From assembly GCF_010725485.1 (NCBI RefSeq), contig NZ_AP022598.1:3410001-3474000 (forward strand): DNA of 64,000 bases, given 5' to 3'. The translations under genes and the position numbers were made by a program. The notes beneath the pieces are model-generated. The model did not search any database and had not been told where the DNA came from. It saw only the letters and a program-made list of their open reading frames with translations. Source of the DNA: Mycolicibacterium parafortuitum (GTDB lineage Bacteria; Actinomycetota; Actinomycetes; Mycobacteriales; Mycobacteriaceae). The first letter of the stretch is position 1; every line of letters starts with the position of its first letter. Below, one piece after another: positions 1 to 64,000 of the stretch.

Positions 1-1
1 C

Positions 2-697
2 GAACTCGCGGTCGGGGACACCCTGATCGCGCGTCCGCCGCGCAGTGCGTTCGCACCGGTCCTGCGCGCGCGCCGACATCTGTTGGTGGCGGCCGGGATC
101 GGCATCACCCCGATGGTGTCGCACCTGCGCAGCGCGAAGCTGTGGGGCCGCGACGTCCGGCTGTACTACATCCACCGGCCGGGGCGTGACGCCTACGTCG
201 ACACGATCCGCGAACTGACCGAGTATGCGTCGATCCACACCCGGCGCGCACCGTTCGCCACCGAGATCTCGGCCGCCCTCGCCGCCCAACCTCTCGGCGC
301 CCATCTCTACATCTGCGGACCACCCGCGTTCATCGAGTTCGTCGGCGTCACCGCCACGGCGCTGGGCTGGCCGGCGAGTCGAATCCACGTCGAGCACTTC
401 GGTTCCGACGCCCTCGATCCCGGCGAGCCGTTCTCCGTCCAGGTGCGCTCGACCGGGGAGAGGTTCACCGTCGAACCCGGTGTCTCACTGCTGGAGGCGT
501 TGGAGCGGCGCGGATTCGACATCCCGAACCTGTGCCGCCGAGGCGTGTGCGGTGAATGCCGGATCCCGGTGGCCGGCGGCGCCGCGATCACGCACCGCGA
601 CCTGTATCTGACCGACGACGACAAGAGGGCGGGGGACTCGCTGATGGCGTGTGTGTCGCGTGGCTGCACCGACCAGACCCTGGAGGTGGCGCTGTGA
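2..697 (+). CDS. PDR/VanB-type flavin reductase with C-terminal 2Fe-2S ferredoxin domain (5' end outside window)
   Basis: The reading frame is open from the first bases, so the N-terminal flavin-binding part lies outside the window; 231 residues are visible. They show a ferredoxin-NADP reductase-type nucleotide-binding fold (GIGITPM early, then YICGPPAF) followed by a plant-type 2Fe-2S domain with cysteine cluster CRRGVCGEC and a fourth Cys in LMACVSRG. This is the layout of phthalate-dioxygenase-reductase/VanB proteins, which pass electrons from NAD(P)H through flavin and the iron-sulfur centre to a partner oxygenase. The stop overlaps the next start (GTGA), so the DUF3445 heme protein downstream is the obvious partner. 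The family is secure; the partner is inferred. Confidence 0.9.
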   Translation, partial: ELAVGDTLIARPPRSAFAPVLRARRHLLVAAGIGITPMVSHLRSAKLWGRDVRLYYIHRPGRDAYVDTIRELTEYASIHTRRAPFATEISAALAAQPLGAHLYICGPPAFIEFVGVTATALGWPASRIHVEHFGSDALDPGEPFSVQVRSTGERFTVEPGVSLLEALERRGFDIPNLCRRGVCGECRIPVAGGAAITHRDLYLTDDDKRAGDSLMACVSRGCTDQTLEVAL

Positions 698-1671
698 TCT
701 CGGCACCGGACCTGATCGAGACGTTCCCGTTCCCGTTCGCGGCGGACACCTACCGCTATACCACCAATGTCGAGCCCGCCGGCTCGACGGTGACCACCCC
801 GGCGGGACGCTGGGGCGAGCGGGTTGTGGACATCGACAGCGAATACGAGGCCGAACTCGCCGAGCGCGCAGAGATTCTCGCCGCCGACCCGACCCGGTAT
901 GCGGTGCTGCCGCATATGAGGACGGCGTGCTGGGACGCGATGATGACCCTGATGCGGGAGATGGCCACCGCCTACCCGGACACGATGTCGCTGCAGCGCA
1001 ACGGGGCCGGCTGGCGATGGCGCAACGACCGTCTCGGCATCACCCAGGATTTCGTGTTGGGTGACGAGTCGACCCTGCCCGCCGAACCGCTGGCCTACAT
1101 CGGCGGCCAAGTCCAGGAGGACATCGTGCTGCTCGACCAGCGCGACGGCGATCTGTTCGGCGACGCCGGGGTGGTGACCTTCGCGGCCGACTGGTCGTTC
1201 GGGTTCGACGTGGGGATGACCTTTCTGGAGATCCACGGTCCGGTCCCGCGGCTGCGGCAGACCGGCGTGATCACCCGTGCCCGCGAGTTCCTGATGCGGC
1301 TGCAGCCCGGCGAGACCTACCGGCGTACCAACTGGACGCTGACCATCGACCGGCGCCTCGACGTGTCGACCGAGCGCTATCACGAGTGGGGTCCCGACCG
1401 CACCCTGATTCAGTCCGTCTCCGACGAGGAGTTCGGGCGCCGGGTGCACCTTCGGGTCGAGGTGCAGCACCTGATCCGGCTGCCCGAGTCGGGATCGATC
1501 TGCTTCCTGATCCGCACCTACCTGCTGCCGCTCGCCGATCTGGCGGCCTATGAGCCGTGGCGCGTGCGCGCCGCGGCGGTGCTCGCCGACCTGCCCGACG
1601 ACATGGCCGATTACAAGGGCATCATCGCCTACCGCGACCGCGCGGTCGCCTGGCTTCAGAACGCGGACTGA
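694..1671 (+). CDS. DUF3445 heme-dependent oxidative N-demethylase family protein
   Basis: The protein has 325 residues and starts at a GTG whose last bases form the TGA of the reductase gene, indicating translational coupling. The N-terminus (FPFPFAADTYRYTTN) and body match DUF3445, a family containing heme-dependent N-demethylases such as the DmmA-type dimethylamine monooxygenase subunit. The known role is oxidative removal of a methyl group from a secondary amine using O2 and electrons from a flavin/2Fe-2S reductase, exactly the type of protein encoded just upstream. The substrate here is unknown; other subunits, if any, would lie left of the window. The ammonium transporter on the facing strand suggests amine-nitrogen use, but that is inference. 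Confidence 0.82.
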   Translation: MISAPDLIETFPFPFAADTYRYTTNVEPAGSTVTTPAGRWGERVVDIDSEYEAELAERAEILAADPTRYAVLPHMRTACWDAMMTLMREMATAYPDTMSLQRNGAGWRWRNDRLGITQDFVLGDESTLPAEPLAYIGGQVQEDIVLLDQRDGDLFGDAGVVTFAADWSFGFDVGMTFLEIHGPVPRLRQTGVITRAREFLMRLQPGETYRRTNWTLTIDRRLDVSTERYHEWGPDRTLIQSVSDEEFGRRVHLRVEVQHLIRLPESGSICFLIRTYLLPLADLAAYEPWRVRAAAVLADLPDDMADYKGIIAYRDRAVAWLQNAD

Positions 1672-1679
1672 ATCCCGCA

Positions 1680-1738
1680 CCGAATGTACGGTTTCTGATC
1701 GGATTCGAACACGAACCCGACAGAAACCGTGCATTCGG
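1680..1738. repeat. Long inverted repeat just after the DUF3445 gene
   Basis: Arms at 1680-1697 and 1721-1738 are 18 nt with one mismatch (a G-U pair in one RNA strand). The intervening segment pairs again (TCGGATTCG with CGAACCCGA, one mismatch) around the loop AACA. The whole element can fold as one long hairpin starting 9 nt after the stop codon. It may be a terminator or RNA-stability element. Confidence 0.7.
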
Positions 1739-1765
1739 CGTGCGATCCGACCCTGACCGTTTGAC

Positions 1766-1805
1766 ACGAAATCGCCCGGATCCATTCGGATCCGGGCGAT
1801 TTCGT
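1766..1805. terminator. Perfect 18-bp hairpin, likely bidirectional terminator
   Basis: Left arm 1766-1783 (ACGAAATCGCCCGGATCC) is perfectly complementary to right arm 1788-1805 around the loop ATTC. It sits between two convergent transcription units, 12 bp from the stop of the small membrane protein gene on the minus strand. It has no long U tract, as is usual for mycobacterial terminators. Confidence 0.8.
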
Positions 1806-1817
1806 CGTTTGGCGTGA

Positions 1818-2036
1818 TCAGTAGGTGGTTGGTTCGCCTTCGGCCGCAGGTCCCGGCTCCACCGGCTGGTGCTCGATGATCGCCTTGTATGCGTGGTTCT
1901 CGTGCTGGACCATCCGGACGAAGAAGCCGATGAACACCACGAGCGCAAGGATGAAGACGAGCCATACTCCGAGTGAGAATCCCCCGAAGGTGAACACCAC
2001 ACCCGCGTCGTCGTAACTGTCGATGGGACTGAACAT
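1818..2036 (-). CDS. Small single-span membrane protein linked to the ammonium transporter
   Basis: The 72-residue protein has one hydrophobic segment at about residues 20-42 (LGVWLVFILALVVFIGFFV) and a charged, proline-rich tail. Its ATG follows the TAA of the transporter gene with no gap, so the two are co-transcribed and probably translationally coupled. I recognise no named family. The position suggests an accessory subunit or small regulator of the transporter, but nothing in the sequence proves it. Confidence 0.75.
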   Translation of the reverse strand: MFSPIDSYDDAGVVFTFGGFSLGVWLVFILALVVFIGFFVRMVQHENHAYKAIIEHQPVEPGPAAEGEPTTY

Positions 2037-3374
2037 TTACCTGACCTCCTCGCCGACTGCCAGAACCGCGGTGCCACTGCTCGACCGCATGGTCGTGACC
2101 GGGATGCCCTCCGGGTACGGCGTCGCGGGCACCTCGCTCAGGTCGAGACCCTGCTCTTCGACCGCCTTCGGAATGCGCAACAGACCAACCTTCTTCAGCC
2201 CAAGCGACACGAAGAAGGCCGGAATGAAGCCGAGTGCGGCGAACACGATCGCCCCGACCGCCTGGCCCCACAGCGACACCGAGGGATTGCCGTCGGTGTT
2301 GGGGTAGCCGGACAGGAAGATGCCCGCCATCAGCACCGAGTACAGACCGATTCCGCCGTGCACCGAGACCGCGCCCACCACGTCGTCGATCTTGAACTTC
2401 TCCAACAGCTTTCCGATGTAGGGAGCGATGCAGCCGGCGCCGAACGCGATCAGGAAGCCCAGGGCAGGGTGGTAGAGATCCATTCCGGACGCCACGCCGA
2501 TCACACCGCACAGGCCACCGGAAATGGTCCAGAACGGTTCACCACGAGAGGTCAGATATGCGCCGATGATGCCACCGGCCAGACCCATCAGCGTGTTGAA
2601 GGCGAACGCACTCAGCGTCGTCGGGCTGGCGTAGATCGTGGCGTAGCCGTCGCCGGCGTAGATGACGCAGCCCATCAGGAAGCCGAAGAAGCCGGTGAAG
2701 ATCAGCATCAGGCCCAGCATCGTCAGCGGCAGGTTGTGCGGCCGGATCGTCACGGGCTTGCCGTCAGGCAGGAACCGCCCGATGCGCGGACCGAGGTTGA
2801 TCAGGATGCCCAGCGTTGCGAAGCCGGCGATCATGTGCACGCAGCCGGCGGCGCCGACGTCGTGGAAGCCGAGCTTGGTGAGCATCCAGCCGGCGCCATG
2901 CCAGCCCCACGCCGCACCGATGATCCACGTGACGGAGCCGACCATCACGGTCAAGACGAGGAAGCCGCTGGTCCGGATACGTTCCAGCACAGCGCCCGAC
3001 ATGATCGAGCCGGTGGTCGCCGCGAACAGCGCGAAGGCGCCCCAGAAGATGCCGCTGGCCGGGTCCTGGACGTTCGGGCCCATGTTGTCGCTCCACGGCA
3101 GCGCCGCCTTGGCCGCATCGTTGAACTCGATGAAGCCACTGGGCATCGCGTTGTAGAGGAACCAGCCGACGAAGTAGAACGACGCCACGATGGTGGCGAA
3201 TGCCAACAGGTTCTTCATCGCCGTCGCCAGAACGTTCTTCGATCGCGAGGCGCCCACTTCGTAGGCGAGGAATCCCGCGTGGATGAGCATCATCAAAGCG
3301 ATGGACATCCAGTAGAAGAATTCATTGTTGACGGACGCCATCGTTGCGAGTGCGTCCTCCACTTCAGGTGTCAA
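2037..3374 (-). CDS. amt: Ammonium transporter (Amt family)
   Basis: The 445-residue polytopic membrane protein conducts ammonium/ammonia across the cytoplasmic membrane. Both pore histidines of the Amt signature are visible: CVHMIAGFATLG mid-protein and SVHGGIGLYSVLMAG near the end. The C-terminal tail keeps the GLDLSE element of the regulatory cytoplasmic tail. The start is a TTG preceded by GGAGG at 5 nt; the next in-frame GTG would be four codons in. The sequence diverges from classical AmtB, and no glnK/glnD follows; a 72-residue membrane protein does. Facing the demethylase operon, it may recover ammonium from amine breakdown (inference). Confidence 0.9.
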   Translation of the reverse strand: MTPEVEDALATMASVNNEFFYWMSIALMMLIHAGFLAYEVGASRSKNVLATAMKNLLAFATIVASFYFVGWFLYNAMPSGFIEFNDAAKAALPWSDNMGPNVQDPASGIFWGAFALFAATTGSIMSGAVLERIRTSGFLVLTVMVGSVTWIIGAAWGWHGAGWMLTKLGFHDVGAAGCVHMIAGFATLGILINLGPRIGRFLPDGKPVTIRPHNLPLTMLGLMLIFTGFFGFLMGCVIYAGDGYATIYASPTTLSAFAFNTLMGLAGGIIGAYLTSRGEPFWTISGGLCGVIGVASGMDLYHPALGFLIAFGAGCIAPYIGKLLEKFKIDDVVGAVSVHGGIGLYSVLMAGIFLSGYPNTDGNPSVSLWGQAVGAIVFAALGFIPAFFVSLGLKKVGLLRIPKAVEEQGLDLSEVPATPYPEGIPVTTMRSSSGTAVLAVGEEVR

Positions 3375-3474
3375 AGGAACCTCCGCCGTGTGGGTTGACT
3401 GACATGCCCCGAGCCGCCGCGTTTATTCGTAGTGTCCTCGAGGTACTGATGGTGTACGAGGGTTGACGCTAACC

Positions 3475-3491
3475 GTGGGAATGTGTCCCAC
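3475..3491. promoter_or_regulatory. Palindrome in the amt / S9 peptidase divergent region
   Basis: GTGGGA-N5-TCCCAC lies about 100 bp upstream of the amt TTG and 60 bp upstream of the peptidase ATG. It is a possible operator. I do not see a convincing GlnR box (paired AC-N9-AC) here, though nitrogen control would be expected for amt. Confidence 0.35.
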
Positions 3492-3550
3492 CTGTCAAGG
3501 CGAGTTAATTCCGTGTGAAGTCGTGCCGTGGGCTGTGTTACGAAGAAGGC

Positions 3551-5551
3551 ATGGCCGCTCATCCGGACGCGAATCCGGTCTCCAGCACACCGTTTCACGA
3601 CCTCGACGAGTTCTTGTCCCTGCCCCGGGTCTCGGGACTGGCGGTGTCGCCCGACGGCGACCGGGTCGTGACGACGGTCGCGACGCTCGACGACAAGCGC
3701 GTCGAGTTCGTCAGCGCGCTGTGGGAACTCGACCCGACGGGACGTCGACCGGCCCGGCGGATCACCCACGGCAGGACGGGGGAGTCGGCTCCGGTGTTCA
3801 CCGCCGACGGCGATCTGTTCTTCCTGGCCTCCCGGCCGGGCGCCGGTGAGGACAAGCCGCCCAAGGCTTTGTGGTGCCTGCCCGCCTCGGGCGGGGAAGC
3901 CTATCAGGTGTGCGCGATGCCCGGCGGCGTCGACGGCGTGGTGTCGGCGGGCGGCGCGACCGTGCTGGCCTCGTCGATGCTGCCGTCGGCCACCGACCTC
4001 GACGCCGACGAGAAGCTGCGTGCCGCGCGCAAGGACAACAAGGTGTCGGCGATCCTGCACGCCGGATACCCGGTGCGGTCCTGGGATCACGACATCGGGC
4101 CCGCGCAGACCCACCTGTTCCACGCCGACGGCGGCACCCGCCGCGATCTCACCGCCGGTCCCGCGGATGCACTGCGCGACAGCCACTTCGACGTCAGCCG
4201 TGACGGCGCCTTCGTGGTCACGTCCTGGAACGCCGCGGCACCGGGGGCGGCCCTGCGCAGCGTCCTGGTCCGGATCGACGTGGCCACCGGTGAGCGTGTC
4301 GTGATCGCCGACGATCCCGGCGCCGACCTCGGGTTCCCGGCGATCGCGCCGGACGGACGGTCGGTGGCCTACCTGCGGGAGACCCTGTCCACGCCGCATC
4401 AGGCACCCCGGATCACGTTGGGGCTGCTGCGTTTCGGCGGAGAACCGCGCGAGCTGACCGGCGACTGGGACCGCTGGCCCACCTCGGTGGCCTGGTCCCG
4501 CGACGGCTCGATGCTGATCGTCACCGCCGACGACAACGGGCGCGGGCCGATATTCGGGGTGGACCCGCAGACCGCTGCGGTGAGCGCCGTCGTCGCCGAC
4601 GATCACACCTACTCCGACGTGCGCACCGCGCCCGGGGGAGTGCTGTTCGCACTGCGCAGCTCCTACGCGACGCCACCGCATCCGGTCCGGATCGACCCGG
4701 ACGGAGCGGTGACCGTCCTGGATTGCGTTGCGCACCCGGAACTTCCGGGAACCCTCACCGAGATCACCACCACGGCAGAGGACGGGACGCCGGTCCGGTC
4801 GTGGCTGGTGCTACCCGCCGGTGAGGAACCCGCGCCGCTGGTGCTGTGGATCCACGGCGGCCCCCTGGGCAGCTGGAACGCCTGGCACTGGCGCTGGAAT
4901 CCGTGGCTGATGGCCGCGCAGGGGTATGCGGTGCTGCTGCCCGACCCGGCGCTGTCCACCGGGTACGGACAGGACTTCATCCAACGCGGCTGGGGGGCAT
5001 GGGGTTTCGCACCGTATACCGATCTGATGGCGGCCACCGACGCCGCATGCGCGCATCCGAGGGTGGACGGCACCCGCGCCGCGGCGATGGGTGGTTCGTT
5101 CGGTGGGTACATGGCCAACTGGATCGCCGGTCACACCGACCGCTTCGCCGCGATCGTGACCCACGCCGGCCTGTGGGCGCTCGACCAGTTCGGCGGCACC
5201 ACCGACGGCAGCTACTGGTGGGCCAGGGAGATGACCCCGGAGATGACGAGTGCGAACTCACCGCACCTGTTCGTCGCCGACATCACCGCCCCGATGCTGG
5301 TCATCCACGGCGACAAGGACTACCGCGTGCCGATCGGTGAGGCGCTGCGGCTGTGGTACGACCTGCTCAGCCGTTCGGCGCTGCCCGCCGCCGATGACGG
5401 CTCGACCGAGCACCGGTTCCTGTACTTCCCGTCGGAGAACCACTGGGTGCTCAGCCCGCAGCACGCCAAGCTCTGGTACCAGGTGGTGCTCGCGTTCCTC
5501 GGCAGGCACGTGCTCGGCGAGGACAGCGAGGTGCCCGAACTGCTCGGGTAG
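3551..5551 (+). CDS. S9 family serine peptidase (acylaminoacyl-peptidase / prolyl-oligopeptidase type)
   Basis: The 666-residue protein has a beta-propeller-like N-terminal half (residues ~25-400 with repeated SPDG / FTADG blade motifs) and a C-terminal alpha/beta-hydrolase domain. The nucleophile elbow is GGSFGGYMANW, the acid is in HGDKDYRVPIGEA and the histidine in ENHWVLSP. The family cleaves short peptides or acyl-amino acids in the cytosol; I see no signal peptide. I chose ATG 3551, after GAAGAAGG, over an in-frame ATG at 3515 that would add 12 poorly conserved-looking residues. Confidence 0.88.
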   Translation: MAAHPDANPVSSTPFHDLDEFLSLPRVSGLAVSPDGDRVVTTVATLDDKRVEFVSALWELDPTGRRPARRITHGRTGESAPVFTADGDLFFLASRPGAGEDKPPKALWCLPASGGEAYQVCAMPGGVDGVVSAGGATVLASSMLPSATDLDADEKLRAARKDNKVSAILHAGYPVRSWDHDIGPAQTHLFHADGGTRRDLTAGPADALRDSHFDVSRDGAFVVTSWNAAAPGAALRSVLVRIDVATGERVVIADDPGADLGFPAIAPDGRSVAYLRETLSTPHQAPRITLGLLRFGGEPRELTGDWDRWPTSVAWSRDGSMLIVTADDNGRGPIFGVDPQTAAVSAVVADDHTYSDVRTAPGGVLFALRSSYATPPHPVRIDPDGAVTVLDCVAHPELPGTLTEITTTAEDGTPVRSWLVLPAGEEPAPLVLWIHGGPLGSWNAWHWRWNPWLMAAQGYAVLLPDPALSTGYGQDFIQRGWGAWGFAPYTDLMAATDAACAHPRVDGTRAAAMGGSFGGYMANWIAGHTDRFAAIVTHAGLWALDQFGGTTDGSYWWAREMTPEMTSANSPHLFVADITAPMLVIHGDKDYRVPIGEALRLWYDLLSRSALPAADDGSTEHRFLYFPSENHWVLSPQHAKLWYQVVLAFLGRHVLGEDSEVPELLG

Positions 5552-5562
5552 CGTCGGCGGAC

Positions 5563-6819
5563 ATGAGTGGAAACCAGCGCGACCACGACATCGTCCTGTA
5601 CGGAGCCACCGGATTCGTCGGGAAACTCACCGCGCAGTACCTGGCCACGGCGGGCAGCGGTGCCCGGATCGCGCTGGCCGGCCGCTCCACCGACAAGTTG
5701 CTCGCCGTGCGCGACTCGCTCGGCGAGGCGGCGCAGGACTGGCCTCTGATCGCCGCCGACGCGTCGCAGCCGTCGACCCTCAACGAGATGGCGGCCGGCA
5801 CCCGTGTCGTGATCACCACGGTCGGCCCCTACCTGCGCTACGGACTGCCGCTGGTGGCCGCCTGCGCGGCCGCGGGCACCGACTACGCCGACCTGACCGG
5901 TGAGAGTCTGTTCGTCCGCAAGGCCATCGACCAGTACCACGAGCAGGCCGTCGAGACCGGGGCGCGCATCGTGAACGCGTGCGGGTTCGATTCCATCCCG
6001 TCCGATCTGACGGTGTTCGCGCTGTACCGGCAGGCGCAGCAGGACGGCACCGGCGAGCTCACCGACACCAACTTCGTCGCGAGGACCTTCGCCGGCGGCG
6101 TCTCGGGCGGCACCATGGCGTCGATGCTCGAGTTCGTCCGGGAAGCCGCGCAGGATCCCGACGGACGGCGACTGGTCGAGGATCCGTACACGCTGAGCCC
6201 GGACCGGGCCGCCGAACCCGAACTCGGCGCCCAACCCGACGCCCGGTGGCGGCGTGGCCGTGAGATCGCCCCCGAGCTCGACGGCTACTGGGTCGGTGCG
6301 TTCCCGATGGCGCTGCCCAACTCACGGATCGTGCGACGAAGCAACGCGCTGCTCGGCTACGGCTACGGCCGGCGCTTCGAGTACGGCGAGCAGATGAGCC
6401 TGGGCCGCTCGGTGGCCGCACCGGTGCTCGCGGCGATGGCGACGGCGGGCAACGCCGCCACCATCGGACTCGGAACCCGGTTCATCGACCGGGTGCCGCG
6501 CGGTGTGCTCGAGCGTGTCCTGCCCAAGCCGGGCACCGGACCCGACGAACGCACCCGCGAAAAGGGCCACTACACCGTCGAGACGTACACCACGACCAGC
6601 ACGGGCGCGCGCTACGTTGCCCGGATGTCGCAGCAGGGCGACCCCGGGTACAAGGCCACCGCGGTGCTGCTCGGCGAGAGCGGCCTGGCGCTCGCGCTGG
6701 ACCGCGACAAGCTGTCCGACCTGCGCGGGATCCTGACCCCGGCGGCCGCGATGGGCGATGCGCTGCTGGCCCGATTCCCCGCCGCCCAGGTCCGGCTCGA
6801 CGTCACGCGATTGACCTAG
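5563..6819 (+). CDS. Saccharopine dehydrogenase-like NAD(P)-binding protein (trans-acting enoyl reductase family)
   Basis: The 418-residue protein starts with a Rossmann motif (YGATGFVGKL, residues ~13-22) and continues as the mycobacterial family that includes Rv2449c and the lipid enoyl reductase Rv2953. The latter reduces double bonds on polyketide lipid intermediates; most members are uncharacterised. Placement directly before the DUF937 gene and valS matches Rv2449c in M. tuberculosis. A TAGCGT hexamer overlapping the upstream stop codon, 8 nt before the ATG, could be a -10 element. Confidence 0.8.
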   Translation: MSGNQRDHDIVLYGATGFVGKLTAQYLATAGSGARIALAGRSTDKLLAVRDSLGEAAQDWPLIAADASQPSTLNEMAAGTRVVITTVGPYLRYGLPLVAACAAAGTDYADLTGESLFVRKAIDQYHEQAVETGARIVNACGFDSIPSDLTVFALYRQAQQDGTGELTDTNFVARTFAGGVSGGTMASMLEFVREAAQDPDGRRLVEDPYTLSPDRAAEPELGAQPDARWRRGREIAPELDGYWVGAFPMALPNSRIVRRSNALLGYGYGRRFEYGEQMSLGRSVAAPVLAAMATAGNAATIGLGTRFIDRVPRGVLERVLPKPGTGPDERTREKGHYTVETYTTTSTGARYVARMSQQGDPGYKATAVLLGESGLALALDRDKLSDLRGILTPAAAMGDALLARFPAAQVRLDVTRLT

Positions 6820-6850
6820 CCGAAGTCTTCCGGGCGCCTGTCGGCGGGTC

Positions 6851-6856
6851 TACCGT
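6851..6856 (+). promoter_or_regulatory. -10 element (TACCGT), leaderless DUF937 gene
   Basis: TACCGT ends exactly 6 nt before the ATG at 6863, placing the predicted first transcribed base on the start codon. No Shine-Dalgarno sequence is present. Confidence 0.6.
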
Positions 6857-6862
6857 CGGATC

Positions 6863-7468
6863 ATGGCCGACCTCGATGAGCTCTACGCGCAGATTCCGAC
6901 ACAGCAGATCGCGCAGCGGCTGGGCGCGGACGAGAACGAGGTCAGCAGCGCGGTCAAAACACTGCTGCCGGTGCTCGTCGGCGGGCTGCAATACAACGCC
7001 GCGGACCCCGGCGCCGCGGCAGGCATCGCCGCCGCGGCCGACAATCACGCCGCCAGCGGCCTGCTCGACGGCGGCGTCGACGTCGACCAGGTCGACGAGA
7101 CCGACGGGTCCAAGGCGATCACCAAGATCTTCGGCGGCAACGACACCGGTCAGGTGGCTTCGGCGCTGTCCGGTGGCGGCGCCGGGAACAGCGAGCTGAT
7201 CGACAAGCTGCTCCCGATCCTCGCGCCGATCGTGCTCGCCTACATCGGCAGGAAGCTGTCCGGCGGGCAGAGCGCGCCGTCGGGTCAGTCCGGTGGCGGA
7301 CTCGGTGACATCCTCGGCGGAATCCTGGGTGGCGGGAACAGCGGCGGGCAGGGCGCGGGTGGCGGAGGCGACAACCCGCTGGGCAGCATTCTGGGCAGCG
7401 TGCTCGGCGGGGACAAGGGCGGACCGCTCGGCGACATCCTGGGCGGTCTGCTGGGCGGGCGAAAGTAG
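6863..7468 (+). CDS. DUF937 domain protein with glycine-rich tail
   Basis: The 201-residue protein has a helical DUF937 domain in residues ~1-140 (LPVLVGGLQYNA; LLPILAPIVLAYIGRKL). The Gly/Ser-rich C-terminus repeats the pattern LGDILGGILGG three times with variation. The family has no firmly established biochemical role. The repeated amphipathic glycine-rich segments suggest self-assembly or a low-complexity linker. The gene stands alone, with a predicted leaderless promoter. Confidence 0.8.
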   Translation: MADLDELYAQIPTQQIAQRLGADENEVSSAVKTLLPVLVGGLQYNAADPGAAAGIAAAADNHAASGLLDGGVDVDQVDETDGSKAITKIFGGNDTGQVASALSGGGAGNSELIDKLLPILAPIVLAYIGRKLSGGQSAPSGQSGGGLGDILGGILGGGNSGGQGAGGGGDNPLGSILGSVLGGDKGGPLGDILGGLLGGRK

Positions 7469-7509
7469 GCGGTCCGTCGGGCGCGACCGAACCACCCGCA
7501 GGGACTTCC

Positions 7510-7515
7510 TAGAAT
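7510..7515 (+). promoter_or_regulatory. -10 element (TAGAAT), leaderless valS
   Basis: TAGAAT is followed by 6 nt and then the GTG start of valS at 7522. There is no ribosome-binding site, so a leaderless mRNA beginning with GUG is predicted. Confidence 0.65.
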
Positions 7516-7521
7516 GGCGCG

Positions 7522-10206
7522 GTGACTTCCCAGCCCAACTCCGACGGTGACGCGCGCAGCGTCCCCGAGCTCGACTCCCTGCCCAAGTCCTGGGATCCGG
7601 GGGCGGTAGAGAGCGATCTGTACGACGGCTGGGTCAAGGCCGGCTACTTCACCGCCGACCCCGCAAGCGACAAGCCGGCGTACTCGATCGTGCTGCCGCC
7701 GCCCAATGTGACCGGCAGCCTGCACATGGGCCACGCGCTGGACCACACCCTGATGGACGCGCTGACCCGGCGCAAGCGCATGCAGGGCTTCGAGGTGCTG
7801 TGGCTGCCCGGGATGGACCACGCCGGTATCGCCACCCAGACGCTGGTCGAGAAGCAGCTGGCCGCCGACGGCAAGACCAAGGAAGACCTCGGCCGCGAGC
7901 AGTTCATCGAGAAGGTGTGGGACTGGAAGCGCGAGTCCGGCGGCACCATCGGGGCGCAGATGCGCCGCATCGGCGACGGGGTCGACTGGAGCCGCGACCG
8001 GTTCACGATGGACGAGACGCTGTCGCGCGCCGTCCGCACGATCTTCAAGCGGCTCTTCGACGCCGGGCTGATCTACCAGGCCGAGCGGCTGGTCAACTGG
8101 TCCCCGGTGCTGGAGACCGCGATCTCCGACCTCGAGGTCAAGTACGAGGACGTCGAGGGTGAGCTGGTGTCGTTCCGGTACGGCTCGATGGACGACGCCG
8201 AACCGCACATCGTCGTCGCCACCACCCGGCTGGAGACGATGCTCGCCGACACCGCGATCGCGGTGCACCCCGACGACGACCGCTACCGCCACCTCGTCGG
8301 CACGACGCTGCCGCACCCGTTCCTCGACACCGAGCTCATCGTCGTCGCCGACTCGCACGTCGACCCCGAATTCGGTACGGGCGCAGTCAAGGTCACCCCG
8401 GCACACGACCCCAACGACTTCGAGATCGGCCTGCGACACCAGCTGCCGATGCCGACGATGCTCGACACCAAGGGCCGCGTCGCGGGCACCGGCACGCAGT
8501 TCGACGGCATGGACCGCTTCGCGGCGCGGGTCGCGGTGCGGGAGGCGCTCGCCGCCCAGGGCCGCATCGTCGCCGAGAAGCGGCCGTACCTGCACAGCGT
8601 CGGGCACTCCGAGCGCAGCGGTGAGCCGATCGAACCCCGGCTCAGCCTGCAGTGGTGGGTCAAGGTGGAGTCGCTGGCCAAGGCTGCCGGCGATGCGGTT
8701 CGCAACGGCGACACCGTGATTCACCCGGCAAGCCTGGAACCGCGGTGGTTCGCCTGGGTGGACAACATGCACGACTGGTGCATCTCGCGCCAGCTGTGGT
8801 GGGGCCACCGCATCCCGATCTGGCACGGCCCCAACGGCGAGACCGTGTGCGTCGGCCCCGACGAGACCCCGCCGGAGGGCTGGGAACAGGACCCGGACGT
8901 GCTGGACACCTGGTTCAGCTCCGCGCTGTGGCCGTTCTCGACGATGGGTTGGCCGGACCGTACCCCCGAGTTGGAGAAGTTCTATCCGACGACGGTGCTG
9001 GTGACCGGGTACGACATCCTGTTCTTCTGGGTGGCCCGGATGATGATGTTCGGCACCTTCGTCGGCGACGACGCGGCGATCACCGGCGACGGCGCCCGGG
9101 GTGCGCAGGTGCCGTTCGAGAACGTGTTCCTGCACGGCCTGATCCGCGACGAGTTCGGCCGCAAGATGAGCAAGTCGCGCGGCAACGGCATCGACCCGCT
9201 GGACTGGGTGGAGACCTTCGGCGCCGACGCGCTGCGGTTCACCCTGGCCCGCGGCGCCAGCCCGGGCGGCGATCTCGCGATCGGTGAGGACCACGCCCGC
9301 GCGTCCCGCAACTTCGCGACGAAGCTGTTCAACGCCACCCGGTTCGCACTGCTCAACGGGGCCAGCCCGGCCCCGTTGCCGCCGGCCGCCGAACTGACCG
9401 ACGCCGACCGGTGGATCCTGGGCAGGCTCGAAGAAGTCCGCGCCGACGTCGACGCCGCCCTGGACGCCTACGAGTTCAACCGGGCCTGCGAGGCGCTCTA
9501 CCACTTCGCGTGGGACGAGTTCTGCGACTGGTACCTGGAGTTGGCGAAAGTGCAACTCGGCCAGGAAGAGGCACGCACCGCTCGCACTACAGCGGTGCTC
9601 GCCGCGGTGCTGGACACACTGCTCAAGCTGCTGCACCCGGTGATGCCGTTCGTCACCGAGGTGCTGTGGAAGACGCTGACCGGCGGTGAGTCGCTGGTGA
9701 TCGCGGATTGGCCGAAGCCAAGCGGTTTCGCGCCCGATCATGCTGCGGCGCAACGGATCACCGACATGCAGAAGCTGATCACCGAGGTGCGCCGGTTCCG
9801 CAGCGACCAAGGGCTGGCCGACCGGCAGAAGGTGCCTGCCCGGCTGTCGGAGGTGACGGCCGCGGGTCTGGACGCCCACGTGCCCGCCGTCACCGCGCTG
9901 GCCTGGCTGACCCCACCCGCCGACGGATTCACCCCATCGGCCTCGGTCGAGGTGCGGCTGTCCTCGGCCACGGTCGTGGTCGAGGTGGACACCTCCGGCA
10001 CCGTCGACGTCGACGCCGAACGCCGCAGGCTGGAAAAGGACCTCGCCGCCGCCGAGAAAGAGCTGGCCGGCACGTCGGCGAAACTCGGCAACGACGCGTT
10101 CCTGGCCAAGGCGCCCGAGGCGGTCGTCGACAAGATCAGGGCGCGTCGGCAGATCGCCGGTGAGGAAGTGGAACGGATCAAGGCGCGGCTGGCCGCACTC
10201 TCATGA
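7522..10206 (+). CDS. valS: Valyl-tRNA synthetase
   Basis: The enzyme charges tRNA-Val. The 894-residue protein has the class I signatures: HIGH-type motif HMGH at residues 68-71 and KMSKS at 548-552. Between them lies the large CP1 editing insertion that hydrolyses mischarged Thr-tRNA. The C-terminal ~65 residues form the charged coiled-coil arm ([17 protein letters not shown]) typical of ValRS. The GTG start is supported by the -10 spacing. The stop overlaps folC by ATGA. Confidence 0.98.
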
Positions 10207-11612
10207 CCGAACCCACGCCCGACGAGGTCGCCGCCCTGCTGCAGGTCGAGCATCTGCTCGACCAACGCTGGCCGGAAACCAAGATCGAGCCGAGCACCAG
10301 CCGGATCTCGGCGCTGCTGGAGATGCTCGGATCGCCGCAGCAGGGTTATCCGTCGATCCACATCGGCGGGACCAACGGCAAGACCTCGGTCGCGCGGATG
10401 GTCGACGCGCTGCTGACCGCGTTCTCCCGGCGCACCGGGCGCACCATCAGCCCGCACCTGCAATCGGCCGTCGAGCGCATCTCCATCGACGGTGTGCCGA
10501 TCAGCCCGGCGACCTACGTGGACACCTACCGCGAGATCGAACCGTTCGTCGAGCTCGTCGACCAGCAGTCCGAGGGCGCAGGCGGACCCAAGATGAGCAA
10601 GTTCGAGGTCGTCACCGCGATGGCGTTCGCCGCGTTCGCCGACGCACCGGTCGACGTGGCCGTGGTCGAGGTCGGGCTCGGCGGACGGTGGGACGCCACC
10701 AACGTCGTCAACGCGCCCGTCGCCGTCATCACCCCGATCGGGCTGGACCACGTCGACTATCTCGGCGGCACCGTCGCCGAGATCGCGGCGGAGAAGGCGG
10801 GCATCATCACCCGCCAGGCCGACGATCTGGTCCCGACCGACACCGTCGCCGTCATCGCCCGCCAGGTGCCCGAGGCGATGGAGGTTCTGCTCGCCCAGGC
10901 GGTGCGCGCCGATGCCGCGGTCGCCCGCGAGGACTCGGAGTTCGCCGTCGTCGGCCGCCAGGTCGCCATCGGTGGTCAGCTTCTCGAGCTGCAGGGCCTC
11001 GGGGGTTTGTATCCGGAGATCTTCCTGCCGCTGCACGGCGAGCACCAGGCCCGCAACGCGGTGCTCGCCCTGGCGGCTGTCGAGGCGTTCTTCGGGGCGG
11101 GCGCGCAGCGTCAGCTCGACCTCGACACCGTGCGAGCCGGATTCGCCTCGGTCACCTCGCCCGGGCGACTGGAGCGGATGCGCAGCGCACCAACGGTTTT
11201 CATCGATGCCGCGCACAACCCGGCCGGGGCGGCGGCGCTGTCGGAGACGTTGCGCGACGAGTTCGACTTCCGCTTCCTGGTCGGTGTCGTCTCGGTGATG
11301 GGGGACAAGGACGTCGACGGCATCCTGGCCGCGCTCGAACCGGTGCTGGACCAGATCGTGGTGACCCACAACGGATCCCCGCGAGCGCTTGAGGCGGCTG
11401 CGATGGCCGTCAAGGCCGAGGAGCTCTTCGGGCCCGAGCGGGTCGTCACCGCGGAGACCCTCCCGGACGCGATCGAGACCGCGACTGCGCTGGTCGAGGA
11501 GTCCGGCAGTGACGGTGACGCCGCAGGGATGAGCGGCGCCGGGATCGTCATCACCGGATCGGTGGTCACCGCCGGTGCGGCGCGCACGCTGTTCGGAAAG
11601 GACCCCGCATGA
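10203..11612 (+). CDS. folC: Bifunctional folylpolyglutamate / dihydrofolate synthase
   Basis: The 469-residue Mur-ligase-family enzyme attaches glutamate to dihydropteroate and to reduced folates. The ATP-binding P-loop (GGTNGKTS) is at about residues 54-62. The central domain keeps [10 protein letters not shown], and the C-terminal domain has [12 protein letters not shown], the expected Mur-ligase order. The start ATG overlaps the valS stop and the stop overlaps the next start, so three genes form one coupled unit. Confidence 0.95.
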
Positions 11613-12016
11613 GCGAGCAACCGCCGCAACCCGCCGCAGGCCCACCGCCGGATCCGTGGAAGAGCTTCCGTGGCGTGATGGCGGGGACGCTGATCCTGGA
11701 GGCCATCGTCGTGCTGCTGGCGCTGCCGGTGGTCGGCGCCGTCGGTCCGGGCCTGACCGTCTGGACGACCACCTATGTGCTGGGCGTCGCGGTGCTGCTG
11801 GTGCTCCTGGCCGGGGTGCAGGGCCGCCCGTGGGCGCTGTGGGCCAACCTCGGGATTCAGCTGCCGCTCGTGGCGGGCTGGTTCCTCTATCCCGGCATCG
11901 GTTTCATCGGGTTGCTGTTCGTCGTGGTGTGGCTGCTCATCGCCTACCTGCGCGCGGAGGTGCTGCGCCGGCAGAAGCGGGGCCTGCTTCCGGGGCAGCG
12001 TCCCGATCCCCGATAG
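11609..12016 (+). CDS. DUF4233 membrane protein
   Basis: The 135-residue protein has about four hydrophobic helices ([56 protein letters not shown]) and a basic C-terminus. It sits between folC and ndk, as Rv2446c does in M. tuberculosis. The function is unknown; translation is probably coupled to folC through an ATGA overlap. Confidence 0.8.
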
Positions 12017-12019
12017 GCT
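12014..12019 (+). promoter_or_regulatory. -10 element (TAGGCT) overlapping the upstream stop, leaderless ndk
   Basis: TAGGCT includes the TAG stop codon of the DUF4233 gene and ends 7 nt before the ndk GTG. This would give ndk its own leaderless transcript in addition to read-through. Confidence 0.5.
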
Positions 12020-12026
12020 GTCCTGC

Positions 12027-12437
12027 GTGACTGAGCGAACTCTCGTACTGATCAAGCCCGACGGTGTGCAGCGCCGCCTCATCGGAGAGATCATCAGCCG
12101 AATCGAAGCCAAAGGCCTGGCGATCGCCGCCCTGGAGCTGAAGAACGTCAGCGACGAAACCGCCCGCGCGCATTACGCCGAACACGAGGGCAAGCCGTTC
12201 TTCCCGTCGCTGCTGGAGTTCATCACCTCCGGCCCGGTGGTCGCGGCCGTACTCGAAGGTCCGCGGGCGATCGCGGCGTTCCGGCAACTCGCCGGCGGCA
12301 CCGATCCCGTCGAGAAGGCCACCCCCGGCACCATCCGGGGTGACCTGGGCCTGGAGACGCAGATCAACCTGGTCCACGGCTCTGATTCGCCGGATTCCGC
12401 GGCCCGCGAAATCGCCCTCTGGTTCCCCGAGCTCTGA
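12027..12437 (+). CDS. ndk: Nucleoside diphosphate kinase
   Basis: This 136-residue enzyme exchanges the gamma-phosphate between nucleoside triphosphates and diphosphates through a phospho-histidine. The sequence begins [15 protein letters not shown], a diagnostic start, and the catalytic histidine is H117 in NLVHGSDS. The length equals that of other mycobacterial Ndk proteins. The GTG at 12027 is chosen because the family N-terminus begins exactly there; an open frame extending further upstream is spurious. Confidence 0.97.
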
Positions 12438-12747
12438 GCCCGGATCGCCCGGCCGACCCCGGCCTTCTCGGATCACTCTCCGAGGTGTGGGATAATGGTC
12501 GAGGGTGACCGGCCTTACAACCCGGGCCGAGCACCCGAATGAAGACTTCGACGAGCGCGACCACCGTCTACCCACGGTGCGGCGCAGACCGTCCAGCCAT
12601 CATTCAGACAGGCACCGAGATCGTTCTTTCGGGATCACTCGGAGCGAGACCATTACAAGTCCGGGAGTTGGTAGCCCGGATACACAACAGAAGCCCTCGC
12701 GTGGCCGCGTCAGCTAATCGACGCGCCCGGGGGCTTGAGGAGAATAC
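12438..12747. promoter_or_regulatory. Intergenic region / long rne leader
   Basis: This 310-nt gap holds no plausible gene. A GATAAT hexamer at about 12491-12496 is a good -10 candidate and would give a leader of roughly 245 nt. From memory, mycobacterial rne mRNAs have unusually long 5' UTRs and RNase E may regulate its own message; this fits but was not checked. The 3' end of the leader contains the hairpin listed separately. Confidence 0.5.
12691..12736 (+). promoter_or_regulatory. Leader hairpin abutting the rne ribosome-binding site
   Basis: Left arm 12691-12711 and right arm 12720-12736 pair imperfectly: AAGCCC with GGGCTT at the base, GCGTC with GACGC at the tip, and a small internal loop. 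The loop is AGCTAATC. The ribosome-binding site GAGGAG begins 1 nt after the right arm, so folding could limit ribosome entry at the GTG at 12748. Confidence 0.5.
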
Positions 12748-15700
12748 GTGGCTGACAATGAGCAGAATCAAGATCCGAACCACGACCCCGCGGAAGCGCC
12801 TCAGCAGATAGCCGAGCCGCCCGTCGAAGCCCCCGCGGCTCCGACGCCGGAGAAGCTCAGGGTGCACTCACTGGCCCGGGTGCTGGGCACCACGAGCCGC
12901 CGGATCATCGACGCGCTCGTCGAACTCGACGGCCGCGCCCGCAGCGCGCACTCGACGGTGGGCCGCGAAGAGGCCGACCGGGTGCGCGAGGTGCTGGCGG
13001 CCCCCGACCCGGAGCCGGCCCCCACCGAGATCGCCACGGATGCGGTGGAAAGTCAGACGGCTCCGGCCGAAGAGCCGGTGACCGAGGCTCCTGTTGCCGA
13101 AGCGCCCGCCGCCGAGGCTCCTGCCGAGGAAGAGCCCGCAGCTCAGGCTCCCGCCGAGGAGGCTCCCGCCGAGGAGGAGCCCGAATCCCGGCTCATCCTG
13201 GAGACCCCCGAGACCCGCGCGGTCGCCGAACCCGCCGACTACCTGCCGCTGTTCGTCGCGCCGCAGCCGGTCCGCTTCGACGACCACGACCACGACGACG
13301 ACAGCGATGACGACGACGCCACCGACGGCGCCGACGATGACGCCGACGACTCCGATTCGGACTCCGACGACCAGTCCGGCCGGCCCGCCGCCAAACGCCG
13401 CCGGCGCGGACGGCGCGGACGCGGCCGTGGCCGCGGTGAGCAGAACGGTGACGAGGCCGCCACCGATGCGGACACCGACGGCGACACCGAGGCCGAGCAG
13501 TCGCCGTCCGGTGAGGCCGCCGATGATCAGGACGACGACAACGGTGACGACGAGGCCCCGTCCGGCGACGGCGCCACCCGCCGGCGTCGGCGCAGGCGCC
13601 GCCGTAAGTCCGGGTCCGATGACGACGGCGACGCCAGCGGTTCCCCCGACGATCCGCCCAACACCGTCGTCCACGAGCGTGAACCCCGTAAATCGGGACG
13701 GTCGGACAAGGGCGACAAGAACGACGAGATCCAGGGCATCAGCGGGTCCACCCGACTTGAGGCCAAGCGCCAGCGCCGCCGCGACGGACGCGACGCGGGC
13801 CGGCGGCGGCCGCCGATCCTGTCCGAGGCCGAGTTCCTGGCCCGCCGCGAGGCCGTCGAACGCACGATGGTCATCCGCGACAAGGTGCGTACCGAACCGC
13901 CGCACGAAGGCTCCCGCTACACCCAGATCGCGGTCCTCGAAGACGGTGTGGTCGTCGAGCACTTCGTGACCTCGGCGGCGTCGGCATCCCTGGTCGGCAA
14001 CATCTACCTGGGCATCGTGCAGAACGTGCTGCCGTCGATGGAGGCGGCGTTCGTCGACATCGGCCGCGGCCGCAACGGTGTGCTCTACGCAGGCGAGGTC
14101 AATTGGGAGGCCGCCGGCCTCGGCGGTGCCCAGCGCAAGATCGAACAGGCCCTCAAGCCCGGTGACTACGTCGTGGTCCAGGTCAGCAAGGACCCCGTCG
14201 GACACAAAGGCGCCCGGCTGACCACCCAGGTGTCGCTGGCCGGCCGCTACCTGGTGTACGTGCCGGGGGCGTCGTCGACCGGGATCAGCCGCAAGCTGCC
14301 CGACACCGAACGGCAACGCCTCAAGGAGATCCTCAAAGAGGTCGTCCCGTCCGATGCCGGCGTGATCATCCGGACCGCCTCCGAAGGCGTGAAGGAAGAG
14401 GACATCCGCACCGACGTCGAGCGGCTGCAGAAGCGCTGGAGTGAGATCGAGGCCAAGGCCGCCGAGGTCACCCAGAAGAAGGCCGGCGCCGCGGTCGCGC
14501 TCTACGAAGAGCCCGATGTGCTGGTCAAGGTCATCCGCGACCTGTTCAACGAGGACTTCTCCGGGCTGATCGTGTCGGGTGACGACGCGTGGAAGACCAT
14601 CAGCGACTACGTCACCGCCGTCGCCCCCGAGCTGCTGCCCCGGATGACGAAGTACGAGCCCGCGAGCCCGGACGGACCCGACGTGTTCGCGGTGCACCGC
14701 ATCGACGAGCAGCTGGCCAAGGCGATGGACCGCAAGGTGTGGCTGCCGTCGGGCGGCACGCTGGTCATCGACCGCACCGAGGCCATGACGGTGATCGACG
14801 TCAACACCGGCAAGTTCACCGGTTCCGGGGGCAACCTGGAACAGACCGTCACGCGCAACAACCTCGAAGCCGCCGAGGAGACCGTCCGGCAGCTGCGGCT
14901 GCGCGATATCGGCGGCATCATCGTCATCGACTTCATCGACATGGTGCTCGAATCCAACCGGGACCTGGTGTTGCGTCGCCTCACCGAGGCGCTGGCCCGC
15001 GACCGCACCCGGCATCAGGTTTCGGAGGTGACGTCGCTCGGGTTGGTTCAGCTGACCAGGAAGCGGCTCGGCACCGGACTGATCGAGGCGTTCTCGACGA
15101 CGTGCACGCACTGCGCAGGCCGCGGCATCGTGCTGCACGGCGATCCGATCGACTCCGCACCGAGTTCGGGTGGGCGCAAGGCCGACTCCGGCAACGGGGG
15201 CGGCGGTGGCGGTGGCGGTGGACGCCGCGGTAAGCGCGGTAAGCGCGGAGCCAAGGCCGACCCCGAGGTCCAGGTCACGAAGGTGCCGGCCCACCTGCCC
15301 GGGGACCATCCGATGTTCAAGGCGATGGCGGCGGCCAACGGCAAGCACGAGGACGACGAGGACGGCGACGACACCACGCCGACCGACGAGATCAACGAGC
15401 TCGACGACGACACGACTCCGGTGCCGACCGACGACACCGACGACGAGTTCGGTGACGACACCGACTCGGAGGACGAGGACGCCGACACCGAGGACGATGA
15501 CACCGAGGACGACGACACCGAGGACGACGACACCGACGAGATCGACCTCGATGACGACGACGATGACGACGAAGACGACGACCTGGAAGATCTCGACGAC
15601 TCCGATGAGGACGACGACGCGGATGAGGAAGACGACTCCGAGGACGACGACTCCGACGATGATGATGAGGACGACGAGTACTCCGACGACGAGGACGACG

Positions 15701-15789
15701 ACGAGGATGAACCCATAGTCGCTGCTCCGGTGGGCAGGCAACGCAGGCGCGCGGCTGCGCGTCCGGCGGGCCCACCCAGCCGCGACTGA
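12748..15789 (+). CDS. rne: Ribonuclease E/G family endoribonuclease
   Basis: The 1013-residue protein initiates bulk mRNA decay and rRNA/tRNA processing. Residues 1-~370 are an acidic/basic low-complexity extension with Pro-Ala-Glu repeats and arginine-rich patches. The catalytic core follows: an S1 RNA-binding fold (LVGNIYLGIVQNVLPSMEAAFVDIGRGR), then DNase I-like region with MTVIDVNTGKF and IVIDFIDM. The zinc-link CTHCAGRG follows at the end of the core. The C-terminal ~150 residues are almost entirely Asp/Glu, probably disordered. The core sits between two tails, the arrangement of mycobacterial RNase E. The start GTG has a good GAGGAG. Confidence 0.96.
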   Translation: MADNEQNQDPNHDPAEAPQQIAEPPVEAPAAPTPEKLRVHSLARVLGTTSRRIIDALVELDGRARSAHSTVGREEADRVREVLAAPDPEPAPTEIATDAVESQTAPAEEPVTEAPVAEAPAAEAPAEEEPAAQAPAEEAPAEEEPESRLILETPETRAVAEPADYLPLFVAPQPVRFDDHDHDDDSDDDDATDGADDDADDSDSDSDDQSGRPAAKRRRRGRRGRGRGRGEQNGDEAATDADTDGDTEAEQSPSGEAADDQDDDNGDDEAPSGDGATRRRRRRRRRKSGSDDDGDASGSPDDPPNTVVHEREPRKSGRSDKGDKNDEIQGISGSTRLEAKRQRRRDGRDAGRRRPPILSEAEFLARREAVERTMVIRDKVRTEPPHEGSRYTQIAVLEDGVVVEHFVTSAASASLVGNIYLGIVQNVLPSMEAAFVDIGRGRNGVLYAGEVNWEAAGLGGAQRKIEQALKPGDYVVVQVSKDPVGHKGARLTTQVSLAGRYLVYVPGASSTGISRKLPDTERQRLKEILKEVVPSDAGVIIRTASEGVKEEDIRTDVERLQKRWSEIEAKAAEVTQKKAGAAVALYEEPDVLVKVIRDLFNEDFSGLIVSGDDAWKTISDYVTAVAPELLPRMTKYEPASPDGPDVFAVHRIDEQLAKAMDRKVWLPSGGTLVIDRTEAMTVIDVNTGKFTGSGGNLEQTVTRNNLEAAEETVRQLRLRDIGGIIVIDFIDMVLESNRDLVLRRLTEALARDRTRHQVSEVTSLGLVQLTRKRLGTGLIEAFSTTCTHCAGRGIVLHGDPIDSAPSSGGRKADSGNGGGGGGGGGRRGKRGKRGAKADPEVQVTKVPAHLPGDHPMFKAMAAANGKHEDDEDGDDTTPTDEINELDDDTTPVPTDDTDDEFGDDTDSEDEDADTEDDDTEDDDTEDDDTDEIDLDDDDDDDEDDDLEDLDDSDEDDDADEEDDSEDDDSDDDDEDDEYSDDEDDDEDEPIVAAPVGRQRRRAAARPAGPPSRD
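15484..15537 (+). repeat. 15-bp tandem repeat in the acidic tail of rne
   Basis: The unit GACACCGAGGACGAC (Asp-Thr-Glu-Asp-Asp) occurs three times in a row with one base change, then a partial copy. Such in-frame repeats can expand or contract without a frameshift. Confidence 0.75.
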
Positions 15790-15794
15790 GCGGT

Positions 15795-15824
15795 TTGACC
15801 CTCTACCCGCTGGTCACGTACCCT
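15795..15824 (+). promoter_or_regulatory. SigA-type promoter for rplU-rpmA
   Basis: TTGACC (15795-15800), an 18-nt spacer and TACCCT (15819-15824) make a good housekeeping promoter in the gap after rne. It predicts transcription starting near 15831 and a leader of about 115 nt. Confidence 0.65.
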
Positions 15825-15833
15825 TGACCAGTT

Positions 15834-15880
15834 GTCTCCAGGGCCTGCCCACAGCCGGCCGGAGACGGGACGAGATCCCG
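15834..15880 (+). promoter_or_regulatory. Structured rplU leader RNA
   Basis: GTCTCC (15834-15839) pairs with GGAGAC (15861-15866), with GGCC/GGCC pairing possible inside. A second small hairpin CGGGA-CGAGA-TCCCG (15866-15880) follows and shares a base with the first. Ribosomal-protein leaders that bind their product exist in other phyla; whether this one does is unknown. Confidence 0.4.
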
Positions 15881-15945
15881 CACCAAGACCCGCACGCACA
15901 CCCCGGTGATGCGCGCCCGCACGCAGAGCAGAGGAAGACCTAGCG

Positions 15946-16269
15946 ATGGCAGCCAAATCAGCCACGTACGCGATCGTCAAGACCGGTGGCAAGCAGTACA
16001 AGGTCGCGGCCGGCGACATCGTCAAGGTGGAGAAGCTTGACGCAGAGCCCGGCGCATCGGTCTCGCTGCCCGTCGCGCTGGTCGTCGACGGTGCGAACGT
16101 GACCACCGACGCCAAGGCGCTGGAGAAGGTCGCCGTCACCGGCGAGGTCCTCGAGCACACCAAGGGCCCGAAGATCCGAATCCACAAGTTCAAGAACAAG
16201 ACCGGCTATCACAAGCGCCAGGGCCACCGTCAGCAGTTGACGGTGCTCAAGGTCACCGGCATCAAGTAA
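15946..16269 (+). CDS. rplU: 50S ribosomal protein L21
   Basis: The 107-residue protein binds 23S rRNA. The start [23 protein letters not shown] and the end ([15 protein letters not shown]) are characteristic of bacterial L21. A GAGGAA ribosome-binding site precedes the ATG. It is co-transcribed with rpmA 18 nt downstream. Confidence 0.98.
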
Positions 16270-16287
16270 CGACGGGAGCGAGCAGAC

Positions 16288-16554
16288 ATGGCACACAAAA
16301 AGGGCGCTTCCAGCTCACGTAACGGTCGCGATTCCAACGCCCAGCGCCTCGGCGTCAAGCGGTTCGGCGGCCAGATCGTGAAGGCCGGCGAGATCCTGGT
16401 CCGCCAGCGCGGCACTCACTTCCACCCCGGCGTCAACGTCGGCCGCGGCGGCGACGACACGCTGTTCGCCACCGCTCCCGGCGCCGTCGAGTTCGGCACC
16501 AAGCGCGGCCGCAAGTACGTCAACATCGTCCGCGTCGCCCGTACCGACGCCTGA
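16288..16554 (+). CDS. rpmA: 50S ribosomal protein L27
   Basis: The 88-residue protein reaches the peptidyl transferase centre with its N-terminus. The sequence [29 protein letters not shown] is diagnostic. It begins directly with the mature-type sequence and has no cleavable N-terminal extension of the Firmicutes type. It follows rplU in the standard operon. Confidence 0.98.
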
Positions 16555-16639
16555 GGTCCTTGACGTCGAGATCGGCGTTTTGACCGGCCTTCACGCTTCG
16601 GGCGGCAAAACGTAGATTTCGTCATGGAAAGGATCAGCG

Positions 16640-18079
16640 ATGCCCCGGTTCGTCGACCGCGTCGTCATCCACGCGCGGGCGGGTAACGGCGGCAACGGCT
16701 GCGCGTCGGTACACCGCGAGAAGTTCAAGCCTCTCGGTGGTCCCGACGGCGGCAACGGCGGTCGCGGCGGAAGTGTCATCTTCGTCGTCGATCCCCAGGT
16801 CCACACGCTGCTGGACTTCCATTTCCACCCGCACGTGGTCGCACCGTCGGGTAAGCAGGGCGCAGGCAGCAACCGCGACGGGGCCGCAGGGGCAGACCTC
16901 GAGGTCAAGGTGCCCGACGGCACCGTCGTCCTCGACGAACACGGCCAGATCCTGGCCGACATGGTCGGCGCAGGTACCCGTTTCGAGGCCGCCGCAGGTG
17001 GCCGCGGTGGTCTCGGCAACGCCGCGTTGGCCTCCCGCGCGCGGAAGGCGCCCGGCTTCGCTCTGCTCGGGGAACAGGGCGAGGTCCGCGATCTCACCCT
17101 CGAACTCAAGACGGTCGCCGACGTCGGCCTCGTCGGGTTCCCGTCGGCGGGCAAGTCGTCGCTGGTGTCGACGATCTCCGCCGCCAAGCCGAAGATCGCC
17201 GACTACCCGTTCACCACGCTGGCGCCCAACCTCGGTGTCGTGTCGGCGGGGGAGAACACCTTCACCGTCGCCGACGTGCCCGGGCTGATTCCCGGTGCGT
17301 CGCAAGGACGTGGTCTGGGCCTCGACTTCCTCCGCCACATCGAGCGGTGCGCCGTGCTGGTGCACGTCGTCGACTGCGCGACACTGGAGCCCGGTCGCGA
17401 CCCGATCTCGGACATCGAGGCGCTGGAGGCCGAACTGGCGGCCTACACCCCGACGCTGCAAGGCGATTCGACGCTGGGCGATCTCGCCGAACGTCCACGC
17501 GCGGTGGTGCTCAACAAGATCGACGTGCCGGAGGCTCGCGAACTGGCCGACTTCGTCCGTGACGAGATCAAGGAGAAGTTCGGCTGGCCGGTCTTCGAGA
17601 TCTCGACCGTGGCGCGAGAAGGTCTGCGCGCGTTGACGTTCGCGCTGTGGGATATGGTCGCCGCCTACCGCGCCGCCCAGCCTGCGGTGGTGCCGCGCCG
17701 CCCGGTGATCCGGCCGGTGCCGGTGGACGACAGCGGTTTCAGCGTCCAGCCGGATGGAACGGGCGGATTCCTGGTCAAGGGCACCCGGCCGCAGCGCTGG
17801 GTAGCCCAGACGAACTTCGACAACGACGAGGCCGTGGGCTATCTCGCCGACCGGCTGGCCCGCCTCGGCGTCGAGGACGAACTGCTCAAGCAGGGCGCAC
17901 GGCCCGGATGCGCGGTGACGATCGGCGACATGACGTTCGACTGGGAGCCGCAGACGCCGGCCGGGGTCGACGGTCATCTGTCCGGTCGTGGCACGGACAT
18001 CCGCCTGGAGCAGACCGACCGGATCGGGGCTGACGAGCGCAAGGCGGCACGGAAGGCGCGTCGGGAGTCGAGCGAGTGA
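16640..18079 (+). CDS. obg: Obg/CgtA ribosome-associated GTPase
   Basis: The 479-residue GTPase is needed for 50S assembly and growth control. The glycine-rich Obg fold covers residues ~1-158 ([26 protein letters not shown]). The G domain begins near residue 160 with P-loop GFPSAGKSS, then [10 protein letters not shown] (G3) and NKIDVPEA (G4). A C-terminal OCT domain follows with a basic tail ending [12 protein letters not shown]. The leader contains TAGATT at 16613, a possible -10, and the ribosome-binding site GGAAAGGA. The stop overlaps proB. Confidence 0.97.
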
Positions 18080-19191
18080 ACTCGGTCCACCGCGAGGCCA
18101 TTCGCGATGCTCGTTCCGTGGTGGTCAAGATCGGCACCACCGCGCTCACCACCCCGGCCGGGGTGTTCGACACCGGCAGGCTGCAGCATCTCGCCGACGC
18201 CATCGAGGCCCGGATGAAATCGGGCTCCGATGTGGTGATCGTGTCCTCGGGTGCGATCGCCGCGGGCATCGAGCCGCTCGGGCTGACCAAGCGACCCACC
18301 GATCTGGCCACCAAACAGGCGGCGGCCAGCGTCGGGCAGGTCGCCCTGGTGAACTCGTGGAGCGCTGCGTTCGGCCGATACGACCGCACCGTGGGCCAGG
18401 TGCTGCTCACCGCTCACGACATCTCGATGCGGGTGCAGCACACCAACGCCCAGCGCACCCTGGACCGGTTGCGTGCGCTGCACGCCGTGGCGATCGTCAA
18501 CGAGAACGACACCGTCGCCACCAACGAGATCAGATTCGGTGACAACGACCGACTTTCGGCGCTGGTGGCCCATCTGGTCGGTGCGGATGCGCTGATTTTG
18601 CTCAGCGACATCGACGGTCTCTACGACGGAGACCCGCGCAAGGCGTCGGAGGACAATCCGGCGCGGTTCATCCCCGAGGTCGCGGGCCCCGACGACCTGG
18701 AAGGTGTCACCGCGGGCCGGGGAAGCAATCTGGGCACCGGCGGGATGGTCTCCAAACTGTCCTCGGCGCTGCTGGCGGCCGACGCCGGCGTCCCGGTGCT
18801 GCTGGCGGCCGCCTCCGACGCGGCAGCCGCACTGGAAACCGCCTCTGTCGGAACGGTGTTCGCACCCCGCAAGGAGCGGATGTCGGCACGACGGTTCTGG
18901 GTGCGTTACGCCGCAGAGTCCTCCGGGGCCCTCACCCTCGACGCCGGTGCGGTGAAAGCGGTGGTGCAGCAACGGCGTTCGCTGCTTCCGGCAGGCATCA
19001 CAGCGTTGTCGGGTCGTTTCTACGGCGGCGATGTGGTCGAGTTGCGCGACCAGGACGCCACCATGGTGGCCCGCGGCGTGGTCGCCTACGACGCCGCCGA
19101 GCTGGCCACCATGCTCGGCCGGTCCACCGCCGATCTGCCCGCCGAGATGCGCCGCCCCGCCGTGCACGCCGACGACCTCGTCGCGGTCTGA
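18076..19191 (+). CDS. proB: Glutamate 5-kinase with PUA domain
   Basis: This enzyme phosphorylates glutamate in the first step of proline synthesis. The 371-residue protein has the amino-acid-kinase fold ([11 protein letters not shown] near the start; [29 protein letters not shown]) over ~260 residues. A C-terminal PUA domain ([14 protein letters not shown], [11 protein letters not shown]) is typical of full-length ProB. The GTG start shares GTGA with the obg stop. The partner proA is 7 kb downstream. Confidence 0.96.
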
Positions 19192-19201
19192 CGGTCAGCG
19201 G

Positions 19202-19834
19202 TCAGAGGCCGGCCTTCAGATACAGCGCACCCCATACCAATTCGGTCAGGACCCCGGCCAACTCGGCGTCGAACGATGTGGGCTTTGACGGCAGGTTCTG
19301 CTGGCAGGTGCGTTCGACCATCAACACCAGCGCCTGGGCGGTCGTGTCCGGGGGTAGCTGCGGGCGGATCGCCCCGGCCTTCTGCCCGGCGACGATCACC
19401 GCCCTGAATCCATCGCTGACCTCGGCGAGCAGTGACCGGTAGGTGTCGCCGACCGCGGTGTCATACGGCGCCATCTCGTTGAGCGCCACCAGCACGGGCT
19501 GATGGGTCCGGTAGGCGGCGATGATCGCCGTCATCGCGGAGTGCACATCGGCGGGGTCGAGCCGGTCGGCGACCGACCACCAACGCTGGGCGGCCGCGGT
19601 GAGATCGACGAAGACCTGGGTGGCCAGCCGGCGCAGCAGATGACCCTTGTCCTCGAAGTAGATGTAGAAGCTCGCCCGCGAGATCCCCGCCTCGGTGGCC
19701 AGCCGGTCGACGCTGAGCTCGGTGATGCTCGCGCCGTCGGCCATCAGCCGGTCGGTGGCCTCGAGCAGGCTGCGTTCGATCTGCTCGCGCCGCTCCTGCC
19801 GACTGGCCTGCGGTTTTCTGGTGACCGAGGGCAT
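19202..19834 (-). CDS. TetR family regulator, divergent from a cytochrome P450
   Basis: The 210-residue protein has an N-terminal helix-turn-helix (ELSVDRLATEAGISRASFYIYFEDKGHLLRRLATQ, residues ~38-72) and a variable ligand-binding C-terminal domain. It faces the P450 gene across 67 bp holding a perfect palindrome, so it probably represses the P450 and possibly itself. A TAGGCT -10 ends 6 nt before its ATG, predicting a leaderless transcript. The TetR/P450 pair looks inserted into the conserved proB-nadE order; I do not recall it in M. tuberculosis at this point. Confidence 0.9.
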   Translation of the reverse strand: MPSVTRKPQASRQERREQIERSLLEATDRLMADGASITELSVDRLATEAGISRASFYIYFEDKGHLLRRLATQVFVDLTAAAQRWWSVADRLDPADVHSAMTAIIAAYRTHQPVLVALNEMAPYDTAVGDTYRSLLAEVSDGFRAVIVAGQKAGAIRPQLPPDTTAQALVLMVERTCQQNLPSKPTSFDAELAGVLTELVWGALYLKAGL

Positions 19835-19840
19835 CGCCCG

Positions 19841-19846
19841 AGCCTA
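19841..19846 (-). promoter_or_regulatory. -10 element (TAGGCT, minus strand), leaderless tetR
   Basis: On the minus strand TAGGCT is followed by 6 nt (CGGGCG) and then the ATG at 19834. No ribosome-binding site is present. Confidence 0.6.
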
Positions 19847-19863
19847 ACCGAAGCCTGGCGCCA

Positions 19864-19893
19864 TTGACTAGACATACTGTCTAGTCGTATTGT
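19864..19893 (+). promoter_or_regulatory. P450 promoter with TetR operator in the spacer
   Basis: TTGACT (19864-19869), an 18-nt spacer and TATTGT (19888-19893) form the promoter. The perfect palindrome GACTAGAC-N5-GTCTAGTC (19866-19886) overlaps the -35 and fills the spacer, a classic repression site. The start codon at 19902 is 8 nt past the -10, so the mRNA would be leaderless or nearly so. Confidence 0.8.
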
Positions 19894-19901
19894 CACCGCC
19901 C

Positions 19902-21179
19902 ATGACTGTGACCACGCCCACACCCACGATCGATCCGTCGGGTCGGTCATACGACCCCGTCGATCTGTCCTCGCGGGCGTTCTGGGCCACCACCGCCGCC
20001 GACCGGGAGCGCTCGTTCGCCCAACTGCGCGCCGAGCGGCCGGTGAGCTGGCATCCGCCCGTCGAAGACGCGCTGATGCCCGACCCGGCCGACCCCGGCT
20101 TCTGGGCGGTCACCCGGCACGCCGACATCGTCGAGGTGAGCCGCAACAGCGAGGTGTTCCTGTCCGGCAAGGGGGTGCTGTTCGAGAACGTCCCCGAGGA
20201 ACTGCTCGAAGCCAGCCAGTCGTTCCTGGCCATGGATCCGCCGCGGCACACGCTGATCCGCAAGGTCGTCCACGCCGCGTTCACCCCGCGTCAGGTGCGT
20301 CGCATCGAGGACTCGATCAAGGCGAACGCCCGCGACATCGTGTCCGAGTTGCGGGCGGCGGGAAGTGGCGTCGACTTCGTCAGCCACTGCGCCAAGGAGC
20401 TGCCGGTGCGCACGCTGTCGGACATGGTCGGCATCCCCGCATCCGAGCGGCACGCGGTCGCCGACGCCGCCGACGCGCTGGTCAGCTGGGGGGACGAGGA
20501 GTACCTCGCCGGCCGGAATCCGTTGGAGGTGCTGGTCTCCAGCCAGATGTATCTGCACCAGGTGGCGCTGAGTCTGGCCGCCGAACGCCGCGAGAACCCC
20601 GGTGACGACCTGTTCAGCGCGCTGGTGCACGCCGAGGTCGAAGGAGCCCGGCTGACCGACGCGGAGATCGCGGCATTCTTCGTGCTCCTCGCGGTCGCGG
20701 GCAACGACACCACCCGCCAGACCACCAGCCACGGGATGAAGGCGCTCACCGATCACCCCGAGCAGCGCGCCTGGTTGACGGCGTCGTTCGAGGACCGGAT
20801 CGGCGTCGCGGTCGAGGAGCTGATCCGGTGGGCGAGTCCGGTGATGACCTTCCGTCGCACGGCGGCAACCGATTACGTGCTGGGTGGCGCGCAGATCGCC
20901 GCGGGGGAGAAGGTGGTGATGTTCTACTCGTCGGGCAATCAGGACACCGCCGTGTTCGACCACCCCGAACGGTTCGACCTGAGCCGGGACCCGAACCCGC
21001 ACATCGGTTTCGGTGGCGGCGGCAGGCACTTCTGCCTCGGTGCGCACGTCGCCCGCGCGCAGCTGCGCGCGATCTTCGACGAATTGCTCACCCAGATCCC
21101 CGATCTGCAGGCCGGTGAACCGTCCTATGTGGCAGGCAATTTCATCCACGCCGTGCGTCGGATGCCCGTCACCTGGTGA
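19902..21179 (+). CDS. Cytochrome P450
   Basis: The 425-residue heme monooxygenase shows the I-helix oxygen-activation motif AGNDTTRQ near residue 267, the ExxR motif in the K helix (EELIRW) and the heme loop FGGGGRHFCLG with Cys378 as axial ligand. Overall it resembles the CYP124/125/142 lipid- and sterol-oxidising families of mycobacteria, but subfamily and substrate cannot be set by eye. ATG 19902 is chosen over the TTG at 19890, which lies inside the -10. It overlaps the sirtuin gene by 11 bp, tail to tail. Confidence 0.92.
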   Translation: MTVTTPTPTIDPSGRSYDPVDLSSRAFWATTAADRERSFAQLRAERPVSWHPPVEDALMPDPADPGFWAVTRHADIVEVSRNSEVFLSGKGVLFENVPEELLEASQSFLAMDPPRHTLIRKVVHAAFTPRQVRRIEDSIKANARDIVSELRAAGSGVDFVSHCAKELPVRTLSDMVGIPASERHAVADAADALVSWGDEEYLAGRNPLEVLVSSQMYLHQVALSLAAERRENPGDDLFSALVHAEVEGARLTDAEIAAFFVLLAVAGNDTTRQTTSHGMKALTDHPEQRAWLTASFEDRIGVAVEELIRWASPVMTFRRTAATDYVLGGAQIAAGEKVVMFYSSGNQDTAVFDHPERFDLSRDPNPHIGFGGGGRHFCLGAHVARAQLRAIFDELLTQIPDLQAGEPSYVAGNFIHAVRRMPVTW

Positions 21180-22083
21180 GGCTGGCCCCGGCCGTGGGCA
21201 GCTCGTCGGCGAGCAGCGCCAACATCGGCGAGCAACCGTTGTCGATCTTCACCGTCGCGAGTTCGTCGCCGCGGGTCCGGCCACGGTTGATGATCGCGAC
21301 CGGGAGCCCGGCCGCGACCGCGTGCCGCACGAACCGGTATCCCGAGTACACGGTCAACGACGATCCGGCGACCAGCAGCGCGTCGGCGGCGTCGACGAGG
21401 GCGTAGGCGTCCTCGACGCGCTGCTTGGGCACGCTCTCGCCGAAGTAGACGATGTCGGGTTTGAGCATGCCGCCGCAGCGCGGGCAGTCCACGATCCGGA
21501 ACGACGACGTATCGGCGACGACCGCGTCGGCGTCCGGGGCCACCGCGATGCCGCCCAGCGCCGCGGCGCGGTCGGCGAAACCGGGGTTGGCCGCCTCCAG
21601 CATCTCGGCCAGCAGGGTGCGCGGCATGGTGTGCCCGCAGTCGAGGCAGATCACCTGGGCATAGGTGCCGTGCAGATTGACCACGACCTCGCTGCCGGCT
21701 TTGGTGTGCAACAGATCGACGTTCTGGGTGATCACCCCGGTCACCACACCGGCGCGCTCGAGAGCGGCAAGTGCGCGGTGCCCCGCGTTGGGCAGCGTCT
21801 GGTCCATGTGCCGCCAGCCGAGATGGTTGCGCGCCCAGTAGCGTTGCCGGAACGCCGGATCCGAGGTGAACTGCCGGATGGTCATCGGGTTGCTCGGCGG
21901 GGAGTCCGGCCCACGGTAGTCGGGAATCCCGGAGTCGGTGGACATGCCCGCACCGGTGAGCACCGCGATGCGCCGCCCCTGCAACAGCGAGACGAGTTCG
22001 GGTGCTTCCACGTAGTCGAATGTAGGCCACGGCCGCGGCGCGGCGGAGACGCGCTGGTCAGCGGTACCGGAGGGGGCATGCAT
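21169..22083 (-). CDS. Sir2-family NAD-dependent deacylase
   Basis: The 304-residue protein has the sirtuin NAD motif GAGMSTDSGIPDYRG, TQNVDLLH, the catalytic histidine in NLHGTYAQ, and a four-cysteine zinc site (CLDC and CPRC). The STxSGIPDYR form resembles class II (SIRT4-like) sirtuins, which can have deacylase or ADP-ribosyltransferase activity. It consumes NAD and sits divergent to nadE. The start at 22083 fits the gap to nadE; a longer open frame would run through nadE and is unlikely. Confidence 0.88.
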   Translation of the reverse strand: MHAPSGTADQRVSAAPRPWPTFDYVEAPELVSLLQGRRIAVLTGAGMSTDSGIPDYRGPDSPPSNPMTIRQFTSDPAFRQRYWARNHLGWRHMDQTLPNAGHRALAALERAGVVTGVITQNVDLLHTKAGSEVVVNLHGTYAQVICLDCGHTMPRTLLAEMLEAANPGFADRAAALGGIAVAPDADAVVADTSSFRIVDCPRCGGMLKPDIVYFGESVPKQRVEDAYALVDAADALLVAGSSLTVYSGYRFVRHAVAAGLPVAIINRGRTRGDELATVKIDNGCSPMLALLADELPTAGASLTR

Positions 22084-22113
22084 ACCCGCGGCGGGTTCGG
22101 GCAACAATGAGGC

Positions 22114-24156
22114 ATGGATTTCTATTCGGCCTACCGGCACGGATTCGTGCGGGTCGCCGCGTGCACCCATCACACCGCCCTCGCCGATCCCGCCGCGAAC
22201 GCCGCGACGGTGCTGGCGATGGCCCGCGAATGCGACGACGACAACGTCGCGCTCGCGGTCTTCCCTGAGCTCACGCTGTCCGGCTATTCGATCGAGGACA
22301 TCGTGATGCAGGACGCCCTGCTCGAAGCCGTGCACGAGGCGATACTCGAGGTGGCCGCCGGATCCGCCGACCTGCTGCCGGTGCTGGTGGTCGGCGCGCC
22401 GCTGCGCTATCGCAACCGGATCTACAACACCGCCGTCGTGATCCACCGCGGCCGGGTGCTCGGGGTGGTGCCGAAGTCCTACCTGCCGACCTACCGCGAG
22501 TTCTACGAGAAGCGTCAGATCGCCGCGGGTGACGAGGAGCGCGGCGAGATCCGGCTCGGTGACGGCACCGTGCCGTTCGGGCCCGACCTGCTGTTCACCG
22601 CCGTCGACGTGCCGGCGTTCGTGCTGCACGTGGAGATCTGCGAGGACATGTTCGTCCCGGTGCCGCCCAGCGCCGAGGCCGCGTTGGCCGGTGCCACGGT
22701 GCTGGCGAATCTGTCCGGAAGTCCGATCACCATCGGTCGCGCCGAGGACCGCGCTCTGCTGGCGCGCTCGGCGTCGTCACGCTGCCTGGCCGCCTACGTC
22801 TACGCCGCCGCCGGCGAGGGGGAGTCGACGACCGATCTGGCCTGGGACGGGCAGACCATGATCTGGGAGAACGGGGTGTGTCTGGCGCAGTCCGAGCGCT
22901 TCCCGAAGGGGCCGCGGCGCTCGACCGCGGACGTCGACGTCGAGCTGCTGCGCAACGAACGGGTGCGGATGGGCACCTTCGACGACAACCGCCGTCACCA
23001 CCTGATCGACGAGGACTCGTTCCGCCGCATCGAGTTCCGGCTCGACCCGCCCGACGGCGACATCGGGCTGCTTCGCGAGGTCGAGCGCTTCCCGTTCGTG
23101 CCCGCCGACGAAGCCCGGCTGGAACAGGATTGCTTCGAGGCCTACAACATCCAGGTCTCGGGGCTCGAACAGCGGCTGCGCGCGCTGCACTACCCGAAGA
23201 TCGTCCTCGGCCTGTCCGGCGGCCTGGATTCCACGCACGCGCTGATCGTCGCGGCGAAGGCGATGGACCGCGAAGAGCGGCCCCGCAGCGACATTCTCGC
23301 GTTCACCATGCCCGGTTTCGCCACCGGCGACCGCACCAGGAACAACGCGACCCGGCTGGCCGAAGCGCTCGGTGTGACGTTCGAGACCATCGACATCACG
23401 GCCACTGCCGAGCTGATGCTCACCGAGATGGACCACCCGTTCTCCCGCGGTGAGAAGGTCTACGACGTCACCTTCGAGAACGTGCAGGCCGGTCTGCGCA
23501 CCGACTATCTGTTCCGGCTGGCCAACCAGCGCGGTGGGATCGTGCTCGGCACCGGCGATCTGTCGGAGCTGGCGCTGGGCTGGTCCACCTACGGGGTGGG
23601 CGACCAGATGTCGCACTACAACGTCAACGGCGGGGTGCCGAAGACGTTGATCCAGCACCTGATCCGCTGGGTGATCTCCTCGAACCAGTTCGACGACACG
23701 GTCAACGACGTGTTGCAGTCGGTGCTGGACACCGAGATCAGCCCCGAGCTCGTTCCGGCCGGGGAGGACGAGGAGATCCAGAGCAGCGAGGGCAAGGTCG
23801 GGCCCTATGTGCTGCAAGACTTCTCACTGTTCCAGGTGCTGCGCTACGGATTCCGGCCGTCGAAGGTGGCGTTTCTGGCCTGGCATGCGTGGAGCGACGC
23901 CGACCGCGGTGACTGGCCCGTCGGCGTCCCGCAGGAGAAGCGGCCGAGCTACTCGCTCAACGAGATCCGGCACTGGCTGCAGGTGTTCGCGCAGCGGTTC
24001 TACTCGTTCAGCCAGTTCAAACGATCGGCACTGCCCAACGGCCCCAAGGTGTCCGCCGGCGGTTCGCTGTCGCCGCGCGGGGACTGGCGGGCACCGTCGG
24101 ACATGTCGGCGCGCATCTGGCTCGAGGAGATCGAACGCACCGTGCCTATCGAATAG
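22114..24156 (+). CDS. nadE: Glutamine-dependent NAD+ synthetase
   Basis: This enzyme makes NAD+ from nicotinate adenine dinucleotide using glutamine nitrogen. The 680-residue two-domain protein has an N-terminal nitrilase-type glutaminase with the triad Glu52 ([10 protein letters not shown]), Lys121 (VPKSYLP) and Cys176 (EICEDMF). The synthetase domain has the ATP P-loop [12 protein letters not shown] near residue 368. Triad numbering matches my memory of the M. tuberculosis enzyme. It overlaps the following minus-strand gene by 11 bp, tail to tail. Confidence 0.97.
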
Positions 24157-24763
24157 TGGTGCCGATCCGCGGCACGAATCGGCCTACGGTGGCGAGATAT
24201 TCGCGGTAGGCCGCACCGTGGACATTGCGCAGGTATGGTTCCTCGACGGCGCGTACCTGCAGCTCGATCGCGGCGAGCAACAGCGTGAACCCGAGGATTG
24301 CGACGATATTCGGCGTCACCAGCATGATGCCGAACGCGAAGACCAGCATTGCGGTGAAGATCGGGTTGCGTACCACCGCGAACACGCCGCGGTGCACCAG
24401 CGTCGTGGACTCGCTGTGGTCGACGCCGATGCGCCACGAGTCGCCCATGTCGATCTGGGCGTAGACGGTCGCCGCGATCCCGGCGAACGCGATCGCGATT
24501 CCGGCCGTCGGCACCCAGTTCGGAACCGGCAGTGGTTCGACCAGTGCGGCCCACTGCAGCGAGGGTGCCGCCACGCCGACGACGATCGCGGCGACGAACC
24601 CGACGCCGGCGAACCATTCGATCGACAAGGGCCGTCCGCTGATGCCCTTGAATCCGGTGGACCCGGTCCTGCGGTGGTGTAGCCAACTGCGCCAACCGAA
24701 TCCGATCGCTCCGAACACGACGAACAACGCGATCGCGACGACGGCGGAGGTGGAGGGGGTCAT
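24146..24763 (-). CDS. Isoprenylcysteine carboxyl methyltransferase-like membrane protein
   Basis: The 205-residue protein has about four to five hydrophobic helices and, near the C-terminus, the ICMT/PEMT-type signature: VVRNPIFTAMLVF followed by EEPYLRNVHGAAYREYLATVGRFVP. Members methylate membrane-associated substrates using S-adenosylmethionine; this one's substrate is unknown. Its ATG overlaps the arsR stop (TGATG), so it is expressed with a metal-sensor-like regulator, which suggests a metal-stress role (inference). Confidence 0.78.
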   Translation of the reverse strand: MTPSTSAVVAIALFVVFGAIGFGWRSWLHHRRTGSTGFKGISGRPLSIEWFAGVGFVAAIVVGVAAPSLQWAALVEPLPVPNWVPTAGIAIAFAGIAATVYAQIDMGDSWRIGVDHSESTTLVHRGVFAVVRNPIFTAMLVFAFGIMLVTPNIVAILGFTLLLAAIELQVRAVEEPYLRNVHGAAYREYLATVGRFVPRIGTTIR

Positions 24764-25092
24764 CAGCAGCACGCCTTGTCGTCGGCGGCAGGGCAGCACG
24801 CCGGGTCCACGTCGAGCACCAGGCCGACGAGGTCGGCGAGCGCATGGGCGATGCGGGGATCGGCGAGTTCGTAGCGGCTGCGCCTGCCCTCCGGGCTGAC
24901 GGCGACCAGCCCGCACCCCCGCAGGCAGGCCAGGTGGTTGGACAGGATCTGGCGCGAGACCCCGATTCGGTCGGCCAGCTCGGACGGATAGCCCGGCCCG
25001 TCCCGAAGGATCAGCAGGATCTCCGCACGGGTCGGGTCGGACAGGGCGGATCCGAATCGGGCAAGCGCGTCACGGCCGATGACTGTCTTCAT
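24763..25092 (-). CDS. ArsR/SmtB-family metal-sensing repressor, CmtR-like
   Basis: The 109-residue winged-helix protein has the recognition helix region VSRQILSNHLACLRGCGLV. Cys56 and Cys60 (CLRGC) plus Cys99/Cys100 in DVDPACC correspond to Cys57, Cys61 and Cys102 that bind Cd/Pb in M. tuberculosis CmtR. Two more cysteines end the protein. A Cd/Pb-type sensor is likely. It probably controls itself and the methyltransferase-like gene downstream through the palindromes just upstream of its start. Confidence 0.88.
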   Translation of the reverse strand: MKTVIGRDALARFGSALSDPTRAEILLILRDGPGYPSELADRIGVSRQILSNHLACLRGCGLVAVSPEGRRSRYELADPRIAHALADLVGLVLDVDPACCPAADDKACC

Positions 25093-25102
25093 GAGCAGAA
25101 CG

Positions 25103-25143
25103 ATACATCGAGTTCTGTATTCAGAAAATGCTGAACTATTCAG
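25103..25143 (-). promoter_or_regulatory. Overlapping palindromes upstream of arsR
   Basis: Three dyads occur in 41 bp: ATACA-N8-TGTAT (25103-25120), TTCTG-TATT-CAGAA (25113-25126) and CTGAA-CTA-TTCAG (25131-25143). This AT-rich cluster starts 10 bp upstream of the arsR start and is the natural operator for the encoded repressor. Confidence 0.6.
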
Positions 25144-25205
25144 GTTGGGTCGTCGACGCGTGGATCCGGGTGCACCCAGGACGGCGAACGCCGCTCCTTG
25201 ACGGA

Positions 25206-26066
25206 TCAGGACGCGTCCAGCACGTCCTCGACAGCCTCACTGGAAGGGGCACAGTCGCCGGCACCGTGCACCAGCGTCGCGAGCGATCCGGCCGCGCACG
25301 CGCGCGCAAGCGCGTAGTCGAAGCCGCGGGTCCAGTGTGCGGCCAGCACTCCGGCGAACACGTCGCCGGCGCCGGTGGTGTCCACCGCCTCGACGGCCGG
25401 CGCCGGATAGTCGGTCTGCTTCTCGCCCAGGTGGCGGGCGCCTCGGGCACCGCGCGTGATCACCAGATGGTCGACCAGCGCACGCTCACCGTCGACCCAC
25501 GCCTCGGACTCGGTCTCGTTGACCACGACCACGTCGACGACGGTCGCCAGCGCGCTGATGTCCGGCGGGGTCGGGGACGCGTTGAGGATGACCGTCGCTC
25601 CCGCGGCCCGGCCGACCCGGGCCGCCACCAGGGCCGTATCGAGTGGGATCTCCAGCGACAGCAGCACCACGTCGCTGTCGGCGACGACGTCCCGTACCTC
25701 GGCAGAGTTCAGACTCAGGTGCGCGTTCGCGCCCGGGGCGACCACGATGCAGTTCTCCGCGCCGGCGTCGACCAGGATGGCCGCCGATCCGCTGGGTCCG
25801 GGCACGGTCTCGATACCGTCCAGGCCGACCGCGTTGGCCGCGAGATGCGCCCGAAGCCCGTCGGCGGCCGGATCGGTGCCCAGCGCCGCGACCAGCTGCA
25901 CGGCCGCCCCGGCGCGTGCGGCGGCGACCGCCTGGTTGCCGCCCTTGCCACCCGGCGCGGTGTCCAGCGCCGAGGCCAGGACGGTCTGCCCCGGCCGGGG
26001 CAACCGGTCCACCGTGAACGTCAGGTCGGCGTTGACACTGCCCACTACGCACACGCGCGCGCTCAT
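25206..26066 (-). CDS. rbsK: Ribokinase (PfkB family)
   Basis: The 286-residue carbohydrate kinase phosphorylates ribose at O5. It has the N-terminal substrate motif GSVNADLTF, the glycine-rich PGGKGGNQAVAAARAGA and the catalytic signature DTTGAGDVFAGVLAA with the base Asp. The location next to proA agrees with Rv2436. I chose ATG 26066, the conserved family start, over an in-frame extension running through proA's upstream region. A -10 TAGGTT ends 7 nt before it. No ribose transporter is nearby. Confidence 0.93.
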   Translation of the reverse strand: MSARVCVVGSVNADLTFTVDRLPRPGQTVLASALDTAPGGKGGNQAVAAARAGAAVQLVAALGTDPAADGLRAHLAANAVGLDGIETVPGPSGSAAILVDAGAENCIVVAPGANAHLSLNSAEVRDVVADSDVVLLSLEIPLDTALVAARVGRAAGATVILNASPTPPDISALATVVDVVVVNETESEAWVDGERALVDHLVITRGARGARHLGEKQTDYPAPAVEAVDTTGAGDVFAGVLAAHWTRGFDYALARACAAGSLATLVHGAGDCAPSSEAVEDVLDAS

Positions 26067-26073
26067 GGGTGTC

Positions 26074-26131
26074 AACCTAGCGCCGACGCAGGTCGACACG
26101 TGTCGAACGACCCAGGCAGGTTCGATACTCT
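26074..26131. promoter_or_regulatory. Divergent rbsK / proA promoters sharing a palindrome
   Basis: On the minus strand TAGGTT (26079-26074) lies 7 nt before the rbsK ATG. On the plus strand TACTCT (26126-26131) lies 6 nt before the proA ATG. Between them is the perfect 14-bp palindrome TCGACACGTGTCGA (26093-26106), covering the -35 regions of both. Both mRNAs are predicted to be leaderless. Confidence 0.65.
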
Positions 26132-26137
26132 GGCCGG

Positions 26138-27385
26138 ATGAGTGTGCATGCGCCCACCGCCCCCGACCTGCGCCAGCAGGTGCACGACGCCGCGCGGCGG
26201 GCCCGCAGCGCGGCCCGCGGATTGGCCACACTGTCCACCGACACCAAGAACCGCGCGCTGCGCGTGGCCGCCGATCATCTGCTGATGAACACCCGCACGA
26301 TCCTGGAGGCCAACGAAGCCGACCTGGACAGGGCGAGGTCCTCGGGCACCCCCGACGCGATGCTCGATCGGCTCGCGCTGAGCCCGGAGCGCGTCGAGGG
26401 GATCGCCGACGGCCTGCGTCAGGTCGCCGGACTGCCCGACCCGGTCGGCGAGGTGCTGCGCGGGCGCACGCTGCCCAACGGCCTGCAGCTGCGCCAGCAA
26501 CGCGTTCCGCTCGGCGTGGTCGGCATCGTCTACGAGGGGCGGCCCAACGTCACCGTCGACGCGTTCGGCCTGACGCTGAAATCCGGCAATGCCGTTCTGC
26601 TGCGCGGAAGTTCGTCGGCGGCGCAGTCGAACGCCGCACTCGTCGACGCGCTGCGCGCCGCGCTGGCCACCGAGTTGCTCGACGTCGACGCGGTGCAGCT
26701 GCTGCCCAGCGAGGACCGTGCCAGCGTCACGCATCTGATCCAGGCCCGCGGGCTCGTCGACGTGGTGATCCCGCGCGGCGGCGCCGGGCTGATCGACGCG
26801 GTGGTGCGCGACGCCCAGGTGCCCACCATCGAGACCGGCGTCGGCAATTGCCATGTCTACGTTCATTCGTCGGCCGATCTCGACATGGCCGAGACGATCC
26901 TGCTCAACGCCAAGACCCGCAGGCCCAGCGTGTGCAACGCCGCCGAATCGGTGCTGATCGACGCCGCGATCGCCGATATCGCGGTGCCCCGGCTCACCGG
27001 TGCGTTGCAGGATGCCGGCGTCACCGTGCACGTGGACCCGAGCGAGGAGGAGCTGCGCGCCGAGTTCCTGTCGATGGACATCGCGCTCGCCATCGTGGAC
27101 GGGCTCGACGGCGCCATCAGCCATATCAACGAGTACGGCACCGGCCACACCGAAGCCATCGTGACGACGGATCTGGCTGCCGCGCAACGGTTCACCGAAC
27201 GGGTGGACGCGGCGGCGGTGATGGTCAACGCGTCCACCGCGTTCACCGACGGAGAGCAGTTCGGTTTCGGCGCCGAGATCGGCATCTCCACCCAGAAACT
27301 GCATGCCCGCGGCCCGATGGGGCTTCCCGAACTGACATCCACCAAATGGATCGTGTGGGGCGACGGCCACACCCGTCCGGCCTGA
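26138..27385 (+). CDS. proA: Gamma-glutamyl phosphate reductase
   Basis: The enzyme reduces gamma-glutamyl phosphate to glutamate semialdehyde with NADPH, the second step of proline synthesis after ProB. The 415-residue aldehyde-dehydrogenase-like protein has catalytic Cys266 in [12 protein letters not shown], plus the [15 protein letters not shown] and [21 protein letters not shown] blocks. It is transcribed alone from the divergent promoter shared with rbsK. Confidence 0.97.
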
Positions 27386-27436
27386 AACCGCGGGCGTTGA
27401 CCCCCCGATGAGCGCTTGCGCGAAGAGGAGAAAATT

Positions 27437-28318
27437 GTGAGCGTCCCCGCGAGCATCGTGCCGCTGTTCGCCGACATCGACGATGTCGTGCGCCGGCTGG
27501 CCGAGACGGGCTATCTGGCCGACACCGCCACCGCGACCGCGGTGTTCCTCGCCGACCGGCTCGGTAAACCGCTGCTGGTGGAGGGTCCCGCCGGTGTCGG
27601 CAAGACCGAACTGGCCCGCGCCATCGCGCACGCGACGGGTTCGGGGCTGGTGCGGCTGCAGTGCTACGAGGGTGTCGACGAGTCCCGCGCGCTCTACGAG
27701 TGGAACCACGCCAAGCAGATTCTGCGGATCCAGGCCGGCAGTGCCGGCGGCGACTGGGATCAGACCCGCGACGACGTCTTCTCCGAAGAGTTCCTGCTGA
27801 CCCGGCCGCTGCTCACCGCGATCCGGCGCACCGAACCCACGGTGCTGCTGATCGACGAGACCGACAAGGCCGACATCGAGATCGAGGGTCTGCTGCTGGA
27901 AGTGCTCAGCGACTTCGCAGTCACGGTGCCCGAACTCGGCACCATCACCGCCGAGCGCCGGCCCCTGGTGGTGCTCACCTCCAACGCGACGCGTGAGCTG
28001 TCCGAGGCGCTCAAGCGTCGCTGCCTGTTCCTGCACATCGACTTTCCGGACGCCGACCTCGAGCGCCGGATCCTGCTGTCCCGGGTGCCGGAGCTGCCCG
28101 AGAAGATCGCCGAGGAACTCGTGCGGATCATCGGTGTGCTGCGCGGTATGCAGCTCAAGAAACTGCCGTCGGTGGCCGAGACCATCGACTGGGGTCGCAC
28201 CGTGCTGGCGCTGGGCATGGACACCATCGACGACGAGGTGATCGCCGCGACGCTGGGTGTCGTGCTCAAGCATCAGTCCGACCAGATCAAGGCCTCCGGG
28301 GAGCTGAGGCTCAACTGA
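27437..28318 (+). CDS. MoxR-type AAA+ ATPase
   Basis: The 293-residue AAA+ protein has Walker A GPAGVGKTEL near residue 50, Walker B VLLIDETDKAD and a sensor-1 TSNATRELSEALKRRC. MoxR ATPases act as chaperones that insert cofactors or remodel von Willebrand factor A partners, and the next gene encodes such a protein with 1-bp overlap. The GTG is set by GAGGAG 6 nt upstream; the longer frame from 27416 includes that site and is rejected. It corresponds to Rv2426c. Confidence 0.92.
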   Translation: MSVPASIVPLFADIDDVVRRLAETGYLADTATATAVFLADRLGKPLLVEGPAGVGKTELARAIAHATGSGLVRLQCYEGVDESRALYEWNHAKQILRIQAGSAGGDWDQTRDDVFSEEFLLTRPLLTAIRRTEPTVLLIDETDKADIEIEGLLLEVLSDFAVTVPELGTITAERRPLVVLTSNATRELSEALKRRCLFLHIDFPDADLERRILLSRVPELPEKIAEELVRIIGVLRGMQLKKLPSVAETIDWGRTVLALGMDTIDDEVIAATLGVVLKHQSDQIKASGELRLN

Positions 28319-29754
28319 TGCCGCCGATCCGCACCCGCCCGCCGCAACCGCTGGCCCCGCACGGAATCCCCGGCCATCTGGTCGAGTTCGTCGAGGCGCT
28401 GCGCAAGCAGGGCATCGCGGTGGGCCCGTCGGAGACGGTGGATGCCGGCCAGGTGATGGCGGCGCTCGGACTGTCCGACCGTGCGGTGCTGCGGGAGGGG
28501 CTGGCGTGTGCGGTGCTGCGCCGCTCCGATCACCGCGAGACCTTCGACGCGCTGTTCGACCTGTACTTCCCGCCGGCGCTCGGCGCCAAGACGGTGCTCG
28601 ATGACGACGACCAGGACGCCCAGGGATTGCCCCCCGAGGACGTCGAGGCATTGCGCAGCGCGCTGGTCGACCTGCTGTCGGAGAACCAGGAGCTCGCCAA
28701 CGTCGACGAGCGGCTGGCCGCGATGATCGCCCAGATCGTGGAGGCTTACGGGCGGTACAACTCCAGCCGGGGGCCGTCGTACTCGTCGTACCAGGCGCTC
28801 AAAGCGATGAGCCTCGACGACCTCGAGGGACGGCTGCTGGCCGGGCTGCTGGCCCCGTACGGTGACGAGCCGACCCCGACGCAGGAGCAGATCGCCAAAG
28901 CCCTCGCGGCCCAACGTATCGCCCAGATCCGCAAGATGATCGAGGGGGAGACCAAGCGCCGCACGGCCGAACAGCTCGGGCGTGACCACGTCCAGATGTA
29001 CGGAGTGCCCCAGCTCGCCGAGAACGTCGAGTTCCTGCGGGCCTCCGGTGAGCAGCTGCGCCAGATGCGGCGTGTGGTCGGACCTTTGGCGCGCACGCTG
29101 GCCACCCGGCTGGCCGCGCGCCGGCGCCGGTCCAGGGCCGGGGAGATCGACCTGCGTAAGACGCTGCGCAAGTCGATGTCCACCGGAGGTGTGCCGATCG
29201 ACGTCGTGTTGAAGAAACCGCATCCGGCGCGTCCGGAGCTGGTCGTGCTGTGCGACGTGTCGGGCTCGGTCGCCGGGTTCAGCCACTTCACCCTTCTTCT
29301 GGTGCATGCGCTGCGGCAGCAGTTCTCCCGGGTGCGCGTCTTCGCGTTCATCGACACCACCGACGAGGTCACCGAATTGTTCGGGCCGGACGCCGACCTC
29401 GCGGTCGCGGTGCAGCGCATCACCCGCGAGGCCGCGGTGTTCACCCGCGACGGCCATTCCGATTACGGGCACGCGTTCGTGTCGTTCCTCGACAAGTTCC
29501 CGAACGTGCTGTCGCCGCGCAGTTCACTGCTCGTGCTCGGCGACGGCCGCAACAACTACCGCAACCCGGAGACCGATCTGCTGGCGCACATGGTCAACGC
29601 GGCACGGCACGCGCACTGGCTCAATCCCGAGCCGAGGCACCTGTGGGGCAGCGGTGACTCCGCGATACCGCGCTATGAGGATGTCATCACGATGCACGAG
29701 TGCCGCTCGGCCAAGCAGTTGGCGTCGGTGATCGACGCACTGCTGCCCGTCTGA
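28318..29754 (+). CDS. VWA domain protein, CoxE-like partner of MoxR
   Basis: The 478-residue protein has an N-terminal helical region with a basic patch (LAARRRRSRAGEIDLRKTLRKS). The C-terminal von Willebrand A domain carries an intact MIDAS motif DVSGSVAGFS near residue 314 and TRDGHSDYGHAF. Such proteins bind metal and work with MoxR ATPases; the substrate complex is unknown. Its ATG overlaps the MoxR stop (TGATG). It corresponds to Rv2425c. Confidence 0.9.
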   Translation: MPPIRTRPPQPLAPHGIPGHLVEFVEALRKQGIAVGPSETVDAGQVMAALGLSDRAVLREGLACAVLRRSDHRETFDALFDLYFPPALGAKTVLDDDDQDAQGLPPEDVEALRSALVDLLSENQELANVDERLAAMIAQIVEAYGRYNSSRGPSYSSYQALKAMSLDDLEGRLLAGLLAPYGDEPTPTQEQIAKALAAQRIAQIRKMIEGETKRRTAEQLGRDHVQMYGVPQLAENVEFLRASGEQLRQMRRVVGPLARTLATRLAARRRRSRAGEIDLRKTLRKSMSTGGVPIDVVLKKPHPARPELVVLCDVSGSVAGFSHFTLLLVHALRQQFSRVRVFAFIDTTDEVTELFGPDADLAVAVQRITREAAVFTRDGHSDYGHAFVSFLDKFPNVLSPRSSLLVLGDGRNNYRNPETDLLAHMVNAARHAHWLNPEPRHLWGSGDSAIPRYEDVITMHECRSAKQLASVIDALLPV

Positions 29755-29848
29755 TTCGCGTCAGATTCGCCGGGGTCGGCCACATTCGCGGCGATCTCCC
29801 AGGAATCGGTGATCGAACTGCCAGCGAGGCACTCGGTTTCTGGGGGCG

Positions 29849-29872
29849 AAACATGTTGCTGCACAAATGTTT
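29849..29872. promoter_or_regulatory. AT-rich dyad in the gap before the secreted-protein gene
   Basis: AAACAT (29849-29854) and ATGTTT (29867-29872) flank an inner TTG...CAA pair, giving 9 paired positions in 24 bp around CTGCA. It stands out in a GC-rich gap, about 150 bp upstream of the ATG at 30020. It is a candidate operator or sRNA hairpin. The rest of the gap shows no other clear element. Confidence 0.4.
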
Positions 29873-30019
29873 TAGATCGCCTGCGGGCTTTTCGTTACGG
29901 GCACGTGAACAACGTCGCGGCTGACGGTTTTCCAGCTTCGTCACAGTTGCGCTCAATAGCCTGAGCACGTTCTCCGGTATCGAAGAACATTTCCGCCTTT
30001 CTGACCAAAGGGGTAGGCA

Positions 30020-30385
30020 ATGGTTGAGCGCACGGCGACACTCCCGCGTCGGACGACAAGGCTGGCCGTCATGTGCCTGGGTTCGGCGTGTGCGTCCGCG
30101 GCCCTGTTCGGGCTGAGCGCGGGCACGGCCAGTGCCGACGTCAAAGAGGTTTCCCCCGGGCCGGTCGTCAGCAGTCGGCAGGCCACCGATTACGCGGTGG
30201 TGCGCATCAACGACTTCGGTGTCGCCCGTGGCACCTCCGAGGCCCGACTGGCCGACGCCGGGGTGGTCTCGGCCACCGGCACGAACTCGACCGAGGTGCG
30301 TGACGAGATCAAAGCCATCCCCGGCACGAAAGCCTCGGGGTTCCTGGGTGCCTACCCGGTCGGTCCGCCGATCGGCGACTTCTGA
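30020..30385 (+). CDS. Small secreted protein of unknown function
   Basis: The 121-residue protein begins with a basic N-terminus and a hydrophobic segment (LAVMCLGSACASAALFGLSAG). A likely signal-peptidase site follows TASA, before DVKEV. The mature part is ~82 residues, has no cysteine or lipobox, and is acidic with a Gly/Pro-rich end. I recognise no domain. The ribosome-binding site is AAAGGGG, 5 nt before the ATG. It stands alone between the vWA gene and a GntR regulator. Confidence 0.75.
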   Translation: MVERTATLPRRTTRLAVMCLGSACASAALFGLSAGTASADVKEVSPGPVVSSRQATDYAVVRINDFGVARGTSEARLADAGVVSATGTNSTEVRDEIKAIPGTKASGFLGAYPVGPPIGDF

Positions 30386-30446
30386 TCCGGTGCGGGAAGG
30401 CCGCACCGTCCGGAGAATGTTGCATACCGAAGTCGACTTAGGCCGC

Positions 30447-30452
30447 TACCCT
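30447..30452 (+). promoter_or_regulatory. -10 element (TACCCT), leaderless gntR
   Basis: TACCCT ends exactly 6 nt before the ATG at 30459, placing the predicted first transcribed base on the start codon. Confidence 0.6.
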
Positions 30453-30458
30453 GCAAGG

Positions 30459-31187
30459 ATGCCTTCAGGCACCCCGCTCTACCTGCGGATCGCGGCCGAC
30501 GTGCGTGATCTGATCGCCACCGAACAGCTGGCGCCGCACACGCTGTTGGCGTCCGAACGCGAGCTTGCCGAACACCACGGCGTCAGCCGCATGACGGCCC
30601 GGCAGGCGCTGTCGTTGCTGGAAAGCGAGGGGCTGGTCTACCGCAATCCGCCGCGCGGCACCTTCGTCGCCGAACCGCGGGTGCGCTTTCACGTCGGCAG
30701 CTTCTCCGAAGAGGTGGCTCGGATGGGGCGGCGCCCGGCAGCCGTGCCGCTGTGGGCCGAACACCAGGTGGCCACCCCCGCGGTGCGGCGCGCGCTGGAC
30801 CTCGATGAGGGCGCCGGCGTGCACGTTGTGCACCGGCTGCGCAGCGTCGACGAGGTCCCGTTCGCGTTGGAGACGACGTTCCTGCCCGCCGACCTCACCC
30901 CGGGGATCCTGGACCTGCCGCAGGACGGATCGCTGTGGGCGGTACTGCGGACGCAGTACGGCCTCCAGTTGGCGCGCTCGACGGCGGTGCTGGAGTCGAT
31001 CGTGCTCGACGATGCGACCAGCGTGCAGCTCGGGGTGCGGGCCGGATCGCCCGGAACATTGCTGACCCGCACCACCGAGGACGCCGAGGGCCGCTGCGTG
31101 GAGTACGCCCGCGACGTCTACCGCGCCGACCGGACCGCGTTCGAGGTCACCGAGGTTCTCACCTCGCCCCGGCTGACTTCGGTTTGA
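30459..31187 (+). CDS. GntR family regulator (HutC/UTRA type)
   Basis: The 242-residue protein has an N-terminal GntR winged helix (LYLRIAADVRDLI ... LASERELAEHHGVSRMTARQALSLLESEGL) and a C-terminal UTRA effector domain ending EYARDVYRADRTAFEV. HutC-type members respond to sugars, amines or histidine intermediates. The target is unclear: neither the secreted protein upstream nor nadD downstream is an obvious one. ATG 30459 is chosen because the -10 is placed for it; the open frame extends upstream without support. Confidence 0.9.
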   Translation: MPSGTPLYLRIAADVRDLIATEQLAPHTLLASERELAEHHGVSRMTARQALSLLESEGLVYRNPPRGTFVAEPRVRFHVGSFSEEVARMGRRPAAVPLWAEHQVATPAVRRALDLDEGAGVHVVHRLRSVDEVPFALETTFLPADLTPGILDLPQDGSLWAVLRTQYGLQLARSTAVLESIVLDDATSVQLGVRAGSPGTLLTRTTEDAEGRCVEYARDVYRADRTAFEVTEVLTSPRLTSV

Positions 31188-31230
31188 GTCGGCCTGAGGC
31201 ACCTGCACCACTCCCGTAAGCTCGCTATTC

Positions 31231-31884
31231 GTGCAGTCAGGCGGGCGCCGTCGCAGGAGGCTAGGGGTGATGGGTGGGACGTTCGATCCCATCCACCACG
31301 GACACCTCGTCGCGGCCAGTGAGGTCGCCGACCTGTTCGACCTCGACGAGGTGGTGTTCGTCCCGACCGGGCAGCCCTGGCAGAAGCGCAGCCGGGCCGT
31401 CACGCCGGCCGAAGACCGCTACCTGATGACGGTGATCGCCACGGCGTCCAACCCGCAGTTCTCCGTCAGCCGGGTCGACATCGACCGCGGCGGGCCGACG
31501 TACACCAAGGACACGCTGCGTGACCTGCACGCCCAGAACCCCGACGCGGATCTGTACTTCATCACCGGCGCCGACGCCCTGGCGTCGATCCTGTCGTGGC
31601 AGAACTGGGAGGAGATGTTCTCGATCGCCCGGTTCGTCGGGGTCAGCAGGCCCGGCTACGAACTGGACGGTAAGCACATCACCGCAGCGATGGCCGAGCT
31701 TCCCTCCGATGCGCTGCATCTGGTGGAGGTGCCCGCCCTCGCGATCTCGTCCACCGACTGCCGGCTGCGCGCCGAACAGTCCCGCCCCATCTGGTACCTG
31801 GTTCCCGACGGCGTCGTGCAGTACGTCGCCAAACGCGACCTCTATCGCGGCCAGGACCTCGCAGTTGAAGGAGACCGTCCCTGA
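31231..31884 (+). CDS. nadD: Nicotinate-nucleotide adenylyltransferase
   Basis: This enzyme adenylates nicotinate mononucleotide, the step before NadE. The 217-residue protein has the nucleotidyltransferase motif [11 protein letters not shown] at about residues 14-24 and the C-terminal ISSTDCR (ISSTxIR-type) motif. The start is GTG 31231 or ATG 31267 twelve codons later; the basic RRRR stretch between makes the longer form plausible. It heads a run of closely spaced genes nadD-rsfS-gpgP-octT-degV. Confidence 0.95.
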
Positions 31885-32279
31885 CCGCCACACCTGAAGC
31901 CATCGAAATGGCCACCATCGCCGCCAAGGCGGCCGCGGCCAAGCTCGCCGAGGACGTCGTGGTGATCGACGTCTCCGGCCAACTCGTCATCACGGACTGC
32001 TTCGTGATCGCCTCCGGCAGCAACGACCGGCAGGTCAACGCGATCGTCGACGAGGTCGAGGAGAAGATGCGCCGCGCCGGGTACAAACCCGCGCGCCGCG
32101 AAGGCACCCGCGAGGGACGCTGGACGCTGCTCGACTACGTCGACATCGTCGTGCACGTCCAGCACCAGGACGAACGCAACTTCTACGCACTCGACCGGCT
32201 CTGGCGTGACTGCCCGACCGTGCCGGTCGACCTCGACGCGCCGACCACCGGCGAGGACGAGGCCGAGGACGGGCGATGA
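31881..32279 (+). CDS. rsfS: Ribosome silencing factor RsfS
   Basis: RsfS binds L14 of the 50S subunit and blocks subunit joining during starvation. The sequence [26 protein letters not shown] and [17 protein letters not shown] is diagnostic. The first ATG in frame is 31908, but it has no ribosome-binding site. A CTG at 31881 has GAAGGAGA 6 nt upstream, overlaps the nadD TGA, and yields an N-terminus ([10 protein letters not shown]) like that of the M. tuberculosis protein as I recall it. I extend the gene to this CTG; the conservative call is 31908. Confidence 0.85.
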
Positions 32280-32953
32280 GAATCCGCAGGCTCGTCATGC
32301 TGCGGCACGGCCAGACCGAGTACAACGCCGGCAGCCGCATGCAGGGCCAGCTCGACACCGACCTGTCCGAACTCGGCCGCGAGCAGGCCGCCGCGGCCGC
32401 CGAGTCGCTGGCCAAACGTCAGCCCCTGCTGATCGTGTCGTCGGATCTGCGGCGCGCGCTCGACACCGCCGTCGTCCTCGGCGACCGCTGCGGTCAGCCG
32501 GTCAATATCGACGCCCGGCTGCGGGAGACCCATCTCGGGGACTGGCAGGGTCTGACCCATCTGGAGGTCGACGCGCAGGCACCCGGTGCGAGGCTGGCGT
32601 GGCGTGACGACGCCCGGTGGGCCCCGCACGGCGGGGAGAGCAGGATCGACGTCGCCGCACGCAGCGTGCCGCTGGTGCGCGAACTGGTCGCGCAGCAGTC
32701 CGACTGGGGTGCCGTTGACGCCGACCGGCCGGTGGTGCTGGTGGCGCACGGCGGGCTGATCGCCGCGCTGACCGCCGCACTGCTGGACCTGCCGCCGGAG
32801 AACTGGCCGGTGCTCGGCGGCATGGGCAACGCGAGCTGGGTGCAGCTGGCCGGGCACACCCGCGCCGACGGGGATCCCAGCTCCTTCGACGACATCCGGT
32901 GGCGCCTGGACGTCTGGAACGCCTCGGCACAGGTCGCCGGCGATGTCCTCTGA
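32276..32953 (+). CDS. gpgP: Glucosyl-3-phosphoglycerate phosphatase
   Basis: The 225-residue histidine phosphatase has the RHG signature at residues 10-12 ([10 protein letters not shown]), the second histidine in LVAHGGLIA and typical [10 protein letters not shown]. In mycobacteria the gene at this position (Rv2419c) removes phosphate from glucosyl-3-phosphoglycerate on the way to methylglucose lipopolysaccharides. It overlaps rsfS (ATGA) and the next gene by 11 bp. Confidence 0.9.
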
Positions 32954-33701
32954 GGCGACTCCGGCACCGCAGCCGGGCCGCACCACACTGCTGGTGTTCT
33001 GCGATTCGCTGTCCTACTACGGCCCGAGCGGGGGACTGCCCGCCGACGATCCGCGTATCTGGCCCAACCTCGTTGCCGGACAACTGGACTGGGATGTCGA
33101 GCTGATCGGCCGGATCGGCTGGACCAGCCGCGACGTGTGGTGGGCCGCCACCCAGGATCCGCGCTCCTGGGCCGCGTTGCCGAGGGCCGGTGCGGTGGTC
33201 TTCGCGACCTCGGGAATGGACTCGCTGCCCTCACCGCTGCCGACCGCGCTGCGGGAACTGATCCGTTACGTGCGGCCGCCGCGGCTTCGGCGATGGGCAC
33301 GCGACGGATACGGCTGGCTGCAGCCCAGACTGTCGCCGATCGCGCGGCCCGCGTTGCCTCCGCACCTGACCGCCGAGTACCTCGAGATGACGAGAGCGGC
33401 AATCGATTTCAACCGTCCGGGGATACCCGTGGTGGCCTCGTTGCCGTCGGTGCACATCGCGCCGACCTACGGACACTCGCACCGCGGACGGCCGGGCACG
33501 GTCGCGGCGATCACCCGGTGGGCCGCCGAGCATGCCGTTCCTCTGGTCGACCTCAAAGAGGCGGTGGGGGACGAGGTGACGAGTGGGCGGGGCAACCCGG
33601 ACGGCATCCACTGGAACTTCGAGGCGCACCGCGCGGTGGCCGACCTCATGCTCAAAGGACTGGCCGAGGCGGGCGTGCACGTGCCCGACTCGCGCGGTTA
33701 G
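32943..33701 (+). CDS. octT: Diglucosylglycerate octanoyltransferase (SGNH-type)
   Basis: The 252-residue protein has a GDSL/SGNH-like nucleophile block near the start ([11 protein letters not shown]) and the C-terminal catalytic dyad region [17 protein letters not shown]. The M. tuberculosis counterpart Rv2418c transfers octanoate to diglucosylglycerate, an early primer of methylglucose lipopolysaccharide. It follows gpgP with an 11-bp overlap, so two steps of one pathway are adjacent. Confidence 0.86.
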
Positions 33702-33710
33702 CGAGCCGGT

Positions 33711-34544
33711 ATGCCCGTCGTCGTCGTCAGCGATTCGTCGTCGCGCCTGCGTCCCGAGGTGCGCCACCGGTGGGATGTGCGCGAGGTGCCGTTGCATGTG
33801 TTGCTCGACGGCACCGACCTGCGCGACGGGGTCGACGACATCCCGTACGACATCCACGACCGGCCGAAGGTGACCACCGCGGGGGCCGCACCGGAGGAAC
33901 TCGCCGAGACCTACCGGCAGGCGTTGGCCGACAGCGGCGGCGACGGTGTCGTCGCGGTGCACCTGTCCGGTGCGCTGTCGAGCACCTACAGCGCCGCGGC
34001 GCTGGCCGCCCGCGAGTTCGGACCCGCAGTGCGCGTGGTCAACTCGCGCTCGGCAGCGATGGGGGTCGGCTTCGTCGCGCTCGCCGCGGCCGCATGCGCC
34101 GACGCCGGCGGCGACCTCGACGCGGTCGAGGCCGCCGCCCGGTCCGCGATCGGCCGCACCCAGGTGTTCCTCGTCGTGCACCGGCTTGACAATCTGCGCC
34201 GTAGTGGCCGCATCCGCACCACGGCATCGTGGCTGGGCACCGCGCTCGCGCTCAAACCGCTGCTGTGCCTGGACGTCGACGGCCGGCTGGTGCTCGATCA
34301 GCGCATCCGCACGGTCGGCAAGGCGCACGCGGCGATGGTCGACCGGGTCGCCGGGGTTGTCGGTGAGCGCCCCGCCGAGGTGGTCGTGCACCACGTCGAC
34401 AACCACGACGCCGCCGACGAGCTGGGCGCCGCGCTGACCCAGCGGCTCCCGCAACTGTCCTCGCTGACCGTCGCCGACATGGGGCCGCTGCTGTCGATCC
34501 ACGTCGGCGCAGGCGCGGTCGGCGTCGCGGTTCAGGTCACCTGA
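33711..34544 (+). CDS. DegV family fatty-acid-binding protein
   Basis: The 277-residue protein begins VVVVSDSSSRLRPEVR and has the DegV lipid-binding features HLSGALSSTYSAA, NSRSAAMGVGF and RLDNLRRSGRI. DegV/FakB proteins hold a single fatty acid. Next to octT, an acyl-chain role in glycolipid synthesis is possible but not shown. It corresponds to Rv2417c. Confidence 0.9.
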   Translation: MPVVVVSDSSSRLRPEVRHRWDVREVPLHVLLDGTDLRDGVDDIPYDIHDRPKVTTAGAAPEELAETYRQALADSGGDGVVAVHLSGALSSTYSAAALAAREFGPAVRVVNSRSAAMGVGFVALAAAACADAGGDLDAVEAAARSAIGRTQVFLVVHRLDNLRRSGRIRTTASWLGTALALKPLLCLDVDGRLVLDQRIRTVGKAHAAMVDRVAGVVGERPAEVVVHHVDNHDAADELGAALTQRLPQLSSLTVADMGPLLSIHVGAGAVGVAVQVT

Positions 34545-34553
34545 CGCCGCGGC

Positions 34554-34578
34554 ATCACCCGGCCGCGCGGCCGGTGAT
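34554..34578. terminator. Bidirectional hairpin between convergent degV and reductase genes
   Basis: ATCACC (34554-34559), a bulged C, GGCC, loop GCGC, GGCC and GGTGAT (to 34578) make a 10-bp stem with one bulge. It overlaps the stop codon of the minus-strand gene and starts 9 nt after the degV stop. Confidence 0.65.
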
Positions 34579-35607
34579 CGGCGGCAGGTCGGCCAGCGTG
34601 ACGATGCCGGGCGCAGCGGCGACCACCGCCGGTACGGCATTGGTCACCGGCATCGCCGTGTAGATCATGCCCAGCCCCATGAACCCCGGCTCGGTCCAGT
34701 CCTTCGGCGGCAGGCAGTGCACCACCGTGCGCATGTTGGGCAGCCCGAACACCTGCACCACGTGCCCGTGCTCCAGCGGCTTGGGTGGGACGACGTGTTC
34801 GCCCATGATCCAGTTGAACCCGACGCTGACCACGTTGCGGTCGCCGGCCCAGCCGCGGTGATACCCGTGCACACCGGCCACGGTGCCCTTCGGGATCTTC
34901 ATGAACCCGAGGTCGCTGTCACCGGTGGCCGGGGTGAAGGTGACGTCGAACGTGATCCGGTCCAGCGTGGCGCCGATCGCGTCGGCCATCATCGCCGCGG
35001 ACTCGGCGAACACCTCGCTTTCGCGGCGGACGCTCTCGGCCAGGCCCGGGGTGTCGGGGTCCTGCGAGAACCCCATCGCGGTCTGCGTGCCCGCGGATTC
35101 ATAGGTGGAGCAGTCCACCGACTCGGTGATCCTGATCTCGTCGACCCGCTCACACGCACCCGAGAGCACCATCCCCACCAGGTTGCTCATCCCGGGATGC
35201 GCACCGCTGCCGAAAATCGTGGAATTGCCTGTCTCGCAGGCTTTTCTGATCCGGTCGAGGTCCTGCGGGGTCTGCTTGCCTCCGGTGATCCAGGCCGCGC
35301 TCGAACACACGTTGATCCCGGACTCCAACAGCCGGGCCAGTTCGTCGATGTTCGGCCACAGCGGGTTGTAGCAGCACGCATCCGGCCGCAGTGCGATCAG
35401 TTCCTCGATGTCGGAGGTGGCCTTCACCCCGGTCGGTTCCGGCCAGCCGGACAACTCGGCGGCGTCCACACCGACCTTGTCGGCACCGTGCGCGTACACC
35501 CCGACGAGCTCCATGTCGTCGCGGCCGATGATCGCGTGCAATGAGCGGCGCCCGATGTTGCCGGTGGTCCACTGAATCACGCGCAGCGGTCGGTCGGTGG
35601 TGGTCAT
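34555..35607 (-). CDS. NAD(P)H-dependent amine dehydrogenase family protein (dihydrodipicolinate reductase-like)
   Basis: The 350-residue protein opens with a Rossmann motif (VIQWTTGNIGRRSLHAII) and has the DapB-like fold of the family that includes 2,4-diaminopentanoate dehydrogenase. Further blocks are GTNPG-like FGSGAHPGMSNL and a C-terminal region with GFNWIMGEHVVPPKPLEHGH. The substrate is unknown. The start at 35607 is supported by GAGGAGG 4 nt before the ATG. It is divergent from an SDR gene, suggesting a shared accessory pathway. Confidence 0.8.
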   Translation of the reverse strand: MTTTDRPLRVIQWTTGNIGRRSLHAIIGRDDMELVGVYAHGADKVGVDAAELSGWPEPTGVKATSDIEELIALRPDACCYNPLWPNIDELARLLESGINVCSSAAWITGGKQTPQDLDRIRKACETGNSTIFGSGAHPGMSNLVGMVLSGACERVDEIRITESVDCSTYESAGTQTAMGFSQDPDTPGLAESVRRESEVFAESAAMMADAIGATLDRITFDVTFTPATGDSDLGFMKIPKGTVAGVHGYHRGWAGDRNVVSVGFNWIMGEHVVPPKPLEHGHVVQVFGLPNMRTVVHCLPPKDWTEPGFMGLGMIYTAMPVTNAVPAVVAAAPGIVTLADLPPITGRAAG

Positions 35608-35651
35608 GGCCCTCCTCGTCGAGTGTTGTTCACACAGCAAGCTACTGCCTC

Positions 35652-35657
35652 TAAGGT
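35652..35657 (+). promoter_or_regulatory. -10 element (TAAGGT), leaderless SDR gene
   Basis: TAAGGT ends 6 nt before the ATG at 35664; no ribosome-binding site is present. Confidence 0.6.
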
Positions 35658-35663
35658 GACCGC

Positions 35664-36473
35664 ATGAGCGACATGGCGACCCCGGTGGCGGTGGTGACCG
35701 GAGCCAGCCGCGGAGCCGGCCTGGGTATCGCGACGGCGCTGGCCGCGCGCGGCTGGCGGGTCTACGGCACCGCGCGTGGCTTCGCCAAGGCGCCGGCCTG
35801 GGGTGTCGGGGTCGCGGTGGATCACCGTGACGACGACGCGGTGGCCCGGTTCTTCGACCGTGTCGGCGCCGAAACCGGCCGGCTCGATCTGCTGGTCAAC
35901 AACGCCGCGGCCATCTCCGATCACCTGGTGAGCCCGAAACCGTTCTGGGAGAAGCCACGTGATCTGGCCGACGTGTTGAGCGTCGGGCTGCGATCGTCCT
36001 ACATCGCGGCCTGGCACGCCGCGCCGCTGCTGATCCAGCAGGATCGCGGCCTCATCGCGTTCACATCCTCACCCGGATCGGTGTGCTACATGCACGGCGC
36101 CGCCTACGGGGCGCAGAAGGCCGGGGTCGACAAGATGGCCGCGGACATGGCGGTCGACTTCCGCGGCACCGGCGTCGCGACGGTCTCGGTGTGGATGGGC
36201 ATCCTGCTGACCGAGAAGCTGCGCTCGGCCTTCGACGGGAATCCAGAAGCACTGCAGGCCTTCGCGCAGCAGGCCGAGACCCCGGAGTTCACCGGGTACG
36301 TGATCGACGCGCTCTACCGGGACCCGGATCTCGGGGCGCTCAGCGGCCACACCGTGATCGCGGCGGAGGCCGCGGCCCGATACGGACTCACCGACGAGGA
36401 CGGACGCACACCACCGTCGCACCGGGAGCTGTTGGGTGAACCGCGGATCCCGAGCCCGGTCGTCGTGCGCTGA
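35664..36473 (+). CDS. Short-chain dehydrogenase/reductase
   Basis: The 269-residue protein has the cofactor motif TGASRGAGLG at about residues 12-21, the structural NNAA and the active-site pair Ser (FTSSPGS) and YGAQK. It is a classical SDR oxidising or reducing an alcohol/ketone with NAD(P)H. An insert after NNAA (SDHLVSPKPFWEKP) and the C-terminal extension are its own. Substrate unknown. Confidence 0.9.
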   Translation: MSDMATPVAVVTGASRGAGLGIATALAARGWRVYGTARGFAKAPAWGVGVAVDHRDDDAVARFFDRVGAETGRLDLLVNNAAAISDHLVSPKPFWEKPRDLADVLSVGLRSSYIAAWHAAPLLIQQDRGLIAFTSSPGSVCYMHGAAYGAQKAGVDKMAADMAVDFRGTGVATVSVWMGILLTEKLRSAFDGNPEALQAFAQQAETPEFTGYVIDALYRDPDLGALSGHTVIAAEAAARYGLTDEDGRTPPSHRELLGEPRIPSPVVVR

Positions 36474-36479
36474 CCCCGG

Positions 36480-37472
36480 CTACGGACAGATCAGGCCCCA
36501 CAGGCGTCCAGGGCTCGCCTGCAGCGCCATGTCGGTCAGCCGGGCGTCCCAGTACCGCACCGAGCCGAACTCCGAACGCCACGCCAGTGCGGCCCGGGTG
36601 AACTCGTGCAGCCGGTGCTCGCGGGTGGTGCCGATGGCTCCGTGCACCTGGTGGGCGCCGCGCACGACCACGGTGGTCGCGTGACCGGCGCACGAACGGG
36701 CCGCGGCGACAAGGAATTCCAGGTCGTCTCCGGTCCAGTCGGTCGCGGCCGCGCGCGACAGCGCGGCTTCGGTGGCCGACCGGGCCAGTGCGGCCTCGGC
36801 GGCGATGTCGGCGATCTGATGTTGCACCGCCTGGAATTTCGCAAGCGGTCGGCCGAACTGCTGTCGTGACGACGCGTGCTCGACGGACAGTGCGAGGGCA
36901 CGGTCCAGCGCGGCGCAGATCTGGACGGCACGCACCAGCGCCGAGCGGTGCCACAATTGCGTGAGCGCCGCGGTGGGCACAGCGGCCCCGGTCAACGCGC
37001 CGGTGTCGGCGTGTACCGAGTCCCTCGGCTCACCGATCATGTTGGCGCCGGGGGTGATGGTGAGCATGTCGGCCGCCACGTCGGCGACGGCGTGACCGTC
37101 GCCGTGCGGCCACACGACGACGATCCGGTCCGCACGCGACGCCCACGGCACCCCGACGGCCCGCCCGTCTCCGTCCAGGACACACACCGTCCGCACCGCG
37201 GAATCGCACGGCAGCCCCACTCTCTCGAGCAGCCAGCACGCCAGCAGGTCGTGTTCGGCCAGCGGAATCCGGACGCCGTGGCGCACGGCGGCGGACAACA
37301 GTTCGGCGGCCTCGTTCCAGCCCGCGCCGCTCCCGCCGGATTCCTCGGCGCCTGTCAACCGGACCAGTCCGAGGTCGTCGAGGCGGCGCCACAGGCCGGC
37401 GTCGGTGCCGTGTTCGGTCAACACCGCGTCCATCATCTCGGCCAGGGCGGGGTCCACACCGGGTGTCGTCAT
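36480..37472 (-). CDS. Acyl-CoA dehydrogenase family protein, short subunit
   Basis: The 330-residue protein is shorter than a standard ACAD (~380). The C-terminal four-helix region is recognisable ([56 protein letters not shown]), but the N-terminal FAD/substrate part is reduced. Its ATG overlaps the stop of a full-length ACAD gene upstream (ATGA). In mycobacteria such adjacent pairs form alpha2-beta2 enzymes with one FAD site per pair, as in ChsE1-ChsE2. That is the likely arrangement here. Confidence 0.85.
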   Translation of the reverse strand: MTTPGVDPALAEMMDAVLTEHGTDAGLWRRLDDLGLVRLTGAEESGGSGAGWNEAAELLSAAVRHGVRIPLAEHDLLACWLLERVGLPCDSAVRTVCVLDGDGRAVGVPWASRADRIVVVWPHGDGHAVADVAADMLTITPGANMIGEPRDSVHADTGALTGAAVPTAALTQLWHRSALVRAVQICAALDRALALSVEHASSRQQFGRPLAKFQAVQHQIADIAAEAALARSATEAALSRAAATDWTGDDLEFLVAAARSCAGHATTVVVRGAHQVHGAIGTTREHRLHEFTRAALAWRSEFGSVRYWDARLTDMALQASPGRLWGLICP

Positions 37473-38626
37473 CGGATTCCCAATCCGCGGGCGATGACGC
37501 CGCGCAGCACCTCGTTGGTTCCGCCGCGCAGCGTGAAGCCGGGACGCTGATCCACCGCGGCGGTGGCCATCGTCGAGAACATCGTCGAGAACTCCCCATC
37601 CACCGCGCTGTCGAGGGCGAGGTGGGCGAACTCCGCGATATCGCCTTCGGTGGTGGTGCCCAGCACCTTCACCACGGCCGCGGGCACGTCGGCGGGTTCG
37701 TGCCGTTGGAGTGCGCCGGCGACCGCGGAGGACATCTGGTGGAGTCCGGCGATCCTGGCGACCAGCCTGCCGAGGTCCTCGTTACGCGGAAAACGTTGTG
37801 CGGCCGTGTGTTCCGCGCACACGTCAAGCAGCACGAACGTCGACAGGAACCGTTCGGGGCCGCTGCGCTCGAAGCTGAGCTCTGAGGTGACCTGCTGCCA
37901 CCCCTGCCCGATCGTGCCGAACACCATCTCGTCGGGTACGAACGCGCCGTCGAGGATCACCTCGTTGAAGTGGTGGGCGCCGTTCATCGACACGATCGGG
38001 CGGATGTCCACACCCGGGCCGCGCAGGTCGACGATGAACTGGCTCAGCCCGGCGTGGCGGTGTGCGGGATCCATCGGCTCGGTGCGGGCCAGCGCGATGA
38101 ACGCATGCGCGAGGTGGGCGCCGGACGTCCAGACCTTGGTGCCGGTCAGCACCCAGCCGCCGTCGGCGCGTTCGGCCTTGGTGCGCACGCTGGCGAGGTC
38201 CGAGCCGGAATCCGGTTCGCTCATCCCGATGCCGAAGAAGCACTCGCCGCGCACGATCCTGGGCAGGAAATGTGACTTCTGGAAGTCGGTGCCGGACTTC
38301 AGAAGTGACGGCACGATCTGCCGGTCGGCGATCCAGTGCGCCGCGACGGGTGCTCCCGCCGCCAGCAGTTCCTCGGTGACGGCGAACCGTTCGCCGAAGG
38401 TGCGGCCGTGCCCGCCGTAGGCCTGCGGCACCGTCATCCCCAGCCAGCCGCGTTGGGCCAGCGCGGCGGTGAACCCCTCGTCCCATCCGCTCAGCCACGC
38501 ATCCGGGGACGGGGTGAACGCACCGGCGGCGCGTTGTTCGGCGAGGAACTCGCGGACCTGGTGACGCAGCTCCTCGTGGGTGGGCGCGTCGTCGGCCGAT
38601 GCGGGGACGAGCCGGGGTAGTGCCAT
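37469..38626 (-). CDS. Acyl-CoA dehydrogenase, long subunit
   Basis: The 385-residue protein has the ACAD signature FGIGMSEPDSGSDLASVRTKAERADGGWVLTGTKVWTSGAHLAHAF and a C-terminal TLRGGTNEVLRGVIARGLGIR. ATG 38626 begins a family-like N-terminus (MALPRLVP); the frame upstream runs through the membrane protein gene and is spurious. The start overlaps the upstream stop (TGATG). Substrate unknown; a CoA-thioester of a branched chain or steroid is typical for paired ACADs. Confidence 0.92.
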   Translation of the reverse strand: MALPRLVPASADDAPTHEELRHQVREFLAEQRAAGAFTPSPDAWLSGWDEGFTAALAQRGWLGMTVPQAYGGHGRTFGERFAVTEELLAAGAPVAAHWIADRQIVPSLLKSGTDFQKSHFLPRIVRGECFFGIGMSEPDSGSDLASVRTKAERADGGWVLTGTKVWTSGAHLAHAFIALARTEPMDPAHRHAGLSQFIVDLRGPGVDIRPIVSMNGAHHFNEVILDGAFVPDEMVFGTIGQGWQQVTSELSFERSGPERFLSTFVLLDVCAEHTAAQRFPRNEDLGRLVARIAGLHQMSSAVAGALQRHEPADVPAAVVKVLGTTTEGDIAEFAHLALDSAVDGEFSTMFSTMATAAVDQRPGFTLRGGTNEVLRGVIARGLGIR

Positions 38627-39336
38627 CAGTCTCCCGGGTGTTCGGTCGCGGACATCTCCGCGGTGGGGCTGTCGTCGGCGGGTGTGTCCGGATCGGGGCG
38701 GGGTGCATCCGGCAAGGTCAGGGCGACGCCGAGGGCCAGGAAGAATCCCGCCGTCAGCAGACCGCCGAGGTAGTGGTTCATCGGCCCGCCGGGGGAGATG
38801 AAGCTGCCGGGCGGCCCGATGATGGTGATCGTCTCGATCAGCTGCTCCACGGTGAACACCGCCGCACCGGTGCCCAGCCAGCGCGGTAGATGACCGTCGT
38901 TGGCGGACAACAGGATCGGGACAGCAACCATGATGTGGGCGAGGGTCGTCACCGGCAGCCACATCGCCGCGATGTCGTCGAGGGCCAGCTCGGTCCCTAC
39001 GGTGACCTGACCCGGCCGCAGCGCCGGCCCGGCGACGAACCACACCGACACGCACAGCTGCGCGACGGTGACCGACGCGCCGATGGTGAACAGGTGCGCG
39101 GGCGGTCCGGTCAGCCGGTCGCGGGCGAACGCGAGCACCACCACCACCGCGAGCGCGGAGAACGCCAGCAGCAGAGCCTGGATGCGGACGACGCCGGGGT
39201 CGGGGCCGGGCAGGGCCGGAAGTACCAGCACGGCTGTCGCGTAGAGCACCGCGAACGCCACACCTGCGATCAACGGGGCGCGGTGGTTCATATGGAGAGC
39301 CATGTTAACCACGGCTGTCCCCAACACCGACTTCAT
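38626..39336 (-). CDS. Multi-span membrane protein of unknown function
   Basis: The 236-residue (maximum) protein has about seven hydrophobic segments, beginning LIAGVAFAVLYATAVLVL, and an acidic Pro/Asp-rich cytosolic tail. I recognise no family. It is first in a three-gene minus-strand operon with the two ACAD subunits. The start is uncertain: ATG 39336, 39303 and 39291 are all in frame and none has a clear ribosome-binding site. Confidence 0.65.
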   Translation of the reverse strand: MKSVLGTAVVNMALHMNHRAPLIAGVAFAVLYATAVLVLPALPGPDPGVVRIQALLLAFSALAVVVVLAFARDRLTGPPAHLFTIGASVTVAQLCVSVWFVAGPALRPGQVTVGTELALDDIAAMWLPVTTLAHIMVAVPILLSANDGHLPRWLGTGAAVFTVEQLIETITIIGPPGSFISPGGPMNHYLGGLLTAGFFLALGVALTLPDAPRPDPDTPADDSPTAEMSATEHPGD

Positions 39337-39391
39337 CCCCAGGCCGCGCCGTCGATGAGGCGATCACCGCCGTGCCGTCGGGACGCGGCAA

Positions 39392-39397
39392 TACCGT
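39392..39397 (+). promoter_or_regulatory. -10 element (TACCGT), leaderless comEA
   Basis: TACCGT ends 6 nt before the ATG at 39404; there is no Shine-Dalgarno sequence. Confidence 0.6.
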
Positions 39398-39403
39398 CAC
39401 GGC

Positions 39404-40210
39404 ATGTCCACCGAACTGCCCGCCGACCGGCTGCGCCGCCGCCTGGGTGCCGGTCCCGATACCGCGGAGGACGAGGAGGACGAACCGCCGGACACCACGT
39501 TGTCGCGATGGCTTCCGGCCGACAGCGGGGGCGGTCCGCCGGCCTGGCTGGTGAAGATCCGGGCCGACCCCGGACGCGCGGGGGTGATCGCGCTCGGTGT
39601 CGTCGGCGCGGTCGCGGTGCTGGTGACCGTGCTGACGCTGATCGGCGACAGGACGCCCGCGGTGGTCTCGGCCAAGCTGCCGCCGGTGGAGACGGTCTCC
39701 TCGACCGCACCGCCCGCCGGTGGCGCCGGCGGCACCGAACCAGTGGTGGTCAGCGTGGTCGGGCTGGTGCGCACGCCGGGCCTGGTCACGTTGTCGCCCG
39801 GGGCCCGGATCGCCGACGCGCTCGACGCCGCGGGCGGGCCGCTCGACGGCGCGGACGTGCTCGGTCTGAACATGGCCAGGCGCGTCGCCGACGGCGAGCA
39901 GATCGTGGTCGGAATCGGTGCGCCGCCGGGGCAGCCGACCCAGATGGGCAGTGCGGTGGTCGGGCAAGCGGGCGGCTCCGCATCCGCTGCCCCTCCTGAA
40001 AATGGTGCGGCCCCAGGCGGATTGATCGACCTGAACAGCGCGACCGCCGAACAGCTCGACACGCTTCCCGGAGTCGGGCCGGTGACCGCCGCTGCGATCG
40101 TCGCCTGGCGAGACGCCAACGGCCGGTTCAGCAGCGTCGACCAACTCGGCGACGTCGACGGCATCGGCCCGGCGCGGTTGGACAAGCTGCGCGACCTGGT
40201 CCGGGTGTGA
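39404..40210 (+). CDS. comEA: ComEA family helix-hairpin-helix DNA-binding protein
   Basis: The 268-residue protein has an N-terminal cytosolic part, one transmembrane helix (GVIALGVVGAVAVLVTVLTLI), an SLBB domain (VVVSVVGLVRTPGLVTLSPGARIADALDAAGG) and a C-terminal helix-hairpin-helix pair (IDLNSATAEQLDTLPGVGPVTAAAIVAWR). ComEA binds incoming DNA at the cell surface in competent bacteria. It precedes comEC, as in competence operons. Confidence 0.92.
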   Translation: MSTELPADRLRRRLGAGPDTAEDEEDEPPDTTLSRWLPADSGGGPPAWLVKIRADPGRAGVIALGVVGAVAVLVTVLTLIGDRTPAVVSAKLPPVETVSSTAPPAGGAGGTEPVVVSVVGLVRTPGLVTLSPGARIADALDAAGGPLDGADVLGLNMARRVADGEQIVVGIGAPPGQPTQMGSAVVGQAGGSASAAPPENGAAPGGLIDLNSATAEQLDTLPGVGPVTAAAIVAWRDANGRFSSVDQLGDVDGIGPARLDKLRDLVRV

Positions 40211-40213
40211 GCG

Positions 40214-41674
40214 GTGGACCTGAGGCTGGTGCCCGCCGCGCTGGCCGGCTGGGCGGTGACCGCGGCGGGCATCCTGTGGCTGCGTGCCGGCGCGGTCACC
40301 GCGCTGGCTGTCGCGGTCACGGTGACCGCGGCGCTGGGCGGGTGGGCCGGGCGCCGTACCCCGGGCGGACCACACCGGATGCCGGTGGCCGCGGTGCTGG
40401 CGGTCGCGCTGATCGGTGCGGGGTTCGCGGTCGCGGTCGTGGTGCGGGTCGCCGCGGTGGACGGTCACCCCGTCGCGGGTTACGTCGGCACCGTCACCAC
40501 CGTGACGGTCACGCCGACGGAGACCCCACGCGTGCTGGAGGGTGGCCGCACCATGTTCCGCGGGTCGCTGGCGGCGTTGGACGGGGCACGCTCGTCGGGC
40601 GATGTGCTGGTGTTCGCCCCGGGCGGTGACTATGCGCGTCTGGCCGCCGGCCAGCCCGCCGCGTTCCGGGCCCGGATCGGCAGGCCCACACGACGTGATC
40701 TCACGGTGGCGGTGCTCACCGCCACCGGCGACCCCACGGTCGGGGAGGCCGCTGCGGTCCACCGGGCCGCGCACCATCTGCGCACCCGGTTCGCCGATGC
40801 CGCGCGCCTGGCGCTGCCGCCGGATCAGGCCGCGATGCTGCCGGCGTTGGTGCTGGGGGACACCAGCTCCGTTCCGGCCACCGCGACGGCCGAGTTCCGC
40901 CGGTCCGGTCTGACCCACCTGACCGCGGTCTCGGGTGCCAACGTCACGATCGTGTGCGGCGCGGTGCTGTTGTCGGCGGTGGTGATCGGGCCGAGAGCGG
41001 CGGTCGCGCTGGCCGCGGTGGCGTTGGTGGCGTTCGTCGTCGTGGTGCAGCCGTCGGCGAGCGTGCTGCGTGCCGCGTTGATGGGGGCGATCACGTTGCT
41101 GGCCGTGGTGTCGCACCGGCGCAGGCAGGCGTTGCCCGCGCTGGCGGCCACCGTCGTCGCGGTGATGGTCGCCGCGCCGAGGCTCGCGGTCGACGTCGGG
41201 TTCGCGCTGTCGGTGTCGGCGACCGCGGCGTTGATCGTGATCGCCCCGGGGTGGTCTCGCCGCCTGGTCGACCGCGGGTGGCCGCGCCCGCTCGCCGACG
41301 CGGTCAGTGTCGCGGTGGCCGCCCAACTGGTCACCGCACCGCTGGTGGCCGGGATCTCGGGGTCGATGAGCCTGGTCGCGGTCGCCGCGAACCTGGCGGT
41401 GGCTCCTGTGATCCCGCCGATCACGGTGCTCGGGACGGCCGCGGCGGCCCTGTGCGCGGTGTGGCCCGCCGGGGCGGAGGTGCTGATCCGGTTCACCGGC
41501 CCCGAGGTGTGGTGGCTGCTCGGCGTCGCGCGGTGGGCGGCACGGATGCCCGCCGCCGCGGTACCGATGCCGTCCGGGGCGACCGGTGTGCTGATCGCGG
41601 CCATGCTGATGCTCGCCGCGGCGGCGGGATGGCATTGGGTGGTGTCGGGGCGACGTGACACGATCGTGCGGTGA
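40214..41674 (+). CDS. comEC: ComEC/Rec2-type membrane channel protein, without a metallo-beta-lactamase domain
   Basis: The 486-residue polytopic protein has the Competence domain ([39 protein letters not shown]) and about ten hydrophobic segments. It ends after the membrane part, whereas B. subtilis ComEC carries a C-terminal metallo-beta-lactamase domain and is ~776 residues. M. tuberculosis Rv2414c is also short. GTG 40214 starts 3 nt after the comEA stop. The stop overlaps holA (GTGA). DNA uptake activity is unproven. Confidence 0.9.
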
Positions 41675-42630
41675 CACAGACCTCCGGCCTGCACCTGATC
41701 CTGGGAGACGAGGAACTTCTGGTCGAGCGCGCCGTCGCGGACGTGCTCAAGGCCGCCCGCGCGTCCGCGGGCACCGCCGACGTGCCGGTCGACCGGCTGC
41801 GTGCCGGCGAGGTCAGCGTCAGCGAGATCGCCGAACTGCTCAGTCCGTCACTGTTCGCCGACGAGCGCGTCGTGGTGCTCGAGGCGGCCGGCGAAGCCGG
41901 CAAGGATGCGGTGGCGCTGATCCAGTCCGCGGCGGCGGACCTGCCCGACGGCACCCTGATGGTGGTTGTGCATTCCGGTGGCGGCCGCGCGAAGTCGCTT
42001 GCCGATCACCTCAAGAAGCTCGGCGCCGAGGTGCACCCGTGCGCCAGGATCACCAAGGCGTCCGAACGCGCGGACTTCGTCCGCAAGGAGTTCCGCGCCC
42101 ACCGGGTGAAGGTCGACGACGAGACGGTGACCGCGGTGATCGACGCGGTGGGATCCGACCTCCGTGAGCTCGCCTCGGCGTGCTCGCAGCTGGTCGCCGA
42201 CACCGGTGGCGCCGTCGATGCGGTGGCGGTGCGGCGCTACCACTCGGGCCGCGCGGAGGTGAAGGGGTTCGACATCGCCGACAAGGCGGTGGTCGGCGAC
42301 GTGGCCGGGGCGGCGGAGGCGCTGCGCTGGGCGATGATGGCGGGCGAACCGCACGTGGTGCTTGCCGATGCGCTGGCCGAGGCGGTGCACACGATCGCCC
42401 GGGTCGGGCCGCTGTCCGGGGATCCGTACCGGCTTGCCGGGGAGCTGGGCATGCCGCCGTGGCGGGTGCAGAAGGCGCAGAAGCAGGCGCGGCGGTGGTC
42501 CCGCGAGAAGGTCGCCGAGGCGGTGCACGTGGTGGCCGCGCTCAATGCCGATGTCAAGGGTGCTGCGGCAGATGCCGACTACGCACTGGAGAAAGCAGTC
42601 CGCTCAGTCGCCGAGCTGGTCAGCGAGTAA
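41671..42630 (+). CDS. holA: DNA polymerase III delta subunit
   Basis: The 319-residue protein is the clamp-loader wrench that opens the sliding clamp. It has the HolA-family start [24 protein letters not shown] and a C-terminal helical collar domain with [27 protein letters not shown]. It is coupled to comEC by a GTGA overlap. The last codons (ELVSE-stop) are the first copy of a tandem repeat that continues past the stop. Confidence 0.93.
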
Positions 42631-42683
42631 ACAGCTGGAGAGCTGGTCAGCGAGTAGACAGCTGAGAGCTGGTCAGCGACTGA
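42613..42683 (+). repeat. Triplicated 26-27-bp repeat at the holA 3' end
   Basis: GAGCTGGTCAGCGA recurs at 42613, 42640 and 42666 (periods 27 and 26). Copies one and two continue GTARACAGCTG. The first copy encodes the final HolA residues and its stop; the other two lie outside the gene and look like tandem slippage copies of it. Confidence 0.85.
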
Positions 42684-42704
42684 GCGGGGAGTGCTCGCGC
42701 CCGT

Positions 42705-42720
42705 CCCCGGCGAACCGGGG
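42705..42720. terminator. GC-rich hairpin between convergent holA and rpsT
   Basis: CCCCGG-CGAA-CCGGGG is a perfect 6-bp stem with tetraloop, 12 bp from the rpsT stop. It is placed to end both transcripts. Confidence 0.6.
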
Positions 42721-42732
42721 CCGGCCGAACGA

Positions 42733-42993
42733 TCAGAGCTTGTTGAGGGCCTTGGCCAGCGCCGACTTGCGGTTGGCGGCCTGGTTCTTGTGGATGACGC
42801 CCTTGCTGGCAGCCTTGTCCAGCTTGCGGCTGGTCGAGACCAGCAGCTCGCCGGCCTTGTCCTTGTCACCGGATTCCACAGCCTCACGGAATCCGCGGAC
42901 CGCCGTGTGAAGTGACGACTTCACCGACTTGTTGCGGAGTCTGCGGCGCTCGTTGGTGCGGTTCCGCTTCTCCTGCGACTTGATATTGGCCAC
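42733..42993 (-). CDS. rpsT: 30S ribosomal protein S20
   Basis: The 86-residue protein binds 16S rRNA. The diagnostic start is [20 protein letters not shown] and the C-terminus [22 protein letters not shown]. The start is GTG 42993 with GAAGGAA upstream; an in-frame ATG at 43047 would add residues unlike any S20. The gene is a single-gene unit opposite to holA, as in most mycobacteria. Confidence 0.97.
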
Positions 42994-43126
42994 GCGTGTA
43001 TTCCTTCTAAATGTCGACTGGGTGATGAAGTCTTTAGGCGCCCGCACGGGGGCAGCGACTGTTCAGGGTAGCAGCGAGTGGGTAAATCCCCCAAAGCGAG
43101 CTCCGCTGGCCTGCCGAAATGGCCCG

Positions 43127-43140
43127 CATGCTGCAGCATG
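43127..43140. promoter_or_regulatory. Perfect 14-bp palindrome upstream of the ATP-grasp gene
   Basis: CATGCTGCAGCATG lies 49 bp upstream of the TTG at 43190, just upstream of GATACT (43147-43152), a -10 candidate. It could be an operator for the ATP-grasp/alpha-E/transglutaminase operon. Confidence 0.4.
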
Positions 43141-43189
43141 ACATTCGGATACTCGCGCTTCGTGCGTAAGGGAAAGAGTAGGGGACATT

Positions 43190-44815
43190 TTGGCGACCGA
43201 CACGGTACGGACCGTTCGTAGCAATGCGAAGACCGCCAAGCGGCATGACGGCGTCTTCGGGGGCTACAACAAGCTGGGCTCGTATGCGAAGGCCTTCGAC
43301 GAGATGTTCGACGCCCAGGGCAACGTCCGCGGCCCGTACAAGGGCATCCACAAAGAGCTCGCACCCGCCGACGTGTCCGACCTGGAGGCCAGGTCGGAGG
43401 CACTGAGCCGAGCGTTCACCGACCAGGGCATCACGTTCTCGCTGTCGGGTCAGGAGCGCCCGTTCCCGCTGGACCTGGTGCCTCGGGTCATCTCGGCAGC
43501 CGAGTGGACCCGGCTCGAGCGCGGGATCCGGCAGCGGGTGCAGGCGCTGGAGATGTACCTCGACGACATCTACGGCGAACAGGAGATCCTGCGCGACGGT
43601 GTCATCCCGCGCCGGCTGGTCACCTCCTGCGAGCACTTCCACCGGGAAGCCGTGGGCATCGCCCCGCCCAACGGGGTGCGCATCCATGTCGCGGGTATCG
43701 ACCTGATCCGCGACGACCAGGGCAACTTCCGGGTGCTGGAGGACAATCTGCGCTCGCCGTCGGGGGTCTCCTATGTGATGGAGAACCGCCGCACCATGGC
43801 GCGGGTGTTCCCGAACCTGTTCGCGACGCACCGCGTGCGCGCGGTCGGCGACTACTCGTCGCACCTGCTGCGGGCGCTGCGTAACGCAGCGGCCAACAAC
43901 GTCGCCGATCCCACGGTCGTCGTGCTCACTCCCGGCGTCTACAACTCCGCGTACTTCGAGCACTCGCTGCTGGCCCGCCAGATGGGCGTCGAGCTGGTCG
44001 AGGGCCGCGACCTGTTCTGCCGCGACAACACCGTCTACATGCGCACCACCGACGGTGAGCGACAGGTCGACGTGATCTACCGCCGTATCGACGACGACTA
44101 CCTGGATCCGATGCAGTTCAAGCCGGACTCGGTGCTCGGCGTCGCGGGCATCCTCAACGCCGCCCGCGCGGGCAATGTGGTGATCTCCAGCGCCGTGGGC
44201 AACGGTGTCGGCGACGACAAGCTCGTCTACACCTACGTGCCGACGATCATCGAGTACTACCTCGGGGAGAAACCGCTGCTGGCCAACGTCGACACCCTCC
44301 GCTGCTGGCTCGACGAGGAGCGGGAGGAGGTGCTCGACCGCATCGACGAGCTGGTCATCAAACCGGTGGAGGGTTCCGGCGGCTACGGCATCGTGTTCGG
44401 GCCGGATGCGTCCGAGAAGGAACTGGCCACGATCACCAAGAAGATCAACGCCGACCCGCGCGGCTGGATCGCCCAGCCGGTGATGCAGCTGTCCACGGTG
44501 CCGACCCAGATCGGTGACACGCTCGCGCCGCGCCATGTCGACCTGCGCCCGTTCGCGGTCAACGACGGCGACGAGGTGTGGGTGCTGCCGGGCGGCCTGA
44601 CCCGGGTCGCGCTGCCGGAGGGGTCCCTGGTCGTCAATTCCAGCCAGGGTGGCGGGTCGAAGGACACCTGGGTGTTGGCGTCGCGCACGTCGGTCGCCGA
44701 CCGCGAGCTCGGCGCGGCCGAGGTGGTGCGGTCGCTGCCGCAGGCGCCGACGAGCAAGTCGGGCAAGAACGGCAAGGTCGAATCCACGCTGGATCAACAG
44801 CAGCAACAGCAGTAG
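43190..44815 (+). CDS. Circularly permuted type 2 ATP-grasp protein
   Basis: The 541-residue protein belongs to the family in which the ATP-grasp fold is circularly permuted. Visible blocks include VLEDNLRSPSGVSYVMENRR, LLANVDTLRC, VIKPVEGSGGYGIVFG (ATP-binding lysine and glycine loop) and DLRPFAVNDG. It probably forms amide or peptide bonds with ATP. The start is TTG with AGGGGAC upstream. The last residues are a run of glutamines. It heads a three-gene unit conserved in mycobacteria (Rv2411c-Rv2409c). Confidence 0.9.
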   Translation: MATDTVRTVRSNAKTAKRHDGVFGGYNKLGSYAKAFDEMFDAQGNVRGPYKGIHKELAPADVSDLEARSEALSRAFTDQGITFSLSGQERPFPLDLVPRVISAAEWTRLERGIRQRVQALEMYLDDIYGEQEILRDGVIPRRLVTSCEHFHREAVGIAPPNGVRIHVAGIDLIRDDQGNFRVLEDNLRSPSGVSYVMENRRTMARVFPNLFATHRVRAVGDYSSHLLRALRNAAANNVADPTVVVLTPGVYNSAYFEHSLLARQMGVELVEGRDLFCRDNTVYMRTTDGERQVDVIYRRIDDDYLDPMQFKPDSVLGVAGILNAARAGNVVISSAVGNGVGDDKLVYTYVPTIIEYYLGEKPLLANVDTLRCWLDEEREEVLDRIDELVIKPVEGSGGYGIVFGPDASEKELATITKKINADPRGWIAQPVMQLSTVPTQIGDTLAPRHVDLRPFAVNDGDEVWVLPGGLTRVALPEGSLVVNSSQGGGSKDTWVLASRTSVADRELGAAEVVRSLPQAPTSKSGKNGKVESTLDQQQQQQ

Positions 44816-44830
44816 GGCGGTGGGGAACTG

Positions 44831-45805
44831 ATGCTGGCGAGAAACGCAGAATCGCTGTACTGGATCGGCCGCTATGTCGAGCGCGCCGACGACACCGCCC
44901 GGATCCTCGACGTCACGGTGCACCAGCTGCTGGAGGACTCCAGCGTGGATCCGGACCAGGCGTCGCGGACGCTGCTGAAGGTCCTCGGCATCGATCCGCC
45001 CGCCGGGGCGCTCGACGTATGGTCGCTGACCGATATCGTCGCGTTCAGCCGGGAGACCTACGGGGGTTGCTCGATCGTCGAGGCGATCTCGGCGGCACGC
45101 GAGAACGCCCGCGGCGCAAGGGAGGTCACCTCGACCGAGATCTGGGAGTGCCTCAACACCACCTACAACGCGCTGCCCGAGCGGGAACGCGCGGCCAAGC
45201 GGCTGGGCCCGCACGAGTTCCTGTCCTTCGTCGAGGGCAGGGCCGCGATGTTCGCCGGCCTGGCCGATTCGACGTTGTCGCGCGACGACGGTTACCGCTT
45301 CATGGTGCTGGGCCGCGCGCTGGAGCGGGTCGACATGACGGTGCGGTTGCTGTTGTCGCGGGTCGGTGACAGCGCGTCGTCCCCGGCATGGGTCACGTTG
45401 TTGCGTTCGGCGGGTGCGCACGACACCTACCTGCGCACCTACCGCGGCGCTCTCGACGCGGGCCGGGTGGTCGAATTCATGTTGCTGGACCGGCTTTTCC
45501 CGCGGTCCATCTTCTATTCGTTGCGGCTGGCCGAGCACAGCCTGGATGAACTGATGAAGCGCCCCCACGATCGGCTCGGCGCCACCGCCGAGGCCCAGCG
45601 ACTGCTGGGGCGCGCCCGCAGCGAGCTGGAATTCCTGCAGCCCGGCGTGCTGCTGGACTCGTTGGAAGAGCGGCTCGCCGGTCTGCAGAAGACGTGCTTC
45701 GACGTCGGAGAAGCATTGGCGGTGCAGTACTTCCACGCGGCGCCGTGGGTGGCGTGGACGGATGCGGGACGCAATGCGCTGGTGATCGAAGAAGGGGAGA
45801 TCTGA
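44831..45805 (+). CDS. Alpha-E domain protein
   Basis: The 324-residue all-helical protein starts MLARNAESLYWIGRYVERADDTARILD, the signature of the alpha-E superfamily. It has SSPAWVTLLRSAGAHDTYLRTY in the middle. The family almost always sits between a permuted ATP-grasp gene and a transglutaminase gene, as here. Its biochemical role is unknown; comparative genomics proposes a peptide-modification system. It is 15 nt after the ATP-grasp stop. Confidence 0.88.
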   Translation: MLARNAESLYWIGRYVERADDTARILDVTVHQLLEDSSVDPDQASRTLLKVLGIDPPAGALDVWSLTDIVAFSRETYGGCSIVEAISAARENARGAREVTSTEIWECLNTTYNALPERERAAKRLGPHEFLSFVEGRAAMFAGLADSTLSRDDGYRFMVLGRALERVDMTVRLLLSRVGDSASSPAWVTLLRSAGAHDTYLRTYRGALDAGRVVEFMLLDRLFPRSIFYSLRLAEHSLDELMKRPHDRLGATAEAQRLLGRARSELEFLQPGVLLDSLEERLAGLQKTCFDVGEALAVQYFHAAPWVAWTDAGRNALVIEEGEI

Positions 45806-45807
45806 GT

Positions 45808-46647
45808 ATGTGGCGGATGCGTGTGGTGCATTCGACGGGCTACGCCTACAAGTCGCCGGTCACCGCGTCGTTCAACGAGGTGCGGCTGACGCCGCGGTCG
45901 GACTCCCGGCAGAACGTGATCCTCAACCGGGTCGAAACCGTGCCCGCGACAAGGTCTTACCGCTACGTCGACTACTGGGGCACCGCGGTGACGGCGTTCG
46001 ATCTGCACGCCCCGCACACCGAGCTCGAGGTGACGGCGTCGTCGGTGGTCGAGACCGACAAGCCCGAAGAGCCCGAGGTGAAGGTCACCTGGGACGACCT
46101 CGCCAGTGAAGCGGTGCGTGACCGCTACGACGAGGTGCTGGCGCCGACGCATTACGTCCCGGCCAGCAAGCGCATCGAACGGGTCGGGCGGCGGATCGCG
46201 AAGTATCACGAGCCGCGCGAGGCTGTGGTCGAGGCGGCCCGCTGGGTGCAGGGCGAACTGAATTACGTGCCGGGCACCACCGGCGTGCACACCTCCGGGG
46301 TGGACGCACTGCGCGAAGGCAAGGGGGTGTGCCAGGACTTCGCGCACCTGACCCTGATGATGTTGCGCGGCATGGGGATTCCGTCGCGCTACGTGTCGGG
46401 ATATCTGCACCCGAAGAAGAACGCGAAGATCGGCGACACCGTCGAGGGGCAGAGCCATGCCTGGGTCCAGGCCTGGACCGGCGAGTGGCAGTACTACGAC
46501 CCGACCAACGACGCCGAGATCAACGAGCAGTACATCAGCGTCGGGGTGGGCCGGGACTATTCGGACGTCGCACCGCTCAAGGGCATCTACTCCGGGGAGG
46601 GGGCCACCGATCTCGACGTGATCGTCGAGATCACCAGGCTGGCTTAG
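45808..46647 (+). CDS. Transglutaminase-like cysteine protease family protein
   Basis: The 279-residue protein has an N-terminal beta-rich domain ([25 protein letters not shown]) and a transglutaminase core with the triad Cys in [11 protein letters not shown], His in QSHAWVQAW and Asp in YYDPTND. It could hydrolyse or transfer the amide bonds made by the ATP-grasp partner. The start is 2 nt after the alpha-E stop, with AAGGGGAG upstream. It overlaps the MBL gene by 17 bp, tail to tail. Confidence 0.9.
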
Positions 46648-47491
46648 CGCACACCCCGGGGTGCACCTCGACGCGGTGCAGGTCGTCACCGAGTTCGATC
46701 TGCCGGTCGAAGTGGGATGCGGCCAGGGCGCGCCACTGGTCCTCCTGTCCGGGCTGCAGGGCAGGCACATAGTGGGTCAGGATCAGGATTCCGACCCCGG
46801 CCCGGGTCGCGGTCTCGGCGGCCTGCTCCACGGTGGAGTGGTAGTCGCAGATGTCACGGATGCGCTGCACCGGTAGTGCGTCCACCAGGTCGTGCCGGAT
46901 CACGGTGTGCACCAACGCCCCGGCGCCCGCGGCCAACTGGTCGAGGCCCTGGCACGGCACGGTGTCGCCGGCCAGCACCACCGATGCGCCGTGGTGCTCG
47001 ATGCGGAACGCGATGGTGGGTTCCACCGGCCGGTGGTCGGTCGGGCCCACCCGGATCGACACCTCGTCGCGTCCCCACACCACGCCGCCGGTCACCTCTT
47101 CGACCTCGACGAGCGGCGGTGCGGTCAGATCGGCATGGTGGGCGATCCGGTAGCCGATGTCGAACCGGAACGCCTTGAGCGTGTTCTCGACGACCTCGGC
47201 TGTCCCGGGCGGACCGATGATCGGCAGCGGGGGCATGTCGGGCGAAAAGTTCGACACCCAGCGGGTGATCAGGACGTCGCCGAGGTCGGCGATGTGGTCG
47301 CTGTGCAGGTGGGTCAGCAACAGCGCCGAGAGCTGGTTGGCGCCGACCCCGATCGCGGCGGCACGTTGCAGCACCCCGCGGCCGCAGTCGATCAGGAACG
47401 TCTGATCGCCGGCGCGAACCAGCGTCGACGGCCCCGCGCGGCGCGCGTCGGGGATCGGGCTTCCGGTGCCGAGCAGCGTCACTTCGATCAT
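46631..47491 (-). CDS. rnz: MBL-fold hydrolase, ribonuclease Z-like
   Basis: The 286-residue metallo-beta-lactamase-fold protein has the zinc motif H61-x-H63-x-D65-H66 ([11 protein letters not shown]), ligands in VLAGDTVPC and an end motif ILTHYVPA. It starts [14 protein letters not shown], like RNase Z/ElaC proteins that trim tRNA 3' ends. The corresponding Rv2407 is called rnz; direct tRNA activity here is not proven. TACCTT ends 5 nt before the ATG, a possible leaderless promoter. Confidence 0.85.
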
Positions 47492-47620
47492 GTCGGAAGG
47501 TATACCGGTCCCGGCGGCTGCTGTCCTGCGGATCGGGGGCGATTCGGTTATGCGGCACGGGCCCGCCGGGAACCGCCGAGTAGTAGCCTGGTGTGAGCTA
47601 CATCACCCAGGGAGTGGTCG

Positions 47621-48049
47621 ATGCGGATATCTGACGTGCTGCGCAGCAAGGGGTCGGCGGTCGCCACCATCACCCCCGAGACGTCGGTCGCCGGGTTGCT
47701 GACCGAGCTGGCGGTGCGCAACATCGGCGCGATGGTCGTGGTGTCGCCGGACGGGCTGCTGGGCATCGTGTCCGAGCGCGACGTTGTCCGTAAGCTGCAC
47801 GACATGGGTGCTGACCTTCTGCACAGGCCGGTTTCGGAGATCATGACGACGCTGGTGGCGACGTGCACACCGCAGGATTCCGTGGACAGCCTGAGCGCGC
47901 TGATGACCAACAACCGGGTGCGGCACGTCCCGGTGGTGGTCGACGGGCGGCTTGCCGGCATCGTCAGCATCGGCGACGTGGTCAAGACCCGGATGGAGCA
48001 GCTGGAGCGCGAACACCAGCAGCTGCAGGCCTACATCACCCAGGGCTGA
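47621..48049 (+). CDS. CBS-domain pair protein
   Basis: The 142-residue protein consists of two CBS motifs (residues ~10-60 and ~75-130: VSPDGLLGIVSERDVVRKL and VDGRLAGIVSIGDVVKTRM). CBS pairs bind adenine nucleotides and usually regulate a partner; this one has no attached catalytic domain. It corresponds to Rv2406c, a hypoxia-associated gene in M. tuberculosis by my recollection. The ribosome-binding site is GGGAG. Confidence 0.88.
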   Translation: MRISDVLRSKGSAVATITPETSVAGLLTELAVRNIGAMVVVSPDGLLGIVSERDVVRKLHDMGADLLHRPVSEIMTTLVATCTPQDSVDSLSALMTNNRVRHVPVVVDGRLAGIVSIGDVVKTRMEQLEREHQQLQAYITQG

Positions 48050-48054
48050 CCGCG

Positions 48055-48672
48055 GTGGGAGACATCGCTGTCCGCTTCGTCGAGAAGCGGGACGTCACAC
48101 AGCTGTCGCAGGTACTGGCGCGGGCGTTCTTCGACGACCCGGTGATGGTGTGGATGATCCCCGACGAGACCCGCCGGGTCCGCGCCCTGGAGCGGATGTT
48201 CGGCGCGATGACCCGGCACCACTTCCTGGCCGGTGGTGGCGCCGAGGTGGCAGTGGATGCCGGGGGAGCGGGCACCGTCGGCGCCGCGTCGCTGTGGGAT
48301 CCGCCCGGGCGCTGGAAACAGACCCCACGCGAGGAGCTGCGGATGATGCCGAGCCTCATCCGCGCGTTGGGGCGGCACGCGCGCCGCGGCATGACGATGT
48401 CGGAGGTCATGAAGAAGAACCATCCCGAGGAGCCGCACTGGTATCTCGGGGTGATCGGCAGCGACCCGGACGCGCGCGGCAAGGGGTTCGGCAACGCGCT
48501 GATGCGGTCACGCCTGGACCGGTGCGACGCCGAGGGCGCGCCGGCGTATCTGGAGTCCAGCAAGGAATCGAATGTGCCGTACTACATGCGGTTCGGCTTC
48601 GAGGTCACCGGCGAGCTCACCGTGCCCGACGGCGGCCCGACCATGTGGCAGATGTGGCGACATCCCCGATAA
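48055..48672 (+). CDS. GNAT family N-acetyltransferase
   Basis: The 205-residue protein has the acetyl-CoA pyrophosphate-binding motif DARGKGFGNALM with the preceding WYLGVIGSDP strand and the C-terminal YLESSKESNVPYYMRFGFEV typical of GNATs. The substrate is unknown. GTG 48055 is 5 nt after the CBS stop, so the two genes are probably co-transcribed. Confidence 0.88.
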   Translation: MGDIAVRFVEKRDVTQLSQVLARAFFDDPVMVWMIPDETRRVRALERMFGAMTRHHFLAGGGAEVAVDAGGAGTVGAASLWDPPGRWKQTPREELRMMPSLIRALGRHARRGMTMSEVMKKNHPEEPHWYLGVIGSDPDARGKGFGNALMRSRLDRCDAEGAPAYLESSKESNVPYYMRFGFEVTGELTVPDGGPTMWQMWRHPR

Positions 48673-48680
48673 AGCCAGCC

Positions 48681-48694
48681 GAGCTGATCAGCTC
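48681..48694. terminator. Perfect palindrome between convergent GNAT and PemK-like genes
   Basis: GAGCT-GATC-AGCTC overlaps the minus-strand stop codon and lies 8 nt past the plus-strand stop. As RNA it forms a 5-bp stem with a tetraloop in both directions; it is a weak bidirectional terminator candidate. Confidence 0.4.
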
Positions 48695-49299
48695 CAGCTG
48701 TACTCGGCGCGCAGCCGCGCCGCGACCACGTCGAACACCTCGCGGGCGAGGATCGCACCCTCACGCCTGATGCCCTCTTCGGGGACGTCGAGCACCCGGT
48801 CCAGCCGCACCCAGCTGGCGCGTCCTTCATAGTCCCAGCTGCCGTGGCCGATCGAGATCCAGTTCGGGTCGTCACGGTGGTGGTCCTGGCTGGACAGCAT
48901 CAGGCCGAGCAGGATGTCGCGGTCGCGGCCGACCACCAGCACCGGTCTGTCCTTACCGCGGGTCGGGTCGTCCTCGAAGGTGACCCACGTCCACACGATC
49001 TCGCCGGGGTCGGCGCGGCCGTCGAGGTCGGGGGCATAGGAGACCCGGCGTGCCCGGTGCGCGGTCGGGACGAAGTTCTTCGACACGGGACGCCCGGCCG
49101 GCAGGGCAGGCGCGTGCGACGGCGGCGGTCCGGTCAGCACGTCGAGCCCGATCCGGATGCCCTGCTGGATGCCGCGCTGCAGCGTGTCCGACCTCTGCAG
49201 CTGACGCACCAGTTTCGGCGCTTCGTTGAAGACGATGTTTTCGGTGCCCTTCACCAGGAAGCGCTGAAAGGCCCTCAAATTCCATGACGATGACGCCAT
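48688..49299 (-). CDS. PemK/MazF-like fold protein, Rv2405 family
   Basis: The 203-residue protein has a PemK/MazF-like C-terminal half (PGEIVWTWVTFEDDPTRGKDRPVLVVGRD ... ASWVRLDRVLDVPEEGI) preceded by ~90 residues not found in toxins. No antitoxin gene is adjacent. It is conserved next to lepA in mycobacteria, which argues for a housekeeping role rather than a toxin. ATG 49299 is preferred over an in-frame TTG at 49308. TATGCT upstream is a possible -10. Confidence 0.75.
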   Translation of the reverse strand: MASSSWNLRAFQRFLVKGTENIVFNEAPKLVRQLQRSDTLQRGIQQGIRIGLDVLTGPPPSHAPALPAGRPVSKNFVPTAHRARRVSYAPDLDGRADPGEIVWTWVTFEDDPTRGKDRPVLVVGRDRDILLGLMLSSQDHHRDDPNWISIGHGSWDYEGRASWVRLDRVLDVPEEGIRREGAILAREVFDVVAARLRAEYSWS

Positions 49300-49346
49300 A
49301 CCCGCCAAGCATAGGGCGTCCGCGGAGGCCTCGATTGGGCTGAGGG

Positions 49347-51254
49347 GTGTTGCGCTCGATACTCTGGAGGCGCCTGATCAGGCTCACAGACCCCGCTCAC
49401 CAGGAGATTCCCATCGCTAGCTTCGCCGACAAGACGTTCACTGCGCCGGCGCAGATTCGGAACTTCTGCATCATCGCCCACATCGACCACGGCAAGTCCA
49501 CGCTGGCCGACCGGATGCTGCAGCTCACCGGTGTGGTCGCGGACAGGGATATGCGCGCCCAGTACCTGGACCGGATGGACATCGAGCGTGAGCGCGGCAT
49601 CACGATCAAGGCGCAGAACGTGCGTCTGCCCTGGGAGGTGGATGGCGAGCAGTTCGTCCTGCACCTGATCGACACCCCCGGCCACGTCGATTTCACCTAC
49701 GAGGTGTCCCGGGCGCTGGAGGCGTGCGAGGGTGCGGTGCTGCTGGTCGACGCCGCCCAGGGCATCGAGGCGCAGACGCTGGCCAACCTGTACCTGGCGC
49801 TGGACCGCGATCTGACGATCATCCCGGTGCTCAACAAGATCGACCTGCCCGCCGCCGACCCGGATCGCTACGCCGGTGAGATCGCGCACATCATCGGGTG
49901 CGAACCCGAGGACGTGCTGCGGGTGTCGGGCAAGACCGGCGCCGGGGTCGGGGAGCTGCTCGACCACGTGGTGCGCCAGATCCCGCCGCCGCAGGGCGAC
50001 CCGGACGGCCCCGCCCGCGCGATGATCTTCGACTCGGTCTACGACATCTACCGCGGCGTGGTGACCTACGTCCGCGTGGTGGACGGCAAGATCACCCCGC
50101 GCGAGCGGATCAAGATGATGTCCACCGGCGCCACCCACGAGCTGCTCGAGGTGGGCATCGTCTCGCCCGAACCCAAGCCCTCCGACGGACTCGGCGTCGG
50201 CGAGGTCGGGTACCTGATCACCGGCGTGAAGGACGTCCGCCAGTCCAAGGTCGGCGACACCGTGACGACCGCGCGCCACGGCGCGGTGGAGCCGCTGACC
50301 GGCTACCGCGAGCCCAAGCCGATGGTGTACTCGGGCCTGTATCCGGTGGACGGCTCCGACTACCCGGTGTTGCGCGAGGCACTGGACAAGCTGCAGCTCA
50401 ACGACGCCGCACTGACCTACGAGCCCGAGACGTCGGTGGCGCTGGGCTTCGGGTTCCGGTGCGGGTTCCTGGGGCTGCTGCACATGGAGATCACCCGGGA
50501 GCGGCTGGAACGCGAATTCAATCTCGACCTGATCTCCACGGCGCCCAACGTCGTCTACCGGGTGGTCAAGGACGACGGCACCGAGATGGTCGTCACCAAC
50601 CCGTCGGACTGGCCTGAGGGCAAGGTCCGGTCGGTGTTCGAGCCGGTGGTCAAGACCACCGTCATCGCGCCGAGTGAGTTCATCGGCACCATCATGGAGC
50701 TGTGCCAGTCGCGGCGCGGCGAGCTCGGCGGCATGGACTACCTGTCGCCGGAGCGGGTCGAGTTGCGCTACACGATGCCGCTGGGCGAGATCATCTTCGA
50801 CTTCTTCGACTCGCTGAAGTCCAGGACGCGCGGCTACGCCAGCCTGGACTACGAGGAGGCAGGCGAGCAGGAAGCCGATCTGGTCAAGGTCGACATCCTG
50901 CTGCAGGGCGAGGCCGTCGACGCGTTCAGTGCGATCGTGCACAAGGACGGCGCCGCGGCGTACGGCAACAAGATGACGACCAAGCTCAAGGAGCTGATCC
51001 CGCGCCAGCAGTTCGAGGTGCCGGTGCAGGCCGCGATCGGCTCGAGGATCATCGCACGCGAGAACATCCGTGCCATCCGCAAGGACGTCCTGTCCAAGTG
51101 CTACGGCGGTGACATCACCCGTAAGCGCAAGCTGCTGGAGAAGCAGAAGGAAGGCAAGAAGCGGATGAAGACCATCGGCCGGGTCGAGGTCCCGCAGGAG
51201 GCTTTCGTCGCGGCACTGTCCACCGAATCCACGGCCGACAAACCGAAGAAGTAG
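49347..51254 (+). CDS. lepA: Elongation factor 4 (LepA)
   Basis: The 635-residue translational GTPase promotes back-translocation or initiation fidelity on stalled ribosomes. The G domain begins [20 protein letters not shown], followed by [18 protein letters not shown] and [11 protein letters not shown]. The LepA-specific C-terminal domain ends with [32 protein letters not shown]. The annotated GTG at 49347 lies upstream of a good -10 (TACTCT, 49360-49365), so the true start may be downstream, near codon 20 (see findings). Confidence 0.97.
49360..49383 (+). promoter_or_regulatory. lepA -10 element with a palindrome at the predicted mRNA 5' end
   Basis: TACTCT (49360-49365) predicts transcription from about 49372. 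The palindrome GCCTGATCAGGC (49372-49383) starts exactly there and could form a 5'-terminal stem-loop. The element lies inside the open frame assigned to lepA. Confidence 0.45.
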
Positions 51255-51262
51255 TTCGGTGC

Positions 51263-51282
51263 GGGCTGATTCAAAAGCCCGA
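51263..51282 (+). terminator. Hairpin after lepA
   Basis: CGGGCT-N8-AGCCCG forms a 6-bp stem 8 nt past the lepA stop. A smaller hairpin, CCGAA-N7-TTCGG, spans the stop codon itself. Confidence 0.5.
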
Positions 51283-51370
51283 TGTGCTGATCCGGTTGTC
51301 CGGCAGGGTATTTGAGCCGAGGGTCGGCATCTCGGCGCTTCGGTCACCGCCGGTCTCAGCCCGCCGCGCC

Positions 51371-51376
51371 TAGCGT
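51371..51376 (+). promoter_or_regulatory. -10 element (TAGCGT), leaderless 44-codon ORF
   Basis: TAGCGT ends 6 nt before the ATG at 51383. Confidence 0.55.
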
Positions 51377-51382
51377 GGACGC

Positions 51383-51517
51383 ATGGAGGAGACGCCGACA
51401 CCGTGGCTGATCACCGAGGCGTTCGACTCCTCGGCGCTCGCCACGCGCTGGGTGTGGATCGTCGTGCTGGCCGGGGTTGCCGCGGTGGTGCTCGGCGGCA
51501 TCCTGTTCAGCGTGTGA
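51383..51517 (+). CDS. 44-residue single-span membrane peptide
   Basis: The frame encodes an acidic N-terminus (MEETPTPWLITEAFD) and one hydrophobic helix (WVWIVVLAGVAAVVLGGILF) ending at the TGA. It has a -10 placed for leaderless transcription and a perfect 7-bp hairpin 1 nt after the stop, so it looks like a complete small transcription unit. Function unknown; such peptides often regulate membrane enzymes or transporters. It precedes whiB by 165 bp. Confidence 0.6.
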   Translation: MEETPTPWLITEAFDSSALATRWVWIVVLAGVAAVVLGGILFSV

Positions 51518-51518
51518 C

Positions 51519-51556
51519 AGCGCGCTGACACCGCGCGCTCGACGCCCGCGAGGGCG
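51519..51556 (+). terminator. Tandem hairpins after the 44-codon ORF
   Basis: AGCGCGC-N7-GCGCGCT (51519-51539) is a perfect 7-bp stem 1 nt past the stop. CGCCC-GCGA-GGGCG (51543-51556) follows with a GNRA loop. Confidence 0.6.
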
Positions 51557-51682
51557 CCTGAAATGCCACTGTGCGCGGCGTGTCACCGTGCAGACACGCG
51601 CGCTCGGCCGGTGGGGGTGGGTGTAAAGCTCACGGGGAGTTGATATCTGGGCGGGAGCCCGGATCTGGGTGAGCATGCACGC

Positions 51683-51988
51683 ATGACCGCGGTATGGCAG
51701 CCACGACTCGACGCCGACGAATACTGGAGTTGGCAGCTGTCCGGCAAGTGCCTCGACCACCCCGCCGACCTGTTCTTCCCGGAGAACGCGCCGCGTGCTG
51801 ACCGACGGGGACTCGAAGAGCAGGCCAAGCGCATCTGCGCCGACTGCCCGGTGCTGCTGCGCTGCCGCGAACATGCCGTCAGCGTCCCGGAACGCTACGG
51901 GATCTGGGGCGCGATGACCCCGCGCGAACGCGGAGTCCCGCCGTCGCACCGGCCCGCGAACCGCGCCGGCGAAAAGAATTCACGCTGA
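51683..51988 (+). CDS. WhiB family iron-sulfur transcription factor
   Basis: The 101-residue protein has the four cluster-binding cysteines C23, C52, C55 and C61, spaced as in WhiB proteins (C-x28-C-x2-C-x5-C). It also has the GIWGA turn at residues 73-77 followed by a basic tail. WhiB proteins bind a 4Fe-4S cluster and act with the sigma factor. The paralogue cannot be named by eye; it does not look like WhiB1, WhiB2 or WhiB6. It may control the permease operon just downstream (inference). Confidence 0.92.
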   Translation: MTAVWQPRLDADEYWSWQLSGKCLDHPADLFFPENAPRADRRGLEEQAKRICADCPVLLRCREHAVSVPERYGIWGAMTPRERGVPPSHRPANRAGEKNSR

Positions 51989-52001
51989 CCCGAACGATTG
52001 A

Positions 52002-52028
52002 GCAACGTGAGATACGTCTCTACGTTGC
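52002..52028. promoter_or_regulatory. Stable hairpin with UACG loop upstream of the permease operon
   Basis: GCAACGT (52002-52008) and ACGTTGC (52022-52028) flank GAGA-TACG-TCTC with one bulged T. This gives an 11-bp stem capped by a UNCG-type tetraloop. It lies 13 nt after the whiB stop and 36 nt before the permease ATG. It may terminate whiB, serve as an operator, or act in the permease leader. Confidence 0.55.
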
Positions 52029-52064
52029 GTTCAGCACGGCCCGAAACACCAGGAGGGTGTCCCC

Positions 52065-53525
52065 ATGTCTGAAGCAACGCTGCCCGATCCAGGGGTGACA
52101 GCAAAGCTACCGGCAGCCTCAGAAGGCTCCGAAACGCCGGATCCACGGCGGCTGCGGGGCAACCTCGGCGTCGCATCGATCGTGTTCATGGTCGTCGCCG
52201 CCGCGGCGCCGCTCGGGGTCATCGGCGGCGTGGTGCCGCTGGGGCTGGCGGCCGGTAACGGGGCGGGCTTCCCGGCGACGTTCATCGTCGCGACCGTGAT
52301 CCTGCTGCTGTTCTCGGCGGGCTTCACCGCGATGACCCCGCACGTCGAGGAGGCGGGCGCGTTCTTCTCCTACGTCCGGCAGTCCCTCGGCCTCCCGGTC
52401 GGCATCGGCATCGCGTTCGTCGCCGTGGTCAGCTACGTGGCTCTCGAAGCAGGGGTCTACGGCCTGCTCGGTCCGGCCGGGGCGAGCGTCGTCGAGTTGT
52501 TCGGCGGGCCCGCGCTACCGTGGTGGCTGTTCGCCGCCGCCGCGTTCGCCGTGACGACCTACCTCGGCTACCGCAACATCGAACTGTCCAGCCGGGTGCT
52601 CGCGGTGCTGCTGACCGCCGAGATCGCGATCGTCGCGATCCTCGACCTGGTCATCGTCGTCCGCGGCGGCGACCACGGCCTGTCGTCGGGCATCGTGAAC
52701 CCGGACGCGATCTTCTCGGGATCCCTTGGCATCGGACTGCTCTTCGCGATCATCAGCTACGTCGGGTTCGAGGCGACCGCGATCTTCCGCGACGAGGCCC
52801 GCACGCCCGAGCGCACCATCCCGCGCGCCACCTACTTCTCGCTGCTGCTGATCGGCATCTTCTACGCGATCACCAGCTGGGCGCTGATCTCCGGATGGGG
52901 TGACGAGCAGGCGGTCGCCCAGGCCACCGACAACGGCGGGACGTTCCTCGGCGACACCGCGTCGCGCTACATCGGTGTCTTCGGCGCCGACGTGATCACG
53001 GTGCTGTACTTCACCAGCCTGTTCGCGTGCATCCTGGCGTTCCACAACGTCGCGTCGCGCTACCTCTTCGCGCTGGCTCAGAAGGACGTGCTGCCCGCCG
53101 CGCTGAGCCGCCCGCACGCCGAACACGGTTCGCCGCACCAGGCTTCGCTGTGGATCTCCGGCGTCGTCGCGCTCAGCGTGCTGCTGGCCGTGGTGTTCGG
53201 GCTCGACCCGGCCGCGCAGTTCTACACGTGGTTCGCCGGGACGACGACCGTCGGCATCGTGGTGCTGCTGATCGCGACCAGCGTGGCCGTCCTGGTCTTC
53301 TTCGCCAAGGACCGCCGCGGCAACTCGCAGTGGCGGGTGCGCATCGCACCGGCACTCGGCCTCGTGGGCCTGCTCGGCTCGTTGGTGCTGATCCTGACCA
53401 ACCTCAGCGATCTGGTCGGCGGCTCCGCCGTGCTGGCCGCGGTGGTGATCGGGGTTCTGTTGGGCGCGTTCGTGATCGGCGTCGCCGCAGGCAAAGCACT
53501 CGTCGGGCGGAAGACCTCGTCATGA
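52065..53525 (+). CDS. APC superfamily amino acid / amine permease
   Basis: The 486-residue membrane protein has about 12 hydrophobic helices. The first contains the APC consensus substrate loop (FMVVAAAAPLGVIGGVVPLGL), and GFEATAIFRDEARTPERTIPRATYFSL follows helix 6. It likely imports an amino acid or amine by proton symport. AGGAGGGTG precedes the ATG. The stop overlaps the next gene (ATGA), so uptake and metabolism are coupled: its cargo is probably the substrate of the glutamine-synthetase-like enzyme. Confidence 0.9.
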   Translation: MSEATLPDPGVTAKLPAASEGSETPDPRRLRGNLGVASIVFMVVAAAAPLGVIGGVVPLGLAAGNGAGFPATFIVATVILLLFSAGFTAMTPHVEEAGAFFSYVRQSLGLPVGIGIAFVAVVSYVALEAGVYGLLGPAGASVVELFGGPALPWWLFAAAAFAVTTYLGYRNIELSSRVLAVLLTAEIAIVAILDLVIVVRGGDHGLSSGIVNPDAIFSGSLGIGLLFAIISYVGFEATAIFRDEARTPERTIPRATYFSLLLIGIFYAITSWALISGWGDEQAVAQATDNGGTFLGDTASRYIGVFGADVITVLYFTSLFACILAFHNVASRYLFALAQKDVLPAALSRPHAEHGSPHQASLWISGVVALSVLLAVVFGLDPAAQFYTWFAGTTTVGIVVLLIATSVAVLVFFAKDRRGNSQWRVRIAPALGLVGLLGSLVLILTNLSDLVGGSAVLAAVVIGVLLGAFVIGVAAGKALVGRKTSS

Positions 53526-54859
53526 CGCAGCTGTCCGGACCACAGATCGGCGTCGCGGCCGACGAACTGCGCGACGGCATCGCCGACGGCACGCTGCACG
53601 AGATCGAGGTGGCCTGGACCGACCCGTTCGGCCACGCCGCCGGTAAGCGGATCCCGGCCGCGCAGTTCCTGGACCGGGCGGCCGGCACCGGGTTCGCGTT
53701 CTGCGAGGCTGCGCTCGGCTGGAACACCGACGGCACGGTCATCGACGGGCTGCGGCTGACCAACTGGGACGGCGGCTACCCGGATGTGTATGCGGTGCCG
53801 GACTTCTCAACGTTCACCCGGGTGCCGTGGCGCCCCGGCGTCGGACACGTGATCTCCGATATCGTCACCCATCACCGCACCCCGTCGCTGCTGGACCCGC
53901 GCGCCGTGCTGAAGCGGGTGCTGGCCCGGCTGGACGGGCTGGGCTACAGCGCCAACATCGGTGTCGAGTTCGAGTTCTACCTGCTCGAGCTCGACGGTGC
54001 GCCGATCATCGACAAGATCCAGGCCTACTCGCTGGAGAACGCGAACGCGCTGGATCCGTTGATCGCCGACCTGTACCAAACCCTCGGCGCGTTCACGCGT
54101 CTGGAGGGCATCCAGACCGAGTACGGCCCGGGCCAGGTCGAGACCAACCTCGTCTACACCGATGCGCTGGCCGCCGCCGACGACAGCGCCCGGCTCAAAT
54201 ACGCCGCCAAGGAGGTGGCGCGCAGGCACGGCAAGCTCGCCAGCTTCATGCCCAAGCCGTTCTCGGAGCACTCGGGAAGCTCGGCGCACCTGCACATCTC
54301 GTTGTGGCGCGGCGACGAGCCGGCCTTCGCGGCGGTCGACGGCGCCGAGAGCCAGGACGCGCGTTACGCGATCGCCGGGCTTTTCGAGCACCTGCCCTCG
54401 ATCACGCTGTTCGGTGCGCATTCGGTCAACGCGTACCGCCGGTTCGCGCCGGACACGTTCGCTCCCGACACGGTCAACTGGAGCCGGGATAATCGCAGCG
54501 CGGCGATCCGCTCGCTGATCGAGGACAAGCCCGAGGCCTCCCGTATCGAATTGCGTTCCGGAGCATCGGATTCCAATCCTTACTGGCTGATCGCCTCGGC
54601 GCTGGCGGGCGTCGTCGCGGGCCTGGAGGCGCGGCGCGAGCCCCCGGAGCAGGCGACCGGCAACCTCTACGGCAAGGGCACCCCGCTACCCGACTCGCTG
54701 GGCACCGCGGTGGCGCTCGCCGTGCAGGACGACACCATCCTGGAGATCCTGGGCGCCGAGTCGGTGCTCGACTTCGCCGCGATCGCGCGCAGCGAATGGG
54801 AGCAGTACGTGGGCCATGTCAGCGATTGGGAGCGCGATCGCTACCTGAGCACGTCATGA
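53522..54859 (+). CDS. Glutamine synthetase-like gamma-glutamyl ligase
   Basis: The 445-residue protein has the GS catalytic fold: N-terminal beta-grasp, ATP/metal site blocks GVEFEFYLLEL, GPGQVETNLVYTDAL, KPFSEHSGSSAHLHISLW and SRDNRSAAIRSL. It is nearer to GlnA3/GlnA4-type and PuuA-type proteins, which glutamylate amines, than to housekeeping GlnA: the adenylylation region is not recognisable. It probably joins glutamate to an imported amine. The start ATG overlaps the permease stop, and its own stop overlaps the next start. Confidence 0.86.
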   Translation: MTQLSGPQIGVAADELRDGIADGTLHEIEVAWTDPFGHAAGKRIPAAQFLDRAAGTGFAFCEAALGWNTDGTVIDGLRLTNWDGGYPDVYAVPDFSTFTRVPWRPGVGHVISDIVTHHRTPSLLDPRAVLKRVLARLDGLGYSANIGVEFEFYLLELDGAPIIDKIQAYSLENANALDPLIADLYQTLGAFTRLEGIQTEYGPGQVETNLVYTDALAAADDSARLKYAAKEVARRHGKLASFMPKPFSEHSGSSAHLHISLWRGDEPAFAAVDGAESQDARYAIAGLFEHLPSITLFGAHSVNAYRRFAPDTFAPDTVNWSRDNRSAAIRSLIEDKPEASRIELRSGASDSNPYWLIASALAGVVAGLEARREPPEQATGNLYGKGTPLPDSLGTAVALAVQDDTILEILGAESVLDFAAIARSEWEQYVGHVSDWERDRYLSTS

Positions 54860-55899
54860 GCGGAGCGAATGGTTCAGCCGGAGTGACCGCCCGCCCCAGG
54901 TTCGGGGTGTGGGCGCCGGTCTACGGCAACCACGGCGCCCGTCATCATCCCCAGGATCCGCCCGACGCGAGCTACCGGCGCAACCGCGACCTGATCGTGC
55001 ACGCCGAGCGGGTCGGGTTCGACGCGACGCTGGTCGCCCAGCATGTGATCCACCCCAGCGACGTCGAAGACGACGTGCTGGAGACGTGGTCGACGCTGGC
55101 CGGCATCGCCGAGGCCACCGAGCGCATCGAGCTGATCGGCGCGATCAAGCCGCTGCTGCTGAACCCGTTGGTATTCGCCAAGATCGCCGCCAACATCGCC
55201 GACATCTCCGGAGGACGGCTGTCGATCAACGTGGTCAGCGGCTGGTTCCTGCCGGAACTGGAAGCGCTCGGCGTCGACCTGCTCGACCACGACGACCGCT
55301 ATGCCCACACTCGGGAGTGGCTCGAGATCGTCACCGCGCTCTGGGCAGGCAAGCAGGTCGACACCGGCGGCCGCCAGCCCGCGCTGGTGCGGCCGGTGCC
55401 GCGTTTCGTCCCGCCGGTCTACGTCGGCGGCGAATCCGAGCCGGGCCGCGCGCTGGCCGCCGCGACCGCCGACGTGTTCTTCATCAACGGCAGGCCGCTG
55501 CCCGACACCGCAGACGTCATCGCCGATCTGCGGTCCCGCCGTGCCGGCGGGCCGCCGTTGCGGTTCGGGCTGTCGGCGTTCGTGATCGCGCGCGACACCG
55601 ACGCCGAGGCACGTGCGGAGGCCGTGCACCTGCAGGCGCTGGTGGATGCCGAGAAACGGCCCGAGATTTCCGGCGGCACCGATCCGAAGACCCAGATGTA
55701 CAAGGTGCTCGCCGACACCAGCCGGGTCGGGTCCAACGGCGGCACACTAGCCGGCCTGGTGGGTAGCTATGACACCGTCGCGGAACGGATCTCGGCATTT
55801 CACACTGCGGGCATCGAGCTGTTCATGCTGCAGTTCCAGCCGCTGGAAACCGAACTCGACCGGTTCGCCGAGCACATCATCCCGCGATTCGCCCCATGA
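54856..55899 (+). CDS. LLM class flavin-dependent monooxygenase (SsuD/SfnG-like)
   Basis: The 347-residue luciferase-like protein has GVWAPVYGNHG, HPSDVEDDVLETWSTLAGIAEATERIELIGAIKPLLLNP and NVVSGWFLPELEALG, closest in pattern to alkanesulfonate and dimethylsulfone monooxygenases that use FMNH2 and O2 to cleave C-S bonds. No flavin reductase is in the operon. It is coupled to the GS-like gene by ATGA. Substrate unknown; see findings for the pathway idea. Confidence 0.88.
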   Translation: MSGANGSAGVTARPRFGVWAPVYGNHGARHHPQDPPDASYRRNRDLIVHAERVGFDATLVAQHVIHPSDVEDDVLETWSTLAGIAEATERIELIGAIKPLLLNPLVFAKIAANIADISGGRLSINVVSGWFLPELEALGVDLLDHDDRYAHTREWLEIVTALWAGKQVDTGGRQPALVRPVPRFVPPVYVGGESEPGRALAAATADVFFINGRPLPDTADVIADLRSRRAGGPPLRFGLSAFVIARDTDAEARAEAVHLQALVDAEKRPEISGGTDPKTQMYKVLADTSRVGSNGGTLAGLVGSYDTVAERISAFHTAGIELFMLQFQPLETELDRFAEHIIPRFAP

Positions 55900-55907
55900 G
55901 GAGAACG

Positions 55908-57113
55908 ATGACCCTGACCGTGGACACCCGTGCCGCCGGTGACGTGGCCGACCGGCTCGCCCGGCTCGCGCCGATCGTCGAGACGCTGCGTGCCGAGGAT
56001 CCGTCCGCCGAGCGGGAACGGGTACTGCAGCACGATGCGGTCGCGGAGTTGCGCCGCATCGGCATCCTGACCCTGCGGGTGCCGCGGCGCTACGGCGGCC
56101 CCGGCGGCAGCATCCGCGACGTACTGTCGGCGGTCATCCAGATCGCGTCGGGGAGTTCCAATGTCGCGCAGGCACTTCGGGCGCACTTCGGGTTCTCCGA
56201 GCGGCTGCTGAGCAACCGCGCCGGCGACGGCGAGCGTGCCGAGTGGTTCCCGAAGATCAACGCAGGGCTGGTGGTCGGCAACGCGATCACCGACGCGAGG
56301 GGACGTGCCCCAAGCAGCTCGGAGACCACGGTGCTGGCCGATGCGAACGGGGTGTTGCGGCTCAACGGGCACAAGTTCTACTCGACGGGCACGCTGTACG
56401 CCGATGCGATCGCGGTGTCGGCGATCGATGCCGCGGGCAACGACGTGCAGGTGATCGTGCCGACGGACCGTGACGGCGTCGAACTGTTCGACGACTGGGA
56501 CGGCTTCGGGCAGCGCACCACCGCCAGTGGCGCCACCCGTTTCACCGACGTCGAGATCGCCCCTGTGGAGGTGACGACCGTCTCCGACGGTGCCCATCTC
56601 GGGCACAGCACGACCTTCCTTCAGCTGTATCTCGCCGCGGTCGCGGCGGGGATCGCGGCCGCGGTGCGCCGCGACGCCGTGGAGTACGTGCAGACCAAGG
56701 CCCGTCCGGCGGCGCACTCGGTCGCCGACCGTGCCGGTGCCGACCCGTTCGTGCTGCACGCGGTCGGTGAGATCGCGGCCGCGGCGGCCGCCGCCGAGAC
56801 GTTGGTGCTGTCGGCGGCCGACACCCTGGACACGTTGGTGGACAGCGGTTCCGTCGACGACGCCGAGGCGCTGGCAGACGCCGCCGTGGAGGTGGCGCAG
56901 GCCCAGCTGGTCGCCGAGCGACTGGCCCTGCAGGCCGCGCAACGGCTCTTCGACACCGGCGGGGCATCGGCGACGTCGCGCAAGCTGAACCTGGACCGGC
57001 ACTGGCGCAACGCGCGCACGGTCGCCAGCCACAACCCGCTGGACTACAAGGCGCACGCGGTGGGCGACTTTCTGGTCAACGGAACGACCCCACCAGCCAA
57101 CGGGTACTTCTGA
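55908..57113 (+). CDS. DszC/SfnC-like flavin-dependent monooxygenase (acyl-CoA dehydrogenase fold)
   Basis: The 401-residue protein has the ACAD fold with GILTLRVPRRYGGPGGSIRDV, VGNAITDARGRAP, NGHKFYSTGTLYADAI and SHNPLDYKAHAVGDFLVNG at the end. The last block is typical of the DszC/SfnC branch, which oxygenates sulfur compounds with reduced flavin rather than acting on CoA esters. ATG 55908 follows AGGAG at 4 nt; ATG 55896 in the same frame overlaps the upstream stop and is the alternative. It is the last gene of the operon. Confidence 0.86.
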   Translation: MTLTVDTRAAGDVADRLARLAPIVETLRAEDPSAERERVLQHDAVAELRRIGILTLRVPRRYGGPGGSIRDVLSAVIQIASGSSNVAQALRAHFGFSERLLSNRAGDGERAEWFPKINAGLVVGNAITDARGRAPSSSETTVLADANGVLRLNGHKFYSTGTLYADAIAVSAIDAAGNDVQVIVPTDRDGVELFDDWDGFGQRTTASGATRFTDVEIAPVEVTTVSDGAHLGHSTTFLQLYLAAVAAGIAAAVRRDAVEYVQTKARPAAHSVADRAGADPFVLHAVGEIAAAAAAAETLVLSAADTLDTLVDSGSVDDAEALADAAVEVAQAQLVAERLALQAAQRLFDTGGASATSRKLNLDRHWRNARTVASHNPLDYKAHAVGDFLVNGTTPPANGYF

Positions 57114-57165
57114 GGGTTCTCTGAAGCGGGTCGCGCGCCGGCCTGCGGCGTGCTACTCAAGGGGT

Positions 57166-57921
57166 ATGTCGAGGCGGGTCACACGCGGTATCGCCGGCGG
57201 TGCGGTGGGCGCGGTCTGCGCCGGCGCCGTGCTGTCGGGCTGTGCCGGCGCACCGGTCGACCAGCGTCCGGTGGTCCGGATCGTCGAGGCCGCCCAGCCG
57301 TCGCCGGCGATCCCGCTCGGCGGGCTCCTTCCCACCGCACCCGAGCTGGCAGGCGCGCTGGGCACCGGGCCGAACGCGCTGATGGGCACCGCGGTCGAGG
57401 GCGACGCCGAGGTCCTGCTGAGCAGCGTCACCGACGCGAACATCGCCCCGGTGGAGTGCGTCGGCGCCGCCTACCGGTTGCAGGACGTCGTCTACCGGAA
57501 CAGCCCGGTGCGGTCGGTGGCCAGCAACACCTGGGCCGGAGGCGGCTTCGACGGACCTCCGGTGGCGGGATTCTTCGGGGTCGTGCAGATGACGGACCAA
57601 AGCGCGGCTCAGGCGTTCTTCGGCGCCGCGACCGAGCTCTGGCGGCGCTGCAACGGGCAGTCGGTGGCCGTGCAGCAGCCCGGGGCGGGCGCCGACGAAC
57701 TGAGCCGGATCACCGACGTCGTGTTCGACGACCGGATGGTGTCCGCGAGCGTGCTGCACACCTCCGGCGGTGCGGCCGCCCCGACGGCGCTGCGGGCGCT
57801 CGGGGTCGCCGGCGATTGCGTCGTCGAGGTGGAGATCACCGATCCGCGCCCGGCCGGCGATCCGCGGGGTGCCGTCGCGGTGGCCGACGTGATCCTCGAC
57901 AAGATCACCGCGTCGCGCTGA
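57166..57921 (+). CDS. Lipoprotein with PknH-like extracellular sensor domain
   Basis: The 251-residue protein has a signal peptide with lipobox LSGC (Cys at ~residue 26) and an extracellular domain of the PknH-like type (VTDANIAPVECVGAAYRLQDVVY; NTWAGGGFDG; LWRRCNG; DCVVEVEITDP), with paired cysteines. This domain is found on mycobacterial kinases and on stand-alone lipoproteins; its ligand is unknown. A related lipoprotein follows 39 nt downstream. Confidence 0.83.
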   Translation: MSRRVTRGIAGGAVGAVCAGAVLSGCAGAPVDQRPVVRIVEAAQPSPAIPLGGLLPTAPELAGALGTGPNALMGTAVEGDAEVLLSSVTDANIAPVECVGAAYRLQDVVYRNSPVRSVASNTWAGGGFDGPPVAGFFGVVQMTDQSAAQAFFGAATELWRRCNGQSVAVQQPGAGADELSRITDVVFDDRMVSASVLHTSGGAAAPTALRALGVAGDCVVEVEITDPRPAGDPRGAVAVADVILDKITASR

Positions 57922-57948
57922 CGCCTGCGTTCCGTCGCGGCTGTAGTG

Positions 57949-57954
57949 GACAAT
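57949..57954 (+). promoter_or_regulatory. -10-like element (GACAAT) before the second lipoprotein
   Basis: GACAAT keeps the key A2 and T6 and ends 6 nt before GTG 57961, the leaderless spacing. Confidence 0.4.
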
Positions 57955-57960
57955 GACGCG

Positions 57961-58665
57961 GTGAGGACGATCGCCGCGCTGCGCCCAAGGTGTGTCGCGG
58001 CCGCGATGGTCCTGGCGTCGATGCAGCTGTCGGGCTGCGTGAGCACCGTCGACGGGACCGCGGTGCGCGGCCACGGTTCCGTGCTGTTCGACGTGCCCCC
58101 GCTCGACGAGGGCCACCTCGACAGGATTCTGCTGCCCATCGAGCAGATCAACACGATCGTCGGGTCCACCCGCATGGAGGTCACCAGCGAGGTCGACGAG
58201 ATGACCGACCATTCCGCGGAAGTGTCCGCCCCGGACTGCCTCGGTGCGGTGTACGGCGCCGAGGCGCCGGTGTATGAGGGCACCGACTGGATCGCCGTGC
58301 GCGACCAGGTGGCCCGCGAACCGGGTGCCGACAACGACCACTGGGTCGAGCAGGTCGCGGTGCTCTACCCGGACGCGCAGAACGCGCAGGACTTCTTCGA
58401 CGACTCGAAGGCCACCTGGCAGGACTGCGCGAACAACGCGATCGTGGTCGGCGACGGGGAATACCTGTGGGAACTCGACGACGTCGTGGTCAGTGACGAT
58501 CTGATCACGCAGGTGACCACGCAGGAAGGGGCCGACGGCTGGGCGTGCCAGCACGCGTTGTCGCTGGTGTCGAACCTGACCGTGGAGGCGTGGGCGTGCG
58601 GCTACAGCATCACCGACGAGGCGGTCCGAATCGTCGACGCGATGGTCGCCAACGCCGCGCGGTAG
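57961..58665 (+). CDS. Second lipoprotein with PknH-like sensor domain
   Basis: The 234-residue protein has a basic N-terminus, hydrophobic segment and lipobox LSGC (Cys at ~residue 26). Its domain is of the same class as the upstream protein (ILLPIEQINTIVGSTRMEV; PDCLGAVYGAEAPVYEG; WQDCANNAI; WACQHALSL), with four to five cysteines. The two proteins are diverged, so the duplication is old or they were recruited separately. GTG 57961 is preferred to the in-frame GTG 57946, which lies upstream of the -10-like element. Confidence 0.82.
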   Translation: MRTIAALRPRCVAAAMVLASMQLSGCVSTVDGTAVRGHGSVLFDVPPLDEGHLDRILLPIEQINTIVGSTRMEVTSEVDEMTDHSAEVSAPDCLGAVYGAEAPVYEGTDWIAVRDQVAREPGADNDHWVEQVAVLYPDAQNAQDFFDDSKATWQDCANNAIVVGDGEYLWELDDVVVSDDLITQVTTQEGADGWACQHALSLVSNLTVEAWACGYSITDEAVRIVDAMVANAAR

Positions 58666-58668
58666 CGG

Positions 58669-59244
58669 TCAGCCGGCCCGCGGCCGCAGTCCGTCGACGA
58701 ACACGTCCAGCAACCTGTGGCACCGGGCCCTGTCCCGGTCGGGCTGTTCACCCACCCACGTGATCGCCGCCGCCATGTCGAGAAGATCGTCGGGGCCGAT
58801 GTCGGTGCGTATCGCGCCGGTGTCCGCGGCCCGGGCGATCAACGCGGCGCCTGCCGTGCGCGCCAGTTCGCACGTGCTCCGCGTCCCGTCCGGCGGCGGC
58901 GGCGGACTGGCCAATGTCGCGGCCAGGCCTTTGAACATCGCGCCCTGTTCGATGTAGGCCCGCAGCCATTCGCGCAGCGCCCCGAACGGATCGGAGGCGG
59001 TCAGTAGTTCCGTGCCGAGGTGGTGGATGTCGGTCAGCCCGTCGTTGATGACCGCGAGCACCAACGCATCCCGGGTGGGGAAGTGCCGGTACAGGGTGCC
59101 GGGGCCGACGCCCGCGGCACGCGCGACGTCGTCCAGCGATGCGGTCACCCCGCGTGCGGTGAACGCATCGTGGGCAGCCCGCAGCAGGAGTTCGCGGTTG
59201 CGCGCGGCATCGGCGCGGCGCGATCGAGCGGCGGTCGGACTCAT
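58669..59244 (-). CDS. TetR family regulator of the LLM monooxygenase cluster
   Basis: The 191-residue protein has an N-terminal HTH (ASLDDVARAAGVGPGTLYRHFPTRDALVLAVINDGL) and a C-terminal domain of the type seen in many actinobacterial TetR repressors (LREWLRAYIEQG; DDLLDMAAAITWVGEQ). It is divergent from an LLM gene across 89 bp that contain two copies of a palindrome, so it very likely represses that gene and itself. The ribosome-binding site is GGAAGGGG. Confidence 0.92.
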   Translation of the reverse strand: MSPTAARSRRADAARNRELLLRAAHDAFTARGVTASLDDVARAAGVGPGTLYRHFPTRDALVLAVINDGLTDIHHLGTELLTASDPFGALREWLRAYIEQGAMFKGLAATLASPPPPPDGTRSTCELARTAGAALIARAADTGAIRTDIGPDDLLDMAAAITWVGEQPDRDRARCHRLLDVFVDGLRPRAG

Positions 59245-59272
59245 GGCCCCTTCCCGGTTGGCGTAGACAAAC

Positions 59273-59321
59273 GGAGGCGGTCTCCATATATTGACCGGAG
59301 ACAGTCTCCGAATCGTACCGA
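59273..59321 (+). promoter_or_regulatory. Two TetR operators and the LLM promoter
   Basis: Box 1 GGAGGCGGTCTCC (59273-59285) and box 2 GGAGACAGTCTCC (59297-59309) are 13-bp dyads with starts 24 bp apart; box 2 is perfect and extends one bp each side. Box 2 lies between TTGACC (59291-59296) and TACCGA (59316-59321), so binding would block the LLM promoter; box 1 is nearer the tetR start. Confidence 0.82.
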
Positions 59322-59333
59322 AGGGTGCAGGCC

Positions 59334-60263
59334 ATGGACATCACACTCACCGTCGTGCCGCGCCCGGACGCGGGTTTCGCCACGCTACTCGGCGATGTCG
59401 CGGCGGCCGCCGAGTCCGGCTTCGCCCGGGTGTGGCTGCCGCAGTTACCGCCCATCGTCGGCGCGAACGGCTGGGATGCGTTGACCGCGTTGGCTGTCGC
59501 CGGCGCCCGCACGCCGGGGATCGGACTCGGATCCTCCGTCGCGGTCGCCTACGGCCAGCACCCGCTCGTGCTCGCACGACAGGCGTTGACCGTCGCGGCG
59601 GCGACCGAAGGCCGGTTCGTCCTCGGTCTCGGCGTCAGTCACCGGTTCGTGGTGGCCGACGTGCTGGGGTACTCGTACGATGCGCCCGCGGCGTATCTGC
59701 GGGAATACCTCGAGGTGCTCGGTCCCGCGCTGGCCGGACAGTCCGTCGACCACCACGGCCCGCGCATCACCGCCGTCGGAAAACTCGAGTCCTCCGTGGC
59801 CGCACCACAGATCGTGATCGCCGCGCTCGGGCCGAGGATGCTCGAGCTGGCCGGTGCGCTGACCGCAGGCACACTGACCACCTGGACCGGACCGAAAGCC
59901 CTTGAGAATCATGTGATCCCCCGGATCACCCGAGCGGCCGAGGATGCGCGACGTCCCGCGCCGCAGGTGATCGTCGGTCTGCCGGTCAGCGTCACCGATG
60001 ACGTCGAGGGCACCCGCGCCGAGATCAACGCGGCGTTCGCGGTGGCCAACGAGGTGCCCGCCTACCGGGGGATGCTGGAGCGCGAGGGTGTCGGCAGCGT
60101 CGCCGACCTGTGCCTGGTCGGCGACGAGGACGAGGTGGTGCGCGGGCTCAGGCGATTCGCCGACCTCGGAGTGACCGAGTTCAGCGCCGTTCCCACCGGG
60201 GACGACGCGGCCCGCGCACGTACGGAGACCGTGCTGCGGGAGGTTGCACTCGCCGCGGTTTGA
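59334..60263 (+). CDS. LLM class flavin-dependent oxidoreductase (F420-dependent type)
   Basis: The 309-residue luciferase-like protein has TALAVAGARTPGIGLGSSVAVAYGQHPLVLARQALTVAAATEGRFVLGLGVSHRFVV, a pattern common in F420-dependent LLM oxidoreductases of actinobacteria. Whether it uses FMN or F420 cannot be decided by eye. ATG 59334 has GAAGGG 8 nt upstream; the in-frame GTG 59325 is the alternative. It is the direct target of the TetR operators. Confidence 0.88.
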   Translation: MDITLTVVPRPDAGFATLLGDVAAAAESGFARVWLPQLPPIVGANGWDALTALAVAGARTPGIGLGSSVAVAYGQHPLVLARQALTVAAATEGRFVLGLGVSHRFVVADVLGYSYDAPAAYLREYLEVLGPALAGQSVDHHGPRITAVGKLESSVAAPQIVIAALGPRMLELAGALTAGTLTTWTGPKALENHVIPRITRAAEDARRPAPQVIVGLPVSVTDDVEGTRAEINAAFAVANEVPAYRGMLEREGVGSVADLCLVGDEDEVVRGLRRFADLGVTEFSAVPTGDDAARARTETVLREVALAAV

Positions 60264-60290
60264 AACCTCGTGGAAATACCTCTCGCACAC

Positions 60291-60296
60291 TAACTT
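60291..60296 (+). promoter_or_regulatory. -10 element (TAACTT), leaderless LLM gene
   Basis: TAACTT ends 7 nt before GTG 60304; no ribosome-binding site is present. It would make the two NtaA/DszA-type genes independent of the TetR-controlled promoter. Confidence 0.45.
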
Positions 60297-60303
60297 CCGT
60301 GAA

Positions 60304-61617
60304 GTGACACGCGAAGTCCACCTCTTGACCTTCGGAAACACCCGGTCGGCAGGCCCGTGGCGGCACCCCGACATCGACAGCAGCACCCCCGCGGTACGCC
60401 GCCGGTTGATCGACCATGCCCGCGCAGCCGAGGCGGCCGCGCTCGACGCGGTGTTCTTCGCCGACGGACTGAACTTCGGCCCATCGGCCACCTGGCCCTA
60501 CAAGACCACCGAGGATTTCGAACCGTTCACCACCGCCGGGGCCCTGTCCTCGGTCACCGAGAACATCGGTCTGGTCCTGACCGGTTCCGCGACGCTGCAA
60601 CACCCGTATCATCTGGCGCGCCAGTTCCTGTCCCTGGACCACCTCAGCGGTGGGCGGGTCGGCTGGAATCTGGTCACCAGCTTCGCGCAGGCCGCTGCCG
60701 ACAACTTCAGCGCCGGCGGTGTGGTCGAACACGACGAGCGGTACCGGATCGCCGAAGAAGCGATCGACGTGGTGAAGAAGCTGTGGGACTCCTGGGAATC
60801 CGGGGCGATCGTCGCCGACCGCGACTCTGGGATCTTCCACGACGTCAGCAAGATTCACGTGCCGGACCACCACGGCACCTACTTCGACGTGAAGGGGCCG
60901 ATCGGGGCCGCCCGCTCACCGCAGGGGCAACCGGTCATCTTCCAGGCCGGATCATCGGACACCGGAAGTGTTTTCGCCGCGCGTCATGCCGAGGTGATCT
61001 TCACCGGGCAGGGAAACAAAGACAGCGCGCAGCGGTTCTACCGCCGCATCCACGACGAGGCGGCGCGGCAGGGACGGGCCGACGCTCCGCTGATCACGCC
61101 GTCGCTGTGGTACCTGGTCGGCTCTACAGAGGAGGAGGCGCGCCGGGTCGAGGAGGCCGCCTACGAGTACTTCAGCCCCGAATACCAGGCGGGCTGGCTG
61201 CTGGAGGTCGACGTCGACGTCACCGGTGCGGATCTCGACGGACCGGTTCCGGCCTCGGCGTTCCCCGACCGCACCGAGACACACCAGACCGCACTCGCGG
61301 GCTACCGGGCGCTTGCTACCGAAGGAAATCCCACCGTGCGTGAATTCCTGTTCCGCACCGTCGCAGGCTGGGGCGCGCAGGTGGTCGGCACCCCGGAGCG
61401 GATCGCCGACCAGATCGAGGACTGGTTCACCTCCAGGGCCGCGGATGGGTTCGTCCTGAAGGACCCCGGCCTGCCCGGCCAGTTCGAGAACTTCACCGAG
61501 CAGGTGGTCCCGGTGCTGCGTAAACGCGGCCTGTTCCGGCACGAGTACCGGGGCACCACCCTGCGCGACCACCTCGGCCTCGACGCACCCGCGAACCGCT
61601 ACGAGAGCGCGTCGTGA
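60304..61617 (+). CDS. NtaA/SnaA/DszA family flavin-dependent monooxygenase, first copy
   Basis: The 437-residue protein has the family features WRHPDIDSS at the start, TLQHPYHLARQFLSLDHLSGGRVGWNLVTSFAQAAADNF, HDERYRIAEEAIDVVKKLWDSW and VIFQAGSSDTGSVFAARHAEVIF. Members such as DszA (dibenzothiophene sulfone) and NtaA (nitrilotriacetate) use FMNH2 from a separate reductase. GTG 60304 matches the family N-terminus and the -10; the longer frame from 60244 is unlikely. It overlaps the next gene (GTGA). Confidence 0.88.
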   Translation: MTREVHLLTFGNTRSAGPWRHPDIDSSTPAVRRRLIDHARAAEAAALDAVFFADGLNFGPSATWPYKTTEDFEPFTTAGALSSVTENIGLVLTGSATLQHPYHLARQFLSLDHLSGGRVGWNLVTSFAQAAADNFSAGGVVEHDERYRIAEEAIDVVKKLWDSWESGAIVADRDSGIFHDVSKIHVPDHHGTYFDVKGPIGAARSPQGQPVIFQAGSSDTGSVFAARHAEVIFTGQGNKDSAQRFYRRIHDEAARQGRADAPLITPSLWYLVGSTEEEARRVEEAAYEYFSPEYQAGWLLEVDVDVTGADLDGPVPASAFPDRTETHQTALAGYRALATEGNPTVREFLFRTVAGWGAQVVGTPERIADQIEDWFTSRAADGFVLKDPGLPGQFENFTEQVVPVLRKRGLFRHEYRGTTLRDHLGLDAPANRYESAS

Positions 61618-62999
61618 GCCGGGAACCCTTCGTCCTGTCGGCGTTCACGATGTCGACTGTGTCGCACGGCAATTACGGGCTGTGGCGACATCCGGCGGAC
61701 ACCACGTCCCGCTACACCGATCTGACGTACTGGGTCGAGCTGGCGAAACTGCTCGAGGACGGCGGGTTCGACGCGTTGTTCATCGCCGACGCGGTCGGTC
61801 AGCTCGACGTGTACGGCGGTGACGCGTCGGCCGCGCTGGCCCGCGGCGTGCAGACCCCGGTCACCGACCCGCTGCTGGCGGTGTCGGCGATGGCAGCGGC
61901 CACAGAACATCTCGGCTTCGGTGTGACGGTGTCCACCACCTACGAACATCCGTACCTGTTGGCCCGCAAGTTCAGCACGCTCGACCATCTGACCGACGGC
62001 AGGATCGGGTGGAACATCGTCACTTCGCTGCTCGACAGTGCCGCGCGCAACATCATCGCCCGGGACAGGCAGATCCCGCACGACGAGCGCTACGCGATGG
62101 CGCAGGAGTTCGTCGAGGTCGCGTTCAAGCTCTGGGAGGGATCCTGGGAGCCCGATGCGGTGGTGCGTGACCGCGTCGGCGGTGTGTACACCGATCCCAC
62201 CAAGGTGCATCCGATCGCGCACGAGGGCACCTACTTCAGCGTGCCCGGCGCCCACCTCGTCGAGCCGTCTCCGCAGCGCACCCCGGTGCTATTCCAGGCG
62301 GGCACCTCGGCGGCGGGGCGGGAGTTCGCGGCGCGCAACGCCGAACTGGTGTTCGCCAGTGACCCCCGCCCGGACGTGCTCAGGCGCAACATCGAGGACG
62401 TCAAACGCCGCGCCGCGGCGTACGGTCGAAGACCGGGCTCGATCAAGTTCATCACCTCGGTCGAGATCGTCACCGACAGCACGGATTCGGCGGCCCGTGC
62501 CAAGGCCGACGAGCTCGCGCACTATCACGATCTGGAAGGCGGGCTGGTGCTGCTGTCCGCCCTCAGCGGCGTCGACTGGTCGCGCTACGGCGTCGACCGT
62601 CCCATCGACCAGTTCGACACCGACGCCAGCCGATCCATCCTGGCCGCGGTCGACGATCCCGACAGCCGGAACCGAATCACGCTGCGCGACTATGTCGGCG
62701 GCCTCGGCGGATTCGGGGGAGCGCTGTTCGTCGGATCCGCGAAGACGGTGGCCGACGACCTGGAGGCCTACGCGGAGCGAGCCGGCGTGGACGGGTTCAA
62801 CATCGCCTATCACGTCACTCCGGGCAGTTTCGCCGACGTCGCCGAGTTCCTGATTCCCGAGTTGCGCAGTCGCGGCCGCGCGCGGGTGGCCGATGAGCCG
62901 GTTTCGCTGCGCCAGCGGATCTTCGGTGGCTCGGAACCGTTGCTGCCCGACGACCATCCGGCGGTTGCTTTCCGTCAGAAAAGAATCCTGCCGATTTGA
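61614..62999 (+). CDS. NtaA/SnaA/DszA family flavin-dependent monooxygenase, second copy
   Basis: The 461-residue protein shares with its neighbour YGLWRHPADTTSRYTDLTYWVELAKLLEDGGFDALFIAD, TTYEHPYLLARKFSTLDHLTDGRIGWNIVTSLLDSAARN, HDERYAMAQEFVEVAFKLWEGSW and VLFQAGTSAAGREFAARNAELVF. It looks closer to DszA proper than the first copy. Translational coupling by GTGA suggests the two act in sequence or as a complex. Substrate unknown. Confidence 0.88.
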   Translation: MSREPFVLSAFTMSTVSHGNYGLWRHPADTTSRYTDLTYWVELAKLLEDGGFDALFIADAVGQLDVYGGDASAALARGVQTPVTDPLLAVSAMAAATEHLGFGVTVSTTYEHPYLLARKFSTLDHLTDGRIGWNIVTSLLDSAARNIIARDRQIPHDERYAMAQEFVEVAFKLWEGSWEPDAVVRDRVGGVYTDPTKVHPIAHEGTYFSVPGAHLVEPSPQRTPVLFQAGTSAAGREFAARNAELVFASDPRPDVLRRNIEDVKRRAAAYGRRPGSIKFITSVEIVTDSTDSAARAKADELAHYHDLEGGLVLLSALSGVDWSRYGVDRPIDQFDTDASRSILAAVDDPDSRNRITLRDYVGGLGGFGGALFVGSAKTVADDLEAYAERAGVDGFNIAYHVTPGSFADVAEFLIPELRSRGRARVADEPVSLRQRIFGGSEPLLPDDHPAVAFRQKRILPI

Positions 63000-63100
63000 T
63001 CGCTCACGTTTGCGCGCATGTTGCGGCACCGTGAACGGCATATCACCCTGTTGTCAATTCGGCTGCGGGGCTGGAGTTTATCGCTTCCTTGCGATCTCTT

Positions 63101-63129
63101 GCCCGCCGGATCCTTCGAAGAAAGCGGGC
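63101..63129 (+). promoter_or_regulatory. Hairpin just before the second APC permease
   Basis: GCCCGC (63101-63106) pairs with GCGGGC (63124-63129) around a 17-nt loop. It ends 5 nt before the ATG at 63135 and leaves no clear Shine-Dalgarno sequence outside it, so the structure may govern initiation. I see no known riboswitch pattern in the 135-nt gap. Confidence 0.35.
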
Positions 63130-63134
63130 ACATC

Positions 63135-64000
63135 ATGTCCACACCCACTCGCCGCGAAGTGGCACTGTCCGGCCGGGGTCTCACCTCGGCGGAGGGAATC
63201 GGGCTCAAGCGTGACGCCGTCGGCGCCTGGGGGGTGTTCGCCCAGGGGCTGGCGGCCGCAGCTCCCAGCGTCGCCGTCGCTGTCGTGCCCTTCTCCCTGT
63301 TCGTCGCCGCCGGGAAGGGCGCCGCGTGGGCGGTGTTGGTCGGACTCGGGATCGTGGTGCTGATCGCCACCACGATCAGCTTCCAGGCCAAGCGCACGGT
63401 GTCATCCGGCTCGCTGGGCACCTACACCGGCAACGGCCTCGGCCCCGGCTTCGCGTTCGCGGCCGGCTTCAGCCTGCTGATCGGCTACATCGGTTTCGCG
63501 ACCACCGGAACCCTGGGTGGTGTGCTGTACCTGGACGCGTTCCTGGAGTCCATCGGCCTTGGCTCACAGGAACATTGGTTCAGGCTGCTGCTCGTCGTCG
63601 TCGTGGTCGCCGCCGCCATCTATCTGCCCTACCGCGGCGTGTCGGTCTCCGCCAAATACGAACTCGTCTTCGAGCTCATCGCGATCGCGTCGATCCTGGT
63701 GATCATCGTCGGCTCCTATGTCACCTACGGCTTCCGGATCGACTGGGAGCAGTGGAACCCCCAACACCTCGCGTCGAGTGCGACGTTCATCGCCGCGGTG
63801 TCTGCCGTCGGCTCGTACGCGGGATTCGAGAGCGTGGCCTCGCTGGGCGCCGAAGCCAAAGACGCGCACCGCAACATCGCGCGCTCGCTGCTGCGGGTGG
63901 TGCTGATCCTCGGCGTGCTCTACGTGGTCGCGACATATCCGCAGATTCTGTTCTTCGATGAGATCGACGGTGACAAGGCCGTGCTGCCGCAGTTGGCGGA
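63135..64000 (+). CDS. APC superfamily permease (3' end outside window)
   Basis: The visible 288 residues begin at ATG 63135 and include a cytosolic N-terminus and about eight hydrophobic helices. Blocks include KRDAVGAWGVFAQGLAAAAPSVAVAVVPFSLFVAAGKGAAWA and GSYAGFESVASLGAEAKDAHRNIARSLLRVVL, the APC helix-6/7 region. It probably imports an amino acid or amine. Following the LLM cluster, it may bring in the cluster's substrate (inference). It differs clearly from the permease at 52 kb. Confidence 0.88.
   Translation, partial: MSTPTRREVALSGRGLTSAEGIGLKRDAVGAWGVFAQGLAAAAPSVAVAVVPFSLFVAAGKGAAWAVLVGLGIVVLIATTISFQAKRTVSSGSLGTYTGNGLGPGFAFAAGFSLLIGYIGFATTGTLGGVLYLDAFLESIGLGSQEHWFRLLLVVVVVAAAIYLPYRGVSVSAKYELVFELIAIASILVIIVGSYVTYGFRIDWEQWNPQHLASSATFIAAVSAVGSYAGFESVASLGAEAKDAHRNIARSLLRVVLILGVLYVVATYPQILFFDEIDGDKAVLPQLA

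Follow-up and report, generated by a model that had tools for sequence, protein, structure and literature searches.

A recurrent Mycolicibacterium cassette joining a glutamine synthetase-like protein to flavin oxygenases: a putative sulfur-scavenging operon

Why would a glutamine synthetase-like (GS-like) protein be encoded in one tightly coupled unit with an amino-acid-type permease and two flavin oxygenases of organosulfur-type families? The question is raised by the 64,000-nucleotide stretch of Mycolicibacterium parafortuitum DNA analysed here (the window; NZ_AP022598.1, positions 3,410,001 to 3,474,000), for which a preliminary description had reported four overlapping or nearly overlapping genes and had proposed the uptake of a sulfur- or nitrogen-containing amine, its glutamylation, and the oxidative release of sulfur or nitrogen. 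The ORF calls bear out the four genes on the + strand, with a 4-bp ATGA overlap at all three junctions:

52065..53525, + strand: APC-superfamily amino-acid-type permease (Pfam AA_permease, 64.5 bits), the presumed substrate importer
53522..54859, + strand: putative GS-like gamma-glutamyl ligase (Pfam Gln-synt_C, 274.3 bits)
54856..55899, + strand: LLM, luciferase-like flavin monooxygenase (group C, SfnG-like subfamily; Bac_luciferase, 196.8 bits), presumed to act in C-S cleavage
55896..57113, + strand: SfnB/MsuC/DszC-like group D flavin oxygenase with an acyl-CoA-dehydrogenase fold, presumed to catalyse the S-oxidation step

The SfnB-type gene might equally well start not at 55896 but at 55908, where an ATG follows GAGGAG. 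As none of the four proteins reached an NCBIfam cut-off in the profile search, the terms "SfnG-like" and "SfnB-like" denote family resemblances. A sulfur-scavenging operon is the most likely reading of the unit, ahead of a Puu-type nitrogen pathway, and, judging from sequence comparisons, we would give about even chances to a scheme in which a sulfur-bearing amine, with taurine or hypotaurine favoured, is imported, gamma-glutamylated, oxidised and cut at its C-S bond, with sulfite being released.

In the alignment, the GS-like protein retains the metal, ATP and glutamate residues (E129, E131, E212, E220, H269, E357, R321, R339, R344 and R359), and its ammonium site is mostly altered, with Y179 replaced by A, S53 by V, N264 by S and E327 by F, and with D50 retained. 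We take D50, S53, Y179 and E327 to be ammonium-site residues of GlnA. The four replacements are found in all 12 aligned cassette GS proteins, and D50 is kept in 10 of the 12; cassette-specific residues include H300, R322, N173 and N175. A changed ammonium site combined with conserved metal, ATP and glutamate residues suggests that the protein is probably a gamma-glutamyl ligase for an amine other than ammonium, and not a glutamine synthetase. Type I glutamine synthetase (GlnA) is not supported as an identity, since TIGR00653 gave 220 bits against a cut-off of 429 and Y179, S53 and E327 are replaced in 12/12 proteins; PuuA is not supported either, its gamma-glutamylputrescine synthetase model (NF045547) scoring 201.8 against a cut-off of 650. 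According to an excerpt of PMC5403932, the ammonium site of GS-type amine ligases is replaced at E327 and D50, and D50 is gone from the amine ligases GlnA3 and PauA7. Its retention in 10 of the 12 cassette proteins counts against the scheme. The flap residue at E327 is non-acidic in PuuA (by alignment) and in GlnA3 (PMC5403932, same excerpt), as in the cassette GS, whereas D50 is retained here.

GS of the cassette type was observed in 33 of 198 genus genomes, at several unrelated chromosomal places. The four-gene order thus recurs in the genus, but the full order APC-GS-LLM-SfnB is present in only 13 of the 33 GS-positive genomes (the window included). The other cassettes comprise GS-LLM-SfnB without APC (6/33), APC-GS-SfnB without LLM (7/33), GS-SfnB (2/33), GS with APC only (4/33, APC following GS in one of them) and GS alone (1/33). 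APC adjoins GS in 24/33 cassettes, and as LLM is missing from 14/33 and SfnB from 5/33, neither oxygenase is indispensable. It is improbable, in our estimate, that GS is independent of the oxygenases, with APC and GS forming one pathway and LLM and SfnB performing generic organosulfur reactions under shared control by sulfur starvation. APC-GS cassettes without oxygenases, an LLM-SfnB pair without GS at one locus (L123), and related LLMs in proteobacterial clusters where no GS is annotated would agree with such independence; against it, 28 of the 29 SfnB orthologues and 19 of the 20 LLM orthologues detected among the 198 genomes lie physically with GS, despite the several chromosomal sites.

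Sulfur-type genes, scored with markers chosen post hoc, were found in 25 of the 33 cassette stretches versus 0 of 20 other stretches; of these 25, 11 rest on a MetQ-like gene and 2 on NtaA/DmoA genes, and 12/33 stretches stay marked once the loci with MetQ or NtaA/DmoA only are dropped. The surroundings read for 8/33 cassettes hold no sulfur marker. At loci L005/L006, the cassette lies directly after cysD-cysNC, and at L093 and L098, the cassette together with tauCAB is flanked by sirA/cysH-type and cysTW-subI genes. These neighbours differ from those of the Puu, Streptomyces GlnA3/GlnA4 and IpuC systems, which import an amine and then gamma-glutamylate it, as proposed here, but stand among nitrogen rather than sulfur genes. 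The oxidases, hydrolases and dehydrogenases that presumably belong to those systems are missing from the four genes. Amine nitrogen scavenging of the Puu, Ipu or GlnA4 kind, with the flavin oxygenases acting on amine carbon and the sulfur neighbours being accidental, would be consistent with the 4/33 cassettes holding GS and APC without oxygenases, and with seven plasmid GS matches that are 35-37% identical to the GS-like protein, two of them annotated ipuC. We nevertheless regard this as quite improbable, given the sulfur-type genes, the fact that none of the four genes encodes a gamma-glutamyl hydrolase, aldehyde dehydrogenase or aminotransferase, and the finding that other GS paralogues of the genome, which holds many, are located near Peptidase_C26 genes. 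Those seven Arthrobacter-group records were the only GS matches over the E-value limit, and the cassette itself was not found on plasmids. The Puu side of the preliminary description is therefore dropped as the main reading, as the PuuA model fails and no PuuB, PuuC or PuuD homologue is found among the four genes; the description was right that the operon has no gamma-glutamyl hydrolase (Pfam search of the four genes), and its proposal of sulfur-amine uptake, gamma-glutamylation and oxidative sulfur release fits the ammonium-site change, the SfnB/LLM coupling and the sulfur neighbours.

The best NCBIfam model for the LLM protein is SfnG (TIGR04021, 192.2 bits, under the cut-off of 383), and the SsuD/MsuD model (TIGR03565) gives 130 bits against a cut-off of 518. 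At the places of R226, H228, the lid with R297, and H333, which we take to be key SsuD residues, the alignment has S, F, no lid and L. SsuD-type sulfonate chemistry, although expected, was therefore dropped, as sulfonate binding of this type is unsupported; of the families named earlier, SfnG-like stands as a resemblance and SsuD-like is weaker. Relatives of the LLM protein (51-53%) occur in 13 plasmid records, and all five regions read contain organosulfur-type genes. For the SfnB-type protein, the best model is SfnB (TIGR04022, 303.6 bits, under the cut-off of 431), followed by DszC (NF043015, 151.7 bits, cut-off 850), and a PDB search matched TdsC, MsuC and DszC structures. The same logic could apply to another substrate, a thioether or sulfone amine derived from methionine, e.g., 3-methylthiopropylamine, of which the SfnB/DszC-like enzyme would make a sulfone, to be cut to a sulfinate by the SfnG-like LLM. 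By both score and residues, SfnG is a nearer match to the LLM protein than SsuD is, the SfnB-type protein matches the sulfide oxidases DszC and TdsC besides MsuC, and a MetQ-like protein, a possible sign of a methionine-like substrate, adjoins 11/33 cassettes. We consider this substrate unlikely, as the SfnG score is 192 against 383 and TauA is both linked to the cassette in two arrangements and co-occurrent with it.

The case for taurine comes from this importer: tauCAB adjoins 9/33 cassettes, in two arrangements that stand apart on the GS tree. Residues Q30, G61, G79, E106, T132 and D205, whose roles in taurine binding by TauA are taken from an excerpt of PMC6906117, are present in 7/7 aligned copies of the linked TauA. 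T132 and D205 separate it from E. coli SsuA, which has S in both columns and shares Q30 and E106, and the SsuA of locus L031 has A and H there; one linked TauA (L013) scores 226.4 bits with TIGR01729, under the cut-off of 304. TauA is present in 30/33 GS-positive versus 43/165 GS-negative genomes (p 2e-12), the association persists within SsuD-positive genomes (p 6e-7), and that of GS with SsuD vanishes within TauA-positive genomes, all three comparisons being uncorrected for shared ancestry. Three of the 33 GS-positive genomes lack TauA, and in the window's own genome, tauCAB lies 2.1 Mb from the cassette. TauD-family queries against the cassette loci gave no match except ones falling on P450 genes, and no TauD-family match was found beside tauCAB in 20 further loci. 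The window genome has three TauD-family genes, one of which is AtsK/Rv3406-like by eye; their alignment around the taurine residues is poor, with other ORFs in the set, so a taurine dioxygenase may be encoded elsewhere in this genome. Rv3406, a TauD-like enzyme of M. tuberculosis, is inactive on taurine, according to an excerpt of PMC3675115.

Solely because of the TauA evidence, taurine, via gamma-glutamyltaurine, is kept as our leading guess for the substrate. In the sulfur-scavenging scheme, the permease would import a small sulfur-bearing primary amine, with TauCAB replacing or joining it in some relatives, and the GS-like enzyme, using ATP, would join the amine to the gamma-carboxyl of glutamate, which would neutralise the amine and present both oxygenases with the same handle. 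Oxidation at sulfur by the SfnB-type enzyme would then be followed by C-S bond cleavage by the LLM oxygenase, and the sulfite set free would be assimilated, with reduced flavin supplied by reductases encoded elsewhere in the genome; in the favoured case, gamma-glutamyl-(hypo)taurine would be the oxygenase substrate. The substrate, the order of the two oxygenases and the release of sulfite are the parts that we infer. More tentatively, we propose that environmental mycobacteria with a taurine importer and no adjacent taurine dioxygenase may convert taurine with a GS-family ligase to gamma-glutamyltaurine, to be desulfonated by flavin oxygenases of the SfnB and SfnG-like families, in a new route to taurine sulfur with glutamate as a detachable handle in the cleavage of the C-S bond.

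Parts of this scheme resemble known systems. The Pseudomonas SfnG-MsuC-MsuD pathway for dimethylsulfone and methanesulfonate shares the two-component LLM and DszC/MsuC-fold flavin oxygenases and ends in sulfite, and the excerpt of PMC8234197 describing it names no ligase or amino-acid permease; the LLM here falls under both the SfnG and SsuD cut-offs and lacks several SsuD residues. Compared with E. coli tauABCD, tauCAB is shared by the 9/33 relatives that have it beside the cassette, with taurine residues in the seven aligned TauA proteins, whereas TauD was not found and GS and flavin-oxygenase genes stand in its place. In the aniline and 1-naphthylamine pathways (GoaS enzymes AtdA1 and NpaA1), a GS-like ligase likewise gamma-glutamylates the amine for an oxygenase, which takes the conjugate rather than the free amine as its substrate, according to an excerpt of PMC11335346; there, however, a Rieske dioxygenase attacks the aromatic ring, whereas here the oxygenases are flavin enzymes from organosulfur families, encoded with sulfur genes around them. 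For aromatic amines, the attachment of a gamma-glutamyl group ahead of oxygenation is thus already known, and its linkage to C-S cleavage, if true, would extend sulfur scavenging by a further type of reaction, assign a function to one of the many GS paralogues of the window genome, and hint at a way in which actinobacteria with the importer and without an adjacent taurine dioxygenase might use taurine sulfur. Among the matches listed from open-licence literature on GS with taurine or gamma-glutamyltaurine, SfnB with GS or sulfur starvation, mycobacterial taurine use and GS-like gamma-glutamylation, no title or opening of an abstract describes the pathway.

The genes flanking the unit in the window are as follows:

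51683..51988, + strand: WhiB-like regulator (Pfam Whib, 72.2 bits), 76 bp upstream of the permease
58669..59244, - strand: TetR-family regulator (Pfam TetR_N, TetR_C_43), separating the cassette from the LLM cluster downstream
59325..60263, + strand: LLM oxidoreductase, F420 MSMEG_4879 type (TIGR03564, 291.8 bits, over cut-off)
60244..61617, + strand: NtaA/DmoA-family FMN monooxygenase (TIGR03860, 453.2 bits, over cut-off)
61614..62999, + strand: NtaA/DmoA-family FMN monooxygenase (TIGR03860, 499.7 bits, over cut-off)

A WhiB-like gene also directly precedes the cassette in loci L001-L004, L027 and L031, and its product is a possible redox/Fe-S regulator of the unit; the TetR-family regulator may likewise be linked to the cassette. 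Of the three promoter-like sites given by the promoter scan, none lies in the gap that separates the permease from the WhiB gene, and the terminator scan gave no terminator-like site. No Rfam family reached its gathering score in six related loci, and in the window (47000-64000), Rfam gave one chance-like match inside lepA, far below cut-off. The LLM oxidoreductase at 59325..60263 opens a downstream oxygenase island, and beyond the window, after 62999, lie genes for an APC permease, two SfnB-type proteins, and SsuD-, MetQ-, MetI- and MetN-like proteins. A SubI-like ORF, assigned by resemblance to locus L093 only, is also found beyond the window.

A role in sulfur scavenging is likely for the cassette formed by an APC permease, a glutamine-synthetase-like protein (GS), a luciferase-like, SfnG-like monooxygenase (LLM) and an SfnB/MsuC/DszC-like flavin oxygenase (SfnB). 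The four open reading frames claimed in the preliminary description are all present, each junction being a 4-bp overlap:

G000:C1:3410001-3474000: the window, in a genome of 6.04 Mb
76 bp upstream of the cassette: WhiB-like gene
52065-57113, + strand: the four-gene cassette

As none of the four proteins reached an NCBIfam cut-off, each is, on sequence, a diverged member of its own superfamily. On the 3' side of the cassette lie two ORFs with lipoprotein-like starts, a TetR gene and an LLM of the F420 type, followed by a pair of NtaA/DmoA monooxygenases that starts 3 kb past the cassette, and the stretch just past the window (L088) carries an APC permease, two SfnB-type genes, an SsuD-like gene and MetQ-, MetI- and MetN-like genes.

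Twelve cassette GS sequences (the window and 11 of the 31 cassette loci from the genome scan) were aligned with E. coli GlnA and PuuA, with the genome's other GS paralogues and with outside relatives. Residues for metal and ATP, and most of those for glutamate, are retained in all 12 cassette proteins, and in all 12 the ammonium-site residues Y179, S53 and E327 are replaced by A, V and F, and N264 by S; D50 is retained in 10 and is N in two. The roles given to these residues agree in part with the account in PMC5403932. According to PMC5403932 and PMC11335346, GlnA3, PauA7 and NpaA1 are ligases of organic amines in which E327 is replaced, a feature shared by the cassette GS, which differs from them in its retained D50. 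With this residue as a reservation, the cassette GS is probably a gamma-glutamyl ligase for a non-ammonium amine. A record titled Vibrio cholerae strain 35D (WNZI01000013.1, L040) has a GS with the active-site pattern of Arthrobacter-type actinobacteria, and the label or assembly of this record looks doubtful.

Neighbourhoods were compared in 33 GS-positive genomes (the window and L090-L121), with genes named by NCBIfam/Pfam runs on representative loci. tauCAB adjoins the cassette in nine loci (divergent without APC in five, co-directional upstream with APC in four), a MetQ-like protein adjoins it on the opposite strand in 11, two loci have an AprA-like flavoprotein accompanied by a sulfonate-type ABC transporter, and two have the lepA-NtaA island. 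One locus has cysD-cysNC with encapsulin 2A and its cysteine desulfurase, an encapsulin pair found additionally in one tauCAB locus; none of these contexts was seen in eight of the 33. The arrangement in L093 is as follows:

L093, 5' side: nitrite/sulfite-reductase-family gene (which we take to be SirA), cysH and CbiX-type gene; on the opposite strand, an ORF of 255 aa and an LLM gene
L093, core: tauCAB-APC-GS-LLM-SfnB
L093, 3' side, convergent: two CysA-like genes, cysW, cysT and sulfate-binding protein

The markers of L093 recur in L098, the stretches read of L110 and L112 showed just the side with cysT, cysW and subI, and a SubI-like ORF of L088 is named by resemblance to L093 only. Sulfur protein markers scored in 26 of the 33 loci, or 25 once L108 is dropped because it scores solely via the cassette's own SfnB; 11 of these score via MetQ (weak SfnB-type-marker matches to the cassette itself being disregarded), two (the window and G027) via NtaA/DmoA genes, and 12 remain. 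By comparison, 20 further 20-kb stretches, placed at round coordinates in 11 GS-positive genomes, gave no score, a control that is lenient because the markers were chosen after the loci had been seen. In a quickly built GS tree, 10 changes were needed to explain the seven context classes, three for tauCAB linkage, eight for LLM presence and four for SfnB presence, and the four co-directional tauCAB loci formed one clade with full SH-aLRT support, separate from the divergent group. GS and SfnB distances were correlated (Spearman 0.62, 28 loci), which shared ancestry alone could explain.

The genome scan with GS retained 79 distinct loci (best 80 of 581), among which 31 have at least 67% GS identity and the next at most 37%; the title names Mycobacterium or Mycolicibacterium for 30 of the 31 and Actinomycetota for L026. 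The closest match to the window's GS, at 96%, is that of Mycolicibacterium parafortuitum. In a sample of 198 genomes of the genus, 33 have GS (E up to 1e-120) and 29 have an SfnB orthologue (E up to 1e-90), which in 28 of the 29 lies inside the GS cassette; in one of these 28 (G009) the match starts only at residue 84, and the gene may be broken. The sole SfnB outside the cassette (G033, locus L122) has a short LLM remnant beside it, no GS, and flanks similar to the cys locus of L093. An LLM orthologue occurs in 20 of the 198 genomes, 19 times inside the cassette; the exception (G136, locus L123) is a 53% relative with an FMN_red gene and an SfnB relative of 46% beside it, and L123 has no GS match. 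The LLM place holds only a 78-residue ORF in L007/L114 and L030/L090, and the following remnants suggest repeated LLM loss while GS or SfnB stays:

L114:10725-10958: LLM remnant of 78 residues, in the LLM position
L122:9617-9829: LLM remnant of 71 residues, in the LLM position

A genomic SsuD might substitute where the LLM is missing (14 of 33 cassettes), and an SsuD-type protein (E up to 1e-120) was found in 12 of these 14 genomes.

Taurine or a close aminosulfonate is the leading candidate substrate, as a tentative prediction from the linked importer. Against E. coli-type TauA chains, the TauA binding protein of L013 scored 162 bits, compared with 75 against a chain labelled nitrate transport protein and 67 against a sulphonate-binding protein. 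The taurine-binding residues, as given in PMC6906117, are present in seven aligned linked TauA proteins (L007, L009, L013, L014, L030, L093 and L098); since E. coli SsuA has four of the six, T132 and D205 carry the TauA/SsuA distinction. TauA (E up to 1e-60) was found in 75 of 198 genomes, or 73 without the weak 40-43% matches of G033 and G174, two of the 73 being partial (G034 and G095). Of the 33 GS-positive genomes, 30 have TauA, versus 43 of the 165 without GS (Fisher p 2e-12), and for SsuD-type proteins, taken as a control (E up to 1e-120; 127 of 198 genomes), the figures are 30 of 33 versus 97 of 165 (p 3e-4); the GS-TauA link persists within SsuD-positive genomes (p 6e-7) and the GS-SsuD link is gone within TauA-positive ones (p 1.0), phylogeny being ignored throughout. 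TauD-family queries matched nothing in the cassette loci except P450 genes, and no TauD-family gene was recognised beside tauCAB in 20 further mycobacterial loci (L151 and L152-L170; 9 GS-positive, 11 GS-negative). The window genome has three TauD-family genes; Rv3406, of this family, is inactive on taurine according to PMC3675115.

Evidence against taurine comes from the LLM, which has S, F and L at the SsuD R226, H228 and H333 positions and no lid; the SsuD-like protein encoded in this genome shows R, H and H at these positions and has the lid. The MetQ contexts would also fit a methionine-like substrate. The nearest LLM relatives outside the genus in a plasmid collection are 51-53% identical (13 of the 18 matched records; Methylobacterium, Bradyrhizobium, Variovorax, Paraburkholderia and Caballeronia). 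All five plasmid regions read hold sulfonate-type ABC, SfnB-type or msuE genes, with no annotated GS in their incomplete gene table, which makes the LLM-SfnB pair look like a general organosulfur module, with the ligase and permease as mycobacterial additions.

In the proposed route, with taurine or a close aminosulfonate as leading candidate substrate, the amine would be imported and ligated to glutamate, the two flavin enzymes would oxygenate at sulfur and cleave the C-S bond, and sulfite would enter sulfur assimilation; we infer the oxygenase order, the reaction of each and what becomes of the glutamyl remainder. The AtdA1/NpaA1 route is the closest known logic and the Sfn/Msu system has the closest known enzymes, and no description joining the two was found among the literature matches listed. 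The operon lacks a flavin reductase and a gamma-glutamyl hydrolase, as previously described, with no Flavin_Reduct, FMN_red, Peptidase_C26 or gamma-glutamyltranspeptidase match in the cassette. The window genome has 5 Flavin_Reduct, 6 FMN_red, 3 gamma-glutamyltranspeptidase and 10 Peptidase_C26 matches, the four strongest of the last lying within ~4 kb of other GS paralogues, and reduced flavin or glutamyl removal could come from any of these enzymes.

In addition, the surroundings of the cassette in L005, L006:31-2761, L007, L010, L026 and L114 include the shell gene of a family 2A encapsulin, in most cases together with the gene for its cysteine-desulfurase cargo, a proximity in several species that ties this sulfur compartment to organosulfur scavenging. 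In L012, L017, L025, L120 and others, the MetQ-like protein adjoins a small OmpR-type DNA-binding protein on the opposite strand beside APC-GS, possibly as a sensor pair for the cassette; MetN/MetI genes were not recognised beside it, without a dedicated search. A 903-aa fumarate-reductase/AprA-like flavoprotein lies 3' of the cassette in L002:13596-16304 and relatives, adjoining a sulfonate-type ABC transporter and a 77-aa ORF. Just past the window, a second unit (L088:1159-6101) comprises an APC permease, an SfnB-type gene, a GNAT acetyltransferase and a second SfnB-type gene, in which acetylation might replace glutamylation as the tagging step.
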